Origin: Hypericibacter adhaerens | GTDB taxonomy: Bacteria > Pseudomonadota > Alphaproteobacteria > Dongiales > Dongiaceae | Assembly (NCBI RefSeq): GCF_008728835.1 | Contig: NZ_CP042582.1 | Location: 3,708,217 to 3,772,216, forward strand | Direction: 5' to 3' | Length of the DNA stretch: 64,000 bases | Shown here: piece by piece, positions 1-64,000 of the stretch | Layout of the letters: every line of letters begins with the position of its first letter | How positions within the stretch are numbered: position 1 is the first letter of the stretch | The notes under the pieces: generated by a model | The model's input: the letters and a program-made list of their open reading frames with translations, nothing else | Told to the model about the DNA's origin: nothing | Database searches by the model: none | Program-made: the position numbers and the translations under genes

Positions 1-1
1 C

Positions 2-478
2 ATCGCCGTCGAGGGCGTGATGCAGTCCGGCAAGACCCACTTGGCCAAGCGCATCGGAACCGATCTGCAAGTGCCAGTGATTAGCGTTGACTGCTTCTCA
101 TTCAAAAGCCGCGACCCCCAGCGATTTGAGCGGCTGCCTGAAGGGTTGCCCTACCTGCAAATGATCGATGTTGCAGCACTCTCGGACGCGGTATCGACAG
201 CCCTTCGGGATCGGCCGCTAGTCGTCGTCGAAGGGATTTGTCTTCGCGATGCGCTATCACAGTTTGACTGCTCGCCGGACTTAACCATTTACGTCAAACG
301 CCTGTCTGAGAATACCCATCAGTGGTATCTCCCCTTCGACATCGAAGACTTCGAACAGGGGCGGTCAGATGTGTCCAGGTTCGACACAGATCAGATGGAG
401 TATCATAGCAGATCCCGCCCACACGAGTTGGCCACACTGGTGTTCTCCCGTGTAGAGACAACTCCTGATGAAGCCTGA
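2..478 (+). CDS. P-loop kinase-like protein, 5' end cut by the window
   Basis: The reading frame is open from the first bases of the window, so the start is missing. The first residues form a Walker A motif (GVMQSGKT, residues 5-12 of the fragment). Further on, VVVEGICL resembles the VVEG strand of uridine-kinase and nucleoside-kinase-like P-loop proteins, and a VDCF stretch sits where these kinases carry a substrate-binding Asp. These features suggest a phosphotransferase acting on a small molecule, but the substrate cannot be read from the sequence. It ends 80 bp before a convergent gene. An internal ATG at 17 would cut into the P-loop and is not a sensible start. Confidence 0.6.
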   Translation: MAVEGVMQSGKTHLAKRIGTDLQVPVISVDCFSFKSRDPQRFERLPEGLPYLQMIDVAALSDAVSTALRDRPLVVVEGICLRDALSQFDCSPDLTIYVKRLSENTHQWYLPFDIEDFEQGRSDVSRFDTDQMEYHSRSRPHELATLVFSRVETTPDEA

Positions 479-558
479 GGACACCCCTCTCGTGCCAGCA
501 GTGAAGCCGCCCCTAGTAAGCGCGAGGGCCGCAAGCTGCGGAGCATCGGGCTAGCAGC

Positions 559-1182
559 TCAATCGCCGGGATCATCCTCTGGCCATTTTTGCGAGATTGT
601 GTGACATGGTTCATGGAGCATTTCAAACATGCGGGACGGATCGCCATTGCCCATCGATACTATCAATGAGTTGGTTGGCGTTCTTGTGCCTCCATATTCT
701 CCGAGCGTCGGTCGCTCGATGATTGCGGTTCGATCACCGCTCGTTACACACAGTTGATCGCCATAGCTGCCGGAAAGGCGATCTTCGACAAAGCGCGTAA
801 GCCATGCTGGCCACAATTGTGGTGCCCTGCTTATTCGATTCAGTTGGCTAAAACGATCTACCAGAGTAAAGGCGGCGATTGCCGTAAACATCGCCACGCG
901 CTTTTGCGACGCTTCGTCGAAGAAAACTATATATGTCTCGACAAGCGGCAGCTGGAACTGCTCCACCTTCAGACGGTACATGAGCAGGTGTCCATCGCTG
1001 GACCGATAGAATGTGGTCGCGCGATTTAGATACGCCGGTGTGAAGTCTTGGAATTGCGGGCGAAAGACATCCTCTGTTGTTAACCCTTTATAATTGGGTG
1101 GGGTTGGTGGCTCCTCGGAGAAGACCGACGATGTCGACAATCCAATCAGCAGTACCGCAAAGACGAGCTTGGTAATTCGCAT
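559..1182 (-). CDS. Hypothetical secreted protein
   Basis: This encodes 207 residues with a clear N-terminal signal peptide: a basic start (MRITK), a hydrophobic core to about residue 18, then a Ser-rich region with likely cleavage near FS-EE (22-23). There is no lipobox Cys, so a periplasmic or secreted soluble protein is likely. I recognise no catalytic motif or family. A purine-rich AGGAAG stands about 9 bp before the ATG. Base composition is poorer in GC than the host genes to the right, in keeping with the mobile element. It lies just downstream of another minus-strand gene (1235-2332), separated by 52 bp, and could be cotranscribed with it. Confidence 0.6.
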   Translation of the reverse strand: MRITKLVFAVLLIGLSTSSVFSEEPPTPPNYKGLTTEDVFRPQFQDFTPAYLNRATTFYRSSDGHLLMYRLKVEQFQLPLVETYIVFFDEASQKRVAMFTAIAAFTLVDRFSQLNRISRAPQLWPAWLTRFVEDRLSGSYGDQLCVTSGDRTAIIERPTLGEYGGTRTPTNSLIVSMGNGDPSRMFEMLHEPCHTISQKWPEDDPGD

Positions 1183-1234
1183 TCCAAATCACTTCCTATC
1201 TTGAATGCCGTCGAAGCGTAGGCAACCGACTGCC

Positions 1235-2332
1235 CTAGGCGGCACGCAAGTAACGTTTCATTCTCGGCAGGAGGCGAAACCGCAGTGGCTGATAGTCTCG
1301 CGGCGGCTCTACCACCACGGGCTCGCCATCTTCTGGCGTCCATTTGATTCCCGAACTGGTCATAGCGTAGCGCGGCTCTCGCAGCCCTTCATTCCTCACA
1401 AAGACAATTGTACTCAGATTCAAGCGGCCGAAGAACTCTGGCAACGCACTGAGCGTCTTCTCGACAATTGTGATGCGCGCAACTAGATCCGACAAGGCAC
1501 GAGCCCACTCCCCAAACTCGTGGTCCTCTATCTGGTCCGTCGTCGGCTGAGAGTAAAACTCCATCGCAACAACCAGTTTGTCCCGAACGTACTGCAAATC
1601 GTTGATTGGAGAGTGGGAGAGGTCGAGGAAATTCCTGCCTGTGATTCGATGATAGCGCTTCAGCCTCAAAATCTTCTGGCCGCTGTTCCGCGCCTTGCGA
1701 CTAGAAACGTCGCCAAAGCCGTCGCCTTGTGTCTCGGGGGACAGGGCGTCTCTTGCATAATCTGTTATTTTTTCATCCCAGGTTAGCAGACCACGATTGT
1801 GCTGCACGATGCCCGCTAGGAACTTAAAGAGCGCCCCGCAGTTTTGTTGAAAGTGGGATCGCTGCGCTGAGAAGGCTCGCACTGTCGTCGATAGGAGAGC
1901 TGCGTCAATTTCTTTGATTAGTTCCGGGAGGTGGCGCCCGATACGATCAAACTGTTCTAGTCTATCTTTTCGGACTTGGTCGCTAACGAAGGCGTCCCGA
2001 AGCTGTTGGAGCTTCAATCCGTTTTTCTTGCAGCAGTCTTTGCCTACGGTCCTTCGCGCATCGCTCGAATACTCAACGACGCTTCCATCGAAATGTGTTC
2101 GCTCCTGACAATAGCAGCACCACACCATTCCTGATCGCGTTCCTACGGGATGAGCTATGGCGTAGTTATAAAGAATGCGGACGGGCTGGTCGTCATCTGA
2201 GGGCCGATCTAGTTTGTAACGCTCGACGCCTTCAGGGTTGGTGGAATCAATGAACTTGTAGCGACGAATAACTGCGTCGGCGCGCTCACGAACGCGTAGC
2301 AACCTGCGATAGTGTCGTTTCGATTCCGCCAT
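1235..2332 (-). CDS. Hypothetical protein with a Cys-rich, possibly zinc-binding segment
   Basis: About 365 residues, no signal peptide or membrane segment. Residues around 70-105 hold a cluster WCCYCQERTHF followed by GKDCCKK, a spacing that could bind zinc; the rest is charged and helical with several Arg/Leu-rich stretches. I do not recognise the family. The ATG at 2332 is preferred over an upstream in-frame TTG at 2356 because AAGGA lies 6 bp before it. It sits in the lower-GC element with a 438-bp empty stretch upstream that must contain its promoter. The zinc-binding idea is inference from Cys spacing only. Confidence 0.55.
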   Translation of the reverse strand: MAESKRHYRRLLRVRERADAVIRRYKFIDSTNPEGVERYKLDRPSDDDQPVRILYNYAIAHPVGTRSGMVWCCYCQERTHFDGSVVEYSSDARRTVGKDCCKKNGLKLQQLRDAFVSDQVRKDRLEQFDRIGRHLPELIKEIDAALLSTTVRAFSAQRSHFQQNCGALFKFLAGIVQHNRGLLTWDEKITDYARDALSPETQGDGFGDVSSRKARNSGQKILRLKRYHRITGRNFLDLSHSPINDLQYVRDKLVVAMEFYSQPTTDQIEDHEFGEWARALSDLVARITIVEKTLSALPEFFGRLNLSTIVFVRNEGLREPRYAMTSSGIKWTPEDGEPVVVEPPRDYQPLRFRLLPRMKRYLRAA

Positions 2333-2770
2333 GGTCAGTCCTTCAGCTATTGCCAAATCCCCCCTAATGTTCTCATTTTGTACCGATTCGCGCTAAATCG
2401 CAAGATATAGTGCGGCAGTGGACTGATATTTCATTATGTGGTAGGTGGCCGTGAGATAAGTTGTAGAAAACAAATGACTTTCTAGCTTCACCAAAGGGCT
2501 GGAGGGCCATCTTGTGGGAATTATTCGCGCCAGATTTCGGACGGCCATCACTGATGAGGAAGGCGCGCGTTACCCCCGTGGCCCACTCGATCAACCATTG
2601 ATGTCCCTGCCGGCAACTCAGCGGCCCCTATCGCGTGCGCCTTGTGACACCACAAATTTCAGGCGCAAAAATCTGATAGCCCATACGCATTGCGTCGAGC
2701 CGGCGCTTCCCCCCGTGGGGTGCCTCTCGTCTCGCAGCCTGGGCGCATGGTGGCCACGGCCGGCGCCGCG
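2333..2770. other. 438-bp stretch without a convincing gene
   Basis: It lies between the start of the Cys-rich protein gene and the end of the serine recombinase gene, both on the minus strand. Short open frames on either strand have no ribosome-binding site or recognisable product. It probably holds the promoter of the leftward Cys-rich gene; I see no strong hairpin or repeat. Confidence 0.4.
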
Positions 2771-3367
2771 CTACGCCGCAGACAGAATGCGGTGGACCGT
2801 GCCAACTCCAATCCCGAGCTTGTCCGCGATCTGCCGAACGCTGAGCCCTTTGTCCCTAGCAGCCCGAACCTTGCCCGCCTTTCCGTCCGCCACTGGGGGC
2901 CGGCCTAGCCGCTTGCCTTGCGCCCTAGCTCGCGCGAGCCCCGCAGTGACGCGTTCACGGATCATGGCGCGCTCAAACTCTGCGAAGACTCCAAGCATCC
3001 CGAACATGGCGCGCCCGGCTGGTGTTGACGTGTCCAAGCCCTGTTGATGTAGATATAGGTCAACGTGCTTCCCGTGCAGCTCCCCGAGGAAACCGACTAG
3101 GTCTTGCAGCGAGCGCCCGAGCCGGTCCACCGACCAAGCCGCCACCATGTCGAAGTCCCGCCGGGCGATACCCTTGCACAATGCATCGAAGGCGGGTCGC
3201 TGGTCGCGCCCCTTGGCGCCGCTGATGCCCTTGTCTGCGAACACTTGAACCACGTCCCATCCGTGACGCTCGGCTACCTCTGCCAGCTCGCGGCGCTGAT
3301 TCTCTGTCGTCTGCCCGTCTGTCGAGACACGGATGTACAGAGCCACGCGCTTTGATTTCCCGACCAT
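2771..3367 (-). CDS. Small serine recombinase (resolvase/invertase family)
   Basis: 198 residues, the usual size of a Tn3/Hin-type resolvase. The N-terminal catalytic domain has the nucleophile motif YIRVS (Ser15), then QRRE, the conserved SVDRLGRS segment with active-site Arg residues near 70, and the E-helix region FAEFERAMIRERV near 120-135. The C-terminus has the GKRLGRPP linker and a helix-turn-helix (SVRQIADKLGIGVGTVHRIL). The start at 3367 follows a GAGGGG Shine-Dalgarno 5 bp upstream; an in-frame ATG at 3397 lacks one. Such enzymes resolve cointegrates or invert DNA at short paired sites rather than integrating into tRNA genes, so it is probably not the integrase of this element. Inverted GTGTT/AACAC motifs just upstream are candidate recombination or operator sites. 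Confidence 0.9.
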   Translation of the reverse strand: MVGKSKRVALYIRVSTDGQTTENQRRELAEVAERHGWDVVQVFADKGISGAKGRDQRPAFDALCKGIARRDFDMVAAWSVDRLGRSLQDLVGFLGELHGKHVDLYLHQQGLDTSTPAGRAMFGMLGVFAEFERAMIRERVTAGLARARAQGKRLGRPPVADGKAGKVRAARDKGLSVRQIADKLGIGVGTVHRILSAA

Positions 3368-3412
3368 GTGATCCCCTCGCGTTGTGAACTGGCCCACAGG
3401 CTAGAGTGGGTG

Positions 3413-3442
3413 GTGTTCCATAATCAAGTGTTTTGGGAACAC
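3413..3442. promoter_or_regulatory. Inverted GTGTTCC/GGAACAC motifs upstream of the serine recombinase
   Basis: GTGTTCC at 3413-3419 is the exact reverse complement of GGAACAC at 3436-3442. A second nested pair, GTGTT (3428-3432) and AACAC (3438-3442), shares the right arm. A perfect 10-bp palindrome CAAGCGCTTG follows at 3474-3483. The position, 46-75 bp before the recombinase start, is where resolvase genes commonly carry their res site and autoregulatory operator. Function is inferred from position and symmetry. Confidence 0.4.
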
Positions 3443-3622
3443 ATAAAACGCACGCGCAGGAAGTGAGTCCGATCAAGCGCTTGCGTGGAGGTAGTGCGCG
3501 GGGGTTTTTGGAACGCGCTTCTATCCACTGGCGGATTCGTTGACGGCCGAATCCGAATGACTCATATGGGAGACCCTCGGTCGCATCCGAGCGACACCAA
3601 CCAACCCTTGGAGGGTCACCGC

Positions 3623-3811
3623 ATGTTCACACGTTCCGTCTACCTCAAGCTCCCGTTCCTCGGTGCCGTCTTCATCGGGCAGCGCTCAGAGCGCCGGACC
3701 GGCCCGTTCCTGTCCCGAGAGTGGGAACGCGGCGAGCTACTCCTGTGGATCGGCAGGTTTGACGTGATCTGGGCACCGGCAAAGAAGCTGGCCACTGAGA
3801 GGACCGCGTAG
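3623..3811 (+). CDS. Small hypothetical protein, 62 residues
   Basis: A short basic protein (MFTRSVYLKLP to KKLATERTA) with a central WERGELLLWIGRFDVIW stretch. GGAGGG stands 7 bp before the ATG, a good Shine-Dalgarno for a gene this short, which is the main reason to call it. The frame extends upstream to 3485 but the upstream part has no start with a binding site. I do not recognise the family; short proteins of this kind are common in phage early regions. It points the same way as the helicase and terminase-like genes downstream. Confidence 0.5.
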   Translation: MFTRSVYLKLPFLGAVFIGQRSERRTGPFLSREWERGELLLWIGRFDVIWAPAKKLATERTA

Positions 3812-4294
3812 GAGTCCAAAGCGAGTCACTGGCGCGTGTCTCGATGGGGGCGGCTCTCGGCAGGGGCCGCCCTTCTCGCTTCTGGTGGGCCCGCTGTGGG
3901 CCCTGGAGGGGGAGGAATGGGGCCCACCATTGATCACAGAGGAGCCGTTGCCGGCGCGCCGTCCTCCGAGGGATCACAAATCCCCTGCGCCTCCGGTGAT
4001 CCCGCCAGTTTCCGGCCGGTGTTGCGGCGCGTGTTGCGGCAAGGCGGCGATTAGGGCGCACCTTTGACCTAGAGAAGGCGGCCCGGTCGAATAGCGCCGA
4101 CCTTTGACCACAGAGAAACCGCCGCCAGCGCCCGCCGAGTGAATATCTGGCGCCCGCGCGCCTTTCAAATCTCCCGACCCCATTGGCGGCCCGACCTGCG
4201 GCCGTCTCCCCCTTTGAGCATTCGGCAAGGCGACTTTGGCGACCACCGAGCGTCGGACGCCAGGTGCCCCACAACCCTACCCCGAGGAGTCCCC
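3812..4294. other. 483-bp non-coding region with CCTTTGACC direct repeats
   Basis: No convincing gene. CCTTTGACC occurs at 4061-4069 and 4101-4109, exactly 40 bp apart and each in a longer similar context (GCGC before, AGAGAA after). A weaker copy CCTTTCAAA begins at 4161, 60 bp further. Related ATTGATCACAGAGGAG and GGATCACAAAT segments lie at 3929 and 3971. Spacing in multiples of 20 bp upstream of a DNA-binding-protein gene and a helicase gene fits iteron-like replication sites or operators. Function is inference. Confidence 0.4.
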
Positions 4295-4576
4295 ATGAAT
4301 GATCTGACTATTGCGTTCAACACCGCTCGCGTGTCGGCGATGAAGAAGAAGAAGACCAGAAATTACACGATCCGGCATCACACTTTGGACAACACCGCTG
4401 AGATCAACCTCACTGCCGCACAGGCGCGTCTCGCGCGCATTGGTGGCCGGGCGGTGTCGGCTTCCATCGTAGTCCGCCGCGCGCTTGAGGTGCTCATGTC
4501 TCGCCTAGACGCCGCAGACGGCAGCCCGGAACAGGAAGCTGCCGAGGTCGCGGCGCTGTTGAAGCACACGCACTGA
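4295..4576 (+). CDS. Ribbon-helix-helix-like small DNA-binding protein
   Basis: 93 residues. A basic stretch (KKKKTR, about 18-23) precedes a segment that reads like a ribbon-helix-helix fold: a short strand (NTAEINLT), a helix beginning AAQARLARI, a turn at GGRAVS, and a second helix ASIVVRRALEVLMSRL. The acidic C-terminus (DGSPEQEAAEV) may make protein contacts. GAGGAG lies 6 bp before the ATG at 4295. It stands 36 bp before the helicase gene on the same strand, so the two are probably cotranscribed. The likely role is an autorepressor or a replication or partition regulator of the element; the repeats at 4061-4170 are candidate targets. Fold assignment is by pattern only. Confidence 0.55.
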   Translation: MNDLTIAFNTARVSAMKKKKTRNYTIRHHTLDNTAEINLTAAQARLARIGGRAVSASIVVRRALEVLMSRLDAADGSPEQEAAEVAALLKHTH

Positions 4577-4612
4577 GCCGCCCCGCACTCCCACAGAGGA
4601 ACCTAGACTTCG

Positions 4613-6547
4613 ATGCGCAGCCCCCTGGCTATTCCCACCGAGGCGAACCTCTGGGAGCACCTCCGCTCCACAGCAATGTGGCGCCTCAGGTCCATCCTTG
4701 AGCGCCACGGCAACCGCCTTAGCTCGCAACACCACAACGCCCTATGGGCCCTAATCGTCTCCATGGTCGCCCGCCTGGAAGGCACCGACCACGGGCGTCT
4801 CGCCTTCGGACTCCCCACCGGCATGGGCAAGACGACTGCCATTGTCGCTCTGTGCGCTGCACTGGAGGGTGTTCGGCACCTGACCGGCAGCAGCCTGTCT
4901 TCGACGGGGACCAAGACCATTGCTGTATCTGCCTCCAAGGTTGAAGCGCTGTGCGAGCTGAAGCGCGCCATGATCGCAGAGGGTGTGAACCCCGAGCATG
5001 TCGGCCTGATCCACAGCAAGCGCTACTGGCCTTCAGTCGCTGAGAAGATCAAGGCCGGCGAGGCAAGAGACGACTACGCATCTGAACCCTCAGAGGGACA
5101 CGACCGTCCCATACTCTTGGTGTCCCATGCTCGGGTCCGAGGGCAGAATGGCGCGATTGCCGACTACATGCAGCGTGATCTGCTCATATGGGACGAAAGC
5201 CTATTCGTGTCGGACAGCAGTGGCGTATCGCTGTGCGCCCTAGACGAGAGCGCCGGTGCCCTTGAGCGTGTCGCCCGATATAAGCCTGAGTTTGTGGACC
5301 TTGCCGACTACTTGGACAGTTGCATCGGCCTCTGCCTCGCAAAGAGGGAGGAGCTGAAGGAAAGCGGCAAACCCGAGGTTGTCTTTCGGTTTCCGAGCCT
5401 CTCGGCTGACTACATGGAGACCTTCCGTGGTCTTCTCGGGACCAGACATGAGACCGTGTCCCGTCTGCTCGATTACGTGAATGAACCCATCCGCTACATC
5501 CCCACCAGTCTCGGGGGAGTCCTCTCGTATCGGCTGGCGATTCCTGACGAGTTGGAGAACATCGTCATCTTGGATGCCTCCCACCCCATCAGAGAGCTAG
5601 TGCGGTCGACCCAAGGCGTCATTGATGCAGAGCGAGAGCATCCCCTTATTGCAAGTCTCGGGATCAACCTCTCTGGCATTAAGCGCTTTGACCAGACGAC
5701 TATCAAATTCATGAAGCGGTCAGGAGGACGGACGGGCATGACCCGAAACCTCCTCAAGACCGGAGTTGGTCAGGAGCGTTCAGTTTCGCGAGAGTTGATC
5801 GAAGTGATCCGCAACATTCCGAAGGACGAGGCGGTCTTGGTCTTCACCTACAAGCCTCGACCGAAGGACAAGCGCTCGATGGCGTCTGTCCTCCTGGCTG
5901 ACTTGGAAGACGCTGGGATAGACATCAACGCCAAGGTCACTGACCACAGCGGACAGGAGCGTGATCGTATCACCGTTCTCACTTGGGGACAGGAAACCAG
6001 CAGCAATCACTACTCGCATTGCAAGCATGTGATCCTTGCTGGCGTCCTGATGCGAGCTGAGGAGGACGTTGCTGCCGCCTTTGTCGGTGAGACCCGGAAT
6101 ATCGGGGTGGACATCGACAACGCTCTGATCCGTTCCCTGATCCAGAGCGAGGCTGCCCACTGCGCCTATCAGGCCGCCTCTCGGGGATCTTGTCGGACAG
6201 CGGTCAATGGCATGGCCGAGGCAATGACGCTCTGGCTGATGCACGCGGACCCGGTCATCGTTCAGACCCTTCAGGAGGTAATGCCTGGGGTGAAGGTCGA
6301 GCCTTGGCTATCCGTGACGACCAGCTTCAAGGGCGCCAAGGGTAACGCTGCCGCTGTCACCATCGCGGGGTTCCTTGGGGGGCTTCCCCAGGATACCGAC
6401 ATGGTGTCCATCCGGTTCCTCAAGAGGAAGACAGGGTTGGACGGGATGCCGGCTCAATCCTTCAAGAGGGCACGGGACGCTGCTCTACAGTCTGTCCCGT
6501 GGGCGATGAACGGCCGTTCTCTGGTCCGCGTGTTCCCGGGGGATTAA
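4613..6547 (+). CDS. Superfamily-2-type helicase/ATPase of a mobile element
   Basis: 644 residues. Motif I is GLPTGMGKTT (66-75), a textbook SF2 Walker A; motif Ia-like IAVSASK follows near 103; motif II is LLIWDES (190-196) with DES in place of DEAD/DEAH. In the C-terminal half come VLVFTYKPR (motif IV-like), ITVLTWGQETSS (motif V-like) and YQAASRGSCR (motif VI-like, with Arg fingers). A helicase acting on the element's own DNA during replication is the simplest reading; no primase or nuclease domain was recognised. The upstream Shine-Dalgarno (AGAGGA) is rather far from the ATG. It is followed by about 200 bp containing a hairpin and then the terminase-like gene. Confidence 0.75.
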   Translation: MRSPLAIPTEANLWEHLRSTAMWRLRSILERHGNRLSSQHHNALWALIVSMVARLEGTDHGRLAFGLPTGMGKTTAIVALCAALEGVRHLTGSSLSSTGTKTIAVSASKVEALCELKRAMIAEGVNPEHVGLIHSKRYWPSVAEKIKAGEARDDYASEPSEGHDRPILLVSHARVRGQNGAIADYMQRDLLIWDESLFVSDSSGVSLCALDESAGALERVARYKPEFVDLADYLDSCIGLCLAKREELKESGKPEVVFRFPSLSADYMETFRGLLGTRHETVSRLLDYVNEPIRYIPTSLGGVLSYRLAIPDELENIVILDASHPIRELVRSTQGVIDAEREHPLIASLGINLSGIKRFDQTTIKFMKRSGGRTGMTRNLLKTGVGQERSVSRELIEVIRNIPKDEAVLVFTYKPRPKDKRSMASVLLADLEDAGIDINAKVTDHSGQERDRITVLTWGQETSSNHYSHCKHVILAGVLMRAEEDVAAAFVGETRNIGVDIDNALIRSLIQSEAAHCAYQAASRGSCRTAVNGMAEAMTLWLMHADPVIVQTLQEVMPGVKVEPWLSVTTSFKGAKGNAAAVTIAGFLGGLPQDTDMVSIRFLKRKTGLDGMPAQSFKRARDAALQSVPWAMNGRSLVRVFPGD

Positions 6548-6598
6548 AGACCGCACCCGTATAAGATTCTCCCGGCTTAGGTCGTTAAGTTGGGCCGG

Positions 6599-6639
6599 AT
6601 GACCCCCGTTTATGTCTAATAGGCTTATGCGGGGGTCAT
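6599..6639. repeat. 10-bp inverted repeat before the terminase-like gene
   Basis: ATGACCCCCG (6599-6608) and CGGGGGTCAT (6630-6639) are perfect inverted repeats separated by 21 bp. The structure sits 52 bp after the helicase stop and 110 bp before the terminase-like gene. No T-run follows, so a simple intrinsic terminator is unlikely; an operator, attenuator or packaging-related site is possible. Confidence 0.5.
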
Positions 6640-6749
6640 GACCTTCCCCGCCCCTACCTAGCCCTGCCGATCGACAGGCCACCTGCCTTGTCACATTCCA
6701 TGCCCCTGCCGTTGTGACGGCGGGCCCCCAACAACAGGAAACTGAAACC

Positions 6750-7142
6750 ATGACCGAAACGCCACCCCCGGCTGGGGAGGGCGCGACCAGCCTTGCCGGA
6801 AGGCAAGGGACCAGCCTTGGCAACAGCCAAGGGAACGACGCCCCTTTAACTGGCCGGGCCGCCCGAGAGGCGCTCCTAGAGCGCATCTGGAGGGCCACAG
6901 CCGAAGCCATCGCCCAGTCCTTGGAGTCTCCCGAAAAGGAAGACCACAAGGCGGCCATGATCAACGTGGCTCGCCAGTTTCTCACCGACAACAAGGTCAC
7001 CAACGAATCCCTTGACCGTATCGGCGAGAGCAAACACGTCGCCCTTGCAAAGGTGCTCAACGGGCTTCCCGAAGTGGACAGTGAAGCGGAACCCATCCGC
7101 CCCCTCTTTGGTGACCCCCTGCCCGCTCTCCCCGATCCGTAA
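6750..7142 (+). CDS. Terminase small subunit-like protein (T7/podophage type)
   Basis: 130 residues. The N-terminal 45 are Pro/Gly/Gln-rich and probably disordered. From about residue 45 there is a long helix (REALLERIWRATAEAIAQSL), then AAMINVARQFLTDNKV and, near the end, LNGLPEVDSEAE. The order helix, N-x-ARQFLKDN-like helix and LP(E/F)D-like end is what I know from small terminase subunits (DNA maturase A) of T7-like and related phages, which recognise phage DNA for packaging. No large terminase subunit was found in the window. The ATG at 6750 follows AGGAA; an in-frame GTG at 6714 has no better signal. Identification rests on motif resemblance and needs a profile search. Confidence 0.45.
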   Translation: MTETPPPAGEGATSLAGRQGTSLGNSQGNDAPLTGRAAREALLERIWRATAEAIAQSLESPEKEDHKAAMINVARQFLTDNKVTNESLDRIGESKHVALAKVLNGLPEVDSEAEPIRPLFGDPLPALPDP

Positions 7143-7161
7143 CCATGCAAAGGAAACGACC

Positions 7162-7359
7162 ATGACCGACAACAAGCCCGTGTCTCCCGAGGGCGAAGCA
7201 GCCGCCCGCCAACTCGACAGGGCCGGAAAGGTGTTGCTGAAGCTGAAGGGCTTGAAACATCGCCCCCACCTACTCGACCTGTTCGTCAAAGCGATCACAG
7301 CGGTCGAGGCAGAATACCCCAGTGCGACACACTGCAAGGTCTCCACGCTCGAAAGATGA
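7162..7359 (+). CDS. Small hypothetical protein of the coupled block
   Basis: 65 residues, helical and basic in the middle (AGKVLLKLKGLKHRPHLLDLFVKAI). AAAGGAAA lies just upstream of the ATG. Its stop codon overlaps the next start (ATGA at 7356-7359), so the following gene is probably translated by coupling. No family recognised. Confidence 0.55.
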   Translation: MTDNKPVSPEGEAAARQLDRAGKVLLKLKGLKHRPHLLDLFVKAITAVEAEYPSATHCKVSTLER

Positions 7360-8084
7360 CGACGCCCATCCGTCAGCGGTTGGCGGAATGTGCAGCGAAG
7401 GCGCGAACGTGCGAAGTCTCGGGATGCCATTTCCCGAGGCAGCATTTCGGGAAGTGGTGCGAAGCCCACGATAGGCGAGCCCAAGAGACCGGCCATCCCC
7501 TCGGCCGCACCATCCGGCGCCGTGAATTCGAGCCGTTCGTCAAAGACGCACGTCACTACCTCGAAAGACACCAAGACCACCCGCGAATCGCCACGGCCCT
7601 GAATTGGCTTGAGGCGCTGGTCTACGCAAGTGGACAGGCACCAGCCGAGATCATCCGCAAGTCAACCGCCCACGACCGTCTGTTGAAGTGGCTCGTCAAG
7701 CTGCGACGGCAGGAAACCTCACCGGTCGAGATTCTGGCCATCGTCATCGGCATCTATGCCTACCGGGAGTGGTCCCCGCAGGTCTTCCGCAGTGACCGGC
7801 ACTTCAACCACCAACTTGCCATCCGCGTCCTGCGTCTCGTCCGCCCGGAGCGTGTCACGACGATGCATCGCGGGTGCCACGAATACCTGAGTAAAGACCG
7901 CATCACGACCGGTGTTCGCGACCTGCTGAGCGAAGCGCTCAACAGACACGTTGGCGTCGTGGCCCTTTCGGTCGCTCGCAAGCTGGTGGCCAAGATCGAA
8001 GCCGCCAACCCCGTTCCAACCGCTCTAACCATGATCTTAGCCGGCACGATAACCGGCCCCATAGAAGGACTACCAAACGAATGA
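7356..8084 (+). CDS. Hypothetical protein with N-terminal Cys/His cluster
   Basis: 242 residues. The first 40 residues hold C-x4-C-H (CEVSGCH, 19-25) followed by W-C-x2-H (near 34-38), a spacing suited to one zinc ion. The remainder is rich in helices with many Arg and His and carries no catalytic motif that I recognise. Start and stop codons overlap those of both neighbours (ATGA at 7356 and 8081), which places it inside a translationally coupled block with the terminase-like gene. A DNA- or RNA-binding role is possible but unsupported beyond the zinc-like cluster. Confidence 0.6.
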   Translation: MTTPIRQRLAECAAKARTCEVSGCHFPRQHFGKWCEAHDRRAQETGHPLGRTIRRREFEPFVKDARHYLERHQDHPRIATALNWLEALVYASGQAPAEIIRKSTAHDRLLKWLVKLRRQETSPVEILAIVIGIYAYREWSPQVFRSDRHFNHQLAIRVLRLVRPERVTTMHRGCHEYLSKDRITTGVRDLLSEALNRHVGVVALSVARKLVAKIEAANPVPTALTMILAGTITGPIEGLPNE

Positions 8085-9100
8085 GTAACGACTACGAGAA
8101 CAGCAACAGCAACGACGATGGCGGTCAGATCGTGGCCCTGCCCGGTGGCGGCTTCCGCTATCAGGTTGGCGCGAGATCGTCCGAACAACCGGCGCCCCAG
8201 CAAGCCGCACCGTCCGGCAAATGGGTCGGTGACCTAAACCGCGTTACGGTTCGTGACGGGAAGATGATTCAGGAGACGGTCGCGTCTGTTACCAAGTCCT
8301 CCGATGCACCGACCGAAGGTGACGGCCACTGGCTCGACACTGCCCGCACTACTTCAGGCCGCCCTCTCGGCCGGGGTGAGATCGACGAAAACAGCATCGT
8401 GAAGGTGCCCGGCGCTGGCGAGTTCCAAGTTAAGACCCTCCTCCGCGATGGCACGCTGATCAAAGACCGCGACGGCCGCATCGTCGAAGCGCCCAAGACG
8501 CAGCCCAACGCTTTTGACAAGTTCGACCAACAGCAGCCGAGCGCCCCAAGCGCAGAGGCCGGTGAGGCACTGGACGCTGAAGGCGAGAAGCTGGCGCAGA
8601 CGATCATCGACCAGACCCGCGAAATGGACCGCGTCGCAGCCATTCGTGAAATCATCGACGGCCACGGTTTGAGCCCTGCCACCTTGGAACGCGTGGCCAG
8701 CTCCATGAAGGTCGACCCCGACAAGGCGGCGGGGATGGTTGAGGCCCTCGTCTCAAAATTCAGCGATCAGGCAGCAAAGGCCGTCGCACAGGTGGCGCCG
8801 GTCGAGCTTCAAGACGTAGCTACTTGGGCGCGGACGAACAACCCGAAGGCATTGAAGGCTGCAATGCGGTCCATCGCTGAAGACGACAAAGGCGCCGGGT
8901 TCCGCGCGCTCACTCAGGACTACCTTGCGGATCTGCCCTCAATCGACCCCGGCTTGATCCTCAATGCCGAGATGCCCGAGGGCGTGACCGCTTACGAGCG
9001 CGACGGTCGCGTGATCCTGCGAACGCCTCACGGCGAGGTCGATTGGAAGTCCGCGATCCGGTCGGGCTTTGTCACCGTGTCGCGGCGCGGTCGCCGATGA
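8081..9100 (+). CDS. Hypothetical acidic, partly disordered protein
   Basis: 339 residues without Cys. The N-terminal 180 are rich in Gly, Pro, Gln, Asp and Ser and probably flexible (SNDYENSNSNDDGG at the start, QQQPSAPSAEAGEALDAEGE near 150-170). The last half is predicted helical with repeated Ala/Lys/Asp and ends in a basic tail (SRRGRR). It starts in an ATGA overlap with the gene before and ends in one with the gene after. Size, acidity and place after a terminase-like gene are compatible with a phage scaffold-like or internal protein, but there is no diagnostic motif; function unknown. Confidence 0.6.
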   Translation: MSNDYENSNSNDDGGQIVALPGGGFRYQVGARSSEQPAPQQAAPSGKWVGDLNRVTVRDGKMIQETVASVTKSSDAPTEGDGHWLDTARTTSGRPLGRGEIDENSIVKVPGAGEFQVKTLLRDGTLIKDRDGRIVEAPKTQPNAFDKFDQQQPSAPSAEAGEALDAEGEKLAQTIIDQTREMDRVAAIREIIDGHGLSPATLERVASSMKVDPDKAAGMVEALVSKFSDQAAKAVAQVAPVELQDVATWARTNNPKALKAAMRSIAEDDKGAGFRALTQDYLADLPSIDPGLILNAEMPEGVTAYERDGRVILRTPHGEVDWKSAIRSGFVTVSRRGRR

Positions 9101-9330
9101 TCCCTGCACGGGCTGCCGTTCTCTCCTCTGAGGGTCACCGGATACAGGGTCTACTTGCGGAGTGGCGGAATTACGCGAAGTCGCCGCAGTCCACCGTATT
9201 GTCCAAGGACGCCTTCAGGTACAGCCTGACAGCGGGCTTCATGTTTGGTGATGCGGCGGTCAAGGCCGCCAAAGCTGACTTGCGCAGGTACCAGGATCGC
9301 TGTCACCACAACCGAGCGACACGGCGATGA
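9097..9330 (+). CDS. Small hypothetical protein
   Basis: 77 residues (MIPARAAVLSS to NRATRR), basic, with a helical AAVKAAKADLRRYQDR C-terminal part. The ATG overlaps the stop of the 339-residue gene (ATGA at 9097-9100), and its own stop overlaps the next start. This coupling is the main evidence that it is a gene. No family recognised. Confidence 0.5.
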   Translation: MIPARAAVLSSEGHRIQGLLAEWRNYAKSPQSTVLSKDAFRYSLTAGFMFGDAAVKAAKADLRRYQDRCHHNRATRR

Positions 9331-9596
9331 ACGGCGTCGATCTTGCGAGGTTCACCCAGCGGGCTACCCAGGACTTCGCCTCATTTCAGCGAAAGGCCGG
9401 TGCTGCCCATGAGCGCGCCAAGGACCAACCTGTTGGCGACGCTTACCGCATGACGTTTGTTCCGCCGCGAGCTTGGGGCGCGGTCACGGAACGCATCGAG
9501 GCCACCTATAAGGGACTAAAAGCCGTCTACCTGCGGTTCGCCAATCATGGCCCGATATGGCAACTGCAAGTGCCAGTACGGGGCTTCGACATCTGA
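9327..9596 (+). CDS. Small hypothetical protein ending the coupled block
   Basis: 89 residues, starting in an ATGA overlap at 9327. Amphipathic N-terminal helix (DFASFQRKAGAAHERAK), then FVPPRAWGAVTERIEA and a hydrophobic, aromatic end (PIWQLQVPVRGFDI). No signal peptide. Last of five genes joined by 4-bp overlaps (7162-9596), so it likely belongs to the same functional unit. No family recognised. Confidence 0.5.
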   Translation: MNGVDLARFTQRATQDFASFQRKAGAAHERAKDQPVGDAYRMTFVPPRAWGAVTERIEATYKGLKAVYLRFANHGPIWQLQVPVRGFDI

Positions 9597-9815
9597 CCCG
9601 CCGCGCGCCCCACTTTCTGACCAAACCCTGGACTCGAAAGTAGAACAATCTTGGGCAAGGTAGAGGGTGGGGCGTTTCGGCTCGACACCCATTCCGACAA
9701 ATCTAGAAACGCCGAAAGCAGTAGGAGCAAGAATGACCGATATCCCGCGTGACAAATGGAACCACACAAGCCGGCGACCGTGCCCAGCGCCAGAGCAGAG
9801 CGGTGGGTAGACGTA

Positions 9816-10574
9816 ATGGGCATCCTCGTAAACCCGTTCATGTTCGCCCGCCCATGGATATTTTCGGCGGCCGGTTCGCATTTTGACGGTGCAGCGGCGC
9901 TGAGCAGAACCGGTATCGACGGCGTCGCTGACTCGGCGAAATTTACTCTGTCCGCATGGATCAATCTGACGGGCGGCGACGGACTTCGTCAGGTTCCGTT
10001 CCGCATCGAAGGTAGCGGCGGCCAGCGGCTCACGTTCGAGCGCACTACCGGAAACAAGTACAACATCAGCGCGAGGCACGGCACGACCACTGTTGCAGAT
10101 GTGACCTCGACCGCATCGTTTGTGGCGGGCTCCGGATGGAAGCATATCCTCGCCTCTTGCGATGTGTCGGGAGCAACCGGCGTGTTTCAACTCTATATCC
10201 AGGATGCAGCAGCCGGCACATCTACCGTCTCGGGCTCTCAGATAATCGACTGGACCTCTAACGGTCTTGTGCGCCTGTCATCCGCTACAGGCGCATCCCC
10301 GGCATTTCAAGTCCAGGGCGACATGGCCGAGTTCTTCTTGGACATCAAGAACGCGCTTGACCTGACCGTCGCTGCCAATCGACGCAAATTCATCAGCGCG
10401 AGTGGGCACCCGGTGGATCTTGGCAACCAGGGAGCGCTGCCTTTTGGAACGCAACCGGCGTACTACTTCCACCGCGACGCCAGCGAATCTCCGGCCGCCT
10501 TCATCAACAACCGGGGCTATGGTGGCGCATTTGCTTTGTCGGGGTCTCTTTCCGCATCAGCAACAGACCCCTAG
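9816..10574 (+). CDS. LamG/concanavalin-like lectin-fold protein
   Basis: About 252 residues from the ATG at 9816. The order FTLSAWINL, FRIEG, YNISARHG, GWKHILASCD, FQLYIQD and GDMAEFFLDI follows the strands of LamG/laminin-G jelly-roll domains (compare the AWI and W-H-x4 motifs). The opening MGILVNPFMF is like the start of several phage-encoded LamG or tail-associated proteins. It could bind carbohydrate on a cell surface or virion. No signal peptide. An in-frame ATG at 9756 would add 20 residues but has no clear binding site; a GGTGGG precedes 9816. A 12-bp hairpin lies 34 bp after the stop. Confidence 0.65.
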   Translation: MGILVNPFMFARPWIFSAAGSHFDGAAALSRTGIDGVADSAKFTLSAWINLTGGDGLRQVPFRIEGSGGQRLTFERTTGNKYNISARHGTTTVADVTSTASFVAGSGWKHILASCDVSGATGVFQLYIQDAAAGTSTVSGSQIIDWTSNGLVRLSSATGASPAFQVQGDMAEFFLDIKNALDLTVAANRRKFISASGHPVDLGNQGALPFGTQPAYYFHRDASESPAAFINNRGYGGAFALSGSLSASATDP

Positions 10575-10608
10575 AGTAAAGTCGCCTTGCCGAACACTCA
10601 AATGGAAT

Positions 10609-10639
10609 GGGCTAGTCGGAACACCACTCCGACTAGCCC
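10609..10639 (+). terminator. Strong 12-bp hairpin after the LamG gene
   Basis: GGGCTAGTCGGA (10609-10620) and TCCGACTAGCCC (10628-10639) are perfect inverted repeats around a 7-nt loop. It closes the rightward cluster. There is no T-run after it, so it is either a terminator that needs help from other factors or a stabilising 3' hairpin. Confidence 0.55.
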
Positions 10640-10856
10640 TAGTCCTACTGAGGTAGTGGCGGGGGTCGCTCGGGAAACTAGGTCGGCCCTTCCCCTCTTC
10701 TCAACGAGAGGGACAACGATCATGGCCCGCTGCAACATGGGCTTCTAGCGAGAATGGCTTCTCTCGACGCATCGGATACCCCATTATGCGCTAACAAACC
10801 GAATCTGTTGTTTTCGCAAGCCGCCCCTAGCCGCGCGAAGCAAGTGACCAGCCCCA
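10640..10856. other. Gap without a convincing gene
   Basis: Between the hairpin and a convergent membrane-protein gene. A GAGAGGG followed by ATG at 10722 opens an eight-codon frame only. Nothing else was seen. Confidence 0.3.
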
Positions 10857-11342
10857 CTACTGCTGACGCGCAGCGGTCTTCGCCTTCTGGCGGTTCATCC
10901 CTCTAGTCAGCATGAACATGCCCACCCCCCACATACCTACTGTCGGCAGAATCAACGCCGCAAGGGAGAACCGTTTATCCCCTAGGCAATAGATAAACCA
11001 CACCCAGCCCCCTAAGCCGACTACAAAGCCGGCTACACCCAACCAGCCCACGTCCGCGATGAAGTCTCTTGCCCACTTGCTAAGGAGCGGTGGGAGAGCT
11101 AGGGCCGCCCCAAGAAGCACCAACACATACTGCTCAGTGGCCAGCCCGGCTCCAATTATCGCGCCAAGAAGTAAGTAGATTAGAGAAACGGCTTGCTTCT
11201 GCGCCCGTTGATCGTCCTCATTCCGCTCGCTCTGTTGAAGCAGGCGCACAATCCATGCAACCGCAGCGTCCAACGCAGGCTTATCTGATTTCGCAAGCAC
11301 ATTGAGCACCAGATTCCTAGTGCTCTCTTGATCTTCCGTCAT
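10857..11342 (-). CDS. Hypothetical membrane protein, four likely TM segments
   Basis: 161 residues. A charged, helical cytoplasmic N-terminal half (about 1-48, with QQSERNEDDQRAQKQ) is followed by hydrophobic segments near 50-66, 70-85, 95-118 and 126-145, then a basic tail (NRQKAKTAARQQ). No enzymatic motif. A G-rich sequence precedes the ATG at 11342. It is divergent from the thermonuclease gene; the shared 69 bp must hold both promoters. Family unknown. Confidence 0.6.
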   Translation of the reverse strand: MTEDQESTRNLVLNVLAKSDKPALDAAVAWIVRLLQQSERNEDDQRAQKQAVSLIYLLLGAIIGAGLATEQYVLVLLGAALALPPLLSKWARDFIADVGWLGVAGFVVGLGGWVWFIYCLGDKRFSLAALILPTVGMWGVGMFMLTRGMNRQKAKTAARQQ

Positions 11343-11411
11343 CTTGTAGCCCCCCGCCCCTTAGCATTGTTCACACTTTCGGAACAGCCGCAGTGGTTGT
11401 ATTATACCACC

Positions 11412-11882
11412 ATGATTCGCGCCGCTTCTACAGCCTTCCTTGCCCTCCTGATGTGCGCCACAGCCTGGGCCGCCGACCTACAAGGGCGCGCCTCAGTGAT
11501 CGACGGGGACACCATCGAGATACACGGCACGAGGATACGGCTATTCGGGATAGATGCCCCGGAAGGTCGCCAACTCTGCAAGGACGCTAGCGGCAAGGAT
11601 TACCGCTGCGGGCAAAAGGCAGCCTTTGCACTGGCCGACCACATCGGCGCCGGCACAGTGTCTTGCGACGCACGCGACATAGACCGCTATGGACGGACGG
11701 TGGCCGTCTGTCATCTGGGCGCCGAGGACTTGAACGCGTGGATGGTCGCGCAAGGCTGGGCCGTTGCCTATCGGCATTACAGCAAGGACTACGTTCAGCA
11801 GGAGGACACGGCCAAGAGCGCCAAGCTTGGCGTGTGGGCCGGCAGCTTTGAGTGGCCGTGGGACTGGCGGCACAACAACTGA
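11412..11882 (+). CDS. Secreted thermonuclease-like (SNase-family) nuclease
   Basis: 156 residues. A signal peptide (MIRAAS, hydrophobic core, cleavage after AWA near residue 21) precedes an SNase-fold domain: VIDGDTI, RIRLFGIDAPE (conserved Arg, Asp and Glu of the active site), then DRYGRTVAVC with the second catalytic Arg. Four Cys residues (QLCKD, YRCGQ, VSCDA, VAVCH) could form disulfides. These proteins cleave DNA or RNA in a calcium-dependent way outside the cytoplasm; on conjugative and integrative elements, SNase-family genes are common cargo. The start at 11412 is chosen because it gives an intact signal peptide; the frame runs further upstream without support. Confidence 0.85.
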   Translation: MIRAASTAFLALLMCATAWAADLQGRASVIDGDTIEIHGTRIRLFGIDAPEGRQLCKDASGKDYRCGQKAAFALADHIGAGTVSCDARDIDRYGRTVAVCHLGAEDLNAWMVAQGWAVAYRHYSKDYVQQEDTAKSAKLGVWAGSFEWPWDWRHNN

Positions 11883-11938
11883 GAGCACTTTACGCGCCTT
11901 TGAGTGGCAACCCTTTTGGGGGCAAAACGGGGGACAAT

Positions 11939-12385
11939 ATGGCACTGATTAAATGCATCGAATGTTCACGCGAGATTTCAGACAAGGCCGCAAGCTGTCC
12001 AGGGTGTGGCGCTCCTGTGTCGGCTCAGATGCCGGCAAGTGTACCGGATTCGGTGCGCTATGACCCAACGACGGATTCGTTCAGCGGCACTATGGGTTTG
12101 ATGGTCAAGTTGGCAATGCGCGCCGTCCAAGATCTGGGTTGGAAGCTGAACCAGGCCAACGAGAATCTCGGGCTTGTCACCTTTGAAACGGGCATGAGCT
12201 GGGGTTCATGGAGCGGCGTTTCATGCTCTCTTACCGTAGAGGAGGTGTCGCCCCACACCTTCAAGGTCGTTGGCACCGGAAAGCAGAATGTCAGGGGCGG
12301 ACAGATACTCGCGCTAGACATCGGTGGAGAGGCAAAGGGTAAGGCTCGCAAGGCAATCGAAAAGATGAAGGAGCTGGCTCACTAA
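11939..12385 (+). CDS. Zinc-ribbon protein of unknown function
   Basis: 148 residues. The N-terminus is a zinc ribbon (IKCIECSREISDKAASCPGCGAPV split here as C-x2-C near 6-9 and C-x2-C near 20-23). The rest is a small beta-rich domain (GLVTFETG, SCSLTVEEV, TFKVVGTGKQN) ending in a basic helix (AKGKARKAIEKMKELAH). It follows the nuclease gene by 56 bp on the same strand. Zinc-ribbon-headed small domains of this type are widespread and poorly characterised. Confidence 0.65.
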   Translation: MALIKCIECSREISDKAASCPGCGAPVSAQMPASVPDSVRYDPTTDSFSGTMGLMVKLAMRAVQDLGWKLNQANENLGLVTFETGMSWGSWSGVSCSLTVEEVSPHTFKVVGTGKQNVRGGQILALDIGGEAKGKARKAIEKMKELAH

Positions 12386-12405
12386 CTTAGCACCCTGGCC
12401 AACCG

Positions 12406-12861
12406 GTGGCTCTACGACACGGCCTTGTAGGTGTTGCGGTCTTCTTCGCAGTGCTGACAGTAATGCGGTCGGTGCTGGGGCCGACCGTGTGCAAGGATGG
12501 CTGGCCCTCCCACTCCATCGGGAAGCAAGGGGCTTGCTCCCATCATGGCGGCGTCGCTCATGGAAAGGGCACGTTGTCTGCCCTTCTCGCCTTGTTGGCT
12601 GGAGGCGGCGTTGGCTATGCCCTCCATATGAGGGCGGAGAACGCAGAGAGCGCCCGACGCGCAGCACAAAGGGCAGAGGCGCAAAGGATCAATCCGCCAT
12701 CGCCACCGAGGCCGGCCACGCGCGCCGGCCCTCTATGCCCCGTCTGCGGTTCTCCGATGGCTGCCCGGCTCGCGAAGAAGGGCCGCCGGAAGGGGCAACA
12801 CTTTTGGGGCTGCACCCGCTACCCAAGGTGCAGAGGCACTAAGCCGATGGGCGGAAGATAG
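12406..12861 (+). CDS. Membrane-anchored protein with DUF3761-like and topoisomerase-type zinc-finger segments
   Basis: About 151 residues from a GTG start. The N-terminal hydrophobic segment is followed by CKDG..S then GACSHHGG, the pattern of small secreted DUF3761 proteins. A second hydrophobic stretch (LSALLALLAGGGVGYAL) and a charged linker precede a C4 zinc finger of the topoisomerase-I C-terminal type (CPVCGSPM ... FWGCTRYPRCRGT). The combination in one short protein is unusual. It is the last gene before the right end of the element. The start is uncertain. Confidence 0.6.
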   Translation: MALRHGLVGVAVFFAVLTVMRSVLGPTVCKDGWPSHSIGKQGACSHHGGVAHGKGTLSALLALLAGGGVGYALHMRAENAESARRAAQRAEAQRINPPSPPRPATRAGPLCPVCGSPMAARLAKKGRRKGQHFWGCTRYPRCRGTKPMGGR

Positions 12862-12879
12862 GCGACTGCCCCTAAATCG

Positions 12880-12922
12880 GCTCCCACAACCGCCTTGACG
12901 GTGCTCCCACAGTGCTCCCACA
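12880..12922. repeat. Three GCTCCCACA repeats, likely integrase arm-type sites
   Basis: Perfect 9-bp direct copies at 12880-12888, 12903-12911 and 12914-12922, spaced 23 and 11 bp, about 60-100 bp inside the tRNA-like attachment fragment. Short direct repeats at this distance and helical spacing are what tyrosine integrases bind with their arm-binding domain; GCTCCCACA-like repeats are familiar to me from P4-type integrase elements. The role is inference. Confidence 0.55.
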
Positions 12923-12980
12923 ATGCCCGCGCCGGCTCAGATTTAACCTTGGTTTCAGTGGGTTGCCTAGTTGGCGGCTG

Positions 12981-13001
12981 CAAATCCTAGTCCCCCAGCC
13001 A
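12981..13001 (+). other. attR: 3' end of a tRNA-Gln gene
   Basis: Reading rightward: CAAAT (T-loop from position C56), CCTAG (3' strand of the T-stem), TCCCCCA (3' acceptor strand), G (discriminator), CCA. A bacterial tRNA-Gln typically begins UGGGG and ends CCCCAGCCA, so the acceptor strand, G73 and CCA all match. The bases left of C56 (GGCTG) do not continue the T-arm, as expected where element DNA joins the tRNA fragment. There is no rest of the tRNA here. The intact gene should be at the far left of the element. Confidence 0.65.
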
Positions 13002-13064
13002 ATTCTCCTTCTCGATCCTTCGGCTTACCGGAGCCCTGCCCTCGGCACGGCGTCTCGCCCGCGC

Positions 13065-13949
13065 TCAGCGCTCGACGGACAGGGTCCCGCCGAGAGGGTC
13101 CGGCCCGATCACCCCCTCCTCCGCCAGATGAATGAGATGGGCCGCGACCGATTGCGCGGCCGCCGGGTGAAGATGGCGGGGCACGTCCCGGTAGAGCGTC
13201 TCGACGATGTCGGTCATCCGGGTCCGGCCCGCGCGCAGGCAGTCCAGGATCGCCGCTTCGCGCTGCCGGCGATGCTCCAGAAGCGCCGCGACATAGGCCT
13301 GCGGCTCATCGATCGGAGCGCCATGGGTCGGGTAGTAGCGCCGGTCCGATCGCTCCGTCAGGCGCCGCAGATTCTGCAGATAGGCCCCCATATGGCCGTT
13401 CGGCGGCGCGATCACGGTGGTCGACCAGCCCATCACGTGATCGCCGGTGAAGAGTGCCTGCTCCTCGGCCAGCGCGAAGCAGAGATGGTTCGAGAGATGG
13501 CCGGGCGTATGCAGAACCTCGATGCGCCAATCCGGTCCGGCCAGGCTGTCGCCTTCGGCGAGACGATGATCGGGCGCGAACGCCATGTCGGCGCCGGCTT
13601 CGACCGGCTGCGATTCGTCCGCGGGATGCGGCCCGAACCCGTAGGTCGGCGCCTCGACGCGATCCTGGAACGCGCGGGCGCCGCCGCAGTGATCTTCATG
13701 GGTATGGGTGATCAGGATGTGGCTCACCCGCTCGCCCTCGAGACAGGAGAGCAGCGCCGAGCGATGCTCGGCGAGGTCGGGTCCCGGGTCGATGACCACG
13801 ACGTCGCCCTGGCCGACGATATAAGTACCGGTTCCGAGGAAGGTGAAGGCCGAGGGATTGCGCGCGGTCACCCGGCGGACCAGCGGCGACAGCCGGTCGG
13901 GCCGGCCATACTCGATCGCCAGGTCGCGGCGGAAGGGAATGTCGATCAT
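13065..13949 (-). CDS. MBL-fold metallo-hydrolase, LACTB2-like
   Basis: 294 residues. The metallo-beta-lactamase signature THTHEDH is at 81-87 (His82, His84, Asp86, His87), with further ligands in LHTPGH (His151), FTGDH (Asp170) and YYPTHG. The C-terminal 70 residues, after the MBL domain, look like the winged-helix tail of LACTB2-type hydrolases (MTDIVETLYRDVP ... AHLIHLAEEG). Members bind two zinc ions and hydrolyse thioesters, glyoxalase-type substrates or RNA; the substrate is not evident here. First host gene right of the element; 101 bp from a divergent M20 gene. Confidence 0.85.
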   Translation of the reverse strand: MIDIPFRRDLAIEYGRPDRLSPLVRRVTARNPSAFTFLGTGTYIVGQGDVVVIDPGPDLAEHRSALLSCLEGERVSHILITHTHEDHCGGARAFQDRVEAPTYGFGPHPADESQPVEAGADMAFAPDHRLAEGDSLAGPDWRIEVLHTPGHLSNHLCFALAEEQALFTGDHVMGWSTTVIAPPNGHMGAYLQNLRRLTERSDRRYYPTHGAPIDEPQAYVAALLEHRRQREAAILDCLRAGRTRMTDIVETLYRDVPRHLHPAAAQSVAAHLIHLAEEGVIGPDPLGGTLSVER

Positions 13950-14050
13950 GGATCAATCCCGATGGCGGGCGCCGAGGGTTGCCAGGAGCGCGGAAGCGTC
14001 GCAGAGTTTGTGCCCCGGACGCCAACGAAATCGCAGCGGGGGAGCCGAGC

Positions 14051-15172
14051 ATGATCGCGGACCAGGATGTGATGGCGGCGGTTGATGCGCGCGCCGGTAC
14101 CGCGCGCGAGGTCCTGCGCTTCGTGCATGCCCATCCCGAGCTCGGCCATGAGGAACATGCGTCCTCGGCGCATCTGGCCCAGACGCTCGCGGGCGGCGGG
14201 TTCAAGGTGGAGCGCGGTGTCGGCGGCATGGAGACGGCCTTCCGCGCGACCTTGACCGGCGCGCGGCCGGGGCGCTCGGTCGGCATCGTCGTGCTCTATG
14301 ACGCCGTGGCCGCCGTGCGTCCGGACGGCCGGATCGAGCCGGTTCATTCCTGCGGGCATGGGCCGATCGCGGGCGGTGCGACCGCCGCGGCGCTGGCGCT
14401 CGCCAGCCTGCGCGACCGCCTCGCGGGCCGTGTCGTGCTGTTCGGCTGCCCGGCCGACGAGATCCATGCGCCCGGCACCGTCGCGCGCGGCGGCGGCAAG
14501 GCGCTCTCGGCCGCGGCCGGGCTCTGGGACGGCATCGACGCCGCGCTCTATGTGCATCCCGAGTTCATCAACACCGTGTCCCAGGCTTCGCTGTGGATGC
14601 GCCGCGACCAGGTGACCGTCTCGGGCGCGCGCACGCTGCGCCAGGGGGTCGTGACGGTGCCGATGGCCGCCTGGCGCAATCTCTGCGCGGCGCTCGACCA
14701 GGTGGCGCCGGACCGCGTCATCGCCGAGGACGTGCATCTTCACGGCGACATCGAGGAAGGAGCGGGCCTGGTCTTGACCGCGACCTTCCTCCTCTTCGCC
14801 GACGACGAGGCCGGGATCGCCAGGACGGCGCAGCCCCTGCGCGAGGCCCTGCCCGGCGCGCGATGGTCCGAGGGCCGCCTCTATTGCGGGGTGCGGCCCG
14901 ATGCCCAGGTGACGGCGGCGGTCGCGGACGCGTTCAAGGCGGCGGGACGCGACTTCGTGAAGGACCCGCCGCCGCTGCCTTTCGCCACCGATTTCGGCAA
15001 CATCTCGCAGCGCGTGCCGGCAGCGCTCATCGGCGTCGGCCGGCCGGGCGGATGGAAGTTCCACACCGACGAGGGCGCCGCGGAGTTCGCGGGCCCCGAC
15101 GGCGAGGCGGCCGCGCTCGCGGTCGCGCAGATCCTGGCGCTCGCGGCGGCCCGCCTTACCGAGCCGCGCTAG
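14051..15172 (+). CDS. M20-family amidohydrolase/peptidase
   Basis: 373 residues from the ATG at 14051 (GGGGAG about 6 bp upstream). M20D-type landmarks: HPELGHEE near 26-33, HSCGHGPIAGGATAA around 98-112, GCPADE near 138, VHPEF and the C-terminal FHTDEG. The CGH-x-x-x-G arrangement is like the AbgB branch (aminobenzoyl-glutamate utilisation) rather than the CGHDxH of hippurate hydrolases. It probably removes an acyl or aminoacyl group from an N-acyl amino acid in the cytoplasm using two metal ions. Divergent from the MBL gene. The exact substrate is unknown. Confidence 0.8.
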   Translation: MIADQDVMAAVDARAGTAREVLRFVHAHPELGHEEHASSAHLAQTLAGGGFKVERGVGGMETAFRATLTGARPGRSVGIVVLYDAVAAVRPDGRIEPVHSCGHGPIAGGATAAALALASLRDRLAGRVVLFGCPADEIHAPGTVARGGGKALSAAAGLWDGIDAALYVHPEFINTVSQASLWMRRDQVTVSGARTLRQGVVTVPMAAWRNLCAALDQVAPDRVIAEDVHLHGDIEEGAGLVLTATFLLFADDEAGIARTAQPLREALPGARWSEGRLYCGVRPDAQVTAAVADAFKAAGRDFVKDPPPLPFATDFGNISQRVPAALIGVGRPGGWKFHTDEGAAEFAGPDGEAAALAVAQILALAAARLTEPR

Positions 15173-15231
15173 AAGCCGACCGGCGCCCGCTCCCGGGGAG
15201 GCCGTCGCCGTCCTGCCCCCTGTTCGTCCCG

Positions 15232-15783
15232 TCAACGCCCGGGCAGCTCGCCGGGCGGAACGGTGCCGCCGGGCCCGAGGGGCCGCTGCATCATGATCGT
15301 GTCGGTCCAGCGGCCGAACTTGAACCCGACGCTCGGCAGCAGGCCCACCTGGCGGAAGTCGCAGGCCTCGTGCAGCTGGATCGAGGGACGGTTGGCGCCG
15401 TCGATATAGGCGATCATCTGCCGGTAGCCGGCCCCCGCGCAGGCCGCGATCAGGGCCGGGAGGAGGCGCCGCCCGACCCCCGAATGCAGGTGGTCCTTAT
15501 GGACATAGATCGAGTGCTTGACCGCGTAGCGATAGGCCGGCCGCTTGCGGAAAGGGACGGCATAGGCATAGCCCACGACGGTGCCTTCCACCTCCGCGAC
15601 GAGATGCGGCAGCCGGCGTTTCAGCATGTTCTTGCGCCGCCGCTTGATGTCCTCGGGATGCAGGGGCTCGATCTCGAATTCGTCGACCCCGCGCTGAACG
15701 TGGTGGCTGTAGATGTCGATCATCGCCGGCACGTCGGCTTCGGTGGAGGGGCGGACTTCGATGGTCGAGATGCGATCCGACAT
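15232..15783 (-). CDS. GNAT N-acetyltransferase, phosphinothricin-acetyltransferase-like
   Basis: 183 residues starting at 15783, where AGGAAA stands 4 bp upstream. VRPSTEADVPAMIDIYSHHV at the start, YAYAVPFRKRPAYRYAVKHSIYVHKDHLHSGVGRRLL (acetyl-CoA binding at H-x-G-V-G-R-R) and LHEACDFRQVG match the PAT/Bar-like branch of GNATs, which acetylate the amino group of phosphinothricin or methionine-sulfone-type amino acids. Chromosomal homologues are common and usually of unknown natural substrate. It overlaps nothing and is convergent with the M20 gene. A longer frame to 15918 lacks a binding site. Confidence 0.85.
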   Translation of the reverse strand: MSDRISTIEVRPSTEADVPAMIDIYSHHVQRGVDEFEIEPLHPEDIKRRRKNMLKRRLPHLVAEVEGTVVGYAYAVPFRKRPAYRYAVKHSIYVHKDHLHSGVGRRLLPALIAACAGAGYRQMIAYIDGANRPSIQLHEACDFRQVGLLPSVGFKFGRWTDTIMMQRPLGPGGTVPPGELPGR

Positions 15784-15936
15784 GGCCTTTCCTGCATGGT
15801 GCCGCGGTTTCGCCGGCCGGGACCGGACCGACCGAGAGACGGCCTCCGAGCCGCCGCCCCTCGGGACGGGCGCAGGACTATAGCAGCGGCCCGCCGGCTC
15901 GCTTGGCGAAATTCCCATGACCGTCGGGAACCGGCC

Positions 15937-17283
15937 TCAGCGCTCGTGCAGGGCGGTGTCCAACGTGAGGTAGATCGGCTTCAGCACATATTGGAACAAC
16001 GTCTTCCGGCCGGTGAGGATGACGGCTTCCCCGGTCATGCCCGGCGTGAGGACGTGCGTCGGGTTGGTGCCCACGTAGGGTTGATCGAGCTCGATCTCGA
16101 CCATGAAATAGGGCGCCTGGGTATTGTCGGTCGGCGCGCTCGAGGGCGCGATGCGGACGAGCTTGCCCGCGACGGAACCGAAGCGGCCATAGTCGAAGGC
16201 GTCCGACTTCACCACCACGTCCTGGCCGACCTGCACGAAGCCGATATCGCGGGAAGCGACGCGCGCCTTCATCAGCACGCCGCCTTCCGTCGGCACGATC
16301 TCGCACACCGTCCCGCCCGGCGGGATCACCGTGCCGATCGGCGTCTCCGAGATCTTCTGCACGATGCCGGTGACGGGCGCCTTGACCTCGATATCGACGG
16401 AGCGGCTTTCGTACGCCGCCTGCGTCGCCTTCAGCTCGTCCAGCTGCGCCATGAGATCGGACCGCTGCGTGCGGGCATCGCTCGCGGCCTTGGCCCAGAT
16501 CACCGCCCGCTCCGCCTCGAGGCTCTTGATGCGCGCCCCGTGCTGGTCGAGCGAGGTCACGAGCTGGGTGTAGGTCCGTTCGGACTGGGCCGCCTGCTCC
16601 TCGACCTGGGCGAGCCTGTTCATGGCGATGACGCCTTGCCTCACGCCCTCGCGCGTGCGCGCCAGCAGGTCCCGCGTGGCGTTGAGGCTGGATTTCGCCG
16701 CCGGGATCTCGCTCTGGGCGGCCGCCAACGCCCATTTCTCCTCGTCGATCTGGCGGTCGGTCTGCTCCATGTTGCTGCTGCGCTGGCGCACGAGCTGCGC
16801 GTTCAGCTCCTCCGCCTCCTCCACCATGCCGCCATACTGTTCCTTGAAGCGCACGAAGTTCGGCGGCCGGTCGGAGGCGAAGGCGCCGAGCCGCTCGATC
16901 TGGATCTCCAGATAGGCCATGCGGGACTGGGTACGGGCGAGGTCGCTCATCAGGTTGGCGTTCCGGAACTTGGCGATGAGATCGCCCCGCTGCACCTGCT
17001 GGTCGTTGCGCACCAGCACGGATTCGAGCGCGCCGCCTTCGGCCGTCTGGATCACCTGGATGCGCCCCACCGGCACGAACTCGCCGCGCGCCCGCGCCAC
17101 CTCCTCGATCTTCACGAACAGCGACAGGATGACGAGGGTCGCCACCACGCCGACGACGCCGATCAGCAGCAGGCGGACGCCGCGCGTCACCCGGGTATAT
17201 TCGATATCGCTGCCGATCTGCGCGATCGGACGCCGCTCCTCGGCGATGGCGACCGCGATGCTCTTTCCGGCCCTGGCGTCCAT
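15937..17283 (-). CDS. HlyD-family membrane fusion protein of type I secretion
   Basis: 448 residues from 17283 (TAGGAGG 7 bp upstream). Short cytoplasmic N-terminus, one TM helix (about 36-58: LLLIGVVGVVATLVILSLFV), biotinyl-lipoyl half-motif (GGALESVLVRNDQQVQRGDLIAKF), a long coiled coil (about 115-290) and the returning lipoyl half (VDIEVKAPVTGIVQKI, then PGGTVCEIVP), followed by a beta-barrel and the HlyD-type end. It would bridge the inner-membrane ABC exporter to a TolC-like channel. It is the last gene of a three-gene leftward operon, 10 bp after the ABC gene. No TolC gene is in the window. Confidence 0.9.
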   Translation of the reverse strand: MDARAGKSIAVAIAEERRPIAQIGSDIEYTRVTRGVRLLLIGVVGVVATLVILSLFVKIEEVARARGEFVPVGRIQVIQTAEGGALESVLVRNDQQVQRGDLIAKFRNANLMSDLARTQSRMAYLEIQIERLGAFASDRPPNFVRFKEQYGGMVEEAEELNAQLVRQRSSNMEQTDRQIDEEKWALAAAQSEIPAAKSSLNATRDLLARTREGVRQGVIAMNRLAQVEEQAAQSERTYTQLVTSLDQHGARIKSLEAERAVIWAKAASDARTQRSDLMAQLDELKATQAAYESRSVDIEVKAPVTGIVQKISETPIGTVIPPGGTVCEIVPTEGGVLMKARVASRDIGFVQVGQDVVVKSDAFDYGRFGSVAGKLVRIAPSSAPTDNTQAPYFMVEIELDQPYVGTNPTHVLTPGMTGEAVILTGRKTLFQYVLKPIYLTLDTALHER

Positions 17284-17293
17284 GCCCACCCTC

Positions 17294-19534
17294 CTATCCG
17301 ATCTTGGCCACGGGCTGCGCGGCCGGTTGCGCCTGGGCGGTCGGGCCGACATGGAGCACGTTGCCGCGCTCGATGACCACCATCTGGTCGCTGCTCTGGA
17401 TATGGGCGGTCGAATAGGGAATCCAGATCACCGTCGTCCGCCCCCGGATGGAGTCGAGATAGCGCTCGATCCTCTTCTCCCACTCCGGATCGCCGCCGAG
17501 GCCGACGCCGTCCAGCAGCAGCACCGGCGGCGAGCCGAGCGTCGCCGCGACGAAGGCGACCAGGTAGCGAAATTTCATGTCGGCATGGGTATCGTTGAAC
17601 GGCTTGAGCTGCCGGTCGAGGATGTTCTCGGTCGCGCAGGCAAAGGTGTAGAGATTGTTCCAGCCGGGGCCCAGCGTCCGGTCGAAAGCCTGCAAGGCCT
17701 CCTCGTCCCTCAAGGTCGGTACCCGCAGGCGCAGATACTCGCGCACCGTGACCGGCAAGGCCGGCACGAGCTGCGGCACATAGCCGATCCAGGCGCGGTA
17801 CTCGGTGGCGTCGAACTGGCGGATGTCGCGCCCGCTCGCCAGCACGCGGCCCGATTGCGGCCGCCGCAACCCGGCCAGGCATTCCAGCAGCGCCGTCTTG
17901 CCGCCGGCATTGGGGCCGACGACGGCGACCCGCGCGCCGGCCGGCGCGGCGAAGGAGACGCCGTTGAGCACCGCCTCGTGCTCCGGGTCGGGACGGTAAT
18001 AGAGGCGCTCGGCGGCGATCGAGACGTTGGTGATCCCCACGGGGCTCGAGATCTCGACGCCCGCGCGCTCGCCCTGGGTCGCCATCAGCTGGTCGACCTG
18101 CCGCACCGAACTGCGGATCTGGCGGATCCGGACCAGGGAGCTGAAGGCCTGCTGCGCCGGGGTCGTGATCCGCCAGATCAGCATCATGGCGGCCACCAGC
18201 CCGCCCGCGTTCATGATGCCCTGGAGCACGAGCACGACGCCGACGCACATGGTCGCCAGCACGGTGAGCATGCTGAGCGCCTGCCCGATCGCCTGGGCGC
18301 GGGCCACGGCGATGGCGTATTCGCAGTTGCGCTGCGCCGCGTCGCGCGCATATTCGGCGAACCGGCCCAGCCACAGGCTGCCGCCGCCCTTGTGATAGAA
18401 GGCGTTGATGCCCAGAAAGGCGGCCCCGGCATGCTCCTCGAGACGTGACGATGCGACGCCCGCGGCGGTGGATTTGCTGGCGACGTAGTCGGCGGTGGGA
18501 AAGGCGATCGCCGCAAACAGCATCAGCGAGACGATCGGCACGAACACCAGCCATCCGCCCAGGATGGCGATCGCGATCACGAAGATCACCAGGAACGGGT
18601 AGTCGATGAGATTGGCGCCACCGGCGCCGGTCAGGAACTGCCGGGCATTCTCGAAGCTGCGCATGCGGATGACGTTGTTCAGCACGCCCAGCCTGGTCGA
18701 CATGTCGAGGGGCAGGCTCAGCATCTTGCGCATCGTGGCCTCGCCGATGCGCACGCCGGCCCAGCTCCCCATCCGGGAGATGACCACCTGCCGCCCCACC
18801 TTGAGCAGCCAGGCGGCGATCACGGTGACGATCGACAGCAGCGCGATGCCCCAGACGGCGTCGGCCGTGCCCGACGGGATCACGACGCTGTAGACGATCA
18901 TCGTATAGATCGAGACTCCGAGCCCCAGGAAATTGAGGACCGCGCTCAGGCCGAAGAGCTGGAACAGCTCGTCGCGCATCCGCTCGAACAGGCCACGGAA
19001 CCAGTTCGGCCGGGCCTCGTCGGGAGGATGGAAACCGGGATCCGGATCGACCGACAGGATCGTGTCGCCGCGCGCCAGCGCGAAATTCCGCTCCTCCCGG
19101 TCGATCAGCCAGCGATCCCGACCCTCCGATTGTCCCAGATAGACGGCGACCTCGTTGCCATGACGCGCCACGCTGCCGGCCCTGAGCCGCCTCGTATCCG
19201 ACGCGTCGCCCCTGGCGACGATGCGATGGCTCACGAAGCCGATGTCCCGGAGAAGCCGCTCGAGATGCGGCAAGGTGATGGGCTCCCCGGGCGGCGGCAG
19301 GAGCGCGGCCAGGCTGCGGCTGGTTCCGGGCCAGCCCAGCGCCACCAGCATTTCCGCCAGCACGACGGCCGAAGGCGAGTTCGCCCTGCGCTCGGGGCCG
19401 ATGACCTTTTCCAGCCGCTCCAGCCAGACCGCTTCGCTCCAGCCCTCCGTCTGCGGCGGCTGCAGCGACGGCTGCGGCGGGGCGGCCGGCGCCGGTGACG
19501 GCGGGGCGGCCGCCGTGGAGATGGCGTCGTTCAC
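17294..19534 (-). CDS. ABC exporter subunit with C39-like N-terminus and degenerate ATPase
   Basis: 746 residues in LapB/HlyB-like order: a C39-peptidase-like N-terminal domain (about 20-150) with no catalytic Cys-His visible, an exporter membrane domain (about 165-445), and an ATPase domain. Walker A is GPNAGGKT (540-547). Walker B is LLLDG (D675) with Gly in place of the catalytic Glu. No LSGGQ-like signature is visible (HADMKFRY stands in its place) and the H-loop His is not in its usual spot (WIPYST). It probably pairs with the product of 19531-21132; the two genes overlap by 4 bp. Role: export of a protein or peptide with the HlyD-type partner. Confidence 0.85.
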   Translation of the reverse strand: MNDAISTAAAPPSPAPAAPPQPSLQPPQTEGWSEAVWLERLEKVIGPERRANSPSAVVLAEMLVALGWPGTSRSLAALLPPPGEPITLPHLERLLRDIGFVSHRIVARGDASDTRRLRAGSVARHGNEVAVYLGQSEGRDRWLIDREERNFALARGDTILSVDPDPGFHPPDEARPNWFRGLFERMRDELFQLFGLSAVLNFLGLGVSIYTMIVYSVVIPSGTADAVWGIALLSIVTVIAAWLLKVGRQVVISRMGSWAGVRIGEATMRKMLSLPLDMSTRLGVLNNVIRMRSFENARQFLTGAGGANLIDYPFLVIFVIAIAILGGWLVFVPIVSLMLFAAIAFPTADYVASKSTAAGVASSRLEEHAGAAFLGINAFYHKGGGSLWLGRFAEYARDAAQRNCEYAIAVARAQAIGQALSMLTVLATMCVGVVLVLQGIMNAGGLVAAMMLIWRITTPAQQAFSSLVRIRQIRSSVRQVDQLMATQGERAGVEISSPVGITNVSIAAERLYYRPDPEHEAVLNGVSFAAPAGARVAVVGPNAGGKTALLECLAGLRRPQSGRVLASGRDIRQFDATEYRAWIGYVPQLVPALPVTVREYLRLRVPTLRDEEALQAFDRTLGPGWNNLYTFACATENILDRQLKPFNDTHADMKFRYLVAFVAATLGSPPVLLLDGVGLGGDPEWEKRIERYLDSIRGRTTVIWIPYSTAHIQSSDQMVVIERGNVLHVGPTAQAQPAAQPVAKIG

Positions 19535-21132
19535 GACGCACCTCCCGCCTCGATGCGGATCTTCTGATCGGCCAGCTGCAACAAGGCGGGGTTGCCCGAC
19601 ACCAGGAAGATCGTAATGCGCCCCTTGAGCTCCCGCAGGAGCTCCACAAGCTTGCGCATGCCGTCGAGATCGAGCGCGCCGCCCACCTCGTCGAGGCAGA
19701 GAATCGTCGGCCGGCGCACCAGGGCGCGAACCAGGCCGATGCGCACCGCCACCCCGGGGCTCACGCTGATGCCGACGCCCGGCGCCATCGGCGTCATCAA
19801 TCCCTGGCGCAGGCTGTCGACGAAGACGCTGAGGCCCAGACGCTGTGAGAGCCGGATCGCATCGGCGTTGTATTGAGGACTGAACAGGGTGAGGTTGTCG
19901 AGCAGCGTGCCGCGGAGGAGCTCGGTGCGGGCGGTGACCATGGCGATGCCGCGCTTGAGGCTTACGCTGTCATAGGCGGTGCTGGGCTCGCCGTCGAACT
20001 TGATCTCCAGGCCCAAGGAATCGTCGAGCCGGGCCACGGATTCCAGCAGGGCGGACGCGGTGAGCGCATCGGCGGCGTCGACATGCACGATGCTGCCTTG
20101 CGGGACCGAGACCGGCCCATTGCGGATCATCGGCCCCGCGATATCGATGGTGCCGCCGAGGAAGATGTTCTCGCCGTGGCCCAGCCAGAGCGGCGCCTCC
20201 GGCAGCGAAAGCACGCGCTCGATCTTGCGCTTCGCCACGTCGCGATAACCGAGCCGGCTCAGATAGGCGAAGGCGCCCATGACCGGGCCGATGGACCGGC
20301 CCGCCAGCAGCGTGCAGGCGGCGAGGCCGCCGGTGGTCAAGGTGCCATGCACCACCATATAGGCGCCCGCGGCCACCACGGCGATCGTCGAGATCTGCCC
20401 CAGGAGCGTGCCATTCTCGCGGATCAGCGCCATCTGGTTCTCGATGCGGGCGTTCCCTTCCATGGTCCGCGCCACGACATCGCGGTAGCGGCGCGTCAGC
20501 ATGGTTTCGGCCGCCATCGCCTTCACCTCCGGCAGCCCGGCGAAGATGCCCCAGGCGAGGTCGCGCCGGGACGTCTCCGCCGCGTCCACCGCGCGGACCG
20601 CGCGGAAGGCGGCGCGCGAGATCACCAGGGCGGCGATCAGCGCGACCAGCGTCAGCGTCAGGGGGATCAAGGCCAGCCAGGACGCGATATAGCCGATGAG
20701 CGCGATATAGATCGCGGCGAAGGGCAGCTCATGAAGCGCGGCGGCGGCGTTGCCGGACCAGAAATCGCGCACCTGCCCGACGGCCCGAACCGCATCCGTC
20801 AGCGTCGGCACGCCCAGCTCCTGCACGGCCTTCGGATTGCTCCGCAGCAGATGGGCGAGCAACTGGATGGTGGTGCGGCTCTCGAACGCGGCACCGACAT
20901 GGGCCAGCAGCACGGCGCGGCCGTAGCGCAGCAGCGCCTCCAGCAGGATCGCCACGGTCACGCCGACGGCCAGCACGAAGGTCGTGGCATAGGCCTGGTT
21001 CGGCAGGATCCGGTCGTAGATCTGAAGCAGGGCCAGGGGGACGGCCAGAGCCAGGATATGAGCGGCCACCGAGGCGGCGATCGCCAGGACTGTGACACCT
21101 GCCGGCTTGGCGTCGTCTACAAGCTGCGACAC
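19531..21132 (-). CDS. ABC exporter subunit with degenerate ATPase lacking Walker A
   Basis: 533 residues from a GTG at 21132, with GGAGAGG 9 bp upstream; a longer open frame has no start with such a signal. Exporter membrane domain at about 15-300 (TM helices from VTVLAIAASVAAHILALAV). The ATPase half has VDAADALTA where Walker A should be, SVSPGVA in place of LSGGQ, and an intact Walker B ILCLDE (Asp481, Glu482). The H-loop His is missing (FLVSGN). On its own it should not hydrolyse ATP. First gene of the operon; the next gene starts in its stop codon, indicating coupled synthesis of two halves of a heterodimer. Confidence 0.8.
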   Translation of the reverse strand: MSQLVDDAKPAGVTVLAIAASVAAHILALAVPLALLQIYDRILPNQAYATTFVLAVGVTVAILLEALLRYGRAVLLAHVGAAFESRTTIQLLAHLLRSNPKAVQELGVPTLTDAVRAVGQVRDFWSGNAAAALHELPFAAIYIALIGYIASWLALIPLTLTLVALIAALVISRAAFRAVRAVDAAETSRRDLAWGIFAGLPEVKAMAAETMLTRRYRDVVARTMEGNARIENQMALIRENGTLLGQISTIAVVAAGAYMVVHGTLTTGGLAACTLLAGRSIGPVMGAFAYLSRLGYRDVAKRKIERVLSLPEAPLWLGHGENIFLGGTIDIAGPMIRNGPVSVPQGSIVHVDAADALTASALLESVARLDDSLGLEIKFDGEPSTAYDSVSLKRGIAMVTARTELLRGTLLDNLTLFSPQYNADAIRLSQRLGLSVFVDSLRQGLMTPMAPGVGISVSPGVAVRIGLVRALVRRPTILCLDEVGGALDLDGMRKLVELLRELKGRITIFLVSGNPALLQLADQKIRIEAGGAS

Positions 21133-21520
21133 GGGCTCAATCCTCTCCTCACAACAGAGAAATAGAGGTCGACTAACCGTCCGGCTGTTTACTGCTCGAT
21201 ACTCATCATAGCGCGCGGTCCACCAGACCAAGCGGCATCTTAGATTGGCGCAAAGTTTTCGCGGAAATCTAGAAAAAGGGGCTTTGGCCACAGCCCACAG
21301 CCCGTGCGGGGGCGCGTCCGGCTGTCGAAACCGTAGGGAAAGCCAGCAATCGGCACACTCCCGCGTGCGCCGCCGTTTCGCCGGCTTGCATTTGCCGACG
21401 GCCCTGCATGAGGGGCCGGCCATTGCCGGCCGGCAGCTTTGGTCAGCCGACCAATTTTCTTTCGAAGGCCGATGAAGAGCGAGGGCCGACCGTTTCGCCG
21501 CTTGCGTCAGCCCCGGTTCA
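21133..21520. other. 388-bp gap upstream of the secretion operon
   Basis: Both flanking genes run leftward, so it holds the promoter of the type-I-secretion operon and the 3' end of the amino-acid transporter operon. An A/T-rich block (CTAGAAAAAGG near 21,270) could be promoter DNA. No gene supported. Confidence 0.4.
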
Positions 21521-22183
21521 TCACCGCGCCGCAACCGGGCCGAGCGCCTTCTCGAGCCGCTTGAGAAGCAGCGTGGCGGCAATTGTCATGATCAGGAAGA
21601 TCACCCCGGCCATGGTCAGAGGCTCGGTATAGCGGTAGGTCTCGTTGCCGGTCGCCAGCGCGCGCGACATCAGCTCATGGACCGAGATCGCCGACAGCAG
21701 GGCCGCCTCCTTCAGCATGCCGACGGCGTAGTTGCCGAGCGCCGGGATCATCTTGGGGATCGCCTGAGGCAGGATGATGTGAATCCAGGTTTGGCTCCGG
21801 CCCAGATTGGTGGCCATGGCCGCGTCCCATTGTCCCTTGCCGACGCTGAGGATGCCCGCCCGGAACACCTCCGACATGTAGCAGGCGTAATGCAGCCCGA
21901 GCCCGATCACGCCGGCCAGGAAGGCCGGCAGGACGATGCCGATATCCGGCAGCAGGAAGAAGATCACATAGAGCTGCACCAGCAGCGGCGTGCCGCGCAG
22001 GAACTGGACCGTGAACCGGATCGCGATCCGGATGGCGCGGTTTTCGGCCTGGCCGGCGATGGCGAAGAGGATGCCGACGGCAAACGCGATGGCCGTGCCG
22101 GCCAGCGTCGCCTCGACCGTCACCAGGGTGCCCCGCAGCAGCACGGGCAGATAAGGCCAGACGAAGTTCCAATCCCAGCTCAT
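21521..22183 (-). CDS. Polar amino acid/ectoine-type ABC transporter permease
   Basis: 220 residues, five or so TM helices. The HisM/GlnP-type cytoplasmic loop DAAMATNLGRSQTWIHIILPQA (the EAA loop, contact with the ATPase) is at about 130-151, and LLVQLYVIFFLLPDIG is typical of the family. The start at 22183 overlaps the stop of the next permease gene by 4 bp (ATGA). Together with 22180-22842, 22930-23805 and 23906-24772 it forms a complete importer. Last gene of the long leftward operon. Confidence 0.9.
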   Translation of the reverse strand: MSWDWNFVWPYLPVLLRGTLVTVEATLAGTAIAFAVGILFAIAGQAENRAIRIAIRFTVQFLRGTPLLVQLYVIFFLLPDIGIVLPAFLAGVIGLGLHYACYMSEVFRAGILSVGKGQWDAAMATNLGRSQTWIHIILPQAIPKMIPALGNYAVGMLKEAALLSAISVHELMSRALATGNETYRYTEPLTMAGVIFLIMTIAATLLLKRLEKALGPVAAR

Positions 22184-22842
22184 GAGCGGGACACCCCGCG
22201 ACGATGCGCGGTCAAGCGGCCCTCCAGCCATTTCACCGGCGCCGTGAAGCCCAGCGACAAGAGGTAGTAGAGGACCAGGATCGCCAGATAGGGAAACAGC
22301 GTCTCGCCGGTCGCGGAGCGGATCGCCTGAGCCTGGAAGGTCAGCTCGTTGATGGTGATCAGCGAGACGATTGCCGTCATCTTCAGGAGCTCGACGATGT
22401 TGTTGCCGAAAGGCGGCAGCATCAGCGGCAGCGCCTGGGGCAGGATCACATGGCGCAGGCGCTGCCAGCGGCCGAGATTGATGGCAAGCGCGGCTTCATG
22501 CTGATCGCGGGGCACGGCGAGGATGGCCCCGCGCACGACCTCGGCCGAATAGGCGCCGACATTCAACCCCAGCACCAAGATGCCGACCGTCATGGCCGGC
22601 AGATCGATGCCGAAGAAAGGAAGGACATAGAACGCCCAGAAGAGCTGCACCAGGCTCGAGGTACCGCGGAAGAAGCCGGTGTAGCAGACCGCCAGGCCGC
22701 GCAGGAGACGCGACCCCGATGCCCCGGCGAGCCCGACGATGAAGGCGACGGCCAGGGCGACAGCCGACGACGCCAGGGTCAGCGCGATCGTGACCCAGAG
22801 CCCGTCGATCAACAGCCTGTAATAGTCCAAAGAGCTCGGCAT
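22180..22842 (-). CDS. Polar amino acid/ectoine-type ABC transporter permease
   Basis: 220 residues. Family traits: GLWVTIALTLASSAVALAVA, FFRGTSSLVQLFWAFYVLP and EAA loop EAALAINLGRWQRLRHVILPQALP. It pairs with the downstream permease to form the membrane channel for the EhuB-like binding protein. Separated by 87 bp from the binding-protein gene. No clear Shine-Dalgarno sequence was seen before the ATG at 22842. Confidence 0.9.
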   Translation of the reverse strand: MPSSLDYYRLLIDGLWVTIALTLASSAVALAVAFIVGLAGASGSRLLRGLAVCYTGFFRGTSSLVQLFWAFYVLPFFGIDLPAMTVGILVLGLNVGAYSAEVVRGAILAVPRDQHEAALAINLGRWQRLRHVILPQALPLMLPPFGNNIVELLKMTAIVSLITINELTFQAQAIRSATGETLFPYLAILVLYYLLSLGFTAPVKWLEGRLTAHRRGVSRS

Positions 22843-22929
22843 GGCCCGGCCCGCGATCGCCTCTCAGGAAAGCGCAGAAGGCGGAGGACGCTGGGCGTTC
22901 CTCCGCCTCCCCTGCCTAAGGCCCGTGAC

Positions 22930-23805
22930 TTACTGGGCCGCGCAGAGCTGCGCCGTATCCGCCTTCAGGGCGATATCCGCCGGGAACCCGTATTTGGTCA
23001 AGATCCGGGTGAACTCGCCCGATTGCTGGACCTTGGTGAGCGCCGCGTCGTAAGCATCGCGGAAGGTGGCGTCCTCCTTGCGGAAGGCGGCACCGGCACA
23101 GGCGATCTGTGCGCCTTCGACCGGAATGACCTCGAAATTCGGATCCTTGTTCTGCAGCGCCGAGAAGGTGTCGCTCGGATCGATCCAGACATTGACGCGA
23201 CCCGTCTGCAGCAGCTTCAGCCGGCTCTGCACGTCGGTGTTGGTGACCATCTGGTCCTCGGCGACCCCCGCCTCTTTCGCGATCCGGACTTCGTTGGAGC
23301 CGGGCGCCATGGTGATCTTGACCTCGGGGTGGGCCGCGACGTCCTTCAGGCTGTGCAGGTTGAGCGGATTGCCCTTGGGCACCATGAAGACGTCGACGCT
23401 GCAGGTGTCCGGCTTGGAGAACAGCACGGCCTGGCAGCGCTGCGGATTCATGAACATGCCGGTGCTGACGAGATCGTATCGCTTCGCCTGCAGGCCGGGG
23501 ATGAGGGCGCCCCAATCCACGACCTGCGGCCGCACATCGGTGATGCCCATCTGCTTCAGCGCCGCGATCGAGATCTCGGGCGCGGCACCGATCGGCTTGC
23601 CGTCCTGGTCGACGGCGGCATAGGGAAAGCCGCCGGCGCCGATGCCGATCTCGACGTAACCCCGCTTCTGGATTTCGGCAAGCGTGTCCTGCGCCTTGGC
23701 CGCCGGTATGCCGCCGATGCCCAGCAGTACCAGGAACGTCAGGACTCCCCGCAACCGGGACATCGACCGGATCCTCGTCATATTCTCATTCATCAGGTTC
23801 TTCAT
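22930..23805 (-). CDS. Extracellular solute-binding protein, EhuB-like
   Basis: 291 residues, family 3 binding protein. The signal peptide runs to AAKA-QD (near 37-38). GFPYAAVDQDGKPIGAAPEISIAALKQMGI, then LIPGLQAKRYDLVSTGMFMNPQRCQ, and GNPLNLHSLKDVAAHPEVKI are the pattern I know from EhuB, the ectoine/hydroxyectoine-binding protein; the aromatic ligand cage cannot be verified by eye. Since no ectoine-degradation (eut/doe) genes are nearby, the ligand may be another amino-acid-like compound. GGGAGG stands 5 bp before the ATG at 23805. It delivers ligand to the permeases encoded just downstream. Confidence 0.8.
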   Translation of the reverse strand: MKNLMNENMTRIRSMSRLRGVLTFLVLLGIGGIPAAKAQDTLAEIQKRGYVEIGIGAGGFPYAAVDQDGKPIGAAPEISIAALKQMGITDVRPQVVDWGALIPGLQAKRYDLVSTGMFMNPQRCQAVLFSKPDTCSVDVFMVPKGNPLNLHSLKDVAAHPEVKITMAPGSNEVRIAKEAGVAEDQMVTNTDVQSRLKLLQTGRVNVWIDPSDTFSALQNKDPNFEVIPVEGAQIACAGAAFRKEDATFRDAYDAALTKVQQSGEFTRILTKYGFPADIALKADTAQLCAAQ

Positions 23806-23905
23806 GCGTACCTCCCTGTCTTCTTCGTGATGGTTCCGCGCCGGCTTCCATGACGGTCACGGTTCTGCGGATGGCCCCTTCGTCGCTGCCGAAGAGGGCC
23901 GGTGG

Positions 23906-24772
23906 TCAAATGGCCTGCCCGGACGCGATGATCTTGCGCAGGAACGAACGGGTGCGTTCCTCGCTGGGCACGGTGAAGATGCTTTCGGGCGACCCTTCCT
24001 CGACGATGCGCCCGCCATCGAAGAAGAGCACCCGGTCGGAGAAATCGCGCGCGAAGCTCATCGCATGCGTCACCAGCAGCATGGTCATGTCGGTCTCCTC
24101 GGCGAGCCGGCGCACGACGTTCAGCACCTCCTCGACCAGCTCGGGATCGAGCGCCGAAGTGATCTCGTCGAACAGCATCACCTTGGGCTGCAGGGCGAGA
24201 GCCCGGGCGATGGCGACACGCTGCTTCTGGCCGCCCGAGAGTTCGTCGGGCCGGCAATGGCATTTGTCCGCGAGCCCCACCATCGTCAGCAGGTCGACGG
24301 CAGCGGCCTCGGCCTGGGCCTTGTCCACGCCTTTGGTGAGCATGGGGCCCAGCGTCACGTTCTTCAGCACGCTCATATGCGGGAACAGGTTGAAGTGCTG
24401 GAAAACCATCCCGACCTTGGAGCGGATGCGGTGCAGCGCGTCGCGGTCGCCGCGCGAAGGCCGGCGGCCGGGAACCGAAGCGCCGATCTCCTCGCCATCG
24501 ACCCGGACCGATCCGCCGTCGATCGCCTCCAGCGTCATGAGGATGCGCAGGATCGTCGTCTTGCCCGAGCCGCTCGGCCCGATCAGCGAGAGCTTCTCGC
24601 CGGGCTTCACCGTGAAGCTGACGCCGTTCAGCACCCGCAGGGCGCCGAATCTCTTTTCCACCCCATGGAACGAAACCAGGGCCGGCCGGCCCGGGCTCGC
24701 TTCGGATCTGGTTTCGGCTTCCCGGGACAAGATCGCCTCCGATCCCGCTACAGGATGCCGGTCGGGGGGCAT
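23906..24772 (-). CDS. ABC transporter ATP-binding protein, polar amino acid type
   Basis: 288 residues. Walker A GPSGSGKTT (near 65-73), Q-loop VFQHFNLFPHMSVLKNV, signature LSGGQKQR, Walker B VMLFDE and H-loop THAM. The N-terminal 30 residues are extra and poorly conserved in style. An insert after the Walker A region (SVPGRRPSRGDRDALHRIRSKVG) is like that of EhuA-type ATPases. CAGGAG about 6 bp upstream supports the start at 24772. It energises the EhuB-like system and sits between the catabolic genes and the binding-protein gene. Confidence 0.92.
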   Translation of the reverse strand: MPPDRHPVAGSEAILSREAETRSEASPGRPALVSFHGVEKRFGALRVLNGVSFTVKPGEKLSLIGPSGSGKTTILRILMTLEAIDGGSVRVDGEEIGASVPGRRPSRGDRDALHRIRSKVGMVFQHFNLFPHMSVLKNVTLGPMLTKGVDKAQAEAAAVDLLTMVGLADKCHCRPDELSGGQKQRVAIARALALQPKVMLFDEITSALDPELVEEVLNVVRRLAEETDMTMLLVTHAMSFARDFSDRVLFFDGGRIVEEGSPESIFTVPSEERTRSFLRKIIASGQAI

Positions 24773-24796
24773 GAAGGGCTCCTGCTCACGGGTGGG

Positions 24797-25597
24797 CTAC
24801 TCTGCCGCCTTGGGCATGTGCGACTGGAAATCCCGCGCCACGCCGCTGAAGACGTCCCTGAGCGCGGTGGTGTCGGTCTTGTAGGTGATGATCCGGGCTC
24901 CCCGCTCGACCCAGTGCCGCCCCTCTTCCAGCGACCAGGTCCCCATCTCCAGCACCTTGCCCTGCTTGAGGACGGCCTCGGCCAGCCGCTCCTTGTATTC
25001 CTCGATCACGCCCGCTTCGCGCGGCGTGCCATAGATGCCGAGCTCCTGCGCCAGGTCGGCCGGCCCCATGCCGAAGGCATCGACGCCCTCGATCGAGACG
25101 ATGTCGTCGAGATTGCGGAAGGCCTCGATCGATTCGAGCATCACCGTCAGATGGACCTGCCCGTTCAGGAAGCCGAGATCGCCGGTCGCTTCGTCCGGCA
25201 GGGTGTAGTCGTTCTGGGGACCCGGCTCGAACGTGCCCCGGTTGCCCAGCGGCGCGTGGCGCGCGGCGGTGACGATGTCGCGCATCATGTCGGGGTTGTG
25301 GATCTGGGGGATATAGAGGTTCCAGACGCCGGCATCGAGCAGCCGGGTGATCCAGACCCGGCTTCCTTCAGGCGGGCGGACCACCAGCGGGAAATCCAGA
25401 CCGCGGGCCACCATCGCCATGTCGGCGACGGCCTCGAGCGAGATCGGCGTATGCTCCATGTCGACCTTGGCGAAATCCAGCCCCGTGCTCTTCAGCATGG
25501 GGAGGACGGCCGGATTGCGCGCCAGCATCACCCAGGTGCCGACGAGCGCGTCGCCCTTGGCCAGGCGGGAGGCAAACGCATTTGGTTTGACCGGCAT
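24797..25597 (-). CDS. HpcH/HpaI-type class II pyruvate aldolase
   Basis: 266 residues, usual length for HpaI-like aldolases. Key residues visible: His49 in DMEHT (catalytic base), Arg74 in VVRPP (pyruvate binding), Glu154 in MLES and Asp180 in GMGPADLA (metal ligands or their neighbours). These enzymes cleave 4-hydroxy-2-oxo acids into pyruvate and an aldehyde, with a divalent metal. Next to an MhpD-like hydratase this is a natural hydratase-aldolase pair. CAAGGAG lies 6 bp before the ATG. It is followed at 24 bp by the importer ATPase gene. Confidence 0.9.
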   Translation of the reverse strand: MPVKPNAFASRLAKGDALVGTWVMLARNPAVLPMLKSTGLDFAKVDMEHTPISLEAVADMAMVARGLDFPLVVRPPEGSRVWITRLLDAGVWNLYIPQIHNPDMMRDIVTAARHAPLGNRGTFEPGPQNDYTLPDEATGDLGFLNGQVHLTVMLESIEAFRNLDDIVSIEGVDAFGMGPADLAQELGIYGTPREAGVIEEYKERLAEAVLKQGKVLEMGTWSLEEGRHWVERGARIITYKTDTTALRDVFSGVARDFQSHMPKAAE

Positions 25598-25631
25598 TGA
25601 TACTCCTTGAATTCAGATTTCATTCCCCGCG

Positions 25632-26381
25632 TCAGAGCCCGCGGTTGAGCCCGCCATCGACCAGGATGTTCTGGCCCGTGACGTAACCCGCATCCGCCGA
25701 CAGCAGGAACGCGACCGTCTTGGCCACTTCCTGCACGCTGCCGGGGCGGGACATGGGAACCTGCCGCTTGATTCGTTCCTCGAACGGGAAATTCTCGACG
25801 AAGCCCGGCAGGACGTTGTTCATGCGGACATTGGACGCGCCGTAGGAATCCGCGAACAGCTTCACGAATCCCGCCAGCGCCATGCGCATGCAGGACCCGG
25901 TCGGATAGGCGAAGCTCGGCTCCTTCTGCGCGAAGCTCGTGATGTTGACGATCGCTCCGCCGCCCTGCCTCACCATCGTCTCGGTGACGAGACGCGACAT
26001 GCGCACGACATTGAGGAAGATCATGTCCATCGCCTGCCGCCAGGCGTCGTCGGTGAGCGACAGCAGCTTGAGATCGGCGTCGGGATCGAACTGCCCGCCG
26101 GTTCCGGGCACGCCCGTGTTCGGGGAGTGGCCGGTATTGTTGACCACGGCGTCGATCCGGCCGAAGCGCGAGAGCGCGGTCTCGACCATCCGGGCGAGAT
26201 CGCGCTCTTCCGTCACCGAGCCGCGCAGGCCGACACCGCCGATGCGGTCGGCAAGCTCTTCCGCCGCCTCGGAGCGCGTCATCATCACCAGCTCGTATTG
26301 GCGCTCGGCGAGCTCGGTGGCGCAGGCCGTCCCGAGGGCGCCGCCGGCCGCCGTGATCAACGCAACGGGCTTAGAGACCAT
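25632..26381 (-). CDS. SDR-family oxidoreductase with altered active site
   Basis: 249 residues. Rossmann signature TAAGGALGTA near the start, NNTGHSP in place of NNAG, and an SDR end (TGQNILVDGGLNRGL). The catalytic region reads NITSFAQKEPSFAYPTGSCMRM: the Tyr is followed by P-T-G-S, so the Lys of Y-x3-K is replaced by Ser, and the Ser-Tyr spacing is 10 rather than about 12-13. It may use another residue or may not be a standard dehydrogenase. ATG at 26381 is preferred (GAGAG 8 bp upstream); 26396 is also possible. Operon position suggests it acts in the same pathway as the aldolase. Confidence 0.85.
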   Translation of the reverse strand: MVSKPVALITAAGGALGTACATELAERQYELVMMTRSEAAEELADRIGGVGLRGSVTEERDLARMVETALSRFGRIDAVVNNTGHSPNTGVPGTGGQFDPDADLKLLSLTDDAWRQAMDMIFLNVVRMSRLVTETMVRQGGGAIVNITSFAQKEPSFAYPTGSCMRMALAGFVKLFADSYGASNVRMNNVLPGFVENFPFEERIKRQVPMSRPGSVQEVAKTVAFLLSADAGYVTGQNILVDGGLNRGL

Positions 26382-26415
26382 GTCCGTTTCTCTCATCAGG
26401 CAGGATCTTCATGTG

Positions 26416-27270
26416 TCACCAGCGCGGCCATTCGCCTTCGACGGTGGTACGGTGCAGGCGACGGCGCCCCCCGGGAATGACGGCGCCCCGGCTGTGGATC
26501 GTGCAGCGATTGTCCCAGACGAGAACGTCGCCCTGCCGCCATTCATGCTCCCACTGGAATTTCGGCTGCGTGACGTGATTCCAGATGCGTTCGAGCAGCG
26601 CGTTGCTCTCTTCGACCGGGAGACCGACGATGTAGCCGTCACCCTGCCGCCCCAGGAAAATGCTTTTCTCGCCCGTGTCGCCATGGGTGCGGACGAGCGG
26701 GAACCAGGGTCCGGGCGATTGCGAAGGATCGATCTTTTCCGGCTTGTCCTTCTTGACCAGGTCGTAGTTGGTACGGCCGTGGATGACGATGCGGCGGTCG
26801 ATCTGCTGCTTGAAATCCTCCGGCAGCGCGGCATAGGCGGCCGTCATGTTGACGAAGCGCGTGTTCGAGCCCCGCGCCGGGATCTCCAGGCCATGGAGAA
26901 TCAGCGCGGAGTTGGGAATCGGCATCGTGTCGCTGTGCCAGATCGCCTCGCCGCTGCCGAGCGCGCCGATGGGCTTGCCGTCGATCTCCACGTTGGAGAC
27001 GACATCGACGATGCCGGGATATCTGGTGTCGAGCTCGCGGTGGTAGTCGACCGGCCGGTCGTCGCGCAGCACGCGCCCGAAGATCGCGCTGAACGCCAGC
27101 AGCTGCTCGTCATCGAGCTGCTGACCGCGAATGAAGATCGCCTTGTGCTTCAGGTAGGCGGCCTTGATGGCGGTCTTGCCGCCGGCGTCCAGCTCCCGTG
27201 AGACGTCCACGCCCCGGACCTCGGCGCCGAGCGCCGCTCCGGTCGGAATCACGTCGATCGCGGCTGTCAT
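26416..27270 (-). CDS. TauD/TfdA-family Fe(II)/2-oxoglutarate dioxygenase
   Basis: 284 residues from 27270, with GGAGGAAGG 3 bp upstream. Iron ligands His112 and Asp114 in IWHSDTMP and His259 in TIHSRGAV; 2-oxoglutarate-binding Arg in GGRRRLHRTT near 270-274. The enzyme couples oxidative decarboxylation of 2-oxoglutarate to hydroxylation of a substrate; family members act on taurine, 2,4-D and related acids or ethers. The substrate is unknown but should be what the flanking importers bring in. It is 32 bp after the hydratase gene. Confidence 0.9.
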   Translation of the reverse strand: MTAAIDVIPTGAALGAEVRGVDVSRELDAGGKTAIKAAYLKHKAIFIRGQQLDDEQLLAFSAIFGRVLRDDRPVDYHRELDTRYPGIVDVVSNVEIDGKPIGALGSGEAIWHSDTMPIPNSALILHGLEIPARGSNTRFVNMTAAYAALPEDFKQQIDRRIVIHGRTNYDLVKKDKPEKIDPSQSPGPWFPLVRTHGDTGEKSIFLGRQGDGYIVGLPVEESNALLERIWNHVTQPKFQWEHEWRQGDVLVWDNRCTIHSRGAVIPGGRRRLHRTTVEGEWPRW

Positions 27271-27302
27271 GATCCTTCCTCCAACCTCACCCTGCCCTCG
27301 AG

Positions 27303-28085
27303 CTAGACGACGGAAACCTCGACCCGGCCCAGGGGACCGAAATCGACAAGAGCCTCGTCGCCTGGCTTCGCGAAATAGACCGGGGCGCACATGCCCGTGT
27401 TGCAGATCTGCCCCGCCTTCAGCCCCTCGCCCCGGCCGGCGGCGTGATTGGCGAGCCAGGTGATCGCGCTGACCGGCCCATCGAGCACGTTCGCCCCCCT
27501 GCCCGCGGCCTTGAGCTGTCCGTTCACCGTCACCGCGATCGGCAGGCTCGCCAGATCCAGGTGCCGCCAATCCTCGAGCCCGGCGCCGTGAACGAGGAAC
27601 TGGTCGATGCCGCCCTCGGCAATCAGATTGAGGGGCGCCTGGTTCATCCAGTCCCGAAAACAGCTGATGACGATCTCCACGCTCGGATGCACGCTGCGGA
27701 CCGCCGAGACGACCTCCGCCTCCTCATAGCGGCGGCCCCGCGGCGGCAGATCCCGCGCCATCTGGAAGCTGATCTCGGCCTCCAGCGCGACGGGAAGCTC
27801 GCCGGGGCTCCGGATCGTCGCCGGCGAGCGCAGGAAGCGTCCCCCGCGCCACCGCGCGCCATAGGGCTCCGTCAGGCCCAGCTGGTGCAGCATCGATCGG
27901 TTGGTCGCGGAAGCGAACCAGCCCGCCGCCTTCCCGTCGGAGCGCCGCTGGAACAGACGATCCTGGATCGCATAGGCCGCGGCCAGATCCTTCGGCACGC
28001 CGGTGCTCATCGCCTGGATCAGACGTTGCCGGTCGCAGGCTTCGACGATTTCCTGCACGCTGGTTTCGATCGCGGTCTCGCTCAT
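27303..28085 (-). CDS. 2-keto-4-pentenoate hydratase-like (MhpD family)
   Basis: 260 residues. Helical N-terminus typical of the family (ACDRQRLIQAMSTG, then DLAAAYAIQDRLFQRR), GRFLRSP and LEAEISFQMARDLPP (metal-binding Glu region), VEIVISCF and, at the end, GEGLKAGQICNTGM (where others have G-x-v-i-l-t-G). MhpD-type hydratases add water to 2-hydroxy-2,4-dienoates, giving 4-hydroxy-2-oxo acids, which HpaI-type aldolases cleave. Related decarboxylases share the fold. 25 bp after the permease gene, 32 bp before the dioxygenase gene. Confidence 0.85.
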   Translation of the reverse strand: MSETAIETSVQEIVEACDRQRLIQAMSTGVPKDLAAAYAIQDRLFQRRSDGKAAGWFASATNRSMLHQLGLTEPYGARWRGGRFLRSPATIRSPGELPVALEAEISFQMARDLPPRGRRYEEAEVVSAVRSVHPSVEIVISCFRDWMNQAPLNLIAEGGIDQFLVHGAGLEDWRHLDLASLPIAVTVNGQLKAAGRGANVLDGPVSAITWLANHAAGRGEGLKAGQICNTGMCAPVYFAKPGDEALVDFGPLGRVEVSVV

Positions 28086-28110
28086 TGCCTGGCTCGCTTT
28101 CGCATCACCG

Positions 28111-28896
28111 CTATTCGATGCCCAGCCGCCGCTGCCAGGAGAAGCGGCGGTCGATCCAGGCGAACAGAGAGAAGATGAGCAGGCCCAGCAGCAGCAGGAC
28201 GATCAGGGTGGCAAAAGCCTTGGAGACGTTCAGCCGCGACTGGAACAGGATCAGCAGATAGCCGAGCCCGGCGGTCGAGGAGACCCATTCGACGACGATG
28301 GCGCCCACCACCGAGGCCGCCGCCGCGAGGCGGATGCCCGCGAACACATGCGGCAGGGCCATGGGGATCCGCACATGCCGGTAGATCTGCCATTGGCTGG
28401 CGGCCACCGTCTCCATGAGATGGATCATCTGCCGGCCGGTCGCCTGAAGCCCCGAGAGGGTGTTCACCAGCACCGGAAAGAACGAGAAGATCGCGATGAT
28501 CATGACCTTGGGCAGGATGCCCACGCCGAACCAGACGATCAGGATCGGCGCCACCGCGACCACCGGCGTCGTCTGGGTCGCGAGGATGGGAACATAGAGC
28601 GCCTTGCCGAGCACCGCCGACTGATGCATGAGGACGGCGGTCGCCAGGCCCAGCAGCACGCCGGCGCCGAGACCGAGGACGATCTCCTCCAGCGTCACCA
28701 GCAGGTTCTCCAGCAAGATGCGCCAGCTGTCGACGAAGGCGTTCGCCACATCCAGCGGCGGCGGCAGCAGATAGGCCGGCACGTCGAGGGCCACGACGAC
28801 GAGCTGCCAGAGCGCGACCAGCAGCACCAGGAACAGGAGGACGCCCAGCGCCTCCTTGAGCTGGCCGCCCGGCCCCTTCGCGGCGCCCGGAATCAC
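28111..28896 (-). CDS. ABC transporter permease, SsuC/TauC/ThiX type
   Basis: 261 residues from a GTG at 28896, whose codon overlaps the preceding ATPase stop (GTGA) and which has GGGAGG upstream. Six TM helices, with the EAA-like loop METVAASQWQIYRHVRIPMALPHVFAGIRLAAAAS and the end GLGYLLILFQSRLNVSKAFA typical of nitrate/sulfonate/taurine-type permeases. With the adjacent ATPase and NMT1-like binding protein it forms a complete importer. Confidence 0.9.
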   Translation of the reverse strand: MIPGAAKGPGGQLKEALGVLLFLVLLVALWQLVVVALDVPAYLLPPPLDVANAFVDSWRILLENLLVTLEEIVLGLGAGVLLGLATAVLMHQSAVLGKALYVPILATQTTPVVAVAPILIVWFGVGILPKVMIIAIFSFFPVLVNTLSGLQATGRQMIHLMETVAASQWQIYRHVRIPMALPHVFAGIRLAAAASVVGAIVVEWVSSTAGLGYLLILFQSRLNVSKAFATLIVLLLLGLLIFSLFAWIDRRFSWQRRLGIE

Positions 28897-29738
28897 GCCG
28901 GCCTCCCGCCACGGACGAACCCGGGCTCCAGCAGCCGCTGCAGGTGGGTGACGTAGTCGCCGAACTCGCTCGCATAGCGGATCTCGGGGTCGCGCGGCCG
29001 CCCCAGCTCGATCGCGACGTCGGCGACGATGCGCCCCGGGCGGGGGCTCATGGCGATGACCCGGTCGGACAGGAACACGGCCTCGGCCACGCTGTGGGTG
29101 ATGAAGACGATCGTCTTGCGGCGCTGGCTCCAGATGTTCAGGAGCTCGACATTCATGGCGTGGCGCGAGAACTCGTCGAGCGCCGCGAAGGGCTCGTCCA
29201 TCATCATCAGGACGGGGTCGAGGCACAGCGCCCGCGCGATCGACGCGCGCTGGCGCATCCCGCCCGAAAGCTCGTGCGGATAGCGACGGGCGAATTCCGA
29301 GAGACCGACCAGGGCCAGCGTCTCGGCGATACGGCGGCGGCTGTCGGCGTTCCACTGCCCGGAGACGGTGAGCAGGAGCGCGCAGTTGGCTTCCACCGTG
29401 CGCCAGGGCAGCAGGACGGGCTGCTGGAACACCATGCCGATCTCGTGCGCCCGGCGTGCCGCGAGCGGCGGATGCCCGTTGATGAGAACGGTGCCGGCCG
29501 TGGGCTGGAGCAGCCCCGCCATGATCGAGAGCGCCGTCGACTTGCCGCATCCGCTGGGCCCGATCAGGCTGACGAACTGGTTCTCGGGAATATCCAGCCC
29601 GAAATTCTCGAGCGCCGTCACGGCACCCCCGGACGGTCCGCCATAGACCATGGAGATGCCGTGCATCGAAACGATGCTACGGCCTGCGGGAGCCCGATCC
29701 TGGAGGCTCCCGCGCCGCACCGCCGACGTCGAGATCAC
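28893..29738 (-). CDS. ABC transporter ATP-binding protein, SsuB/TauB type
   Basis: 281 residues from a GTG at 29738 that overlaps the binding-protein stop by 4 bp, with GGAAGG upstream; a later ATG (MHGISMVYGG) is an alternative start. Walker A GPSGCGKST, Q-loop VFQQPVLLPWRTV, signature LSGGMRQR, Walker B LMMMDEPFAALDE and H-loop FITHS are all intact. This is the energy-coupling unit of the second importer of the operon. Confidence 0.92.
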   Translation of the reverse strand: MISTSAVRRGSLQDRAPAGRSIVSMHGISMVYGGPSGGAVTALENFGLDIPENQFVSLIGPSGCGKSTALSIMAGLLQPTAGTVLINGHPPLAARRAHEIGMVFQQPVLLPWRTVEANCALLLTVSGQWNADSRRRIAETLALVGLSEFARRYPHELSGGMRQRASIARALCLDPVLMMMDEPFAALDEFSRHAMNVELLNIWSQRRKTIVFITHSVAEAVFLSDRVIAMSPRPGRIVADVAIELGRPRDPEIRYASEFGDYVTHLQRLLEPGFVRGGRPA

Positions 29739-30733
29739 TGCGCCTTCCAGTCCTTGGCGTTGTCCGGCAGGTAATCGTTCGTGAACAGGGTCGAAAGGTC
29801 GGCCTCGTGCTCGATGACCTTTCCCTGCAGCAGCGCATCCTGCAGCCCCTGCCAGTCGGACAGATCCATCCAGCCGAAACCGTGCTGGGCGACATCGGGG
29901 CTGCCGATCAGCTTCATGGAGATCGCCAGCGCCTGCTTCATGAACTCCCGGTCCTCGCCGGGGTTGGCTTCCATCATGACGGCGAGCGTCTTGTCCGGAT
30001 CGGCGTTCGCCGCCACCCATCCCTTCACCGCGGCCTTCAGGAAGCGGCGGACGACATCGCCGTTCTTCGCCACCCAGTCCCTGTTGCCCACGACGGTGGG
30101 GCCGTAGATCTGGACCTTGTCGTCGCTCATGACGAAGACGTTCACCGGCACGTTCTCGCGTTGGACATTGATGGCTTCCCAGTCCCAATAGCCCATGGCC
30201 GCGTCGATCTGCTTGGACAGCAGCATCGGCACCATGGCCTCGGGCTGCACCGTGACCCACTGGATCTTGTCGCGGTCGATGCCGGCGCGCTTGAGCTTGG
30301 CCTCGAAGAGATAGACCGTCGGATTGGAGACGTTGTAGCCGACCTTCTTGCCGACGAAGTCCTCGAGCTTCTCGATGCCGCTGTCCTTGCGGGCGATCAC
30401 GCCCTCGGGATTCGACTGCATATAGGCCGAGACCGCCGTCAGCGGCAGCCCCTGGCTGGCCGCGACCACGATCGAGCTCGCCGTCGTCACGCCCAGGTTG
30501 GCGCTGCCCGCGGCAATCGCCTGGTTAGCCGGGTTCGAGCCCTTGAGAAGCAGGAACTCCACATCGAGCCCCTCGGCGGCGAAATAGCCCTCGTGCTGCG
30601 CCACGTAGAATCCGGCCCAGCCGGAATACGGAACGTTCCAGTTCAGCGCCAAGGTGATTTTGTCCGCCGCCTGGGCCAGCGACGCAAAGCCCAGCATGAA
30701 GGCGGTCAACAGAAGCAGCAGACGCGTTTTCAT
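29735..30733 (-). CDS. NMT1/ThiY/SsuA-like periplasmic substrate-binding protein
   Basis: 332 residues with a signal peptide (MKTRLLLLLTAFMLGFASLAQA, cleavage after AQA). ITLALNWNVPYSGWAGFYVAQHEGYFAAEGLDVEF is the classic start of NMT1-like proteins, which bind pyrimidine precursors, sulfonates, nitriles or riboflavin. GSANLGVTTASSIVVAASQGLPL and GYWDWEAINVQ mark the ligand cleft; the W-x-W near 195 is a possible aromatic contact. GGGGGA precedes the ATG at 30733. It is the first gene of the 11-gene operon. Confidence 0.9.
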   Translation of the reverse strand: MKTRLLLLLTAFMLGFASLAQAADKITLALNWNVPYSGWAGFYVAQHEGYFAAEGLDVEFLLLKGSNPANQAIAAGSANLGVTTASSIVVAASQGLPLTAVSAYMQSNPEGVIARKDSGIEKLEDFVGKKVGYNVSNPTVYLFEAKLKRAGIDRDKIQWVTVQPEAMVPMLLSKQIDAAMGYWDWEAINVQRENVPVNVFVMSDDKVQIYGPTVVGNRDWVAKNGDVVRRFLKAAVKGWVAANADPDKTLAVMMEANPGEDREFMKQALAISMKLIGSPDVAQHGFGWMDLSDWQGLQDALLQGKVIEHEADLSTLFTNDYLPDNAKDWKAQ

Positions 30734-31092
30734 CCCAGTCCCCCGATATTGCCTTGTTGCCGGCAGGCTTTTTCGCCGGCCCGGCCGATCGCACTCCCCG
30801 CCGCCCGATCCTGGATTCGTTCGGCCATCCATCGGGCTTTCTTTCGCGCCCGTCTGTCCCTGGCGACCCGATAGGGCGAGCTGCCAAGGCAGGATTTCAG
30901 ACATTATTGGGCAGAATTAAAGTCATTACAACGCTAAAATTGCATTTTGTCCGTACATTAATGCCTTCCTTGCGCACAAAAAGGCAGCAACCCGCCCAGC
31001 ATCTGGGCGGCGTCCTTTCGGAGCGCTGATCCGGCGTGGTGACGGAATCTCGGGTGGCGGGCTTCGATGCCGGCGCCGCAGGCCTACGGCGA
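30734..31092. promoter_or_regulatory. Operon promoter region with candidate GntR operator
   Basis: 359 bp between the GntR gene and the first operon gene, both leftward. An A/T-rich block at 30,905-30,965 stands out in this GC-rich neighbourhood and contains TGTCCGTACA at 30948-30957, a near-palindrome (four of five base pairs) of the TGT-n4-ACA kind that GntR-family regulators often bind. It is the likely promoter and control region of the import/catabolic operon. The operator is inference. Confidence 0.45.
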
Positions 31093-31863
31093 TCAGGCGA
31101 TATGCGGCCGGCCGGTCGTTTCGAGCGGATGCTCGGAGACGGCGAGACCGAAATCGCCATCGAGCGCGAAGCGGTCTCCCGGATGGATGAAGTAGACGAT
31201 CGAGATGGCTTCTTCCTGGTGGTAGAGCCGCCGCTCGAGCGTCACACAGGCGGCGCCCACGGGAACCTGCAGCAGCCGCGCCACCTCCTCGGTGGCATTC
31301 ACGGCCGTGATCCGCCGCCGGACCCAGGACCAGAGCGCATTGCGCATCAGCCACATGCCGGGCGGCTCGCGCTCGAAGGTCTGGTCGGCCGCCTTGGGAA
31401 CGGAGGTCAGATTGATGAAGCGGCGCTCATGCTGAGCCACCGTGTTGTCGGCAAGATGCAACACCTCGACATAGAGAAAGGGCGCGCCCATCGGCAGGTC
31501 GTTCCAGCGCAGCCCGCCATCGCCGTTCCTGACCTTCTTCAGCGCCAGGATGCGGTACTCATAGACGCCGCCGCGCTCGCCGACCTCCACCGAGATGTCC
31601 TTGACCGGCATCAGGAAGCGTTCGCGGAATCCCTTCGCCACGGTGGTGCCGGCCCGCTTGTTCCGCTCGAGCAGGCCCTGCTCGGCGAGTTCCGACAACG
31701 CCTTGCTGATCGTCTGCCGGGACAAGGCATAGCGCTGCATCAGCTCCGCTTCCGATGGGAGGCGGTCTCCGGGAGCAAATTCGCCCTCGACGATCTGTTG
31801 GATGACCGTGCGCTGGAACTGCTTGAAGAGCGGCCCCTCGCCATCCAGCTTCCACTTCGTCAT
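31093..31863 (-). CDS. GntR-family regulator of the HutC (UTRA) type
   Basis: 256 residues. Winged helix-turn-helix at about 10-78 (FKQFQRTVIQQIVEGEFAPGDRLPSEAEL, then YALSRQTISKALSELAEQGLLERNKRAGTTVA) followed by a UTRA ligand domain (MWLMRNALWSWVRRRITAVNATEEVARLLQVPVGAACVTLERRLY). HutC relatives are repressors released by a pathway metabolite. Its position 360 bp before the 11-gene operon, on the same strand, makes it the probable local regulator. A divergent M50 protease gene begins 440 bp away. Confidence 0.92.
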   Translation of the reverse strand: MTKWKLDGEGPLFKQFQRTVIQQIVEGEFAPGDRLPSEAELMQRYALSRQTISKALSELAEQGLLERNKRAGTTVAKGFRERFLMPVKDISVEVGERGGVYEYRILALKKVRNGDGGLRWNDLPMGAPFLYVEVLHLADNTVAQHERRFINLTSVPKAADQTFEREPPGMWLMRNALWSWVRRRITAVNATEEVARLLQVPVGAACVTLERRLYHQEEAISIVYFIHPGDRFALDGDFGLAVSEHPLETTGRPHIA

Positions 31864-32303
31864 TCCGTCGTTCCTTCAGCGCTGGTGACCGGCGGCCCGA
31901 CCGCGCTTGCGCCCAAGCCGTTGAAGAGTTTGCCAGAAGCAAAGCGGGTTTGCCCAGCGCGACCGCGCGTCACGGCGCGCGGAAGGCAAGGAAACCATGC
32001 ACGCGGGAATCAGCCTGGGAGTCCATCCCGCGCCCGCCGCGTTTGCAGGTGACGATGGAAGATTCGAGATTCCCACGGCTCGCGCCGAGCTAATGGATCG
32101 TTCCGGCACAAATTGACCTTGCAAGATGGCCAGACCCTGCCACAACCTGAACGCGTGATAAATAAACGCCTCCTGCTCGCATTTGCTGTAGCGCTTCCCT
32201 GGGGACCCTTGGCTCCGGTCCCGGGCGGTGGGCGCCGGTCTCCATTCCGGCATGTGAACGAACCCGGCCCGCAGCCAGCCTCGCCCGACGACTGGCGTTG
32301 CTC
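31864..32303. other. 440-bp divergent intergenic region
   Basis: It separates the leftward GntR gene from the rightward M50 protease gene and must hold both promoters. A relatively A/T-rich segment at about 32,155-32,185 is a candidate promoter for the rightward gene. No gene or strong repeat seen. Confidence 0.35.
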
Positions 32304-33470
32304 ATGACGCGCTCGAAAGAACCATCCCCAAGCAGACCGACGGCACGCCGCATCTGGGGCAGGCTCGCGGGCGGGCTGCTCCGCCTGGCGTTTGGGATCA
32401 TCGGATCTGTGATTTCGATGGGGCAGATCATTGAGGCCGTCCGCGAGTCGGGCCTCATCCTGGAGCCGATCGTCGGCGTCGTCATCGGCATCGCGCTCTA
32501 CCTGATGCAATCGTGGCTCGCCATCCTGGTCCACGAGTCTGGGCATGCGGCGGCTGCGAAACTGACCGGCCGCCGCATCCATCTGTTTGCCGTATGGCCG
32601 TTCGTTTACCGGCCCCGGGCAAAACAATGGTTTCCCTTCGCGGGAATGCAGGGGCAGGATTTTGGCGGATTTGTTATAGCCACCCCGAGCCGTCCGGGCG
32701 ATTGGCACAAAGGCGAAGCCTTTTTCATTCTCGGCGGCGCACTTGGGAACATACTGACAAGCGCCCTGGCCTTCTTGGCCATCGCCACGGGTCTTTTCGG
32801 CGGCGCCTTCAACCTGGCTCTGTCCGCGCTCGCCGTATCGTCGTTCACCATCGCGCTCATCAATCTGGTACCGAGGAGCGTCACCGGCGGCGCGCGAACG
32901 GACGGAGCTCACTTGCTCGATATGCTCCTCAGAAGACGCGACCCGGCTCTCGAACGGGCGGGCTGGCTTTCGGGGAGGGAGATCGATGGAGTCCGGACGG
33001 CGGAACTCGATCCCAGCCTGCTGCGAGAACTGGAGGCTGACATCTCATCGGGAAAGGCGCCCGAAATCACCTACCGGTTCTTCTACAATCATTTCCTGGC
33101 ACGCTCGGATGTCCGGCGCTGCCTTGAGATCCTGGACCTGTTTGTGTCCAGGCCCGAAGAGCTTTCGGATTGGGTGCGGATCGAGCGCGCATTCCTGATT
33201 GCCCTGCTGCACAAGGAGGGCGATGAGGCGCTGCAGCTGCTTGCTGCCGTGTCGCCTGCAGCGCGCTCGAATTACGGCTACTGGCGCGCTTTGGCCGTGG
33301 CCCGCCACGCGGCCGAAGACCGCCAGGGTGCGATCGACGCCGCTCGCCACGGTCGCGAGGTCGTCAAGAACAGCCGGGCCGAGCTGAACGATGACGATCT
33401 GGCCCTCCTGGCCGCTATTGAGCGGGGCGCGGAACGGCTGCCGCTGTCGGATACGCCTGTTCCGGCCTAG
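32304..33470 (+). CDS. M50-like membrane metalloprotease with helical C-terminal domain
   Basis: 388 residues. TM segments near 22-42, 52-76, 138-165 and 168-190. The zinc motif HESGH (77-81) sits at the end of a TM helix, and NLVP ... TDG (187-190, 200-201) matches the second N-P-D motif of site-2-protease-like enzymes, where Asp is the third zinc ligand. The last 180 residues are soluble and helical, with TPR-like stretches (RSNYGYWRALAVARHAAEDRQGAIDAARHG). It may cleave a membrane-bound substrate; no anti-sigma factor is adjacent. An in-frame TTG at 32298 is a less likely start. Confidence 0.75.
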   Translation: MTRSKEPSPSRPTARRIWGRLAGGLLRLAFGIIGSVISMGQIIEAVRESGLILEPIVGVVIGIALYLMQSWLAILVHESGHAAAAKLTGRRIHLFAVWPFVYRPRAKQWFPFAGMQGQDFGGFVIATPSRPGDWHKGEAFFILGGALGNILTSALAFLAIATGLFGGAFNLALSALAVSSFTIALINLVPRSVTGGARTDGAHLLDMLLRRRDPALERAGWLSGREIDGVRTAELDPSLLRELEADISSGKAPEITYRFFYNHFLARSDVRRCLEILDLFVSRPEELSDWVRIERAFLIALLHKEGDEALQLLAAVSPAARSNYGYWRALAVARHAAEDRQGAIDAARHGREVVKNSRAELNDDDLALLAAIERGAERLPLSDTPVPA

Positions 33471-33635
33471 CCAGATCACGGCCGGGCGCCCGTTCGCCTT
33501 CCCCGCCGCCAAAGCGTACTGTCACCCGTTCGGGCCCATTGGCGGCCTCTCCCGTTCCGGGATAGATAGGATTCCGCCTTCCGGTTGCGTGGCACCCCTT
33601 CGACCACGCGAATCCTCCGATGGGACTGGCCGACA

Positions 33636-34973
33636 ATGCCCGATCGTCGCAACGACAAGATGAAGCTGGGTGCCTTCTTCCACCCGACCGGGAATCACAT
33701 CGCCGCCTGGCTGCACTCCGGCTCGCAGATCGATGCCGGCACCAATTTCGAGCATTACGCGGCGCTGGCGCAGACGGCCGAGGCCGCCAAGTTCGACCTC
33801 ATGTTCCTTGCCGACGCCGTCGCGACGCGCAACGGCCGCCTGAACGCGCTCAAGCGCTGGCCCCAATACATGGCCTATTTCGATCCGATGGTGCTGCTCT
33901 CCGGCATCGCGGCGAGGACCAGCCGCCTAGGGCTGGTTGCGACCGCCGCCACCAGCTACAACGAGCCCTACCACGTCGCGCGCCGCTACGCCTCGCTCGA
34001 TCATCTGAGCCATGGCCGCGCCGGCTGGAACGCCGTGACCTCCTCGAACCATTCGGAAAGCCGGAACTTCGGCCGCGAGGAGCATCTCTCCCACCGCGAG
34101 AAATACGAGCGGGCGCTGGAGTTCCTCGAGGTCGTCAAGGGGCTCTGGGACAGCTGGGAGGACGATGCCTTCCGGCGCGATCGGACGACCGCGGAATATT
34201 TCGATCCCGCCAAGCTTCATCCGCTGAACCACAAAGGTGCACACTTCTCCGTGGCCGGCCCTCTCAACGTGGCACGGCCGCCGCAAGGCCATCCCATCAT
34301 CGCCCAGGCCGGCGGCTCCGACGATTTCATCGACATGGCCGGCCGTCACGCCGATCTCATCTTCACCGCGCAGTTCGACCTGGAATCGGCCCAGGCGCTT
34401 TACGGGAAGCTGGCGGCCGCCGTGAAGAAGCACGGCCGGCCGGCGGGTTCGCTCAAGGTGATGCCCGGCCTCAACGCCATCGTCGGCCGGACCGAGAAGG
34501 AAGCACAGGAGAAGCACGAGCATCTCTCCTCCCTCATCCATCCCGACGTCGGACGGGAGGTGCTCTCCAACGATCTGGGCAATGTCGATCTCTCGGGCGT
34601 GCCGCTCGACGCACCGATCCCGGAAGAGATCGTCGAGGAGCAGCTCCGCTTCTGGCTGCGCTTCATGAAGGAAGCCACGGGCAAGGAAAACCCGACGTTG
34701 CGCGAAACCTACCGGCATTACGGCAGCGCCCGCGGCCAGCGCCCCCTGGTCGGAACGGCGAGCCAGATCGCGGACGAGATGGAGCGCTGGTTCCAGGGTC
34801 GCGGCGCCGACGGTTTCCTGATCCATCCGGCAACGCTGCCGGACGGGCTCGAGGATATCTGCGGGCTCCTGATCCCCGAGCTGCAGAACCGCGGTCTCTT
34901 CCGGACCGAGTACGAGGGCGAGACCCTGCGCGAGAATCTCGGCTTGCCCCGGCCGAAGAACCGGTATGCCTGA
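33636..34973 (+). CDS. LLM-class FMN-dependent monooxygenase (NtaA/SnaA/DszA type)
   Basis: About 445 residues. Start MKLGAFFHPTGNHIAAWLH, then FLADAVATRNG, ATSYNEPYHVARRYASLDHLSHGRAGWNAVTSSN and HPIIAQAGGSDDFIDMAGRHADLIFT are the standard landmarks of the NtaA/SnaA/DszA/DmoA branch of bacterial-luciferase-like enzymes. They use FMNH2 from a partner reductase to oxidise nitrilotriacetate, sulfides or sulfones. No reductase gene lies next to it. The ATG at 33636 is used; the ATG at 33660 is an alternative. Confidence 0.9.
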   Translation: MPDRRNDKMKLGAFFHPTGNHIAAWLHSGSQIDAGTNFEHYAALAQTAEAAKFDLMFLADAVATRNGRLNALKRWPQYMAYFDPMVLLSGIAARTSRLGLVATAATSYNEPYHVARRYASLDHLSHGRAGWNAVTSSNHSESRNFGREEHLSHREKYERALEFLEVVKGLWDSWEDDAFRRDRTTAEYFDPAKLHPLNHKGAHFSVAGPLNVARPPQGHPIIAQAGGSDDFIDMAGRHADLIFTAQFDLESAQALYGKLAAAVKKHGRPAGSLKVMPGLNAIVGRTEKEAQEKHEHLSSLIHPDVGREVLSNDLGNVDLSGVPLDAPIPEEIVEEQLRFWLRFMKEATGKENPTLRETYRHYGSARGQRPLVGTASQIADEMERWFQGRGADGFLIHPATLPDGLEDICGLLIPELQNRGLFRTEYEGETLRENLGLPRPKNRYA

Positions 34974-35067
34974 CGTACCGCTCTCGCGAGTGCCCGCACC
35001 GGGCGTCACATCCGCGCAATCGAACGCCTGATATAGAGGCCCCCTGCACTCGATCAGGGGATGTGTC

Positions 35068-35781
35068 ATGGTACGCAAGCTTGCCTTCCTGCTGCTGGTG
35101 GCCTTCGTTCAGGTCGGGACCGCGACGGCCCCGGCCTGGAGCGACGACGCCAAGCCTTTCGTCACCGCACATGAACTGGATTTAACGAAATTCCTGCCGC
35201 CGCCGGCCGCGCTCGATACGCCGGAGATGAAAAACGAGCTGGCCGAGATCCTGACCTTGCAGGTGACCCGTACGCCCGAGATGGTGGCGCGCGCCCAGGC
35301 CGATGCCGAGGAGAATGTCTGGCGCTTCGCGGACGTGCTGGGCCCCAGGTTCGTCAAGGAGACCTTGCCGAAGACGGACGCGTTCTTCGCGCGCATCGCC
35401 GAGACCGAGGGCGCCGTGGTCGATCCGGCGAAGGATTTCTGGAAGCGGCCGCGGCCGCATCTCTATAGCGACCTGGTCAAGCCGGTGGTCCCGCTCTCCA
35501 AGTCGGGCGCCTATCCTTCGGGCCATGCGACGCTGGGCACGCTGATGGCGATCATGCTGTCGAACATGGTGCCGGAGAAGCGGGCCGAGCTGATGGCCCG
35601 GGGCTGGGACTATGCCAACAACCGCGTCGTCGGCGGCATCCATTTCCGCAGCGACGTCGTCGCCGGGCGGATCGCCGGCAACCTGATCGCCGAGGCGGTC
35701 ATGAACCAGCCCGATTTCGCCGCCGAGTTCGACGCCGCGCGGGCCGAGCTCCGCGCCGCGCTCGGCCTGCCGCAGAGCTGA
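35068..35781 (+). CDS. Class A non-specific acid phosphatase (PhoN/PAP2-like), periplasmic
   Basis: 237 residues with a signal peptide (cleavage near AWS-DD, about 25). Three PAP2 motifs are present: KDFWKRPRP (K-x6-RP), PSGHA and NNRVVGGIHFRSD (SR-x5-H-x3-D with Asn for Ser). The catalytic His residues and Arg are intact. It would release phosphate from organic phosphomonoesters in the periplasm. Monocistronic, convergent with the oxygenase gene at 35852. Confidence 0.9.
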   Translation: MVRKLAFLLLVAFVQVGTATAPAWSDDAKPFVTAHELDLTKFLPPPAALDTPEMKNELAEILTLQVTRTPEMVARAQADAEENVWRFADVLGPRFVKETLPKTDAFFARIAETEGAVVDPAKDFWKRPRPHLYSDLVKPVVPLSKSGAYPSGHATLGTLMAIMLSNMVPEKRAELMARGWDYANNRVVGGIHFRSDVVAGRIAGNLIAEAVMNQPDFAAEFDAARAELRAALGLPQS

Positions 35782-35851
35782 CGGGGCACAAGACGTCCGC
35801 GGGTTCCCCTTCCCGTTGGCAGAAGAACCCGCGGCCTGCTCGGGCGACCGA

Positions 35852-36943
35852 TCACGTCCCATACATGTGGACGCCCAGGATGAAGCGGGCGCCGCGGGTC
35901 ACGGGCATCACCTCATGCAGGAGCAGCGCCGACCAGATCACGGCGGTGCCGCGCTCGACCTCGTAATAATGGTCGGCATACTCGCGGAAGCGGAGCGCGC
36001 CGCCCTCATACTCGCCGGCATTGAGATTGATGGTCATGGTGAAGCGACGGTGCGAGGTCTCCTTGGTCGCGTTGTCGCGGTGCGGACGAAGCACGCCGCC
36101 CGTCGCGGAATCGTAGCGGGCGATGCGATAATCCTCGCGCTGGCTCACCTTCGTCTGAAAGACCTTGCGCATCTCGCGCGAGACCCGGCGATTGAAACAT
36201 TGATCGAGGAAAGCCTGCACGGCCGGATCGCGCACCACATACTCGGTGAGCTGGCCGTAGCTGCCGGCATGCTCGACCTTGAAATCGCCCCGCTCCCGGT
36301 CATGGCCTTCGCTGCGGAACCCGTCCGACTGCCATGAGGCGACGGGCTTGTGAAACAGCTCGATCAGCCGGGCGCAATGTTCTTCCTCCAGCACGCGCGG
36401 CAGCAGCAGGACAGGCGCTTGCATGCTCACGCGCAGGCCCCGCGGCGGAAAGCTGGCGCGCAGACAGGCGAGTGCCGCCGCGGCGAGGGGCGCAGGATCC
36501 GCGGGCGCCGTCACGTCGGCGCGCAGCACGCGCGCGACCCGGTGATCGGGATCGAGGATGATCACGAGCGGCGCCTCCGTGGCACCGTAGGTGCGGAAAA
36601 TGCCCCCGCCGCTGTCGCTCAGCAGGGTGAAGGGCAGATGCAAGGCGGCATGCCAGGCCTGGTTCGCCGCCACGGCCTGCCGGCTGATCGCGAAGATGAT
36701 CGTCTCGAGCGCCGCGAACTCGGCCGCGTGGTCGCGAAAGCCGGCCAGCAGGGCCGCCTCGCCGCCTGCCGGGCAGAAGAGCAGCAGGAGCGGCCGGCCG
36801 GTGATCTGGTCGGCATTGCTGAAGGCCGGTTCGCCCGCCTGATCCAGCGCCGAGATGGCGGGGGCCGGATCGCCCGCCTCGAACGGCAGGAGGCCCGGTC
36901 GCGAGGCCGGCGCCCTGCCCGACGATCTGGTGGCATCTTCCAT
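35852..36943 (-). CDS. Redoxin-like/2-oxoglutarate-Fe(II) oxygenase fusion protein
   Basis: 363 residues in two parts. Residues about 18-165 resemble a peroxiredoxin/thioredoxin fold (GDPAPAISALDQAG, LLLLFCPAGGEAAL with a single Cys, IIFAISRQ, FTLLSDSGGGIFRTYGA, LVIILDPDHRV). Residues about 170-363 are a prolyl-4-hydroxylase-like oxygenase: YRIARYDSATGGVLRPHRDNAT with HxD, LNAGEYEGGALRF, and LLHEVMPVTRGARFIL with the distal His and 2-oxoglutarate-binding Arg. The redoxin half has one Cys in an atypical context (FCPAGG), so peroxidase activity is doubtful. The substrate is unknown. Divergent from YihY. Confidence 0.8.
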   Translation of the reverse strand: MEDATRSSGRAPASRPGLLPFEAGDPAPAISALDQAGEPAFSNADQITGRPLLLLFCPAGGEAALLAGFRDHAAEFAALETIIFAISRQAVAANQAWHAALHLPFTLLSDSGGGIFRTYGATEAPLVIILDPDHRVARVLRADVTAPADPAPLAAAALACLRASFPPRGLRVSMQAPVLLLPRVLEEEHCARLIELFHKPVASWQSDGFRSEGHDRERGDFKVEHAGSYGQLTEYVVRDPAVQAFLDQCFNRRVSREMRKVFQTKVSQREDYRIARYDSATGGVLRPHRDNATKETSHRRFTMTINLNAGEYEGGALRFREYADHYYEVERGTAVIWSALLLHEVMPVTRGARFILGVHMYGT

Positions 36944-37202
36944 GAGATACCCCTCGCCGCATCGTCATCGACGGCATTCGAGCCGGAGGGCCCGGTCCAC
37001 ACCCCGATACCGGCATGCGCGAACGCCGCACCGAGGCGGTCCTCCTCGAAGCTTGGTTAAGAATAGGTTCCCAGCTTCCCCTGCAACGGAGATTGCTACC
37101 AAAACTCCCCAGGTGCAAGGAAGAGCCCCACCGGGGATCCGCCCGGCAGACAGGCGCTCTGGGGCAAGGGAACCGGCGGGAGAGGCTGGCCGTTGTCCCG
37201 GC

Positions 37203-38075
37203 ATGGCCGAGCCCTCCCGTCTCAATTCCGCCACGCCCCTTCTCCGCCGGATCTGGCGCATCCTGAGGGCGGCCACATCCGGCTGGCTCGATGACCGCTG
37301 CCCTTCGATGGGCGCGGCCATCGCCTACTATGCCGCCTTCTCGCTCGTGCCCCTGCTCATCATCGTCATCGCGATCGCGGGTCTCTTCTTCGGGCGCGAG
37401 GCGGCGCAGGGCGCGATCCTCGCCGAGCTGGGCGGGCTGATCGGACAGGAGACGGCCAAGGCCCTGCAGTCGCTGATCCTGGGCTTCCGGGGAACGGAGT
37501 CGGGATTCCTGGCCGCGATCATCGGTATCCTGGCCCTGATTTACGCCGCGACAGGCGCGGTGGGGGAAATCCAATCGGCGCTCAACATCATCTGGAAGGC
37601 GCCGCCGCTCGAGGAGGGCGCCGTTGTCGCCGTCATCCGCCGGCGGCTTCTGAGCCTGGCGTTGATCGCCGTGATGGGGTTCCTGCTGCTGACCTCGCTC
37701 GCCGTCAGCGCCGTCCTCAACGCCTGGAATGCCTGGCTCACCCAGGTCTTTCCGATGCTCCACATCCTGCTGTGGGTCCTGAATCCCGTCATGTCGCTCG
37801 GGGTCACGACGGTCCTCTTCGCCATGATCTTCAAGATCCTGCCCGACACGCCCATCGCCTCGCGCGATGTGTGGGTCGGGGCGACCGTCACCGCTCTGCT
37901 CTTCTCCATCGGCAAGTTCGCCATCGGCGCCTATATCGGCACCAGCCGCATGGCCGCGAGCTACGGCGCCGCTGCCGCCTTCATCGTGGTGCTGCTCTGG
38001 GTCAACTACACCGCGCAGATCCTGCTCTTCGGCGCCGAGATCGCGCGCGCCCAGGCAAAACGGCCGGAGCGCTGA
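37203..38075 (+). CDS. YihY/BrkB-family inner-membrane protein
   Basis: 290 residues with six hydrophobic segments. Family marks: MGAAIAYYAAFSLVPLLIIVIAIAGLFFG near 38-66, LIYAATGAVGEIQSALNIIWKAPP and YGAAAAFIVVLLWVNYTAQILLFGAEIARA near the end. Once misnamed ribonuclease BN; the actual role (transport or envelope) is unsettled. The start at 37203 fits the family; the frame runs on upstream without support. Convergent with the SDR gene 9 bp away. Confidence 0.9.
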   Translation: MAEPSRLNSATPLLRRIWRILRAATSGWLDDRCPSMGAAIAYYAAFSLVPLLIIVIAIAGLFFGREAAQGAILAELGGLIGQETAKALQSLILGFRGTESGFLAAIIGILALIYAATGAVGEIQSALNIIWKAPPLEEGAVVAVIRRRLLSLALIAVMGFLLLTSLAVSAVLNAWNAWLTQVFPMLHILLWVLNPVMSLGVTTVLFAMIFKILPDTPIASRDVWVGATVTALLFSIGKFAIGAYIGTSRMAASYGAAAAFIVVLLWVNYTAQILLFGAEIARAQAKRPER

Positions 38076-38084
38076 CGCCCGCCG

Positions 38085-38822
38085 TCACAGCGTGCTCATG
38101 CCCCCATCGATGGTGAGCTCGCTGCCGACCGTGAAGGCCGCTTCGTCCGATGCGAGAAAAACCACGGCCTTCGCGATCTCCGAGGGATCGCCGCGGCGCC
38201 CGGCCGGGATCTGCGCGATCAGCCCTTTGACGGCGGCATCATCCATGCCGATCTTGCCATGAAGCGGCGTCGCGATCGGCCCCGGGCTCACCGCATTGAC
38301 GCGGATGCCGCGCCCGATGAGCTCGCCCGACAGCGTGCGGATGAAGGAGCTGAGCGCGGCCTTGGTCGCGGCATAGATGCTCGACATCGGCATGCCGATA
38401 TGGGCGTTGATCGAGGTGTTGAGCACGATCGCGGCCGGGTTGGCGAAGAGCGGCAGCAGCGCCTGGATCAGGAAATAGGGCCCTTTCACGTTGATCGCGA
38501 AGGAGCGGTCGAAGGCGGTCTCGTCCCAGGCCTCGACCGGCCGGAACTCGCCGATCCCGGCATTGACGAAGAGGATGTCGAGCCCGCCGAAGGACTGGCG
38601 AAGCTCCTCGGCGACCCGCTTCTGGGCCGCGACATCGCCGGCATCGGCCTTGATGATCGGCACGTCCGGACCGAGCGCGGCCGACGCGGCCTCGAGGGTC
38701 TTGGGATTGCTGCCCGTGACCGAGACACGGGCCCCTTCGGCCAGGAACTGCCTGGCGGTCTCCAGCCCGATGCCGCTGGTGCCGCCGGTGATGAGCGCGC
38801 GTTTTCCCTTCAGACGGTTCAT
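38085..38822 (-). CDS. SDR-family oxidoreductase
   Basis: 245 residues. TGGTSGIGLE (NAD(P) binding), VNAGIGE, catalytic Ser in NTSINAHIG, YAATK (Y-x3-K) and ELTIDGGMSTL at the C-terminus. All catalytic residues are present, so a functional NAD(P)-dependent dehydrogenase or reductase of unknown substrate. The start at 38822 gives a standard N-terminus (MNRLKGKRALITGG). Monocistronic. Confidence 0.9.
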   Translation of the reverse strand: MNRLKGKRALITGGTSGIGLETARQFLAEGARVSVTGSNPKTLEAASAALGPDVPIIKADAGDVAAQKRVAEELRQSFGGLDILFVNAGIGEFRPVEAWDETAFDRSFAINVKGPYFLIQALLPLFANPAAIVLNTSINAHIGMPMSSIYAATKAALSSFIRTLSGELIGRGIRVNAVSPGPIATPLHGKIGMDDAAVKGLIAQIPAGRRGDPSEIAKAVVFLASDEAAFTVGSELTIDGGMSTL

Positions 38823-39058
38823 GGACGTTCTCCCTCCGCTGACGGATTCCGCCGCGTGCCGGCGAACCGTCGGCAGCACGGTGATCGGTTTCCCGCCGCA
38901 GGACAAGCCGCGGCGATCGGAAAGGATGGCCGGATCTTGCCTCCCGATCGGACAGCCGGGCCGCGCGGACCCAAGCCGGCTCCTTTCGCAGCCGCCTCCT
39001 ATGGGCCGCGGGGGAAAAGGGACAACCTGTCGGCCCCTCCGACACGCCTGAAGGTGGC

Positions 39059-39901
39059 TCAGCCGAAGCTGGTCGAGAGCGTCAGCTTTTCCCAGGCCGC
39101 GATCTCGCCCTGAAGATAATCGAGCTTCTCGCGGATCAGCTTGAGCGCATCCGGACCCAGCGGCAGATGGGCTGGCGGATTGTCCGACTTGACGAGCGTC
39201 AGGATCGCCTGCGCCGCCTTGGCCGGATCGCCGATCTGCCTGCCGCTGACCTCGCGCCGGTGGCTGCGCAACGGCTCGAACACGGCGTCATAGTCCGCGA
39301 TCTTGCGCTCGGCGCGCACCATCGAGCGGCCGGCCCAGTCGGTACGGAACTGGCCGGGCTCGACCGCCGTCACACGGATGCCGAGGTCCTTGACCTCCTT
39401 GCCGAGCGATTCCGACAGGCCTTCGAGCGCGAACTTGCTGCCGTTATAGAAGCCGATGCCGGGGAAGGTGATGAGGCCGCCCATCGAGGTGATGTTGACG
39501 ATATGGCCCGAGCGGCGCCGGCGCATGGAGGGCAGCACCGCCTGGATCATCGCGACCGGCGCGAACACATTGACCTCGAACTGGCGGCGCAGGTCGGCGA
39601 GGCTCGATTCCTCGAGGATGCCCTCGTGCCCGTAGCCGGCATTGTTCACCAGCACGTCGATGGGCCCGAGCGTCGCCTCGACCGCGGCGACGGCCGGGGC
39701 GATGGCGTCATTGTCGGTGACGTCGAGCCGGAGGCCGAGGGAACGGCCGGGCACCAGGCTGTCGAAGGCGGCGCGCGCCGCCTCGTCGCGCAGCGTGCCG
39801 GCGACGCGATGGCCTGCCGCCAGGGCGGCCTCGGCGAGCGCGCGGCCGAGGCCGCTGCTGACGCCGGTGATGAGGAAGGTCAGGGGAGCTTGTGCGGACA
39901 T
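39059..39901 (-). CDS. SDR-family oxidoreductase
   Basis: 280 residues. TGVSSGLGRAL near the start, NNAGYGHEG, catalytic NITSMGGL and YNGSKFALEG (Y-x3-K) are intact. The C-terminal 80 residues are typical of the oxidoreductase-with-17-beta-HSD-like layout (VEPGQFRTDWAGRSM). Unrelated in sequence detail to the neighbouring SDR at 38085, so not a recent duplicate. Substrate unknown. Confidence 0.9.
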   Translation of the reverse strand: MSAQAPLTFLITGVSSGLGRALAEAALAAGHRVAGTLRDEAARAAFDSLVPGRSLGLRLDVTDNDAIAPAVAAVEATLGPIDVLVNNAGYGHEGILEESSLADLRRQFEVNVFAPVAMIQAVLPSMRRRRSGHIVNITSMGGLITFPGIGFYNGSKFALEGLSESLGKEVKDLGIRVTAVEPGQFRTDWAGRSMVRAERKIADYDAVFEPLRSHRREVSGRQIGDPAKAAQAILTLVKSDNPPAHLPLGPDALKLIREKLDYLQGEIAAWEKLTLSTSFG

Positions 39902-40050
39902 GAGGGAGGGTCTCGGGAATGCGGGAGCGGTGACGTCAGGAAGGGAGATGGGCTCTAGATAGGAAGGCCGCGCGCTGTCGGCAACGGATCATGTCCGCGG
40001 CCGATTCCCTGAACCGGTGCGCCGTTCGCGCCCGTTTCCTTCTATCCTCG

Positions 40051-40117
40051 CCGGACCTGATCCGGCGATCCAGGGCCGGCAGGACAGGCTTGCGGGAGCA
40101 AGCCCGGCAATGACAGG
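40051..40117. repeat. Intergenic palindromic repeat, family A (short copy)
   Basis: CCGGACCTGATCCGGCGATCCAGGGCC followed by an inner part and AAGCCCGGCAATGACAGG is a partial relative of the elements at 41243-41393 and 57626-57706 (shared blocks: GATCCGG, ATCCAGGGC, AAGCCCGGCAATGACAGG). It lies between SDR and PPK2 genes. Confidence 0.6.
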
Positions 40118-40169
40118 AACGGGTGGTGGCGAAAGAAAGGGCCGCCCGCTGCCCGTCCGCGCCTGCGCC

Positions 40170-41108
40170 TCAGTAAACGGCCGGGACGTACATCTCCTTG
40201 GGCACGGGCCCCCGGAGATAGTCCGGGTTGCGCACGCGGGCCGGGAGCGTGATCGGCGCGTGGGCAACGTCCTGGTAGGGGATCCGGCTCAGCAGGTGAT
40301 GGATGCAGTTGAGCCGCGCCCGCTTCTTGTCCACCGCCTCGACCACCCACCAGGGCGCCTCGTCGCTGTGGGTGCGCTCCAGCATCGCCTCCTTGGCCTT
40401 GGTGTATTGCTCCCAGCGCCTCCGGGATTCGAGATCCATGGGCGAGAGCTTCCACTGCTTCATCGGATCCTGGATGCGCATCTGGAACCGCAGATGCTGC
40501 TCCTCGTCGGTGATCGAGAACCAGTATTTGATCAGGACGATGCCGGAGCGGATCAGCATCTTCTCGAACTCCGGTACGGAGCGGAAGAACTCCTCGACAT
40601 CGGCGTCCGAGCAGAAGCCCATGACGCGCTCGACGCCGGCGCGGTTGTACCAGCTCCGGTCGAAGAGGACGATCTCCCCGCCCGCCGGCAGATGCGAGAC
40701 ATAGCGTTGGAAATACCATTGCGTGCGCTCGCGCTCGGAGGGCGCGGGCAGCGCCGCCACGCGGCAGACGCGCGGGTTGAGCCGCTGGGTGATGCGCTTG
40801 ATGACGCCGCCCTTGCCGGCCGCGTCGCGGCCCTCGAACAGCACCACGACCTTGAGCTTCTGGTTCTGCACCCAGTCCTGGAGCCTCACCAGCTCGCTCT
40901 GCAGCCGGAACAGCTCCTTGAAGTAGAAGTGGCGATCCATCCCCGGTCCGGCCTCGCCGTCCGTGCCCGGCTTCTCGACGCCCTCGAGCAGCCGTTCCAG
41001 CCGGCTGTCGTCGAGCTCCATCTCCAGCTCCTCGTCGAAGCTGTCGTCGAGATCGGCCTGGAGCTGCCGCTTCAGATCCTCGCCGTTCTTCGTCGCGTCA
41101 TGGTTCAT
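40170..41108 (-). CDS. ppk2: Polyphosphate kinase 2 (PPK2)
   Basis: 312 residues from 41108. An acidic N-terminal extension (about 15-45: DDSFDEELEMELDD) precedes the kinase core: Walker A FEGRDAAGKGG, the lid region (RTQWYFQRYVSHLPAGGEIVLFDRSWYNRAGVERVMGF in pieces) with Walker B FDRSWYNR, and the C-terminal RIPYQDV. PPK2 enzymes transfer phosphate between polyphosphate and nucleotides (usually GDP or ADP). Single-domain length fits class I/III. Upstream purine-rich AGGGAGAGG supports the start. Confidence 0.92.
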   Translation of the reverse strand: MNHDATKNGEDLKRQLQADLDDSFDEELEMELDDSRLERLLEGVEKPGTDGEAGPGMDRHFYFKELFRLQSELVRLQDWVQNQKLKVVVLFEGRDAAGKGGVIKRITQRLNPRVCRVAALPAPSERERTQWYFQRYVSHLPAGGEIVLFDRSWYNRAGVERVMGFCSDADVEEFFRSVPEFEKMLIRSGIVLIKYWFSITDEEQHLRFQMRIQDPMKQWKLSPMDLESRRRWEQYTKAKEAMLERTHSDEAPWWVVEAVDKKRARLNCIHHLLSRIPYQDVAHAPITLPARVRNPDYLRGPVPKEMYVPAVY

Positions 41109-41242
41109 GACCGCCTCTCCCTTCCGCCCGATCGATCGCAAGCACCGAGGTCGGCCGGAACGCGTCCCGGCCGCCGTCAGGCCCAGAGCGCCATCATGGC
41201 GAGGTCAGATGGTGGATTGATGACAGCGGAACCGCCCCTTTC

Positions 41243-41393
41243 TTGTCATCGCCGGGCCCCGGGGTCCGGCCGCAGGCCGTCCCGAGGGCCCCGGCGATCC
41301 AGGGCGACCGCTTGCTCTTGCGGCCCTGGATGCCCGGATCAAGCATGTCCTCGGGCCGACCTTCGGTCGGACCCGGGGATCGGGGCATGACAA
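41243..41393. repeat. Intergenic palindromic repeat, family A (long copy)
   Basis: Begins TTGTCATCGCCGGGCC and ends GGGGCATGACAA, with nested palindromes inside (GGGTCCGGCCGCAGGCCGTCCC-like; GGCCGACCTTCGGTCGGACC-like) and the shared block GATCCAGGGC. It lies between convergently placed ends of the receiver gene and the PPK2 start region. The strong folding suggests a transcript-stabilising or terminating role, as for REP-type elements. Confidence 0.65.
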
Positions 41394-41412
41394 CGGAGGG
41401 AGGACGACGCGC

Positions 41413-41886
41413 TCAGGAGAGCTTCAGGCCGATCAGCTTCTCGATCTTCTGGCGGAGCGCCGGGGAGGAGATCGGCTTGTGCGCGATGTCGGCGGCGCCC
41501 ACCTGGCGCACCACGTCGAGCAGCAGCGGGTTGTGCTCGGCCGTGAGGATCAGGACCGGGATATGGCGCTGGCGCAGCACCTCGTCATGGCGCAGGCGGT
41601 TGAGGAACTCGAGCCCGTCCATGCCCTCCATCACCAGGTCGCAGATGATGAAGTCGATCCAGGGCGTGTCCGGGCTCTTGAGCAGGTCGAGCGCCTGCTG
41701 CCCGTCCTGGGCCTCGAGCGTCTGGCGGATGTTGATATAGCCCAGGAGCTGCCGGATGATCCGACGCATCGAGCGCTGGTCATCGACGATGAGGGTGGTG
41801 AGCGCTTCTGCGTCGTGATCAGCCTGCATGTCGTGAGGCTCAGAAGCGGGGCCGGTGAGGCGGGGCGGCCGGATGACGAGGGACAT
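41413..41886 (-). CDS. CheY-like single-domain response regulator
   Basis: 157 residues from 41886 (GGGGATTG just upstream). Receiver landmarks: VDDQ (acidic pocket), phosphoacceptor Asp in IICDLVMEGMDG, ILTAE (Thr) and AHKP (Lys). About 35 extra N-terminal residues precede the domain. There is no output domain and no sensor kinase nearby, so it likely works by protein contact with a distant kinase partner. SMRRIIRQLLGYIN is typical of alphaproteobacterial CheY-type stand-alone receivers. Confidence 0.88.
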   Translation of the reverse strand: MSLVIRPPRLTGPASEPHDMQADHDAEALTTLIVDDQRSMRRIIRQLLGYINIRQTLEAQDGQQALDLLKSPDTPWIDFIICDLVMEGMDGLEFLNRLRHDEVLRQRHIPVLILTAEHNPLLLDVVRQVGAADIAHKPISSPALRQKIEKLIGLKLS

Positions 41887-42164
41887 GATCAATCCCCAAA
41901 AATGATACGTCTCTACATGAGACAGCTCGATTTTTAGGAATGTTCCCGCGAGATTCAACTGAATCTTGTTGAGACGAAATTGGCTCGAATTTTAGCGAAG
42001 CGCGAGCGCCGGACACGGAGCGCGAAAGAGCGCGGCCAGGCGGGCGGTTGCGGCTTGCGGCAGAACCGGTTCGCGCCGCCGCCTTAGCCTTACGTTCTAG
42101 GCGCTCCATCGAACGATAGTGCGATCAATCATCGCCCTGCGGTGCGGCGGGGTGGGCGATCGAA

Positions 42165-42752
42165 TCAGGAAACCTCACGCAACGGCCAGCGCCCGAGCGG
42201 GACGTGCTGCGTCTGCCTCAGAAGGCTGTGCACCAGGACGAACTCGCGCACGGTCCAGCTCACCGGCTCGATCGGCTGCTCGGCGACGAGGCGGCCGTCA
42301 TAGAGAAGCGTGACATGCGGCGTGAACTGCGTCTTCACGAACCGCGCCAGCCCCGCCCGCTTCAGCGCGTCGCCGAGCGCCTGCTGGAAGTCCACGAGAC
42401 CGGCGACGCCCTCGCCGCCGAGCATGACGAGCGGCCGGTTCTGGGACCTCGTATCGAAACTGCCGACGCGATCGAACGTCACCGGAAACGCGTCGGCGGA
42501 CACGGCCGCGGCCGCCGCCTGGGCCGCCTCGAGGATATGGCCGGGGACGCCGTCATAATCGCCGAGATGAAACAGCGTGCTGTGCAGGCGCCCGGGCGCG
42601 ACCGGCGCGCCCTTCAACCCGAGCTCGCCGCGCAGGCGCTGCGCGAGCTGCGTGGCCTGCACGGCGGCCTCCGGCGTCAGGAAGGTGCCGAGGAAGAAGC
42701 GGTCGGTCGGCCGCTTGGCCGGCGCGCCGAAAAGATCGGATTGGTTCGACAA
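42165..42752 (-). CDS. thpR: RNA 2',3'-cyclic phosphodiesterase (ThpR, 2H family)
   Basis: About 195 residues from a TTG at 42752, with GGAG about 12 bp upstream; no ATG fits. Two H-x-S/T motifs, RLHSTLFHLG and FTPHVTLLYDG, form the 2H-phosphoesterase active site. RFFLGTFLTPEAAVQATQLAQRL matches the ThpR start. The enzyme opens 2',3'-cyclic phosphate ends of RNA and is also called 2'-5' RNA ligase. A longer open frame extends to 43052 but is not supported. Confidence 0.85.
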   Translation of the reverse strand: MSNQSDLFGAPAKRPTDRFFLGTFLTPEAAVQATQLAQRLRGELGLKGAPVAPGRLHSTLFHLGDYDGVPGHILEAAQAAAAAVSADAFPVTFDRVGSFDTRSQNRPLVMLGGEGVAGLVDFQQALGDALKRAGLARFVKTQFTPHVTLLYDGRLVAEQPIEPVSWTVREFVLVHSLLRQTQHVPLGRWPLREVS

Positions 42753-42853
42753 GGCTGTTTCAGGCTCCGGCTCGGCGCCGCGCCCGAGGGGCGGCGGCGC
42801 GAATCCGGCGTGATCTACCAGATCGGCCGGGTCGCGTCGAATCGGCCGGCCCG

Positions 42854-43282
42854 TCACGAGCCTTCGCGCACCAGCCAGGCATCCGTGGTCTGCGCCTCGC
42901 CGCTGGGGCTGTAGGTCCAGTTGCACTTCAACCGTGCCGCGTCGGGGGCGGGGCAGGCGATGCGATGGGTGGGCGTGTCGGGCGGACAGGCCGAATAATC
43001 GACCGCGACGGCGAAGCCGCTGCCGTCCTTCTCCACCGCGACCTTGCCGCATTCGGAGACCAGGCTGCCGAAGATCGAGCTTTCCCGGACGCGGCCCGCG
43101 CTCTCGCTGTCGAAGCAGATCACCTCGTCGGCCATGTCGCCGGGCTGATCGCCCGCCGTGAGCCAGAACACCTGCCAGCAGGAGCCGGCAAGGTCGGCGG
43201 CCCGGGCCGGGCCCGCGAAGCCGCCGGCGAAGGCCAGCACCGTCGCCAGCAGGATGGCCGTCATCATCGTGAGCGATCGCAT
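42854..43282 (-). CDS. Hypothetical secreted Cys-containing protein
   Basis: 142 residues. A signal peptide (MRSLTMMTAILLATVLAFAGGFAGPARA, cleavage after ARA near 28) is followed by a small domain with six Cys residues (GSCWQ, VICFD, SECGK, SACPP, IACPA, LKCNW) that could form three disulfides in the periplasm. No enzymatic motif. Same strand as the ThpR gene downstream, 101 bp apart, and the Gly-rich secreted protein gene upstream. Family unknown. Confidence 0.65.
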   Translation of the reverse strand: MRSLTMMTAILLATVLAFAGGFAGPARAADLAGSCWQVFWLTAGDQPGDMADEVICFDSESAGRVRESSIFGSLVSECGKVAVEKDGSGFAVAVDYSACPPDTPTHRIACPAPDAARLKCNWTYSPSGEAQTTDAWLVREGS

Positions 43283-43319
43283 GATCCCCTCTTCCGCATG
43301 GCTTGCTGTGTCGAATGAA

Positions 43320-44705
43320 TCAATCGTGGGTCAGCCAGATCGGCAGCCGGGCGCCCCAGGCGCCCCAGCCCTCATTGAAATTCTGCCGGCGCTCCTCGAG
43401 CTGTTGCGTGGAATTGTTGAGGACGCTGTTCTGCAGCACGAAGGCCTCGAACTCCGCCGGCACATTGTCGGCGTTGGTCGGCGTCGGGACCAGGCCGCGC
43501 CGCTCGACGCAATGCGAGAGATAACCCGCGATGTAATCGATGGCCAGCGTGTCCTCCCATGACGAGCCCTGGGGGCCGTAGCGCCGCGCCTCGAGCGACA
43601 GGACATGCTCGCCCATGCCGCCGCCGAGGGCGAAGGCCTGCTGGCGCGGCGGCAGGTTCCTGAGCGCGCCGACATCGTAGGAGACCGTGCGGGTTCGCGG
43701 GTCGTAGCCGACGAGGCCGCGGCCGGGGCCCGTCTTCGGGCTCTGGTAATAACCGAGCCCGCCCTTGACGCGCAGGCAGTCGTCCATCGCGGCCAGGATC
43801 TTGCGGATGTCGGCCGCGAACTTGCCGGAGGGATCGGGATTGGGTTCCTCGCGATAGATCGACTTGCTGCCATCGGGCGGCGTGTTGCTCGCGGTCGTGG
43901 TGCCGCCGCCCCCGCTGCCGCCGCCACCCGAATTGTTGCGCGTGCCGCCGCTCCCGCCGCCGGTGCCGCTGCCGCCATTGCCGGTGCTGGCGGTGTTGTA
44001 GCTGTCGCCGCCACCGCCCGAGCCGCCCCCGGACCCGACGCCCTTGCAATAGGTCTGGTTCCACCAGGCCTGCTGCTGCGCCGTCCAGGCGGGATCGGCC
44101 GGGCAGCCATAGCTGTCGTCGCCTTCGTCGCTCTGCGTGTAGAACCGGTCGGCGGCCACGGCCGGATCCTGCTGGGCCTCGACCAGCGCCTTCTTGTTGA
44201 TCCAGCAGAGCGCCGTCTCGTTGATGGCGCAGCGATCGGCGGCGCAGCGCAGCAGGATCTCGGGATGGCGCTGATAAAGCGGGTCGCCGAGCGACTTCAG
44301 CGAGATGCGCACCGGCGGGCCGCCATAGACGCGATCATAGGCCGAGGTGTCCTCGCAGGGCCCGCCATCCTCGCCGCCGGGCAGGTCGCCGGTCGAGAAG
44401 GAGTCGCCGCCCCCGGACCCGCCGCCGCTGCCAGCTCCGCCGGAATCCTCGCCCTGCGTCTGGATCTCGTCCTGATAGACGCCGCCATTGTTCTGCGCCC
44501 GGGCCCCGGGCACGAGCCCGAGCGCCAGGCCGAGGCCGAGCGCCAGGGCGAGAACGACACCGGACCCGAACCTGTGAGCCCACGCACCGGTTTTGGCCGA
44601 GCCGCGCGCGTCCGCCGCCCGCCGCCCCACGTCGCGGCCCTGATGGTTCCGCTGCAAACCCGCCCCCTTCGAGCCGGCCTCCGCTGCGCCCCGGAGGAAT
44701 TTCAT
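43320..44705 (-). CDS. Hypothetical Gly/Ser-rich exported protein
   Basis: 461 residues. An unusually long basic N-region (about 45 residues) precedes a hydrophobic stretch (VVLALALGLGLALGLVPGARA) that reads as a signal peptide; the true start may be downstream at a non-ATG codon. Two glycine-rich linkers (about 85-115 and 225-270, Gly/Ser/Asn/Thr) separate a Cys-containing domain (CEDTSAYDR ... CAADRCAINETALCWINKK) from a C-terminal domain (FAADIRKILAAMDDCLRVKGGLGYY to RLPIWLTHD). GGGMGEHVLSLEARRYG and DYIAGYLSHCVE distantly recall the helical region of neutral zinc metallopeptidases, but no HExxH exists. Function unknown. Confidence 0.65.
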   Translation of the reverse strand: MKFLRGAAEAGSKGAGLQRNHQGRDVGRRAADARGSAKTGAWAHRFGSGVVLALALGLGLALGLVPGARAQNNGGVYQDEIQTQGEDSGGAGSGGGSGGGDSFSTGDLPGGEDGGPCEDTSAYDRVYGGPPVRISLKSLGDPLYQRHPEILLRCAADRCAINETALCWINKKALVEAQQDPAVAADRFYTQSDEGDDSYGCPADPAWTAQQQAWWNQTYCKGVGSGGGSGGGGDSYNTASTGNGGSGTGGGSGGTRNNSGGGGSGGGGTTTASNTPPDGSKSIYREEPNPDPSGKFAADIRKILAAMDDCLRVKGGLGYYQSPKTGPGRGLVGYDPRTRTVSYDVGALRNLPPRQQAFALGGGMGEHVLSLEARRYGPQGSSWEDTLAIDYIAGYLSHCVERRGLVPTPTNADNVPAEFEAFVLQNSVLNNSTQQLEERRQNFNEGWGAWGARLPIWLTHD

Positions 44706-44810
44706 CCTGAAACGGCCGCGCTGTCCAGCCGGCGTCCGGGGCCGAGGCGCGATGGTTTCATGACAGCCATCTCACGAACGATGCCGCGGGAACGGCGCTA
44801 GGATGGCCCC

Positions 44811-45482
44811 ATGAAACCCGCCCCTCCGCCGACCGCCGCCCTGCCCGCCGGCGCGGACGAGCGCGCCGCCCGCGAACGGCTCCGCGGCCTGCAGCGACGG
44901 CGCAAGCTCGTCATCCTCTTCGCGAGCCTCGCCGTCGCCCTGCTGATCCCGTTCCTGCGCTCGCTGGGCGACTGGAACGGCAGCCTGCACGAGACGGTCG
45001 AGGCCGTGGGCTTAGCCGCGATCGTGCTCTGCATCCTGGGCCGCGCCTGGTGTGCGCTCTATATCGGCGGGCGCAAGGCGAACCGGCTCGTGACCGAGGG
45101 GCCCTATTCCCTCAGCCGCAACCCGCTCTATCTCTTCTCATTCCTGGGCGCGGCCGGCATCGGCGCCCAGACCGGCAGCCTCGCGATCGCCGCGCTCTTC
45201 GCCGTCGGCGCCATCGCCATCTTCCGCCCCGCGATCCAGCGCGAGGAAGCCGCCCTGCAGACGATCTTCGGCCAGGCCTACGAGGACTATCGCCGCCGCA
45301 CCCCGCGCTTCGGCCCCCGCCTCGCAGCCTGGCACGACGCCACGCGGCTCGAGATCCACCCGCAAGCGCTCTACCGCACCATCGCCGACGGGCTGGTGTT
45401 CGCGGCGCTGGTGCCGCTGTTCGAGCTGGTCGACTGGGCGCAGGCGGCGGGGTATTTGGGGGTGGTGCTTAGATTGCCGTGA
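44811..45482 (+). CDS. Isoprenylcysteine/phospholipid methyltransferase-like membrane protein
   Basis: 223 residues. TM helices near 33-50, 64-85, 112-145. The cofactor and active region NRLVTEGPYSLSRNPLYLFSFLGAAG and REEAALQTIFGQAYEDYRRRTPRFGP is the signature of ICMT/PEMT-like bacterial methyltransferases, which bind S-adenosylmethionine at the membrane face. The substrate is not predictable. Two extra C-terminal hydrophobic stretches (LVFAALVPLFELV) are visible. Start at 44811 has GGATGG upstream. Divergent from the Gly-rich protein gene. Confidence 0.85.
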   Translation: MKPAPPPTAALPAGADERAARERLRGLQRRRKLVILFASLAVALLIPFLRSLGDWNGSLHETVEAVGLAAIVLCILGRAWCALYIGGRKANRLVTEGPYSLSRNPLYLFSFLGAAGIGAQTGSLAIAALFAVGAIAIFRPAIQREEAALQTIFGQAYEDYRRRTPRFGPRLAAWHDATRLEIHPQALYRTIADGLVFAALVPLFELVDWAQAAGYLGVVLRLP

Positions 45483-45536
45483 GACAAAAGGAAAAGAAGT
45501 AACCGCCGGCCGTTCCGATTTGCCGCGACGGTCATC

Positions 45537-46472
45537 TCAGCCTTTGAACAATTTGAAACTGACTTGGTACCGATAGAAGTCGATATTGTTGGCAGCCCGT
45601 AAGGCGCGCCGCAGGCGCAAATCATCTTCCAGCGCAATGATGCAGCCGCGCACGGTCTGATCCGGCTCGGCCAACTCATCCAGCACGTAACCCATATAAC
45701 GTTGTATCTGACCGACCACGGCATCGCTGGCCCGGCCTTTTTTCAGCTCAACTACTAGAAGCTCTTTCTTGTCCTTGCGAAGCGCTAGAATGTCGATGGG
45801 CCCTGTGTCGGTCGGATACTGCTGCCCGGCCGCCTCGCCGTCCTCCCGGAATATGTCGTAGTTCTTGCCAAGCTCGGTTGAAACCCAGTTTTCGACGAGG
45901 AAGTCTTCAAGGTGCGACTCAAGCGCAAAAATCGAGGGGTCTTCGACCAGTTCATCGGTTGCGATCAGCTTGGGTGATGCATTGCCGGCGAGAAAGCCTT
46001 CAATCTCCTGAGCGTGCTTGGTGATATCGCTAACGGTGCCAATCGCACCGGTGGAATTACGCAGCGCCTCGCTCATCTCAGAGCGAGCAATGGCCTTCGG
46101 AAACCATTCCACATGGCGGCGATGCGGGAGCTTCTCGCCCGGAGTATAGAAGTAGTCGCTGACGACAGTGCCCGCCCAATACGATCCCTTGCCGTCGGGG
46201 CAAAGGACGATGTCGCCCTGCTGGATCCCTTTGCAGATCGTATGAAGCATGCCGCAAGCAAGGCCAGCCGCAACCTTGGACTTGCCGGGGTTGTTGTTGA
46301 GATACACTGGGATAAACTTGGCGTTGAACTCTCGCCAGTTCTCAGTCAGTTCACTTGTCAAATCATGAGCAATGCCCCAGCCGCCACCGAACCATTTTTC
46401 CTCGTGACATTGCTGCGCAGCCGAACTCTTCGCGCCAAGCATGATGCGATAGTAGGATCGGCTTGCGCTCAT
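45537..46472 (-). CDS. PD-(D/E)XK nuclease with N-terminal PUA-like module (DUF91/Mrr-like)
   Basis: 311 residues from the ATG at 46472 (AAGG 10 bp upstream; another ATG is at 46481). The N-terminal half (SYYRIMLGAKS, KGIQQGDIVLCPDGKGSYWAGTV, HRRHVEWF) looks like a PUA/EVE-type domain that could read modified bases. MSEALRNSTGAIGTVSDIT links it to a NucS-like nuclease domain: Glu184, Asp227 in GPIDILA and Glu242-Leu-Lys244 in VVELKKG make the D-ExK active site. Such stand-alone nucleases occur in defence islands and may restrict modified foreign DNA. The DNA is less GC-rich than the flanks, a sign of recent transfer. No methylase or other defence gene is adjacent. Confidence 0.8.
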   Translation of the reverse strand: MSASRSYYRIMLGAKSSAAQQCHEEKWFGGGWGIAHDLTSELTENWREFNAKFIPVYLNNNPGKSKVAAGLACGMLHTICKGIQQGDIVLCPDGKGSYWAGTVVSDYFYTPGEKLPHRRHVEWFPKAIARSEMSEALRNSTGAIGTVSDITKHAQEIEGFLAGNASPKLIATDELVEDPSIFALESHLEDFLVENWVSTELGKNYDIFREDGEAAGQQYPTDTGPIDILALRKDKKELLVVELKKGRASDAVVGQIQRYMGYVLDELAEPDQTVRGCIIALEDDLRLRRALRAANNIDFYRYQVSFKLFKG

Positions 46473-46666
46473 ATTGGCCATACCTTCTCGGCAAGCAAAT
46501 CCTGCATAGTATCCTGCTTGGTCTGAAGAACCTTGGCGGGTTTTCCAGCAGGCATTTCCCCAATAAATGGTAATCAAGACAGATAAGAAACGCGAGCTGG
46601 TCCTGAAATTCCCCTATTTTTAGTGGATTGCTGAGACGGCTTTCAAGCTATCAAGCCTGATTGACT

Positions 46667-47308
46667 CTACCCCTTCCAATGCGGCGGGGTCGTCTTCTCG
46701 TAGTAGGGCAGCTTTTCGATCGCACCCTTCCAGGCGCGCAGCTTCGGCGGCAGGCGGTCGTCAGGGAGGCCCTGGCCGGGCTTGCGGTCCTCGATGCGCT
46801 TCAGCATGCGGACGAACGGGAACATGGTGAAGTCGGCGATCGAGAGCTCGCCGGCGAGGTAGGGGCCGACGAAGGCAGCCTCGAAGGGCGCCAGGGCGTC
46901 GAGCATCTTCTGGTGCGCGTCGGCCAGTTCCTCCTTCGTGGCGGGCTTGTCGCCGTAGAGCACGAGCTCGGCGAGCGCGTTGCTCGCCTCCTTCACATAG
47001 TCGTTGATCTCGGTCGCGAGCCGGCGGACGGTCGCGCGCGCCCTGGTCTCCTTCGGCAGCAGCGGCTTCTGCGGATATTTCTCCTCGAGATATTCGAGGA
47101 TCACGCCCGACTCCCAGAGCGCGAAGCCGTCGTCGACGATGGTCGGCACGAGGCCGCGCGGGTTGATGGCGCGGAAGGCGGGCGCCTTGGTGTCGCCCTT
47201 GTCGAAGGAGAGGAGCTTGAGGTCGTAAGCGATGCCCTTGTGCTCGAGGGCGAGCCAGACCTTCCAGGCAAAGGGGGAGCCGGAGCCGTAATAGAATGTG
47301 AGCGCCAT
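46667..47308 (-). CDS. Glutathione S-transferase family protein
   Basis: 213 residues from 47308. Thioredoxin-like N-terminal domain with FYYGSGSPFAWKVWLALEHKGI, cis-Pro in GLVPTIVDDG and ES in LWESGVILEYLEEKYP (glutathione gamma-glutamyl contact). The C-terminal all-helical domain ends in GELSIADFTMFPFVRML. The likely catalytic residue is the Ser or Tyr in YGSGSPF. It would conjugate or reduce electrophiles with glutathione. GAGGTC lies close upstream of the ATG. Confidence 0.9.
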   Translation of the reverse strand: MALTFYYGSGSPFAWKVWLALEHKGIAYDLKLLSFDKGDTKAPAFRAINPRGLVPTIVDDGFALWESGVILEYLEEKYPQKPLLPKETRARATVRRLATEINDYVKEASNALAELVLYGDKPATKEELADAHQKMLDALAPFEAAFVGPYLAGELSIADFTMFPFVRMLKRIEDRKPGQGLPDDRLPPKLRAWKGAIEKLPYYEKTTPPHWKG

Positions 47309-47776
47309 GGGGACCTCATGAGTGCTTCCACCTTCGCCAAGGCTTCGGTGGACAGGTGGGGTTAAGCCGGTCATCGGGCACCGTCGCTCCTTCCCCAAGC
47401 CCCTCGTTTGGCGTGATCGCTACGCTCTGCTCCCTGGCTTCGGGAGAGTTCTTCGATCAGGGCAAGGGGCAGGCCTGAGACGCTGGCTGCCCAAAGAATC
47501 GGCAATTCGGCCAGGAGCTTATACGGGTCGCGAAAGGCTGGCGACCCGGCCGGCAACAGGGTTATGCTGAATTGCTGCGCTGCGGCAGCAATCCGCCATT
47601 TACCTCATCTTCGGTTCTTCCCCCGCATCATGTCCCCTTGGAAATCCGGCCGGTTTGGCCCTCGCCCCCTCGACGAGAGCCGCCTTCGCAGGCGCGAAGC
47701 CGGGGTCCGGGCGACCCGAATCATGACAGTCTGGCGATAAGCCCCACCGATCCCCGAGACCCGATACCCCCCGACC
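47309..47776. other. 468-bp gap with a short palindrome
   Basis: No supported gene. TCCACC (47327-47332) and GGTGGA (47347-47352) flank TTCGCCAAGGCTTC, giving a hairpin of the CTTCGCCAAGGCTTCGG type that recurs between genes in alphaproteobacteria. It stands 19 bp before the GST start, so it would be in the 5' leader of that gene. The rest must contain the promoters of the divergent GST and patatin genes. Confidence 0.45.
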
Positions 47777-48922
47777 ATGACCAGCACCATGCCCTCGCCC
47801 AAACGTTCCCCGTCGCCGGCCCTGCCGAGCAACGCACCCCTGCCCCGCCTCCAGCCCGCGCGCCGGCCCGGCGTGAAGCATATCTCGCTGGCGCTCCAGG
47901 GCGGCGGCTCGCACGGCGCCTTCACCTGGGGCGTGATGCACCGGCTCATGAGCGAGCCGCGGCTCTATATCGACGGGATCAGCGGCACCAGCGCCGGCGC
48001 CATGAACGCCGTGGTCTTCACCGACGGCTTCATCAAGAGCCGCCGCCAGGGCGCCATCAACGCGCTCGCCCATTTCTGGGACCGCGTCGCCGACCTCTAC
48101 CACCTGCCGCGCAGCGCGGCTCTGGCGATGCCGAGCCTCGGCCTGCCCTTCGGCCTCGGCGCCTTCGGCGGTCCTGCCAACGGCAATGGCTGGCAGGTCG
48201 ACCGCGATCCGGCCTTCATGGCGGTCGATTTCCTCACCCGCATCTTCGCGCCGACCCAGTTCAACCCGCTCAACATCAACCCGCTGCGCGAGGTGCTGGA
48301 GGACGTGGTCGATTTCGAGGGCTTGCGCGCCCATCCGCAGATCAAGCTCTTCGTCACGGCCTCCAACGTGCGCACCTGCAAGTCGCGCGTCTTCCGCACG
48401 CCGGAGATCACCGTCGACACCCTGATGGCGTCGGCCTGCCTGCCGCTCATGTTCAAGGCGGTCGAGATCGAGGGCGAGCATTACTGGGACGGCGGCTATC
48501 TCGGCAATCCCGCGATCTATCCCTTGATCCATGAATGCGCCAGCCGCGACGTGGTGATCGTGCAGATCAACCCGATGAACCGGCCCGACGTGCCCGTGAC
48601 GGCGCGAGACATCCTCAACCGCATCAACGAGATGACCTTCAACGCCAGCCTGGTGCGCGAGATGTTCGGCGTCGCCACCATCACCTCGCTGGTCGAGAAC
48701 GGTTCGCTCCAGAACGAGCATTACGCTGCAGTGCGCTTCCACCAGATCGGCGCCGAGGCCGAGCTGGCGAAGCTGGGCGCACTCAGCAAGCTCAACACCG
48801 AGCGCGCCTTCCTCGAGCATCTGCACCAGCTGGGCTACGACACCGCCGACAAGTGGGTCGAAGAGAACATCGACCGCATCGGCTGGGAGAGCACGATCGA
48901 CCTGGCGGAGAAGTTCGCGTAG
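47777..48922 (+). CDS. Patatin-like phospholipase
   Basis: 381 residues. Oxyanion-hole motif LALQGGGSHGAFTWG (39-52), nucleophile elbow GTSAG (Ser72) and catalytic Asp238 in WDGG are all present, with a long C-terminal helical part. No signal peptide; a Pro-rich basic N-terminus of about 33 residues. The family cleaves acyl chains from phospholipids or acts on storage lipids. Monocistronic; followed by palindromic repeat family B at 48961. Confidence 0.9.
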   Translation: MTSTMPSPKRSPSPALPSNAPLPRLQPARRPGVKHISLALQGGGSHGAFTWGVMHRLMSEPRLYIDGISGTSAGAMNAVVFTDGFIKSRRQGAINALAHFWDRVADLYHLPRSAALAMPSLGLPFGLGAFGGPANGNGWQVDRDPAFMAVDFLTRIFAPTQFNPLNINPLREVLEDVVDFEGLRAHPQIKLFVTASNVRTCKSRVFRTPEITVDTLMASACLPLMFKAVEIEGEHYWDGGYLGNPAIYPLIHECASRDVVIVQINPMNRPDVPVTARDILNRINEMTFNASLVREMFGVATITSLVENGSLQNEHYAAVRFHQIGAEAELAKLGALSKLNTERAFLEHLHQLGYDTADKWVEENIDRIGWESTIDLAEKFA

Positions 48923-48960
48923 GCGAACGGGTGCCTCGCCCACCGCTGCCCTTCCCGTTC

Positions 48961-49040
48961 GTCATTCTCGCGAAAGCGGGACTCCATGTGGATCCAACAC
49001 GCCAAGCTTAGAGCCGGATCCCCGCATTCGCGGGGATGAC
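48961..49040. repeat. Intergenic palindromic repeat, family B
   Basis: GTCATTCTCGCGAAAGCGGGACTCC at the left end is answered by GGATCCCCGCATTCGCGGGGATGAC at the right. It is closely related to 53456-53535 (same GTCATYCYCGC and GCGGGGATGAC ends, same internal GATCCAAC and AAGCT). It lies in the convergent gap after patatin and PEBP genes and may act as terminator. Confidence 0.7.
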
Positions 49041-49072
49041 GTGAGCCGGACTGTCGCTACGCGCCTCCCCCC

Positions 49073-49645
49073 TCATCGTCCATAGATCGCGGTGAAGCTC
49101 GCCTGGTCGAGCTTGTTGGCCTCGACGAAGATCCCGACCATCGCCGGCGTGGCGTTCGCGTCGACGGGGAGCTTGGGGGTCCTGAGCGCGGTGAGGACGA
49201 AGCGGTAGCGATGCGCCGTGCGCGCGGGCGGGCAAGGGCCGCCATAGCCCGGAACGCCGAAATCGGTGCGGGTCTCGATCGCGCCGATCGAGGCGATGCC
49301 GGCCCCGCTCGCGCCCGCCGGCAGGCTCTCGACCGACGCGGGGATGTTGACGACGACCCAATGGAACCAGCCGAGGCCGTTGGGCGCGTCCAGATCGAAG
49401 ATCGTGAGCACGAAGCTCTGCGTGCCCGGGGGCGCGCCGGACCAGACCAGCTCCGGCGAGCGGTTCTCGCCGGCACAACCGTAGCCATAGGCCTTGCTCG
49501 AGAGCTGCGCCGGCTGGATCTGCCCATTGACGATGTCGTGGCTGTTGAGCCTGAAGGACTGCGCCGCGGCGGGCATGAGCGGCAGCGCGACGATGCCGAC
49601 CAGCGTCAGGACCAGGATCGCGAACCGCCTCCCGAACCACCGCAC
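49073..49645 (-). CDS. YbhB/YbcL-type PEBP, exported
   Basis: 190 residues with signal peptide (cleavage after AAA/AQ, near 28). PEBP landmarks: ENRSPELVWSGAPPGTQSFVLTIFDLDAPNGLGWFHWVVVNIP, GYGGPCPPARTAHRYRF and KLDQASFTAIYGR at the end. These form the anion-binding site of the phosphatidylethanolamine-binding family; the biological role in bacteria is poorly known. Paralogous to the adjacent gene at 49679, with the same order of motifs. Confidence 0.9.
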   Translation of the reverse strand: MRWFGRRFAILVLTLVGIVALPLMPAAAQSFRLNSHDIVNGQIQPAQLSSKAYGYGCAGENRSPELVWSGAPPGTQSFVLTIFDLDAPNGLGWFHWVVVNIPASVESLPAGASGAGIASIGAIETRTDFGVPGYGGPCPPARTAHRYRFVLTALRTPKLPVDANATPAMVGIFVEANKLDQASFTAIYGR

Positions 49646-49678
49646 GGCGCGAGCCTTTCCCCTCAGCCCGAAACGGGC

Positions 49679-50254
49679 TCACCGCTCATAGGTCGCGGCG
49701 AAGCTGACGGCGGCGATCTTGCTGCCGGCGATCGCGGCCGCCGCCATGGCCGGGGTGGCGGTCTTGTCGAGCGGCAGCTTCGCCACGGAGAGCGCGGTCA
49801 GGGTGACGACATAGTGATGGGTCTGGCCCGGCGGCGGGCAGGGCCCGCCATAGCCCGCCTGCCCGAAATCGTTGAGCGTCTGGAGCGCGCCCACGGCCGC
49901 AACCGCACCCGAGCCCGCGGCGCCGCGCGGCAGCGAGTTCACCCGGTAGGGGATGTTGACCACGACCCAATGGGTCCAGCCTTTGCCGTTGTTCGCATCC
50001 TGGTCGAACAGGGTGAGGGCGAAGCTCTGGGTCCCCTGCGGCATGCCCTCCCAGTTGATGTGGGGCGAGAGATTGCCGCCCTGGCAGCCGAGGCCGAAGG
50101 CGGCGCTCAGCACCTGATCCGGTTGGAACTGGCCGTCCTTGATGTCGTGGCTGTACACCCTGAAGTCCGCGGCCTGAAGCGATGAGGTCGCGGCGAGGCC
50201 GGCACCCAGCAGTAGAAACGCCGCGAGCGCAGACCGGATTGTCCTGGCGATCAT
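49679..50254 (-). CDS. YbhB/YbcL-type PEBP, exported (paralogue)
   Basis: 191 residues from 50254 with a signal peptide ending near LQA-AD (28-29). Motifs GNLSPHINWEGMPQGTQSFALTLFDQDANNGKGWTHWVVVNIP, GYGGPCPPPGQTHHYVVTLTAL and VSFAATYER parallel those of the neighbour, indicating an old tandem duplication. DQDANN replaces DLDAPN in the ligand loop, so specificities may differ. 33 bp separate the two genes, which are probably cotranscribed. Confidence 0.9.
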   Translation of the reverse strand: MIARTIRSALAAFLLLGAGLAATSSLQAADFRVYSHDIKDGQFQPDQVLSAAFGLGCQGGNLSPHINWEGMPQGTQSFALTLFDQDANNGKGWTHWVVVNIPYRVNSLPRGAAGSGAVAAVGALQTLNDFGQAGYGGPCPPPGQTHHYVVTLTALSVAKLPLDKTATPAMAAAAIAGSKIAAVSFAATYER

Positions 50255-50419
50255 AGGTCCTGATTCCCCTTCCCGGATCGGGCCGCCGCCAGTCTGCCAC
50301 GGCTTTTCGCGGGTTGCGACATTCTCGCAAGCCCGACGCCGGTTGCGGTCCCGTGCCGGAACCGCTAGGCCATGAGCCCTGACAGCGTCAGGAACCGTTC
50401 GGAGCGGGGTGGCTTTCCC

Positions 50420-51547
50420 ATGGCTGACTTCGATTTCATCGTCATCGGCGCCGGCATGGCGGGCGCTTCCGCGTCCTGCGAGCTGGCCGCCCAGGGCCGC
50501 CTGCTGATGCTGGAGCAGGAGGACCAGCCGGGCTACCACACCACCGGCCGCTCCGCGGCGCTCTATGCCGAGACCTATGGCAATGCCACGGTGCGGGGCC
50601 TTACCACCGGCGGCAAGCCGTTCTACCTCGATCCGCCGGCCGGCTTCGCGGCCCATCCCTTGCTCCTGCCCCGCGGCGTCGTCTTCATCGGCCGCGCCGA
50701 CCAGCGCCGCTCGCTCGACGCCTTCCTCGCCGAGGTCTCGGGCCTGCGCAGCAACATCCGGCGCATCGCCCCGGCCGAGGTCGAGGGCCGCGTGCCGGTG
50801 TTCCGGCCGGGCTATGTCGCCGATGCCGTGCTCGATCCCGATGCGATGGATATCGACGTCCATGGGCTGCATCAGGGCTATCTCAAGGGCATGAGGGCGC
50901 GCGGCGGCCAGCTCCTGACGGACGCGCGCGTGACGGGACTGGCGCGGCAGGATGGGCGCTGGCGGGTCGAGAGCAAGGCCGGCTCGTTCTCGGGCCGCGT
51001 GATCGTCAACGCCGCCGGCGCCTGGGCCGACGAGATCGGCAGCCTCGCCGGGGCGGCGCCCATCGGGCTGGTGCCCAAGCGGCGCACCGCCATCCAGTTC
51101 CGGCCGCCCGCCGGCATGGACGTCATGCGCTGGCCCACCATCATCGATGCGGACGAGCAGTTTTATTTCCGCCCGGATGCCGGGAAGCTCATGGCCTCGC
51201 CCGCCGACGAGACGCCGATGCCGCCCTGCGACGTGCAGCCCGAGGATCTCGACATCGCGATCCTGGTCGATCGTCTGGAGCAGGCCGTCACGATGCCGAT
51301 CCCGCGGATCGAGCATCGCTGGGCGGGCTTGCGCTCCTTCGTCGCCGACAAGACGCCGGTGGTCGGCTATGACGAACGGGTCGCCGATTTCTTCTGGCTG
51401 GCGGGCCAGGGCGGCTATGGAATCCAGACCGCGCCCGGCATCGCCAAGCTGGTCGCGGCGCTGGCACAGCGTAAACCGGTGCCGCAGGAGCTGGCCGATC
51501 TCGGCGTGACCGAAGCGGCGCTCTCGCCCGCTCGCCTCCGCCGATAG
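50420..51547 (+). CDS. FAD-dependent D-amino-acid-oxidase/dehydrogenase-like enzyme
   Basis: 375 residues from 50420 (an in-frame ATG at 50372 is possible). Dinucleotide-binding GAGMAG (10-15) with Glu33 near the end of strand 2; QPGYHTTGRSAALYAETYG is the flavin-contact helix of the glycine/D-amino-acid oxidase (DAO) family, and QGGYGIQTAPGIAKLVA is the C-terminal FAD-closing motif. It is like the DauA-type D-arginine dehydrogenase branch. With the peptide importer and MlrC-type peptidase downstream it may serve D-amino acid or modified-peptide catabolism. Confidence 0.88.
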   Translation: MADFDFIVIGAGMAGASASCELAAQGRLLMLEQEDQPGYHTTGRSAALYAETYGNATVRGLTTGGKPFYLDPPAGFAAHPLLLPRGVVFIGRADQRRSLDAFLAEVSGLRSNIRRIAPAEVEGRVPVFRPGYVADAVLDPDAMDIDVHGLHQGYLKGMRARGGQLLTDARVTGLARQDGRWRVESKAGSFSGRVIVNAAGAWADEIGSLAGAAPIGLVPKRRTAIQFRPPAGMDVMRWPTIIDADEQFYFRPDAGKLMASPADETPMPPCDVQPEDLDIAILVDRLEQAVTMPIPRIEHRWAGLRSFVADKTPVVGYDERVADFFWLAGQGGYGIQTAPGIAKLVAALAQRKPVPQELADLGVTEAALSPARLRR

Positions 51548-51760
51548 GAGGAGGCGCGTGCCGCCAACCGGCGTCGCGCCTTGACGCTCCCGGCACCCCG
51601 CCGGATACTGCCGACCGCGCCTGCCACGATTTTGCAATTCAACCGACAAAGATCATCCGCAGGCGATCGGGGACCGTTCCGCCGCGTCTTGATCAGCGCT
51701 CGATCCCGACAGCGCGGAAAAAGAACGGCGTCGCCTCATTGAGCACACAGGGAGAAACCC

Positions 51761-53347
51761 ATGAAATTTGACGTGAAGGGCATGCTGCTTGGAAAAGCCA
51801 TGCTGCTTGGGGCCGCCGCGCTGCTGGCCATCGCCACGGCCGGCAGCCTGCCGGCCGCCGCTGCCGGCGACCCGACGACGCTCGTCGTCGGCAAGGCCGG
51901 CGACGTGGACACCATGGATCCGGCCGTGACCGTGACCAACAACAGCTGGACCGTGACCTATCCGGCCTATGAGCGGCTGGTGAAGTTCAAGGTCGAGAAC
52001 GGCAAGGGCAGCACCGAGGTCGAGGGCGACGTCGCGAAGTCCTGGACCGTCTCGGACGACGGGCTGCAATGGACCTTCACGCTCAATGACGGCCACAAGT
52101 TCGCCGACGGCACGCCGGTCGATGCCGCCGCCGTCAAATACAGCTTCGACCGCCTGTTCAAGGTCGCCAAGGGCCCGTCCGAGACGGTCGGCCCCGTGAC
52201 CGAGGTCCAGGTGGTGGATCCCCACACCGTCAAGTTCATCCTGAAGGAGCCGTTCGGTCCCTTCCTCGCCGGCCTCGCCACCAACGGCGCCTGCATCGTG
52301 AGCCCCGCCGCCCAGCAGCATGAGAAGGACGGCGATCTCGGCCAAGCCTATCTCGCCGAGCACACGCTGGGCTCCGGTCCCTACCAGGTGACGAGCTGGG
52401 AGAAGGACCAGCAGGTGGTGATGGAGGTCAATCCGCACTATGCGGGTCCCGCGCCCTCCTTCAAGAAGGTCGTGGTCAAGATCATCAAGGAAGCCTCCGC
52501 GCGGCGCCTGCAGCTCGAGAAGGGCGATATCGACATCGCCGAGGACCTGCCGGTCGACCAGTTCGACGCGCTGAAGAAGGCCGAAGGCGTCACGGTCGTC
52601 GACGAACCGAGCTTCCAGGTGACCTATCTCTATCTCAACAACACCCGTAAGCCGCTCGACGATGTCCGCGTGCGCCAGGCGATCTCCTACGCCGTGGACT
52701 ATAAGGGCATCATCGACGGCATCCTGCTCGGCAACGGCGTCCAGATGCGCGGGCCCGTGCCCGAAGGCCTCTGGGGCCATGACGATGCGAGCTTCCAGTT
52801 CACCACCGATGCGGCCAAGGCCAAGCAGCTTCTGGCCGATGCCGGCGTGAAGGGCCTGAAGCTCGGCTATCTCTATTCGAAGAAGGACCCGAACTGGGAA
52901 TCCATCGGCCTCATCCTGCAGCAGAACCTGGCCCCGCTCGGCATCACGGTCGAGATGCAGGAGTTCGCCTATCCCACGATGCGCGAGAAGCTGAACAGCA
53001 GCGATTTCGACATCGCGGCCGGCAACTGGACGCCGGACTATGGCGACCCCTACATGTTCATGAACTACTGGTACGATTCCAGCCTGCACGGCCTGCCCGG
53101 CAACCGCGCCTTCTACACCAACGCGAAGGTCGACGATCTGATCCGCAAGGCCGCGACCGCCGCGAATGTCGAGGAGCGGAAGAAGATCTATGCCGAGGCG
53201 CAGAAGATCGTGATCGAGGAGGCGCCCTATGTCCTCCTGTTCCAGGCGAACTACCAGGTCGCCATCCGTTCGGACGTCAAGGGCTTCATCTATAACCCGA
53301 TGACGCTCCAGATGTTCAACTTCGAGACCATGTCGCGGGCGCAATGA
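51761..53347 (+). CDS. Peptide-type ABC transporter substrate-binding protein (family 5)
   Basis: 528 residues. Signal peptide (MKFDVKGMLLGKAMLLGAAALLAIATAGSLPAAAA, cleavage near AAA-GD). Family-5 pattern: TLVVGKAGDVDTMDPAVT, YERLVKF, WTFTLNDGHKFADGTPVDAAAVKYSFDRLF, VRVRQAISYAVD and a long end domain. Binds oligopeptides, dipeptides, nickel or sugars; the operon with DppBCDF-like genes and the MlrC neighbour suggests peptides. GGGAGAAA precedes the ATG. It stands 250 bp before the permeases, with repeat family B in between. Confidence 0.9.
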   Translation: MKFDVKGMLLGKAMLLGAAALLAIATAGSLPAAAAGDPTTLVVGKAGDVDTMDPAVTVTNNSWTVTYPAYERLVKFKVENGKGSTEVEGDVAKSWTVSDDGLQWTFTLNDGHKFADGTPVDAAAVKYSFDRLFKVAKGPSETVGPVTEVQVVDPHTVKFILKEPFGPFLAGLATNGACIVSPAAQQHEKDGDLGQAYLAEHTLGSGPYQVTSWEKDQQVVMEVNPHYAGPAPSFKKVVVKIIKEASARRLQLEKGDIDIAEDLPVDQFDALKKAEGVTVVDEPSFQVTYLYLNNTRKPLDDVRVRQAISYAVDYKGIIDGILLGNGVQMRGPVPEGLWGHDDASFQFTTDAAKAKQLLADAGVKGLKLGYLYSKKDPNWESIGLILQQNLAPLGITVEMQEFAYPTMREKLNSSDFDIAAGNWTPDYGDPYMFMNYWYDSSLHGLPGNRAFYTNAKVDDLIRKAATAANVEERKKIYAEAQKIVIEEAPYVLLFQANYQVAIRSDVKGFIYNPMTLQMFNFETMSRAQ

Positions 53348-53455
53348 GCGCCTGAGGAGACCCCGGGGGCGGGTGCGGCCGAAAGGTTGCGTCCGCCCTC
53401 TGTGTTTCCGGGTACCCATTGTCATTCTTCTCCATCGCCGGCAACGCCCCCTATC

Positions 53456-53535
53456 GTCATCCCCGCAAAAGCGGGGATCCAACGCGAAGCTCGGCGCGCT
53501 GGATCAGGATGGATCCCCGCTTTCGCGGGGATGAC
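53456..53535. repeat. Intergenic palindromic repeat, family B, inside a transporter operon
   Basis: GTCATCCCCGCAAAAGCGGGGATCC at the left and GGATCCCCGCTTTCGCGGGGATGAC at the right are near-perfect inverted repeats. It lies between the binding-protein gene and the first permease gene on the same strand. Such a hairpin is commonly used to raise the stability or level of the upstream binding-protein transcript relative to the membrane subunits. Confidence 0.75.
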
Positions 53536-53597
53536 GTGGGAGTGAAGCTTCCACTCGTGGTCTTGGTCGACACAGGAGCAAAGAAAACACCACCGCC

Positions 53598-54614
53598 ATG
53601 TCCTTCCTGAACATCGTCCGCCGCCGGCTGCTGCTGCTGGTCCTGGTCGTCGTCGGCGTCTCGATCGTCACCTTCGTGATCTCGCACATGATCCCGGGCG
53701 ATCCCGCGCGGATGATGGCGGGCGATCGCGCCTCCAACGAGCTGGTGGCGGCGATGCGCGCCAAGCTCGGCCTCGACCGGCCGCTCTATGTGCAATATCT
53801 CAGCTACGCGCGCGACCTGCTGTCGGGCGATCTCGGCATCTCGATCCGCACCCAGCGTCCGGTCGCCGACGACATCGTCCGTTTCTTCCCCGCCACCATC
53901 GAGCTGGCGCTGGCCGCCATGGTCTTCGCCATCGCGCTCGGGATTCCCCTTGGCGTCATCTCCGCCGTGGCCAAGGACCGCGCCATCGACCAGGTCACCC
54001 GCACCCTTTCCGTCACCGGCATCTCCACCCCCGCCTTCTGGCTGGGCCTCCTGCTGATCTACCTCTTCTACGGACGGCTCGAATGGCTGCCGGGCTCGGG
54101 GCGCATCGACAGCGCCCTCACCCCGCCTCCCTTCGTCACGGGCTTCTATACGCTGGATGCCGCTCTGGCCGGCAACGGCGCCGCCTTTGTCAGCGCGGTC
54201 AAGCATCTGCTGCTGCCGGGCATCACGCTGGGCTTCCTCCATCTGGGCATCGTCACCCGTCAGATCCGCTCCTCCATGCTGGAGGTGCTGACCGAGGACT
54301 ATATCCGCACCGCCAAGGCCAGCGGCCTGTCGCGCCGGCGCATCCTGTTCGATCATGCGCTGCGCAACGCCCTCATCCCCTCGGTCACCATGATCGGGCT
54401 CGCCTTCGGCGACCTGCTCTATGGCGCGGTGCTGACCGAGACGGTCTATGCCTGGCCCGGCATGGGCAACTATGTCGTGCAGTCGATCAACGCGCTGGAT
54501 TTCCCGGCGATCATGGGCTTCACCGTGGTCGCCTCGACCGCCTATGTGCTGCTCAATCTCGTGGTCGATCTCACCTACATGTTCCTCGACCCGCAAATCC
54601 GGGGCGTGGGCTGA
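53598..54614 (+). CDS. Peptide-type ABC transporter permease, DppB-like
   Basis: 338 residues, six TM helices. VSIVTFVISHMIPGDPARMMAG and LGLDRPLYVQYLSYARDLLSGDLGISIRTQRPVADDI are the DppB/OppB N-terminal marks; EAA loop YIRTAKASGLSRRRILFDHALRNALIPSVTMIGLAFGDLLYG follows. The last codons are 2 bp from the next gene start. No strong Shine-Dalgarno directly before the ATG; AGGAGC is 18 bp upstream. Confidence 0.93.
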   Translation: MSFLNIVRRRLLLLVLVVVGVSIVTFVISHMIPGDPARMMAGDRASNELVAAMRAKLGLDRPLYVQYLSYARDLLSGDLGISIRTQRPVADDIVRFFPATIELALAAMVFAIALGIPLGVISAVAKDRAIDQVTRTLSVTGISTPAFWLGLLLIYLFYGRLEWLPGSGRIDSALTPPPFVTGFYTLDAALAGNGAAFVSAVKHLLLPGITLGFLHLGIVTRQIRSSMLEVLTEDYIRTAKASGLSRRRILFDHALRNALIPSVTMIGLAFGDLLYGAVLTETVYAWPGMGNYVVQSINALDFPAIMGFTVVASTAYVLLNLVVDLTYMFLDPQIRGVG

Positions 54615-54616
54615 CC

Positions 54617-55524
54617 ATGGCCAGCGACAGCACCGCGCCCCTCACGCCGGGACCCACGCCAGCTGTCGCCGCGCCCGCGGGCCGGATCGATTTCGCCTAT
54701 ATCTGGTATCAGCTCCGCGGCAGCCCGCTGACGCTGATCGGGCTCGGCATCATCCTCTTCGTGCTGCTGGTGATGCTGCTCGCCCCCTGGATCTCGCCCT
54801 ACGATCCCAACGCGCTCGACTTGCGCGCGCGGCTCGCGGCACCGGGCGCGATGCACTGGCTCGGCACCGACCAGGTCGGCCGCGACCTGCTCTCGCGCAT
54901 CATCTGGGGTTCGCGCGTCTCGGTCACGGTCGGTATCGCCATCGTCTTCTTCTCGATGAGCATCGGCACGGTGCTGGGCGCCTTCTCGGGTCTCGTGGGC
55001 GGCAAGACCGACACCGTCATCATGCGGTTCATGGACGTGCTGCTCTCCTTCCCCTCCTTCGTGATGGCGATGGCGCTGGCGGCGGCGCTGGGACCCGATC
55101 TGATCAACGCCATGCTGGCGATCGCCGTGGTGCGCATCCCGTTCTATGTCCGCCTCGCGCGCGGCCAGGCGCTCTCCTTGCGCGAGCGCGCCTATGTGAA
55201 GGCGGCGGTCACCTTCGGCGCCTCCAGGCGCCAGATCGTGCTGCGCCACATCATCCCCAACGCCATGGCGCCCATCATCGTCCAGAGCACGCTCGATATC
55301 GGCGGCGCCATCCTGACCGCCGCGGCCCTGAGCTTCATCGGGCTCGGCGCGCAGCAGCCGACGGCCGAATGGGGCGCCATGGTCAGCAGCGGCCGCGATT
55401 TTCTCCTCGACCAGTGGTGGTACCCGACCTTCCCCGGCCTGGCGATCCTGGTGACGGCGGTGGGCTTCAACCTGCTGGGCGACGGGCTGCGCGACATCTT
55501 CGATCCCCGGCTCAAGGGCAAGTG

Positions 55525-55525
<1 letters not shown>
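54617..55525 (+). CDS. Peptide-type ABC transporter permease, DppC-like
   Basis: 302 residues. DppC/OppC pattern: PYDPNALDLRARLAAPGAMHWLGTDQVGRDLLSRIIWGSRVSV, and EAA loop YVKAAVTFGASRRQIVLRHIIPNAMAPIIVQSTLDIG. Starts 2 bp after the DppB-like stop; its own TGA shares one base with the next ATG (TGATG at 55523-55527), so translation is coupled. A Pro/Ala-rich N-terminal tail of about 25 residues. Confidence 0.93.
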
Positions 55526-57594
<2,069 letters not shown>

Positions 57595-57625
57595 GAAGAG
57601 GCCAAGCCCTCGGCCTTTCCTTTTC

Positions 57626-57706
57626 TGTCATGCCCGGACTTGATCCGGGCATCCAGGGCCATCGCGCTCGATGCCCTGGATTGCCGGGTCAAGCCCGGCA
57701 ATGACA
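57626..57706. repeat. Intergenic palindromic repeat, family A, between convergent genes
   Basis: TGTCATGCCCGGACTTGATCCGGGCATCCAGGGC on the left is answered by GCCCTGGATTGCCGGGTCAAGCCCGGCAATGACA on the right: a long imperfect hairpin. It lies between the convergent ends of the dual ATPase gene and the M81 gene, ending 2 bp before the latter's stop codon, so it can serve both as a bidirectional terminator. Confidence 0.75.
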
Positions 57707-57708
57707 GG

Positions 57709-59163
57709 CTACGCAAACGGATTCGCCACCTTCGGCCAGTAGGGCCGGGTGATGTTGCGGTAAGGGATCGCGGCGAAGTCCTTCGTCAAGGCGCCGGGGG
57801 CCGCGGCGTAGAGCACGCGGGCTGCGATGGGCGCATAGCCGGCATGGAAATGCTGGGTCGATTTCACGATCACGAGCTTGCGGTTCGAGAGATCGATGCC
57901 GAGCTTGGTCATGCCCTCGGGATGGAACACCTGGGTGCGGAGCGTGGTCAGCACCAGATCGATGCCCCGGGCCGAGACCCAGACCGAAGGGCCCATCGGA
58001 TCGGGCGCCTCGCCGAAGCGCTGGGTCACCTGGTCGGCCACGGCGCGCACCGTCACCCTGAGATCGACCGGATCGCCCGAGGCCGGCCCGCATTTGCCGC
58101 CGACGCGCAGGTCGAGATTGGCGCCCACGCCCGCATCCATGCAGAACCGCACCGCGATCGGGTCCCAGTAATAGCCGGTCGCCACGTCGGTGATGCCGCG
58201 ATCGAGCATGCGGCGCAGGAAGAAGGTGGAATCGCCGGGCGCGCCGCCGCCGGCATTGTCGGTCACGTCGGCGATCACGACCGGGTTGCCGTTATGCGCG
58301 AGGCCTTCGTCCAGCGATTCGTCGACGGTGAGGAACCGAGGCGCGATCTTCTCCCGCATGGCGAAGACCTCTTGGCCCAGCTCTCTCGCCAGCTTGTCGG
58401 CCTTGGTCCGGTCGCCATCGGCCACGACCAGCGTCTTCACGCCCTCGTCCTTGACGTCGCCATAGGGAAAGCCGTGGCCGAGCGAGACCGAGAGGATCCC
58501 GTCCTTGCCTTCGAGCGCCTTCATCTTGTCGACGAAGCCGCGCAACGGCTGCTCGGTGGTGCGGAAGGTGCCGATCATGCGGCAATCGAAAGCCGCCATG
58601 ACCGGCTTGGTGCGCCCCTTGGCGGCGTCCTCGCAGAGCGCGAACAGCTCGGCCGCGCGCTCGGGGATGTCGACATGCGGATATTCCTTGTAGGCGACCA
58701 GTGCCGTCGCCTGCGTCACCATCGCCTCGGTGATATGGCAATGGAGATCGAGCTCGCCGCCGACCGCGGCCTTGGGCCCGACGATCTGGCGCACGCGGGT
58801 GAGAATGTCGCCTTCGCAATCGTCATAGCCGTCCGCGACCATCGCGCCGTGCAGCGCCAGCAGCACGACATCGACCGGCATGGCCGCGCGCACGCCGTCG
58901 AGGATCTCGTCGCGCAGGGTCTCGTAGGCGGCGCGCGTGATCACGCCCGCGGGCTCGGCATAGCTGCAGAGCCCTTCCACCACCTCGTGGCCTTTCGCCT
59001 CGGCCAGCCGGCGCCAGACGAAGAGCTGGGCGGAGCAATAGTTCTCCGGCCGTTTCGTGGCGTCGCCATGGGCCAGGAACCCGTCCTCGAAGCCTTTGAT
59101 GCTGGTGGGGATCGGCGAGAAGGTGTTGGTTTCGGTGTCGAGGCCGGCAATGAAGACGCGCAT
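57709..59163 (-). CDS. M81-family metallopeptidase, MlrC (microcystinase C)-like
   Basis: 484 residues from 59163 (GGAAGGGATC upstream). MRVFIAGLDTETNTFSPIPT is the typical M81 start; LALHGAMVADGYDDCEGDIL, GGELDLHCHIT, TDNAGGGAPGDST and STQHFHAGYAPIA carry candidate metal-binding His, Asp and Glu residues. MlrC cleaves linear peptides such as opened microcystin; most homologues have other, unknown peptide or amide substrates. The convergent peptide importer and the upstream DAO-like gene suggest a peptide-scavenging function. Confidence 0.9.
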   Translation of the reverse strand: MRVFIAGLDTETNTFSPIPTSIKGFEDGFLAHGDATKRPENYCSAQLFVWRRLAEAKGHEVVEGLCSYAEPAGVITRAAYETLRDEILDGVRAAMPVDVVLLALHGAMVADGYDDCEGDILTRVRQIVGPKAAVGGELDLHCHITEAMVTQATALVAYKEYPHVDIPERAAELFALCEDAAKGRTKPVMAAFDCRMIGTFRTTEQPLRGFVDKMKALEGKDGILSVSLGHGFPYGDVKDEGVKTLVVADGDRTKADKLARELGQEVFAMREKIAPRFLTVDESLDEGLAHNGNPVVIADVTDNAGGGAPGDSTFFLRRMLDRGITDVATGYYWDPIAVRFCMDAGVGANLDLRVGGKCGPASGDPVDLRVTVRAVADQVTQRFGEAPDPMGPSVWVSARGIDLVLTTLRTQVFHPEGMTKLGIDLSNRKLVIVKSTQHFHAGYAPIAARVLYAAAPGALTKDFAAIPYRNITRPYWPKVANPFA

Positions 59164-59390
59164 GATGATCCCTTCCAGGCAAAGCCGATCGGCGGTGCGG
59201 GGGAGAATAATCGCCGCGCCGGGCGGAGTCACCCGGCCAAGGGTGGGAACCAAAGGCGCACCGGTTGGCGTTCAGGCCTCGGGTTCAGTGTGACCGAGGC
59301 GCGCATCCCCAAGCCGGCCGGGATCGCTATAATTGGCGCGGCCGGCCCTGCCGACAGGCTCCATCAACGGCTTTCCGAGGAACCCCGCCC

Positions 59391-60377
59391 ATGCGCGCGA
59401 TGATTCTGGAGAAACCGCAAAGCGCGCTCAGGCTGCAGAACCGCCCGGGTCCGCCGCAGCCGGGACCGCACCAGGTGCTGATCCGGGTCCATGCCTGCGG
59501 CGTCTGCCGGACGGATCTTCATATCGTCGATGGCGAGCTGACCGAACCCAAGCTGCCGCTGGTGCCGGGCCATGAGATCGTCGGCACCGTCGCCGCGGTG
59601 GGCGCCGGCGTGGAGCGGCTGCGCGAGGGCGACCGGGTCGGCGTGCCCTGGCTGGGCTCGACCTGCGGGGAGTGCGACTATTGCCGCAGCGGCCGCGAGA
59701 ATCTCTGCGCGCGGGCCCGTTTCACCGGCTATCAGATCGATGGCGGCTTCGCCGACTACACGGTCGCCGACGAACATTTCTGCTTCCCGATCCCCGCGGG
59801 CTTCGGCGATGTCGAGGCGGCGCCCCTGCTCTGTGCCGGCCTGATCGGCTATCGCGCGCTCCGGCTCGCCGGGGATGCGCCTCGCCTCGGTCTCTATGGC
59901 TTCGGCGCCGCCGCGCATATCGCCATCCAGGTGGCGCGCCATCGCGGCCAGCAGGTCTTCGCCTTCACCAAGCCCGGCGACAGCGAGGGCCAGGATTTCG
60001 CGCGCAGCCTGGGCGCCGTCTGGGCGGGCGGGTCCGACGGCCCGCCGCCCGAGCCGCTCGATGCGGCCCTGATCTTCGCCCCCGTCGGCGCGCTGGTGCC
60101 GGCCGCCCTCCGGGCCACGGCCAAGGGCGGCACGGTCGTCTGCGCCGGCATCCATATGAGCGACATCCCGAGCTTCCCCTACCGGATCCTGTGGGAGGAG
60201 CGCATGGTCCGCTCGGTCGCCAATCTCACGCGCCGGGACGGTGAGGAGTTCCTCGCCATCGCCCAGAAGGTCCCGGTGCGCACGACGACCACGGCCTTCC
60301 CGCTGCCCGAAGCCAACGAGGCCCTGACGCGGCTGCGCGACGGCCGCATCGAGGGCGCGGCGGTGCTGGTGCCCTGA
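59391..60377 (+). CDS. Zinc-dependent alcohol dehydrogenase, AdhP-like
   Basis: 328 residues from 59391. Catalytic zinc: CGVCRTD, PGHEIVG. Structural zinc loop: CGECDYCRSGRENLC. Cofactor strand GLYGFGAAAHIAIQVA (the usual GxGxxG appears as GFGAAA). Medium-chain dehydrogenases of this propanol-preferring branch oxidise short alcohols with NAD. Slightly short for the family (about 340). GAGGAA lies about 10 bp before the ATG; another ATG is three codons later. Confidence 0.88.
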   Translation: MRAMILEKPQSALRLQNRPGPPQPGPHQVLIRVHACGVCRTDLHIVDGELTEPKLPLVPGHEIVGTVAAVGAGVERLREGDRVGVPWLGSTCGECDYCRSGRENLCARARFTGYQIDGGFADYTVADEHFCFPIPAGFGDVEAAPLLCAGLIGYRALRLAGDAPRLGLYGFGAAAHIAIQVARHRGQQVFAFTKPGDSEGQDFARSLGAVWAGGSDGPPPEPLDAALIFAPVGALVPAALRATAKGGTVVCAGIHMSDIPSFPYRILWEERMVRSVANLTRRDGEEFLAIAQKVPVRTTTTAFPLPEANEALTRLRDGRIEGAAVLVP

Positions 60378-60422
60378 GGGAAGCGAAAGTCGCGATCCGG
60401 AAAACCGGGGGCGGAGGGAAAG

Positions 60423-61100
60423 TTACGCAGCCTTCACGACGCGCGCCCTGATCTCGACGCCCAGCTTCTCGCGCAGCACCTGGAAGATGGCGGCGAGATT
60501 ATCCATGCTGGGATTGCCCTGGCTCGACAGCATCCGATGCAAGCTCTTGCTGGGCTTGGCGGTCTCGAGCGCCAGCGCTTCGAACCCCACCGTTGCGTTG
60601 ACGAGATCCCGCAGAATGAGACGCGCCGGTTCCGGCTCCCCATTGAGGAACAAGGTTGCCGCTTCGTCCAGCAGCGCCCTGGCAAAGGCCGGATCGCGCT
60701 TGGCCCGATCGGCAACCGTCTGCTTGAATTCGCGTGTCAAAGCCATGGGGGTCACCCTTTTGGTTCCCGGCTTGCGTGCCGATGCCTTACGAACCTTGTA
60801 CTCCGAGAACATCGCCTTCGCCCGCTCGATATCGGCCTGTTGGCGCTTTTTGGTGCCGCCGCCCAGCAGGATAACGAGTGTTTCACCGTCTTTCGCCAGA
60901 TAGACGCGATAACCCGGTCCCCAATCGATACGGCATTCGGCGATCGTGCCGATCCATTTCACGTTCGAGACAATTCCTGTTTCCAGGCGCAGGACGGCCG
61001 TCGCCACCTTGGCCGCCGCTTGCGAATCGAGGTCATCGAACCAGTCTCGATAAGGACTGGACCCGTCTGTGCGGACATATTCGACGACGGTCAATTTCAT
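60423..61100 (-). CDS. Fused HigB-like toxin and HigA-like antitoxin in one frame
   Basis: 225 residues. Residues 1-100 match phage-derived Gp49/HigB-like toxins of the RelE superfamily (DWFDDLDSQAAAKVATAVLRLE, GTIAECRIDWGPGYRVYLA, LVILLGGGTKKRQQADIERAKAMF). Residues about 119-225 match the addiction-module antidote family (ALTREFKQTVADRAKRDPAFARALLDEA, LRDLVNATVGFEALALET, KSLHRMLSSQGNPSMDNLAAIFQVLREKLGVEI), a helix-turn-helix DNA-binding protein. These are normally two overlapping genes. Met119 (ATG at 60746, AAAAGGG upstream) could be an internal start giving free antitoxin. A palindrome in the promoter fits autorepression. Confidence 0.85.
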   Translation of the reverse strand: MKLTVVEYVRTDGSSPYRDWFDDLDSQAAAKVATAVLRLETGIVSNVKWIGTIAECRIDWGPGYRVYLAKDGETLVILLGGGTKKRQQADIERAKAMFSEYKVRKASARKPGTKRVTPMALTREFKQTVADRAKRDPAFARALLDEAATLFLNGEPEPARLILRDLVNATVGFEALALETAKPSKSLHRMLSSQGNPSMDNLAAIFQVLREKLGVEIRARVVKAA

Positions 61101-61102
61101 CG

Positions 61103-61132
61103 ATTATATGGTAACATATAGGTTACTATCAA
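61103..61132 (-). promoter_or_regulatory. Promoter and operator of the toxin-antitoxin gene
   Basis: On the minus strand TTGATA (61132-61127), an 18-bp spacer, and TATAAT (61108-61103) form a near-consensus sigma-70 promoter. Within the spacer GTAAC (61111-61115) and GTTAC (61122-61126) make an inverted repeat with partial extension on both sides, a likely binding site for the helix-turn-helix antitoxin. The -10 box ends only 2 bp before the ATG at 61100. Confidence 0.7.
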
Positions 61133-61311
61133 GAGGTGAATTATGGGCCGATGACAGCCGAGCTTAGCATGGGAGTTGGCCTCCAAAGCAGCGTCTGGAA
61201 CCGCCTTGACCCGCCGAAAGCCCCCGACGCATTCTCCCGGGCGCCGGGGCTGGTGACGCCCGGCCTTCCCCCGTTCGGCTCCCAGGCGGCTTTCAGGAAA
61301 GAACCACAGGC

Positions 61312-63762
61312 ATGAAATCGCATACCCAGGTCGCCGTGATCGGCGGTGGCGTCGTCGGCTGCAGCGTGCTCTATCACCTGACCAAGGCCGGCTGGAAGGA
61401 CGTGGTGCTGATCGAACGCGACCAGCTCACCTCGGGCTCGACCTGGCATGCGGCGGGCGGCTTCCACACCCTCAACGGCGACCCCAACGTCGCCAAGCTC
61501 CAGGGCTACACCATCGGCCTCTATGACGAGCTCGAGAAGATCTCGGGCCAGTCCTGCGGGCTGCATCGCTCGGGCGGGCTCATGCTGGCCGACACGCACG
61601 AGCGCATGGAATGGCTCAAGATGGCCCATGCCCGCGCGCGCTATCTGGGCCTCGAGACCGAGCTCCTGACGGCCAAGGAGGCGCAAGACCTGTTCCCGCT
61701 GATGGAGGCGAAGCATTTCGTCGGCGCCATGCTCGACAAGGCCGACGGCAATCTCGACCCCTCCGGCACCACCCATGCCTATGCCAAGTCCGCGCGCATC
61801 AATGGCGCCGAGATCTATCTCAAGACCCGCGTGACCGAGCTCAAGGCCCGCAAGGACGGCGGCTGGGACGTTATCACCAACCAGGGCAATATCCGCGCCG
61901 AGCATGTCGTCAATTGCGGCGGGCTCTGGGCCCGCGAGGTCGGCCGCATGGTCGGCATCGAGCTGCCGGTCCTCGCCATGGAACATATGTATCTCGTGAC
62001 CGACGAGATGCCCGAGGTCGTCGCCTTCAACAAGGCGCGCGGCCACGAGCTGCCGCATGCGATCGATTTCAAGGCCGAGATCTATATGCGCCAGGAGCGC
62101 AGCGGCATGGTGCTCGGCACCTATGAGAAGGATTGCCGCCCCTGGCAGCCGCGCCAGACGCCCTGGGATTTCGGCACCGAGCTGCTCGAGCCCGACCTCG
62201 ACCGCATCGCCCCCTCGCTCGAGCTCGGCCACAAGCATTTCCCGGCCATGGCCAAGGCCGGCATCAAGCGCATCATCAACGGCCCCTTCACCTTCTCGCC
62301 CGACGGCAATCCGCTGGTGGGCCCGGTCCAGGGCCTCAAGAACTTCTGGTGCGCCTGCGCCGTGATGGCGGGCTTCAGCCAGGGCGGCGGCGTCGGCCTC
62401 GCCCTCTCGCAATGGATGGTGAACGGCGATCCGGGCTTCGACGTCTGGGCCATGGACATCGCCCGCTTCGGCGAATGGGCGACGCGCTCCTACACCAACG
62501 AGAAGGTGCGCGAGAACTATTCCCGCCGCTTCTCGATCCGCTTCCCCAACGAGGAGCTGCCGGCGGCCCGCCCGCAGCAGACCACCTCGCTCTACGACGT
62601 GATGATCGCCCAGGGTGCCGTCATGGGCGACAGCTGGGGCCTCGAGACGCCGCTCTGGTTCGCGCCCAAGGGTGTCGAGCCCAAGGACATCGTCTCCTTC
62701 CACCGCTCGAACGACTTCAAGCATGTGAAGGCGGAGTGCCTGGGCGTGCGCAACGGGGTCGGCGTCACCGAGATCGCCAACTTCGCGAAATACGAGTTCA
62801 AGGGCCCCGGCGCCGAGGCCTTCCTGTCGCGGCTCATGACCAACAAGATGCCGCGGACCGGGCGCCTCATCCTGACGCCGATGCTCAATCCCGAGGGCAA
62901 GCTGATCGGCGACTTCACCATCGCCAAGGCCCAGCCGGACAAGAATGGCGACGAGCGCTTCCTGATGTGGGGCTCGAGCCAGGCGCAGAAATACCATATG
63001 CGCTGGTTCGAGAAGCATCTGCCCGCGGACGGCTCGGTCGCGGTGCACCGCTTCGACATGGGCCTGGTCGGCCTCTCCATCGCCGGACCCAAGTCGCGCG
63101 AGCTCCTGCAGCGGCTGACCGACGAGGATGTCTCCAATACCGCCTTCAAGTTCATGGACCACCGCGCCATGGATATCGCCAACCTGCCGGCCATGATCAA
63201 CCGCGTCACCTATACGGGCGATCTCGGCTACGAGATCTGGGTGGCGCCGGAATATCAGCGCCGCCTCTTCCTGGCGATCCAGGAAGCGGGCCGGGATCTG
63301 GGGCTCATCAATTTCGGCATGCGGGCCCTGCTCTCGCTGCGCCTGGAGAAGAACTTCCCCACCTGGTATCGCGAACTCCGTCCGATCTACGGGCCTTTCG
63401 AAGCGGGCCTCGACCGCTTCATCGATCTCACCAAGAACGACTTCATCGGCCGCGAGGCGGCGATGAAGGAGAAGGAAAGCGGCGGCAAGCTCCGGCGCGT
63501 CACGATGGTGGTCGATGCCGCCGATGCCGACGTGCTGGGCGACGAGCCGATCTGGCACAAGGGCCAGGTCGTCGGCTGGGTGACGTCGGGCGGCTACGGG
63601 CATTATGTCGACAAGTCGCTGGCCCAGGGCTATGTGCCCCGGGTGCTCGCCGGCGACACCGGCGCCCACGCCTTCGAGATCGAGATTCTCGGCGACCGCC
63701 GCAAGGCGACCATCGTCGCCGAGCCGCTGTTCGATCCCGAAGCGAAGCGGATGCGGGCCTGA
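61312..63762 (+). CDS. Dimethylglycine dehydrogenase-like FAD/aminomethyltransferase protein
   Basis: 816 residues. N-terminal FAD domain: VIGGGVVGCSVLYHL, VVLIERDQLTSGSTWHAAGGFHT (the HAA-containing flavin-linkage region), HRSGGLMLA, and GFSQGGGVGLALSQWMV. From about 430 a DUF1989-like bridging part, then a GcvT folate domain (GLVGLSIAGPKSRELLQRLT, YTGDLGYEIWV, LGLINFGMRALLSLRLEKNFPTWYREL, NDFIGREAAMKE). Relatives (DMGDH, sarcosine dehydrogenase) oxidatively demethylate N-methyl-glycines and pass formaldehyde to tetrahydrofolate. GGAAAG lies 12 bp upstream of the ATG. It likely serves betaine/choline catabolism. Confidence 0.92.
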   Translation: MKSHTQVAVIGGGVVGCSVLYHLTKAGWKDVVLIERDQLTSGSTWHAAGGFHTLNGDPNVAKLQGYTIGLYDELEKISGQSCGLHRSGGLMLADTHERMEWLKMAHARARYLGLETELLTAKEAQDLFPLMEAKHFVGAMLDKADGNLDPSGTTHAYAKSARINGAEIYLKTRVTELKARKDGGWDVITNQGNIRAEHVVNCGGLWAREVGRMVGIELPVLAMEHMYLVTDEMPEVVAFNKARGHELPHAIDFKAEIYMRQERSGMVLGTYEKDCRPWQPRQTPWDFGTELLEPDLDRIAPSLELGHKHFPAMAKAGIKRIINGPFTFSPDGNPLVGPVQGLKNFWCACAVMAGFSQGGGVGLALSQWMVNGDPGFDVWAMDIARFGEWATRSYTNEKVRENYSRRFSIRFPNEELPAARPQQTTSLYDVMIAQGAVMGDSWGLETPLWFAPKGVEPKDIVSFHRSNDFKHVKAECLGVRNGVGVTEIANFAKYEFKGPGAEAFLSRLMTNKMPRTGRLILTPMLNPEGKLIGDFTIAKAQPDKNGDERFLMWGSSQAQKYHMRWFEKHLPADGSVAVHRFDMGLVGLSIAGPKSRELLQRLTDEDVSNTAFKFMDHRAMDIANLPAMINRVTYTGDLGYEIWVAPEYQRRLFLAIQEAGRDLGLINFGMRALLSLRLEKNFPTWYRELRPIYGPFEAGLDRFIDLTKNDFIGREAAMKEKESGGKLRRVTMVVDAADADVLGDEPIWHKGQVVGWVTSGGYGHYVDKSLAQGYVPRVLAGDTGAHAFEIEILGDRRKATIVAEPLFDPEAKRMRA

Positions 63763-63791
63763 GAGTCGCGCATCCCTGGAAGATGACCCCG

Positions 63792-64000
63792 ATGCTGAAG
63801 CGGCTGGCGGCCGCTCTGACTCTGTTCTGCCTCGCTTTCGGCGCCCCCGCCTTCGCCGCGGAGACGCTCGATGCGACGCCGCGCACGGCCGTCATCTCGG
63901 CCTTCCCGCCGGAATGGACGCTGCTGCAGCAGGCGCTGCAGGACCGGAAAGACCACGACCTCGCCGGCATGACCTTCGTCACCGGCACCATCGAAGGCAA
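63792..64000 (+). CDS. Exported nucleoside phosphorylase/MTA nucleosidase-like protein, 3' end cut
   Basis: About 70 residues are visible before the window ends. A signal peptide (MLKRLAAALTLFCLAFGAPAFA, cleavage after AFA) precedes TAVISAFPPEWTLLQQALQDR, the pattern of the first strand and helix of MTA/SAH-nucleosidase-like proteins, and the frame is open to the edge. GGAAG 9 bp before 63792 supports this ATG over one at 63783. It follows the dimethylglycine-dehydrogenase-like gene by 29 bp and may be in the same operon. Confidence 0.65.
   Translation, partial: MLKRLAAALTLFCLAFGAPAFAAETLDATPRTAVISAFPPEWTLLQQALQDRKDHDLAGMTFVTGTIEG

Follow-up and report, generated by a model that had tools for sequence, protein, structure and literature searches.

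At the left end of the window (the 64,000-nt stretch of DNA from the soil bacterium Hypericibacter adhaerens analysed here; positions are window coordinates, negative ones lying to its left), we found genes that quite likely form the core for packaging and morphogenesis in an integrated phage satellite, the T7-like helper mechanism outlined below included. The core belongs to an island of 14,916 bp (−1914 to 13001, counting both terminal repeats) that has its own T7-type small terminase (TerS) and no recognisable capsid or packaging motor, and the parts it lacks are therefore most likely stolen from an infecting T7-like phage. Thus, we regard the island as probably a phage satellite aimed at T7-like phages. 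The island (genome G000) was compared with g1a and g1b, both of a congener (G001), with g4 of Dongia deserti, and with an island of Eleftheria terrae.

The tRNA-Gln attachment end proposed in the preliminary description could be located. The tRNA-Gln gene (ctg) lies just outside the window on the left (about −1970 to −1897), its last 19 bp (attL, −1914 to −1896) recur exactly at 12983–13001 (attR, +), and a tyrosine integrase of 574 aa (−1819 to −95, 88% identical in g1a) is encoded alongside. The island is thus integrated with its own integrase and att sites, as a satellite is expected to be. Large terminase (TerL), portal and capsid genes were sought left of the window and none was found; the island ends at tRNA-Gln approximately 1.9 kb outside, and the flank up to there contains nothing but the integrase gene and the beginning of a small P-loop ORF. 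The latter ORF (184 aa, cargo; −76 to 478, of which 1–478 in the window, +; P-loop read from the sequence) and two cargo ORFs of 207 and 373 aa with no family assigned (559–2356, −) had no match among g1a, g1b, and g4. A small serine recombinase (2771–3397, −; PF00239, E = 1.2e-46) has an 89% relative in g1a and a PHROG 125 recombinase as counterpart in the Eleftheria island, while that of g1b and g4 is of a different subtype and on the opposite strand. Three imperfect 22-nt repeats at 3914–4109 were considered as an origin or iterons; a related motif occurs twice in the locus itself, twice but scattered in g1b, and in neither g1a nor g4. The right part of the island comprises accessory genes, namely a LamG-domain protein of 272 aa (9756–10574, +; PF13385, E = 3.3e-12) with a counterpart in g1a only, and SNase-type nuclease and zinc-ribbon ORFs (11328–12861, +; PF00565, 2e-16; Zn_Ribbon_1, 1.4e-4), the SNase gene being present also in g1b (63%).

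The gene earlier described as T7-type small-terminase-like gave a significant match in profile searches. TerS comprises 130 aa when read from ATG (6750–7142, +), the ORF extending from GTG over 6714–7142. Scanned from the GTG start, it matched PF11123 (DNA_Packaging_2) with an E-value of 1e-9 and a score of 38.8 bits (cut-off, 27.5); phrog_891 (terminase small subunit) was matched with an E-value of 3.2e-5, and the hhalign comparison with the T7-like TerS profile scored 48.3 (probability 95), with none of 100 shuffles as good. In the four alphaproteobacterial islands, two of 72 ORFs in one scan and two of 70 in another matched PF11123 (best E-values of 5e-10 and 1e-9), and the TerS of Eleftheria is weak (phrog_891, 5e-4; PF11123, 0.005, below cut-off). 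Among 50,697 phage records, only five matches with E-values of 0.4–0.5 were obtained, three of which touch a roseophage gene annotated as DNA maturase A. The AlphaFold model of TerS (pLDDT 64, four helices) was not used as evidence. Across 385 alphaproteobacteria, the only other PF11123 gene above cut-off belongs to a T7-like prophage (G324), where it adjoins a TerL of T7 type; sub-cut-off matches in G121 and G316, with neighbours that read as ordinary chromosomal genes, were rejected. Judged from its sequence, TerS could redirect the packaging of a helper, which is another property expected of a satellite.

No TerL, portal, or capsid gene had been visible in the preliminary description, and wider scans agreed. 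Pfam and PHROG scans (E 0.001) covered 142 of the 158 listed ORFs of four islands (16 left out); no family named for TerL, portal, capsid, or tail, and no PHROG family named for T7 polymerase, was among the matches listed, many of the matched PHROG families being nameless and 2 of 27 in one scan lying outside the matches listed. T7-type TerL (PF22530) was detected in none of three genomes (G000, G001, and Dongia deserti). Hence, as far as 142 of 158 ORFs in four islands and the genome-wide TerL searches reach, the islands have no autonomous virion genes, again as expected of satellites. For the Eleftheria island, the scan took in 11 of its 13 annotated genes plus two unannotated ORFs. Apart from TerS, it yielded a single virion match, an internal virion protein of T7 type (phrog_342, 6.8e-113), which is, by sequence similarity, an independent tie to T7-like phages. 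The sole Terminase_6N match of the H. adhaerens genome is approximately 450 kb off; this TerL, at 4.168 Mb, was rejected as a T7-type one or the mark of a resident helper, being of another kind and negative for PF22530. Its presence would suit a route in which a gene transfer agent or generalised transduction spreads the island and TerS is irrelevant to that spread, but TerS is T7-type whereas this TerL is not recognised by PF22530, and TerS is one of the best-conserved genes of the core at both the protein and synonymous levels. We consider such transfer highly improbable.

Besides TerS, the core comprises a series of genes on the same strand. A 93-aa ORF (4295–4576, +), conserved in g1a and g1b with a dN/dS of 0.19, is perhaps DNA-binding. 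The helicase noted previously is a protein of 644 aa (4613–6547, +) whose sequence shows a P-loop (GLPTGMGKT) and a DE box, though no Pfam family scored above cut-off, and is a probable replication factor. It is shared with the G001 islands (84 and 83%) and Eleftheria terrae (37%), g4 being without it; among 398 Pseudomonadota searched, one genome was positive, that of H. adhaerens itself. Downstream of TerS, the block at 7162–9596 is coupled as had been described, since the starts at 7356, 8081, 9097, and 9327 each overlap the preceding gene by 4 nt. It encodes a 65-aa ORF (7162–7359, +; 85% in both G001 islands), a zinc-finger-like protein of 242 aa (p7356; 7356–8084, +; C-x4-C ... C-x2-H) that is probably DNA-binding and present in all five islands, the 339-aa p8081 (8081–9100, +), and two small ORFs of 77 and 89 aa (9097–9596, +). 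A p7356 match in G203 (1.3e-4) was dismissed as chance, because it spans a 40-residue stretch and no other island gene was accepted there. We also detected p7356 in an island that gave no match for TerS (G391), and distant helicase relatives in islands of Ruegeria and Azospirillum, which had no TerS match and were not counted as members. These occurrences imply that some core genes are independent of packaging.

The search of related genomes recovered the same core four more times, twice in the congener, once in Dongia deserti, and once, in diverged form, in the betaproteobacterium Eleftheria terrae. In each of the five islands, the ends are repeats at a tRNA gene; four tRNA types are involved (Gln, Gln, Glu, Gly, and Ala), and the lengths are 14,089–14,916 bp with both repeats counted. 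The four alphaproteobacterial islands have three dissimilar tyrosine integrases, and the core is thus mobile between integration modules; the island of H. adhaerens and g1a may be one old insertion as they share the site and the integrase, and the tRNA-Glu island of G001 is not present in G000. The core genes are open, and dN/dS was 0.06–0.24 among ten genes compared, except for the 65-aa ORF (0.58–0.70 between species) and LamG (0.30). Synonymous divergence is mosaic, with dS of 0.12 for TerS and 0.066 for LamG (to g1a) versus 0.97 for the helicase-like gene. These data bear on whether the island is the remnant of a T7-like prophage in which the structural genes were lost through decay and terS survived by chance. 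The G324 prophage (L041/L043) lends this idea some plausibility: it belongs to the same class, adjoins a tRNA gene, and carries a PF11123 TerS next to TerL. It has scaffold and internal virion homologs as well, and differs from the island in having the T7-type TerL directly after TerS plus a morphogenesis gene set. Decay would have to account for a gene set and near-identical size common to five islands in two classes, a core that is open and mostly under purifying selection, and listed matches (142/158 ORFs) in which no family bears the name of a TerL, a T7 polymerase, or a capsid, portal, or tail protein. As independent decay to one gene set is unlikely under these circumstances, we regard a prophage remnant as quite improbable.

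Returning to the satellite interpretation, we examined candidate packaging sites. The 10-bp inverted repeat earlier reported upstream of terS (ATGACCCCCG/CGGGGGTCAT, 6599–6639) is real, but the matching gap of g1a has no inverted repeat of 8 bp or longer and that of g1b has a different one; its proposed role as a packaging site was rejected for this lack of conservation. Inside terS, we found two tandem 24-bp units (6785–6832, +), each holding a hairpin with a 7-bp stem (CCTTGSC..GSCAAGG). In whole-genome searches, the matches to this repeat fell within the islands without exception (2/2 in G000 and 7/7 in G001), and the terS hairpins are the only perfect hairpins of the island with a 7-bp stem and a 3–6-nt loop (RNA fold z of −3.5 for the region). 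The array is not present in the g4 or Eleftheria islands. We regard the hairpin repeat as the better candidate pac site of the two.

The second component with a possible packaging-related role is p8081, which resembles T7-like scaffolding proteins over 80–94 columns. The hhalign scores were 33.9–36.7, against shuffle maxima of 20.8 and 21.2 (0/200 in each of two runs), with probabilities of 29–44%; the PHROG scaffold family gave a weak match (0.14), and the Pfam scan of p8081 gave none. The AlphaFold model was unusable (pLDDT 49) and was not used as evidence, and PDB sequence and profile searches with TerS, p8081, and the helicase-like protein yielded nothing convincing. We regard the resemblance of p8081 to T7-like scaffolds as tentative.

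The island family is rare, the helicase-like protein having been found in 1 of 398 Pseudomonadota. No relative of p7356, TerS, p8081, LamG, or the helicase-like protein was found in IMG/VR viral contigs, and the phage records contained no match for the helicase-like protein, p7356, p8081, or LamG. This absence from viral contigs would also fit an integrative island of the ordinary defence or cargo type, with TerS put to another use, for example as a DNA-binding regulator or as a decoy poisoning T7-like packaging rather than hijacking it; so would the AbiTii, PD-T7-4-like, and NACHT genes of the g1b/g4 set and the relatives of the helicase and p7356 in islands with no TerS match. A pure decoy leaves unexplained the uniform size of 14.1–14.9 kb, the scaffold-like protein, and the virion protein of Eleftheria, and interference and hijacking can coexist in known satellites. 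We judge the defence-island explanation unlikely.

If the island is a satellite, as we favour, infection by a T7-like podophage would trigger its excision and its replication with its own helicase-like protein. The island TerS would then bring the helper TerL to the island genome, with the terS hairpin repeats as a possible site, and helper capsids would be filled with island DNA. More tentatively, p8081 may compete with the helper scaffold and lead to smaller heads fitting 14–15 kb, roughly a third the length of T7-like genomes (39–43 kb). The exchanged cargo, such as the AbiTii-, NACHT-, and nuclease-type genes in the relatives, would defend the host. To our knowledge, there is no helper phage, induction, or particle known for the island. 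The most inclusive version, a satellite family of both Alpha- and Betaproteobacteria exploiting T7-like phages with its own TerS, a competing small-head scaffold, an ejection protein in one branch, and pac hairpins in terS, is conceivable, and we would rather doubt it than assert it as a whole.

PICIs are about 8–16 kb long with an integrase and, in pac-type members, their own TerS, and the island (14,916 bp) has the same size, integrase, and TerS. PICIs further possess an AlpA/Stl-type regulator and a pri-rep replication module; no family so named was found among the matches of the H. adhaerens island, where an unrecognised regulator is possible, and HTH_17 is confined to the g1b/g4 set. The preliminary assignment to a PICI-like satellite thus stands for the satellite (TerS with no TerL or virion genes) and not for a PICI proper. 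The likeness to PICIs and SaPIs lies in a 14–15-kb element at an att site with an integrase, a small terminase, and defence genes and with no TerL or virion genes; the differences are that the island TerS belongs to PF11123, that a T7-like podophage would serve as helper, and that the helicase-like protein is of no known family. cfPICIs carry their own capsid genes and TerL, unlike the islands, which are without recognised genes of either kind. P4-like satellites have the gene set Sid, Psu, Delta, and alpha, and no PHROG family so named was among the matches listed, in which many families are nameless. P4 Sid and the PLE protein are external scaffolds, whereas p8081 resembles the internal T7 scaffold of helper type. 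A likeness to P4-type satellites or PLE would exist if p8081 redirects capsid size; for PLE, a capsid-remodelling protein has been described (PMC10945586). PICMIs of Vibrionaceae adjoin fis, have no terS, and are packaged as concatemers (PMC10803314). They resemble the island in being small integrated satellites that carry genes for excision and replication and depend on virulent phages (PMC10803314), and differ from it in that the island possesses terS and lies at a tRNA gene, so that by the features given there it is not a PICMI. Marine VEIMEs and tycheposons are named as likely satellites in PMC10803314 and PMC11389934. As transduced or tRNA-linked islands they resemble ours, and some VEIMEs may hold a T7-type TerS.

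Well-studied satellites mostly parasitise long-tailed phages. One helper with a podophage name, vB_EcoP_Kapi1, has been reported for the island EcCIMP1. The island provides testable items, namely TerS, the candidate pac array, the candidate scaffold, and the rule that its size is approximately one third that of a T7-like genome. If real, a satellite lineage with packaging and assembly parts of T7 type would add a virulent phage type that ranks with the best understood to the known victims of satellites, and would extend such parasitism to soil bacteria, in which satellites are little described.

The 130-aa product of the gene at 6750-7142, which the preliminary description had likened to a T7-type small terminase subunit (TerS), bears that likeness out in profile searches: it matched PF11123 (DNA packaging protein, T7 gp18 type) with 38.8 bits against a cut-off of 27.5, as well as PHROG 891 (terminase small subunit). 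When compared with a profile of four T7-like TerS, the protein gave a probability of 95 and a score of 48.3, which none of 100 column shuffles reached (maximum 17.6). Rhizobium phage RHEph01 and Roseobacter phage CRP-125 have TerS proteins that contain the same NVARQFLxDN motif in an alignment with it. No phage record matched it better than an E-value of 0.4-0.5. Among 385 alphaproteobacteria, PF11123 was found above the cut-off in two, Hypericibacter adhaerens and the genome G324.

The left half of the element, anticipated to hold a tRNA-Gln and an integrase, was recovered left of the window on the same 5.87-Mb contig, the only one of this genome. The tRNA-Gln gene lies at -1970 to -1897 (negative positions being left of the window) and is directly followed by a tyrosine integrase of 574 aa, and the last 19 bp of the tRNA recur exactly at 12983-13001 (attR). 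The island (-1914 to 13001) is 14,916 bp long including both repeats, with a GC content of 59.5% versus 70.5% in ~5 kb of flank. Its order is integrase, cargo, serine recombinase (minus strand), small ORFs, the helicase-like protein (4613-6547), TerS, five ORFs, the LamG protein, nuclease and zinc-ribbon ORFs, and attR. Each of the last four of the five ORFs starts 4 nt inside the preceding gene. In the gap 5' of the helicase operon, there are three imperfect 22-nt direct repeats (3914-4109; around ACCTTTGACC), which may be an operator or iteron. A second island of low GC and GC3, ~20 kb long, lies upstream on the same chromosome (-37000 to -16000; L002, L003).

TerS matches were found in three of 61 relatives (own genome counted, here and below): H. 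adhaerens, the congener G001 and Dongia deserti. The zinc-finger-like protein at 7356-8084 (p7356) and the helicase were present in three and two of 17 family members, respectively. A four-member alignment of p7356 matched D. deserti alone among 84,980 species genomes, a scan that may omit the own and very near genomes. G001 carries two islands, one of 14,154 bp (g1a; tRNA-Gln, 17-bp repeat) and one of 14,144 bp (g1b; tRNA-Glu, 19-bp repeat), the latter with a dissimilar integrase. The D. deserti island g4 (14,089 bp; 48-bp repeat) sits at tRNA-Gly with a third integrase, and a ParB-like gene stands where the helicase would be. The g1b insertion is missing in H. adhaerens, of which the tRNA-Glu side aligns through the predicted junction; conservation resumes at a distance of 1.8 kb there and, in G001, of 1.9 kb from attL, and the 1.9-kb G001 stretch does not itself align. 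Since the H. adhaerens and g1a islands share the insertion site and their integrases are 89% alike, the two may descend from a single insertion.

A fifth, diverged member was found on a megaplasmid of the betaproteobacterium Eleftheria terrae, between 17-bp repeats at tRNA-Ala (14,693 bp). The layout is as in H. adhaerens: integrase, recombinase (minus strand), small ORF, helicase (37%), p7356-like (8.8e-10) and p8081-like ORFs (1.9e-6; hmmsearch against ORFs of five loci). A 128-aa ORF 5' of the helicase matched TerS weakly (phrog_891, 5e-4; PF11123, 0.005, under the cut-off) and was not recovered by the four-member TerS profile. A T7-type internal virion (ejection) protein of 1304 aa is also encoded in this island (NZ_CP106953.1; L059:18389-22303; phrog_342, 6.8e-113) and is matched by 192 phage records; a PHROG scan of 11 of 13 annotated genes and two unannotated ORFs found no capsid or TerL gene around it. 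Helicase relatives occurred in three of 72,556 plasmid records, the other two (Ruegeria and Azospirillum) being distant and in islands without a TerS match; among 398 Pseudomonadota, only the own genome was matched at 1e-10. For p7356, three of 385 alphaproteobacteria were matched: H. adhaerens, G391 and G203, the last of which was rejected. The G391 protein lies in an island of ~8 kb (C1 ~1711-1720 kb; L028/L029) with serine recombinases, a ParB-like gene and no TerS match, splitting what we read as a comM-like Mg-chelatase gene.

The element had been described as lacking a large terminase subunit (TerL), portal and capsid, and this holds for the 142 of 158 ORFs scanned in the four alphaproteobacterial islands (non-overlapping ORFs of at least 60 aa plus every ORF of at least 100 aa). 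No family named as TerL, portal, capsid or tail was among their listed Pfam and PHROG matches, which cover 25 of 27 families in one PHROG scan and include many PHROGs without a name. The remaining ORFs were serine recombinases (L004:5771-6397, L010:10211-10798, L012:18864-19607 and L014:17234-18007), the integrase of g1a (L010:5752-7485) and eleven ORFs that were short or overlapped others (L010:11844-12026, 12026-12217, 12535-12933 and 12613-12942; L012:17269-17598, 17278-17676, 17541-17903 and 17790-18209; L013:4546-4848 and 4801-5088; L015:10391-10573); the own serine recombinase was scanned against Pfam and PHROG separately. PF11123 and phrog_891 (E 0.001) were each matched by two of 72 and two of 70 ORFs, which we read as one per island, the tables not naming the ORFs. 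The T7-type TerL (PF22530) was found in none of three genomes, the control being positive in two of 14. The single Terminase_6N match in H. adhaerens lies ~450 kb from the island and is of another kind (phrog_2). At this locus (C1:4168214; L046), no clear phage genes were seen among the neighbors scanned, and it is possibly a GTA or prophage remnant. In contrast to the island, G324 has a T7-like prophage adjoining tRNA-Leu (C1 ~85-118 kb; L041-L043), in which TerS is directly followed by a T7-type TerL (PF22530, 7.5e-39). That locus also contains a T7-like scaffold, matched by 1488 phage records, an internal virion protein (phrog_342, 5.5e-160) and, in our reading of the ORFs, its own integrase and capsid.

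Twelve island proteins were compared with 12 families of T7-like genes that we assembled from selected genes of phages and prophages (144 comparisons, the top three per protein being shown). Two outliers emerged, TerS with TerS (48.6) and the 8081-9100 protein (p8081) with the scaffold (34.0). Helicase with TerL, both P-loop proteins, followed at 27.8, and the rest scored at most 23.7. Column shuffles of p8081 never reached its score (0 of 200 in each of two runs; maxima 20.8 and 21.2). The hhalign probability was 29-44% over 80-94 columns and Pfam gave no match for p8081, which we tentatively regard as resembling T7-like scaffolding proteins.

Inside terS, two tandem 24-bp units (6785-6832) each contain one perfect hairpin with a 7-bp stem. 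The pattern AGCCTTGSCN{2,6}GSCAAGG occurs twice in the whole H. adhaerens genome, in these units, and seven times in G001, all within the two islands (five in terS and two at the g1a p7356/p8081 junction); D. deserti has one match, outside its island, and the reversed control pattern has none in the three genomes. A single compensated pair distinguishes the two stem variants, CCTTGCC/GGCAAGG and CCTTGGC/GCCAAGG, and g1b has one imperfect copy besides. Neither g4 nor the E. terrae island has the array. The RNA fold of 6780-6842 has a z-score of -3.5 (2 of 200 shuffles as good). The array is a candidate packaging site; it could instead be an operator, a plain coding repeat or an RNA hairpin.

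Of ten genes compared (24 pairs, one identical), LamG had a dN/dS of 0.30 and a 65-aa ORF one of 0.58-0.70 between species, the others lying at 0.06-0.24. Between the H. adhaerens and g1a islands, dS fell from 1.29 (p8081) and 0.97 (helicase) through 0.58 (integrase) and 0.32 (p7356) to 0.12 (TerS) and 0.066 (LamG); the low values of the last two point to recent exchange or, for TerS only, constraint at the DNA level. The g1b and g4 cargo includes AbiTii (PADLOC, 6.4e-38), placed by us in g1b by size and sequence as the tables give no assignment, and a PD-T7-4-like DUF4145 gene in g1b (9.2e-14). It also has a NACHT gene (Pfam, 3.5e-10), probably, by size and sequence, the 977-aa ORF in the D. 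deserti island (L015:6441-9371) and a possible anti-phage cargo. The H. adhaerens and g1a cargo has one PDDEXK_5 gene (2.9e-5) and two weak PADLOC matches (an SNase-type model, 1.1e-6, and another, 4.7e-4).

No relative was found in scans of IMG/VR with five queries (p7356, TerS, p8081, LamG and helicase), and no phage record matched the helicase, p7356, p8081 or LamG. In the titles and abstract openings of open PMC papers, a limited set without the original VEIME paper, no satellite with a T7-type TerS was reported (literature consulted: PMC10803314, PMC11389934, PMC10872708, PMC9611059, PMC10945586, PMC11773190). The islands are 0.32-0.38 of the compared T7-like genomes (38.9-43.4 kb) in size, a ratio compatible both with a smaller head and with a normal head that holds a trimer. 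The sequences show the anatomy, homology and recurrence of the island; its most probable role is that of a satellite of T7-like podophages. With its own TerS it would bring the TerL of a helper to island DNA, and we likewise infer induction, a pac function and capsid redirection.
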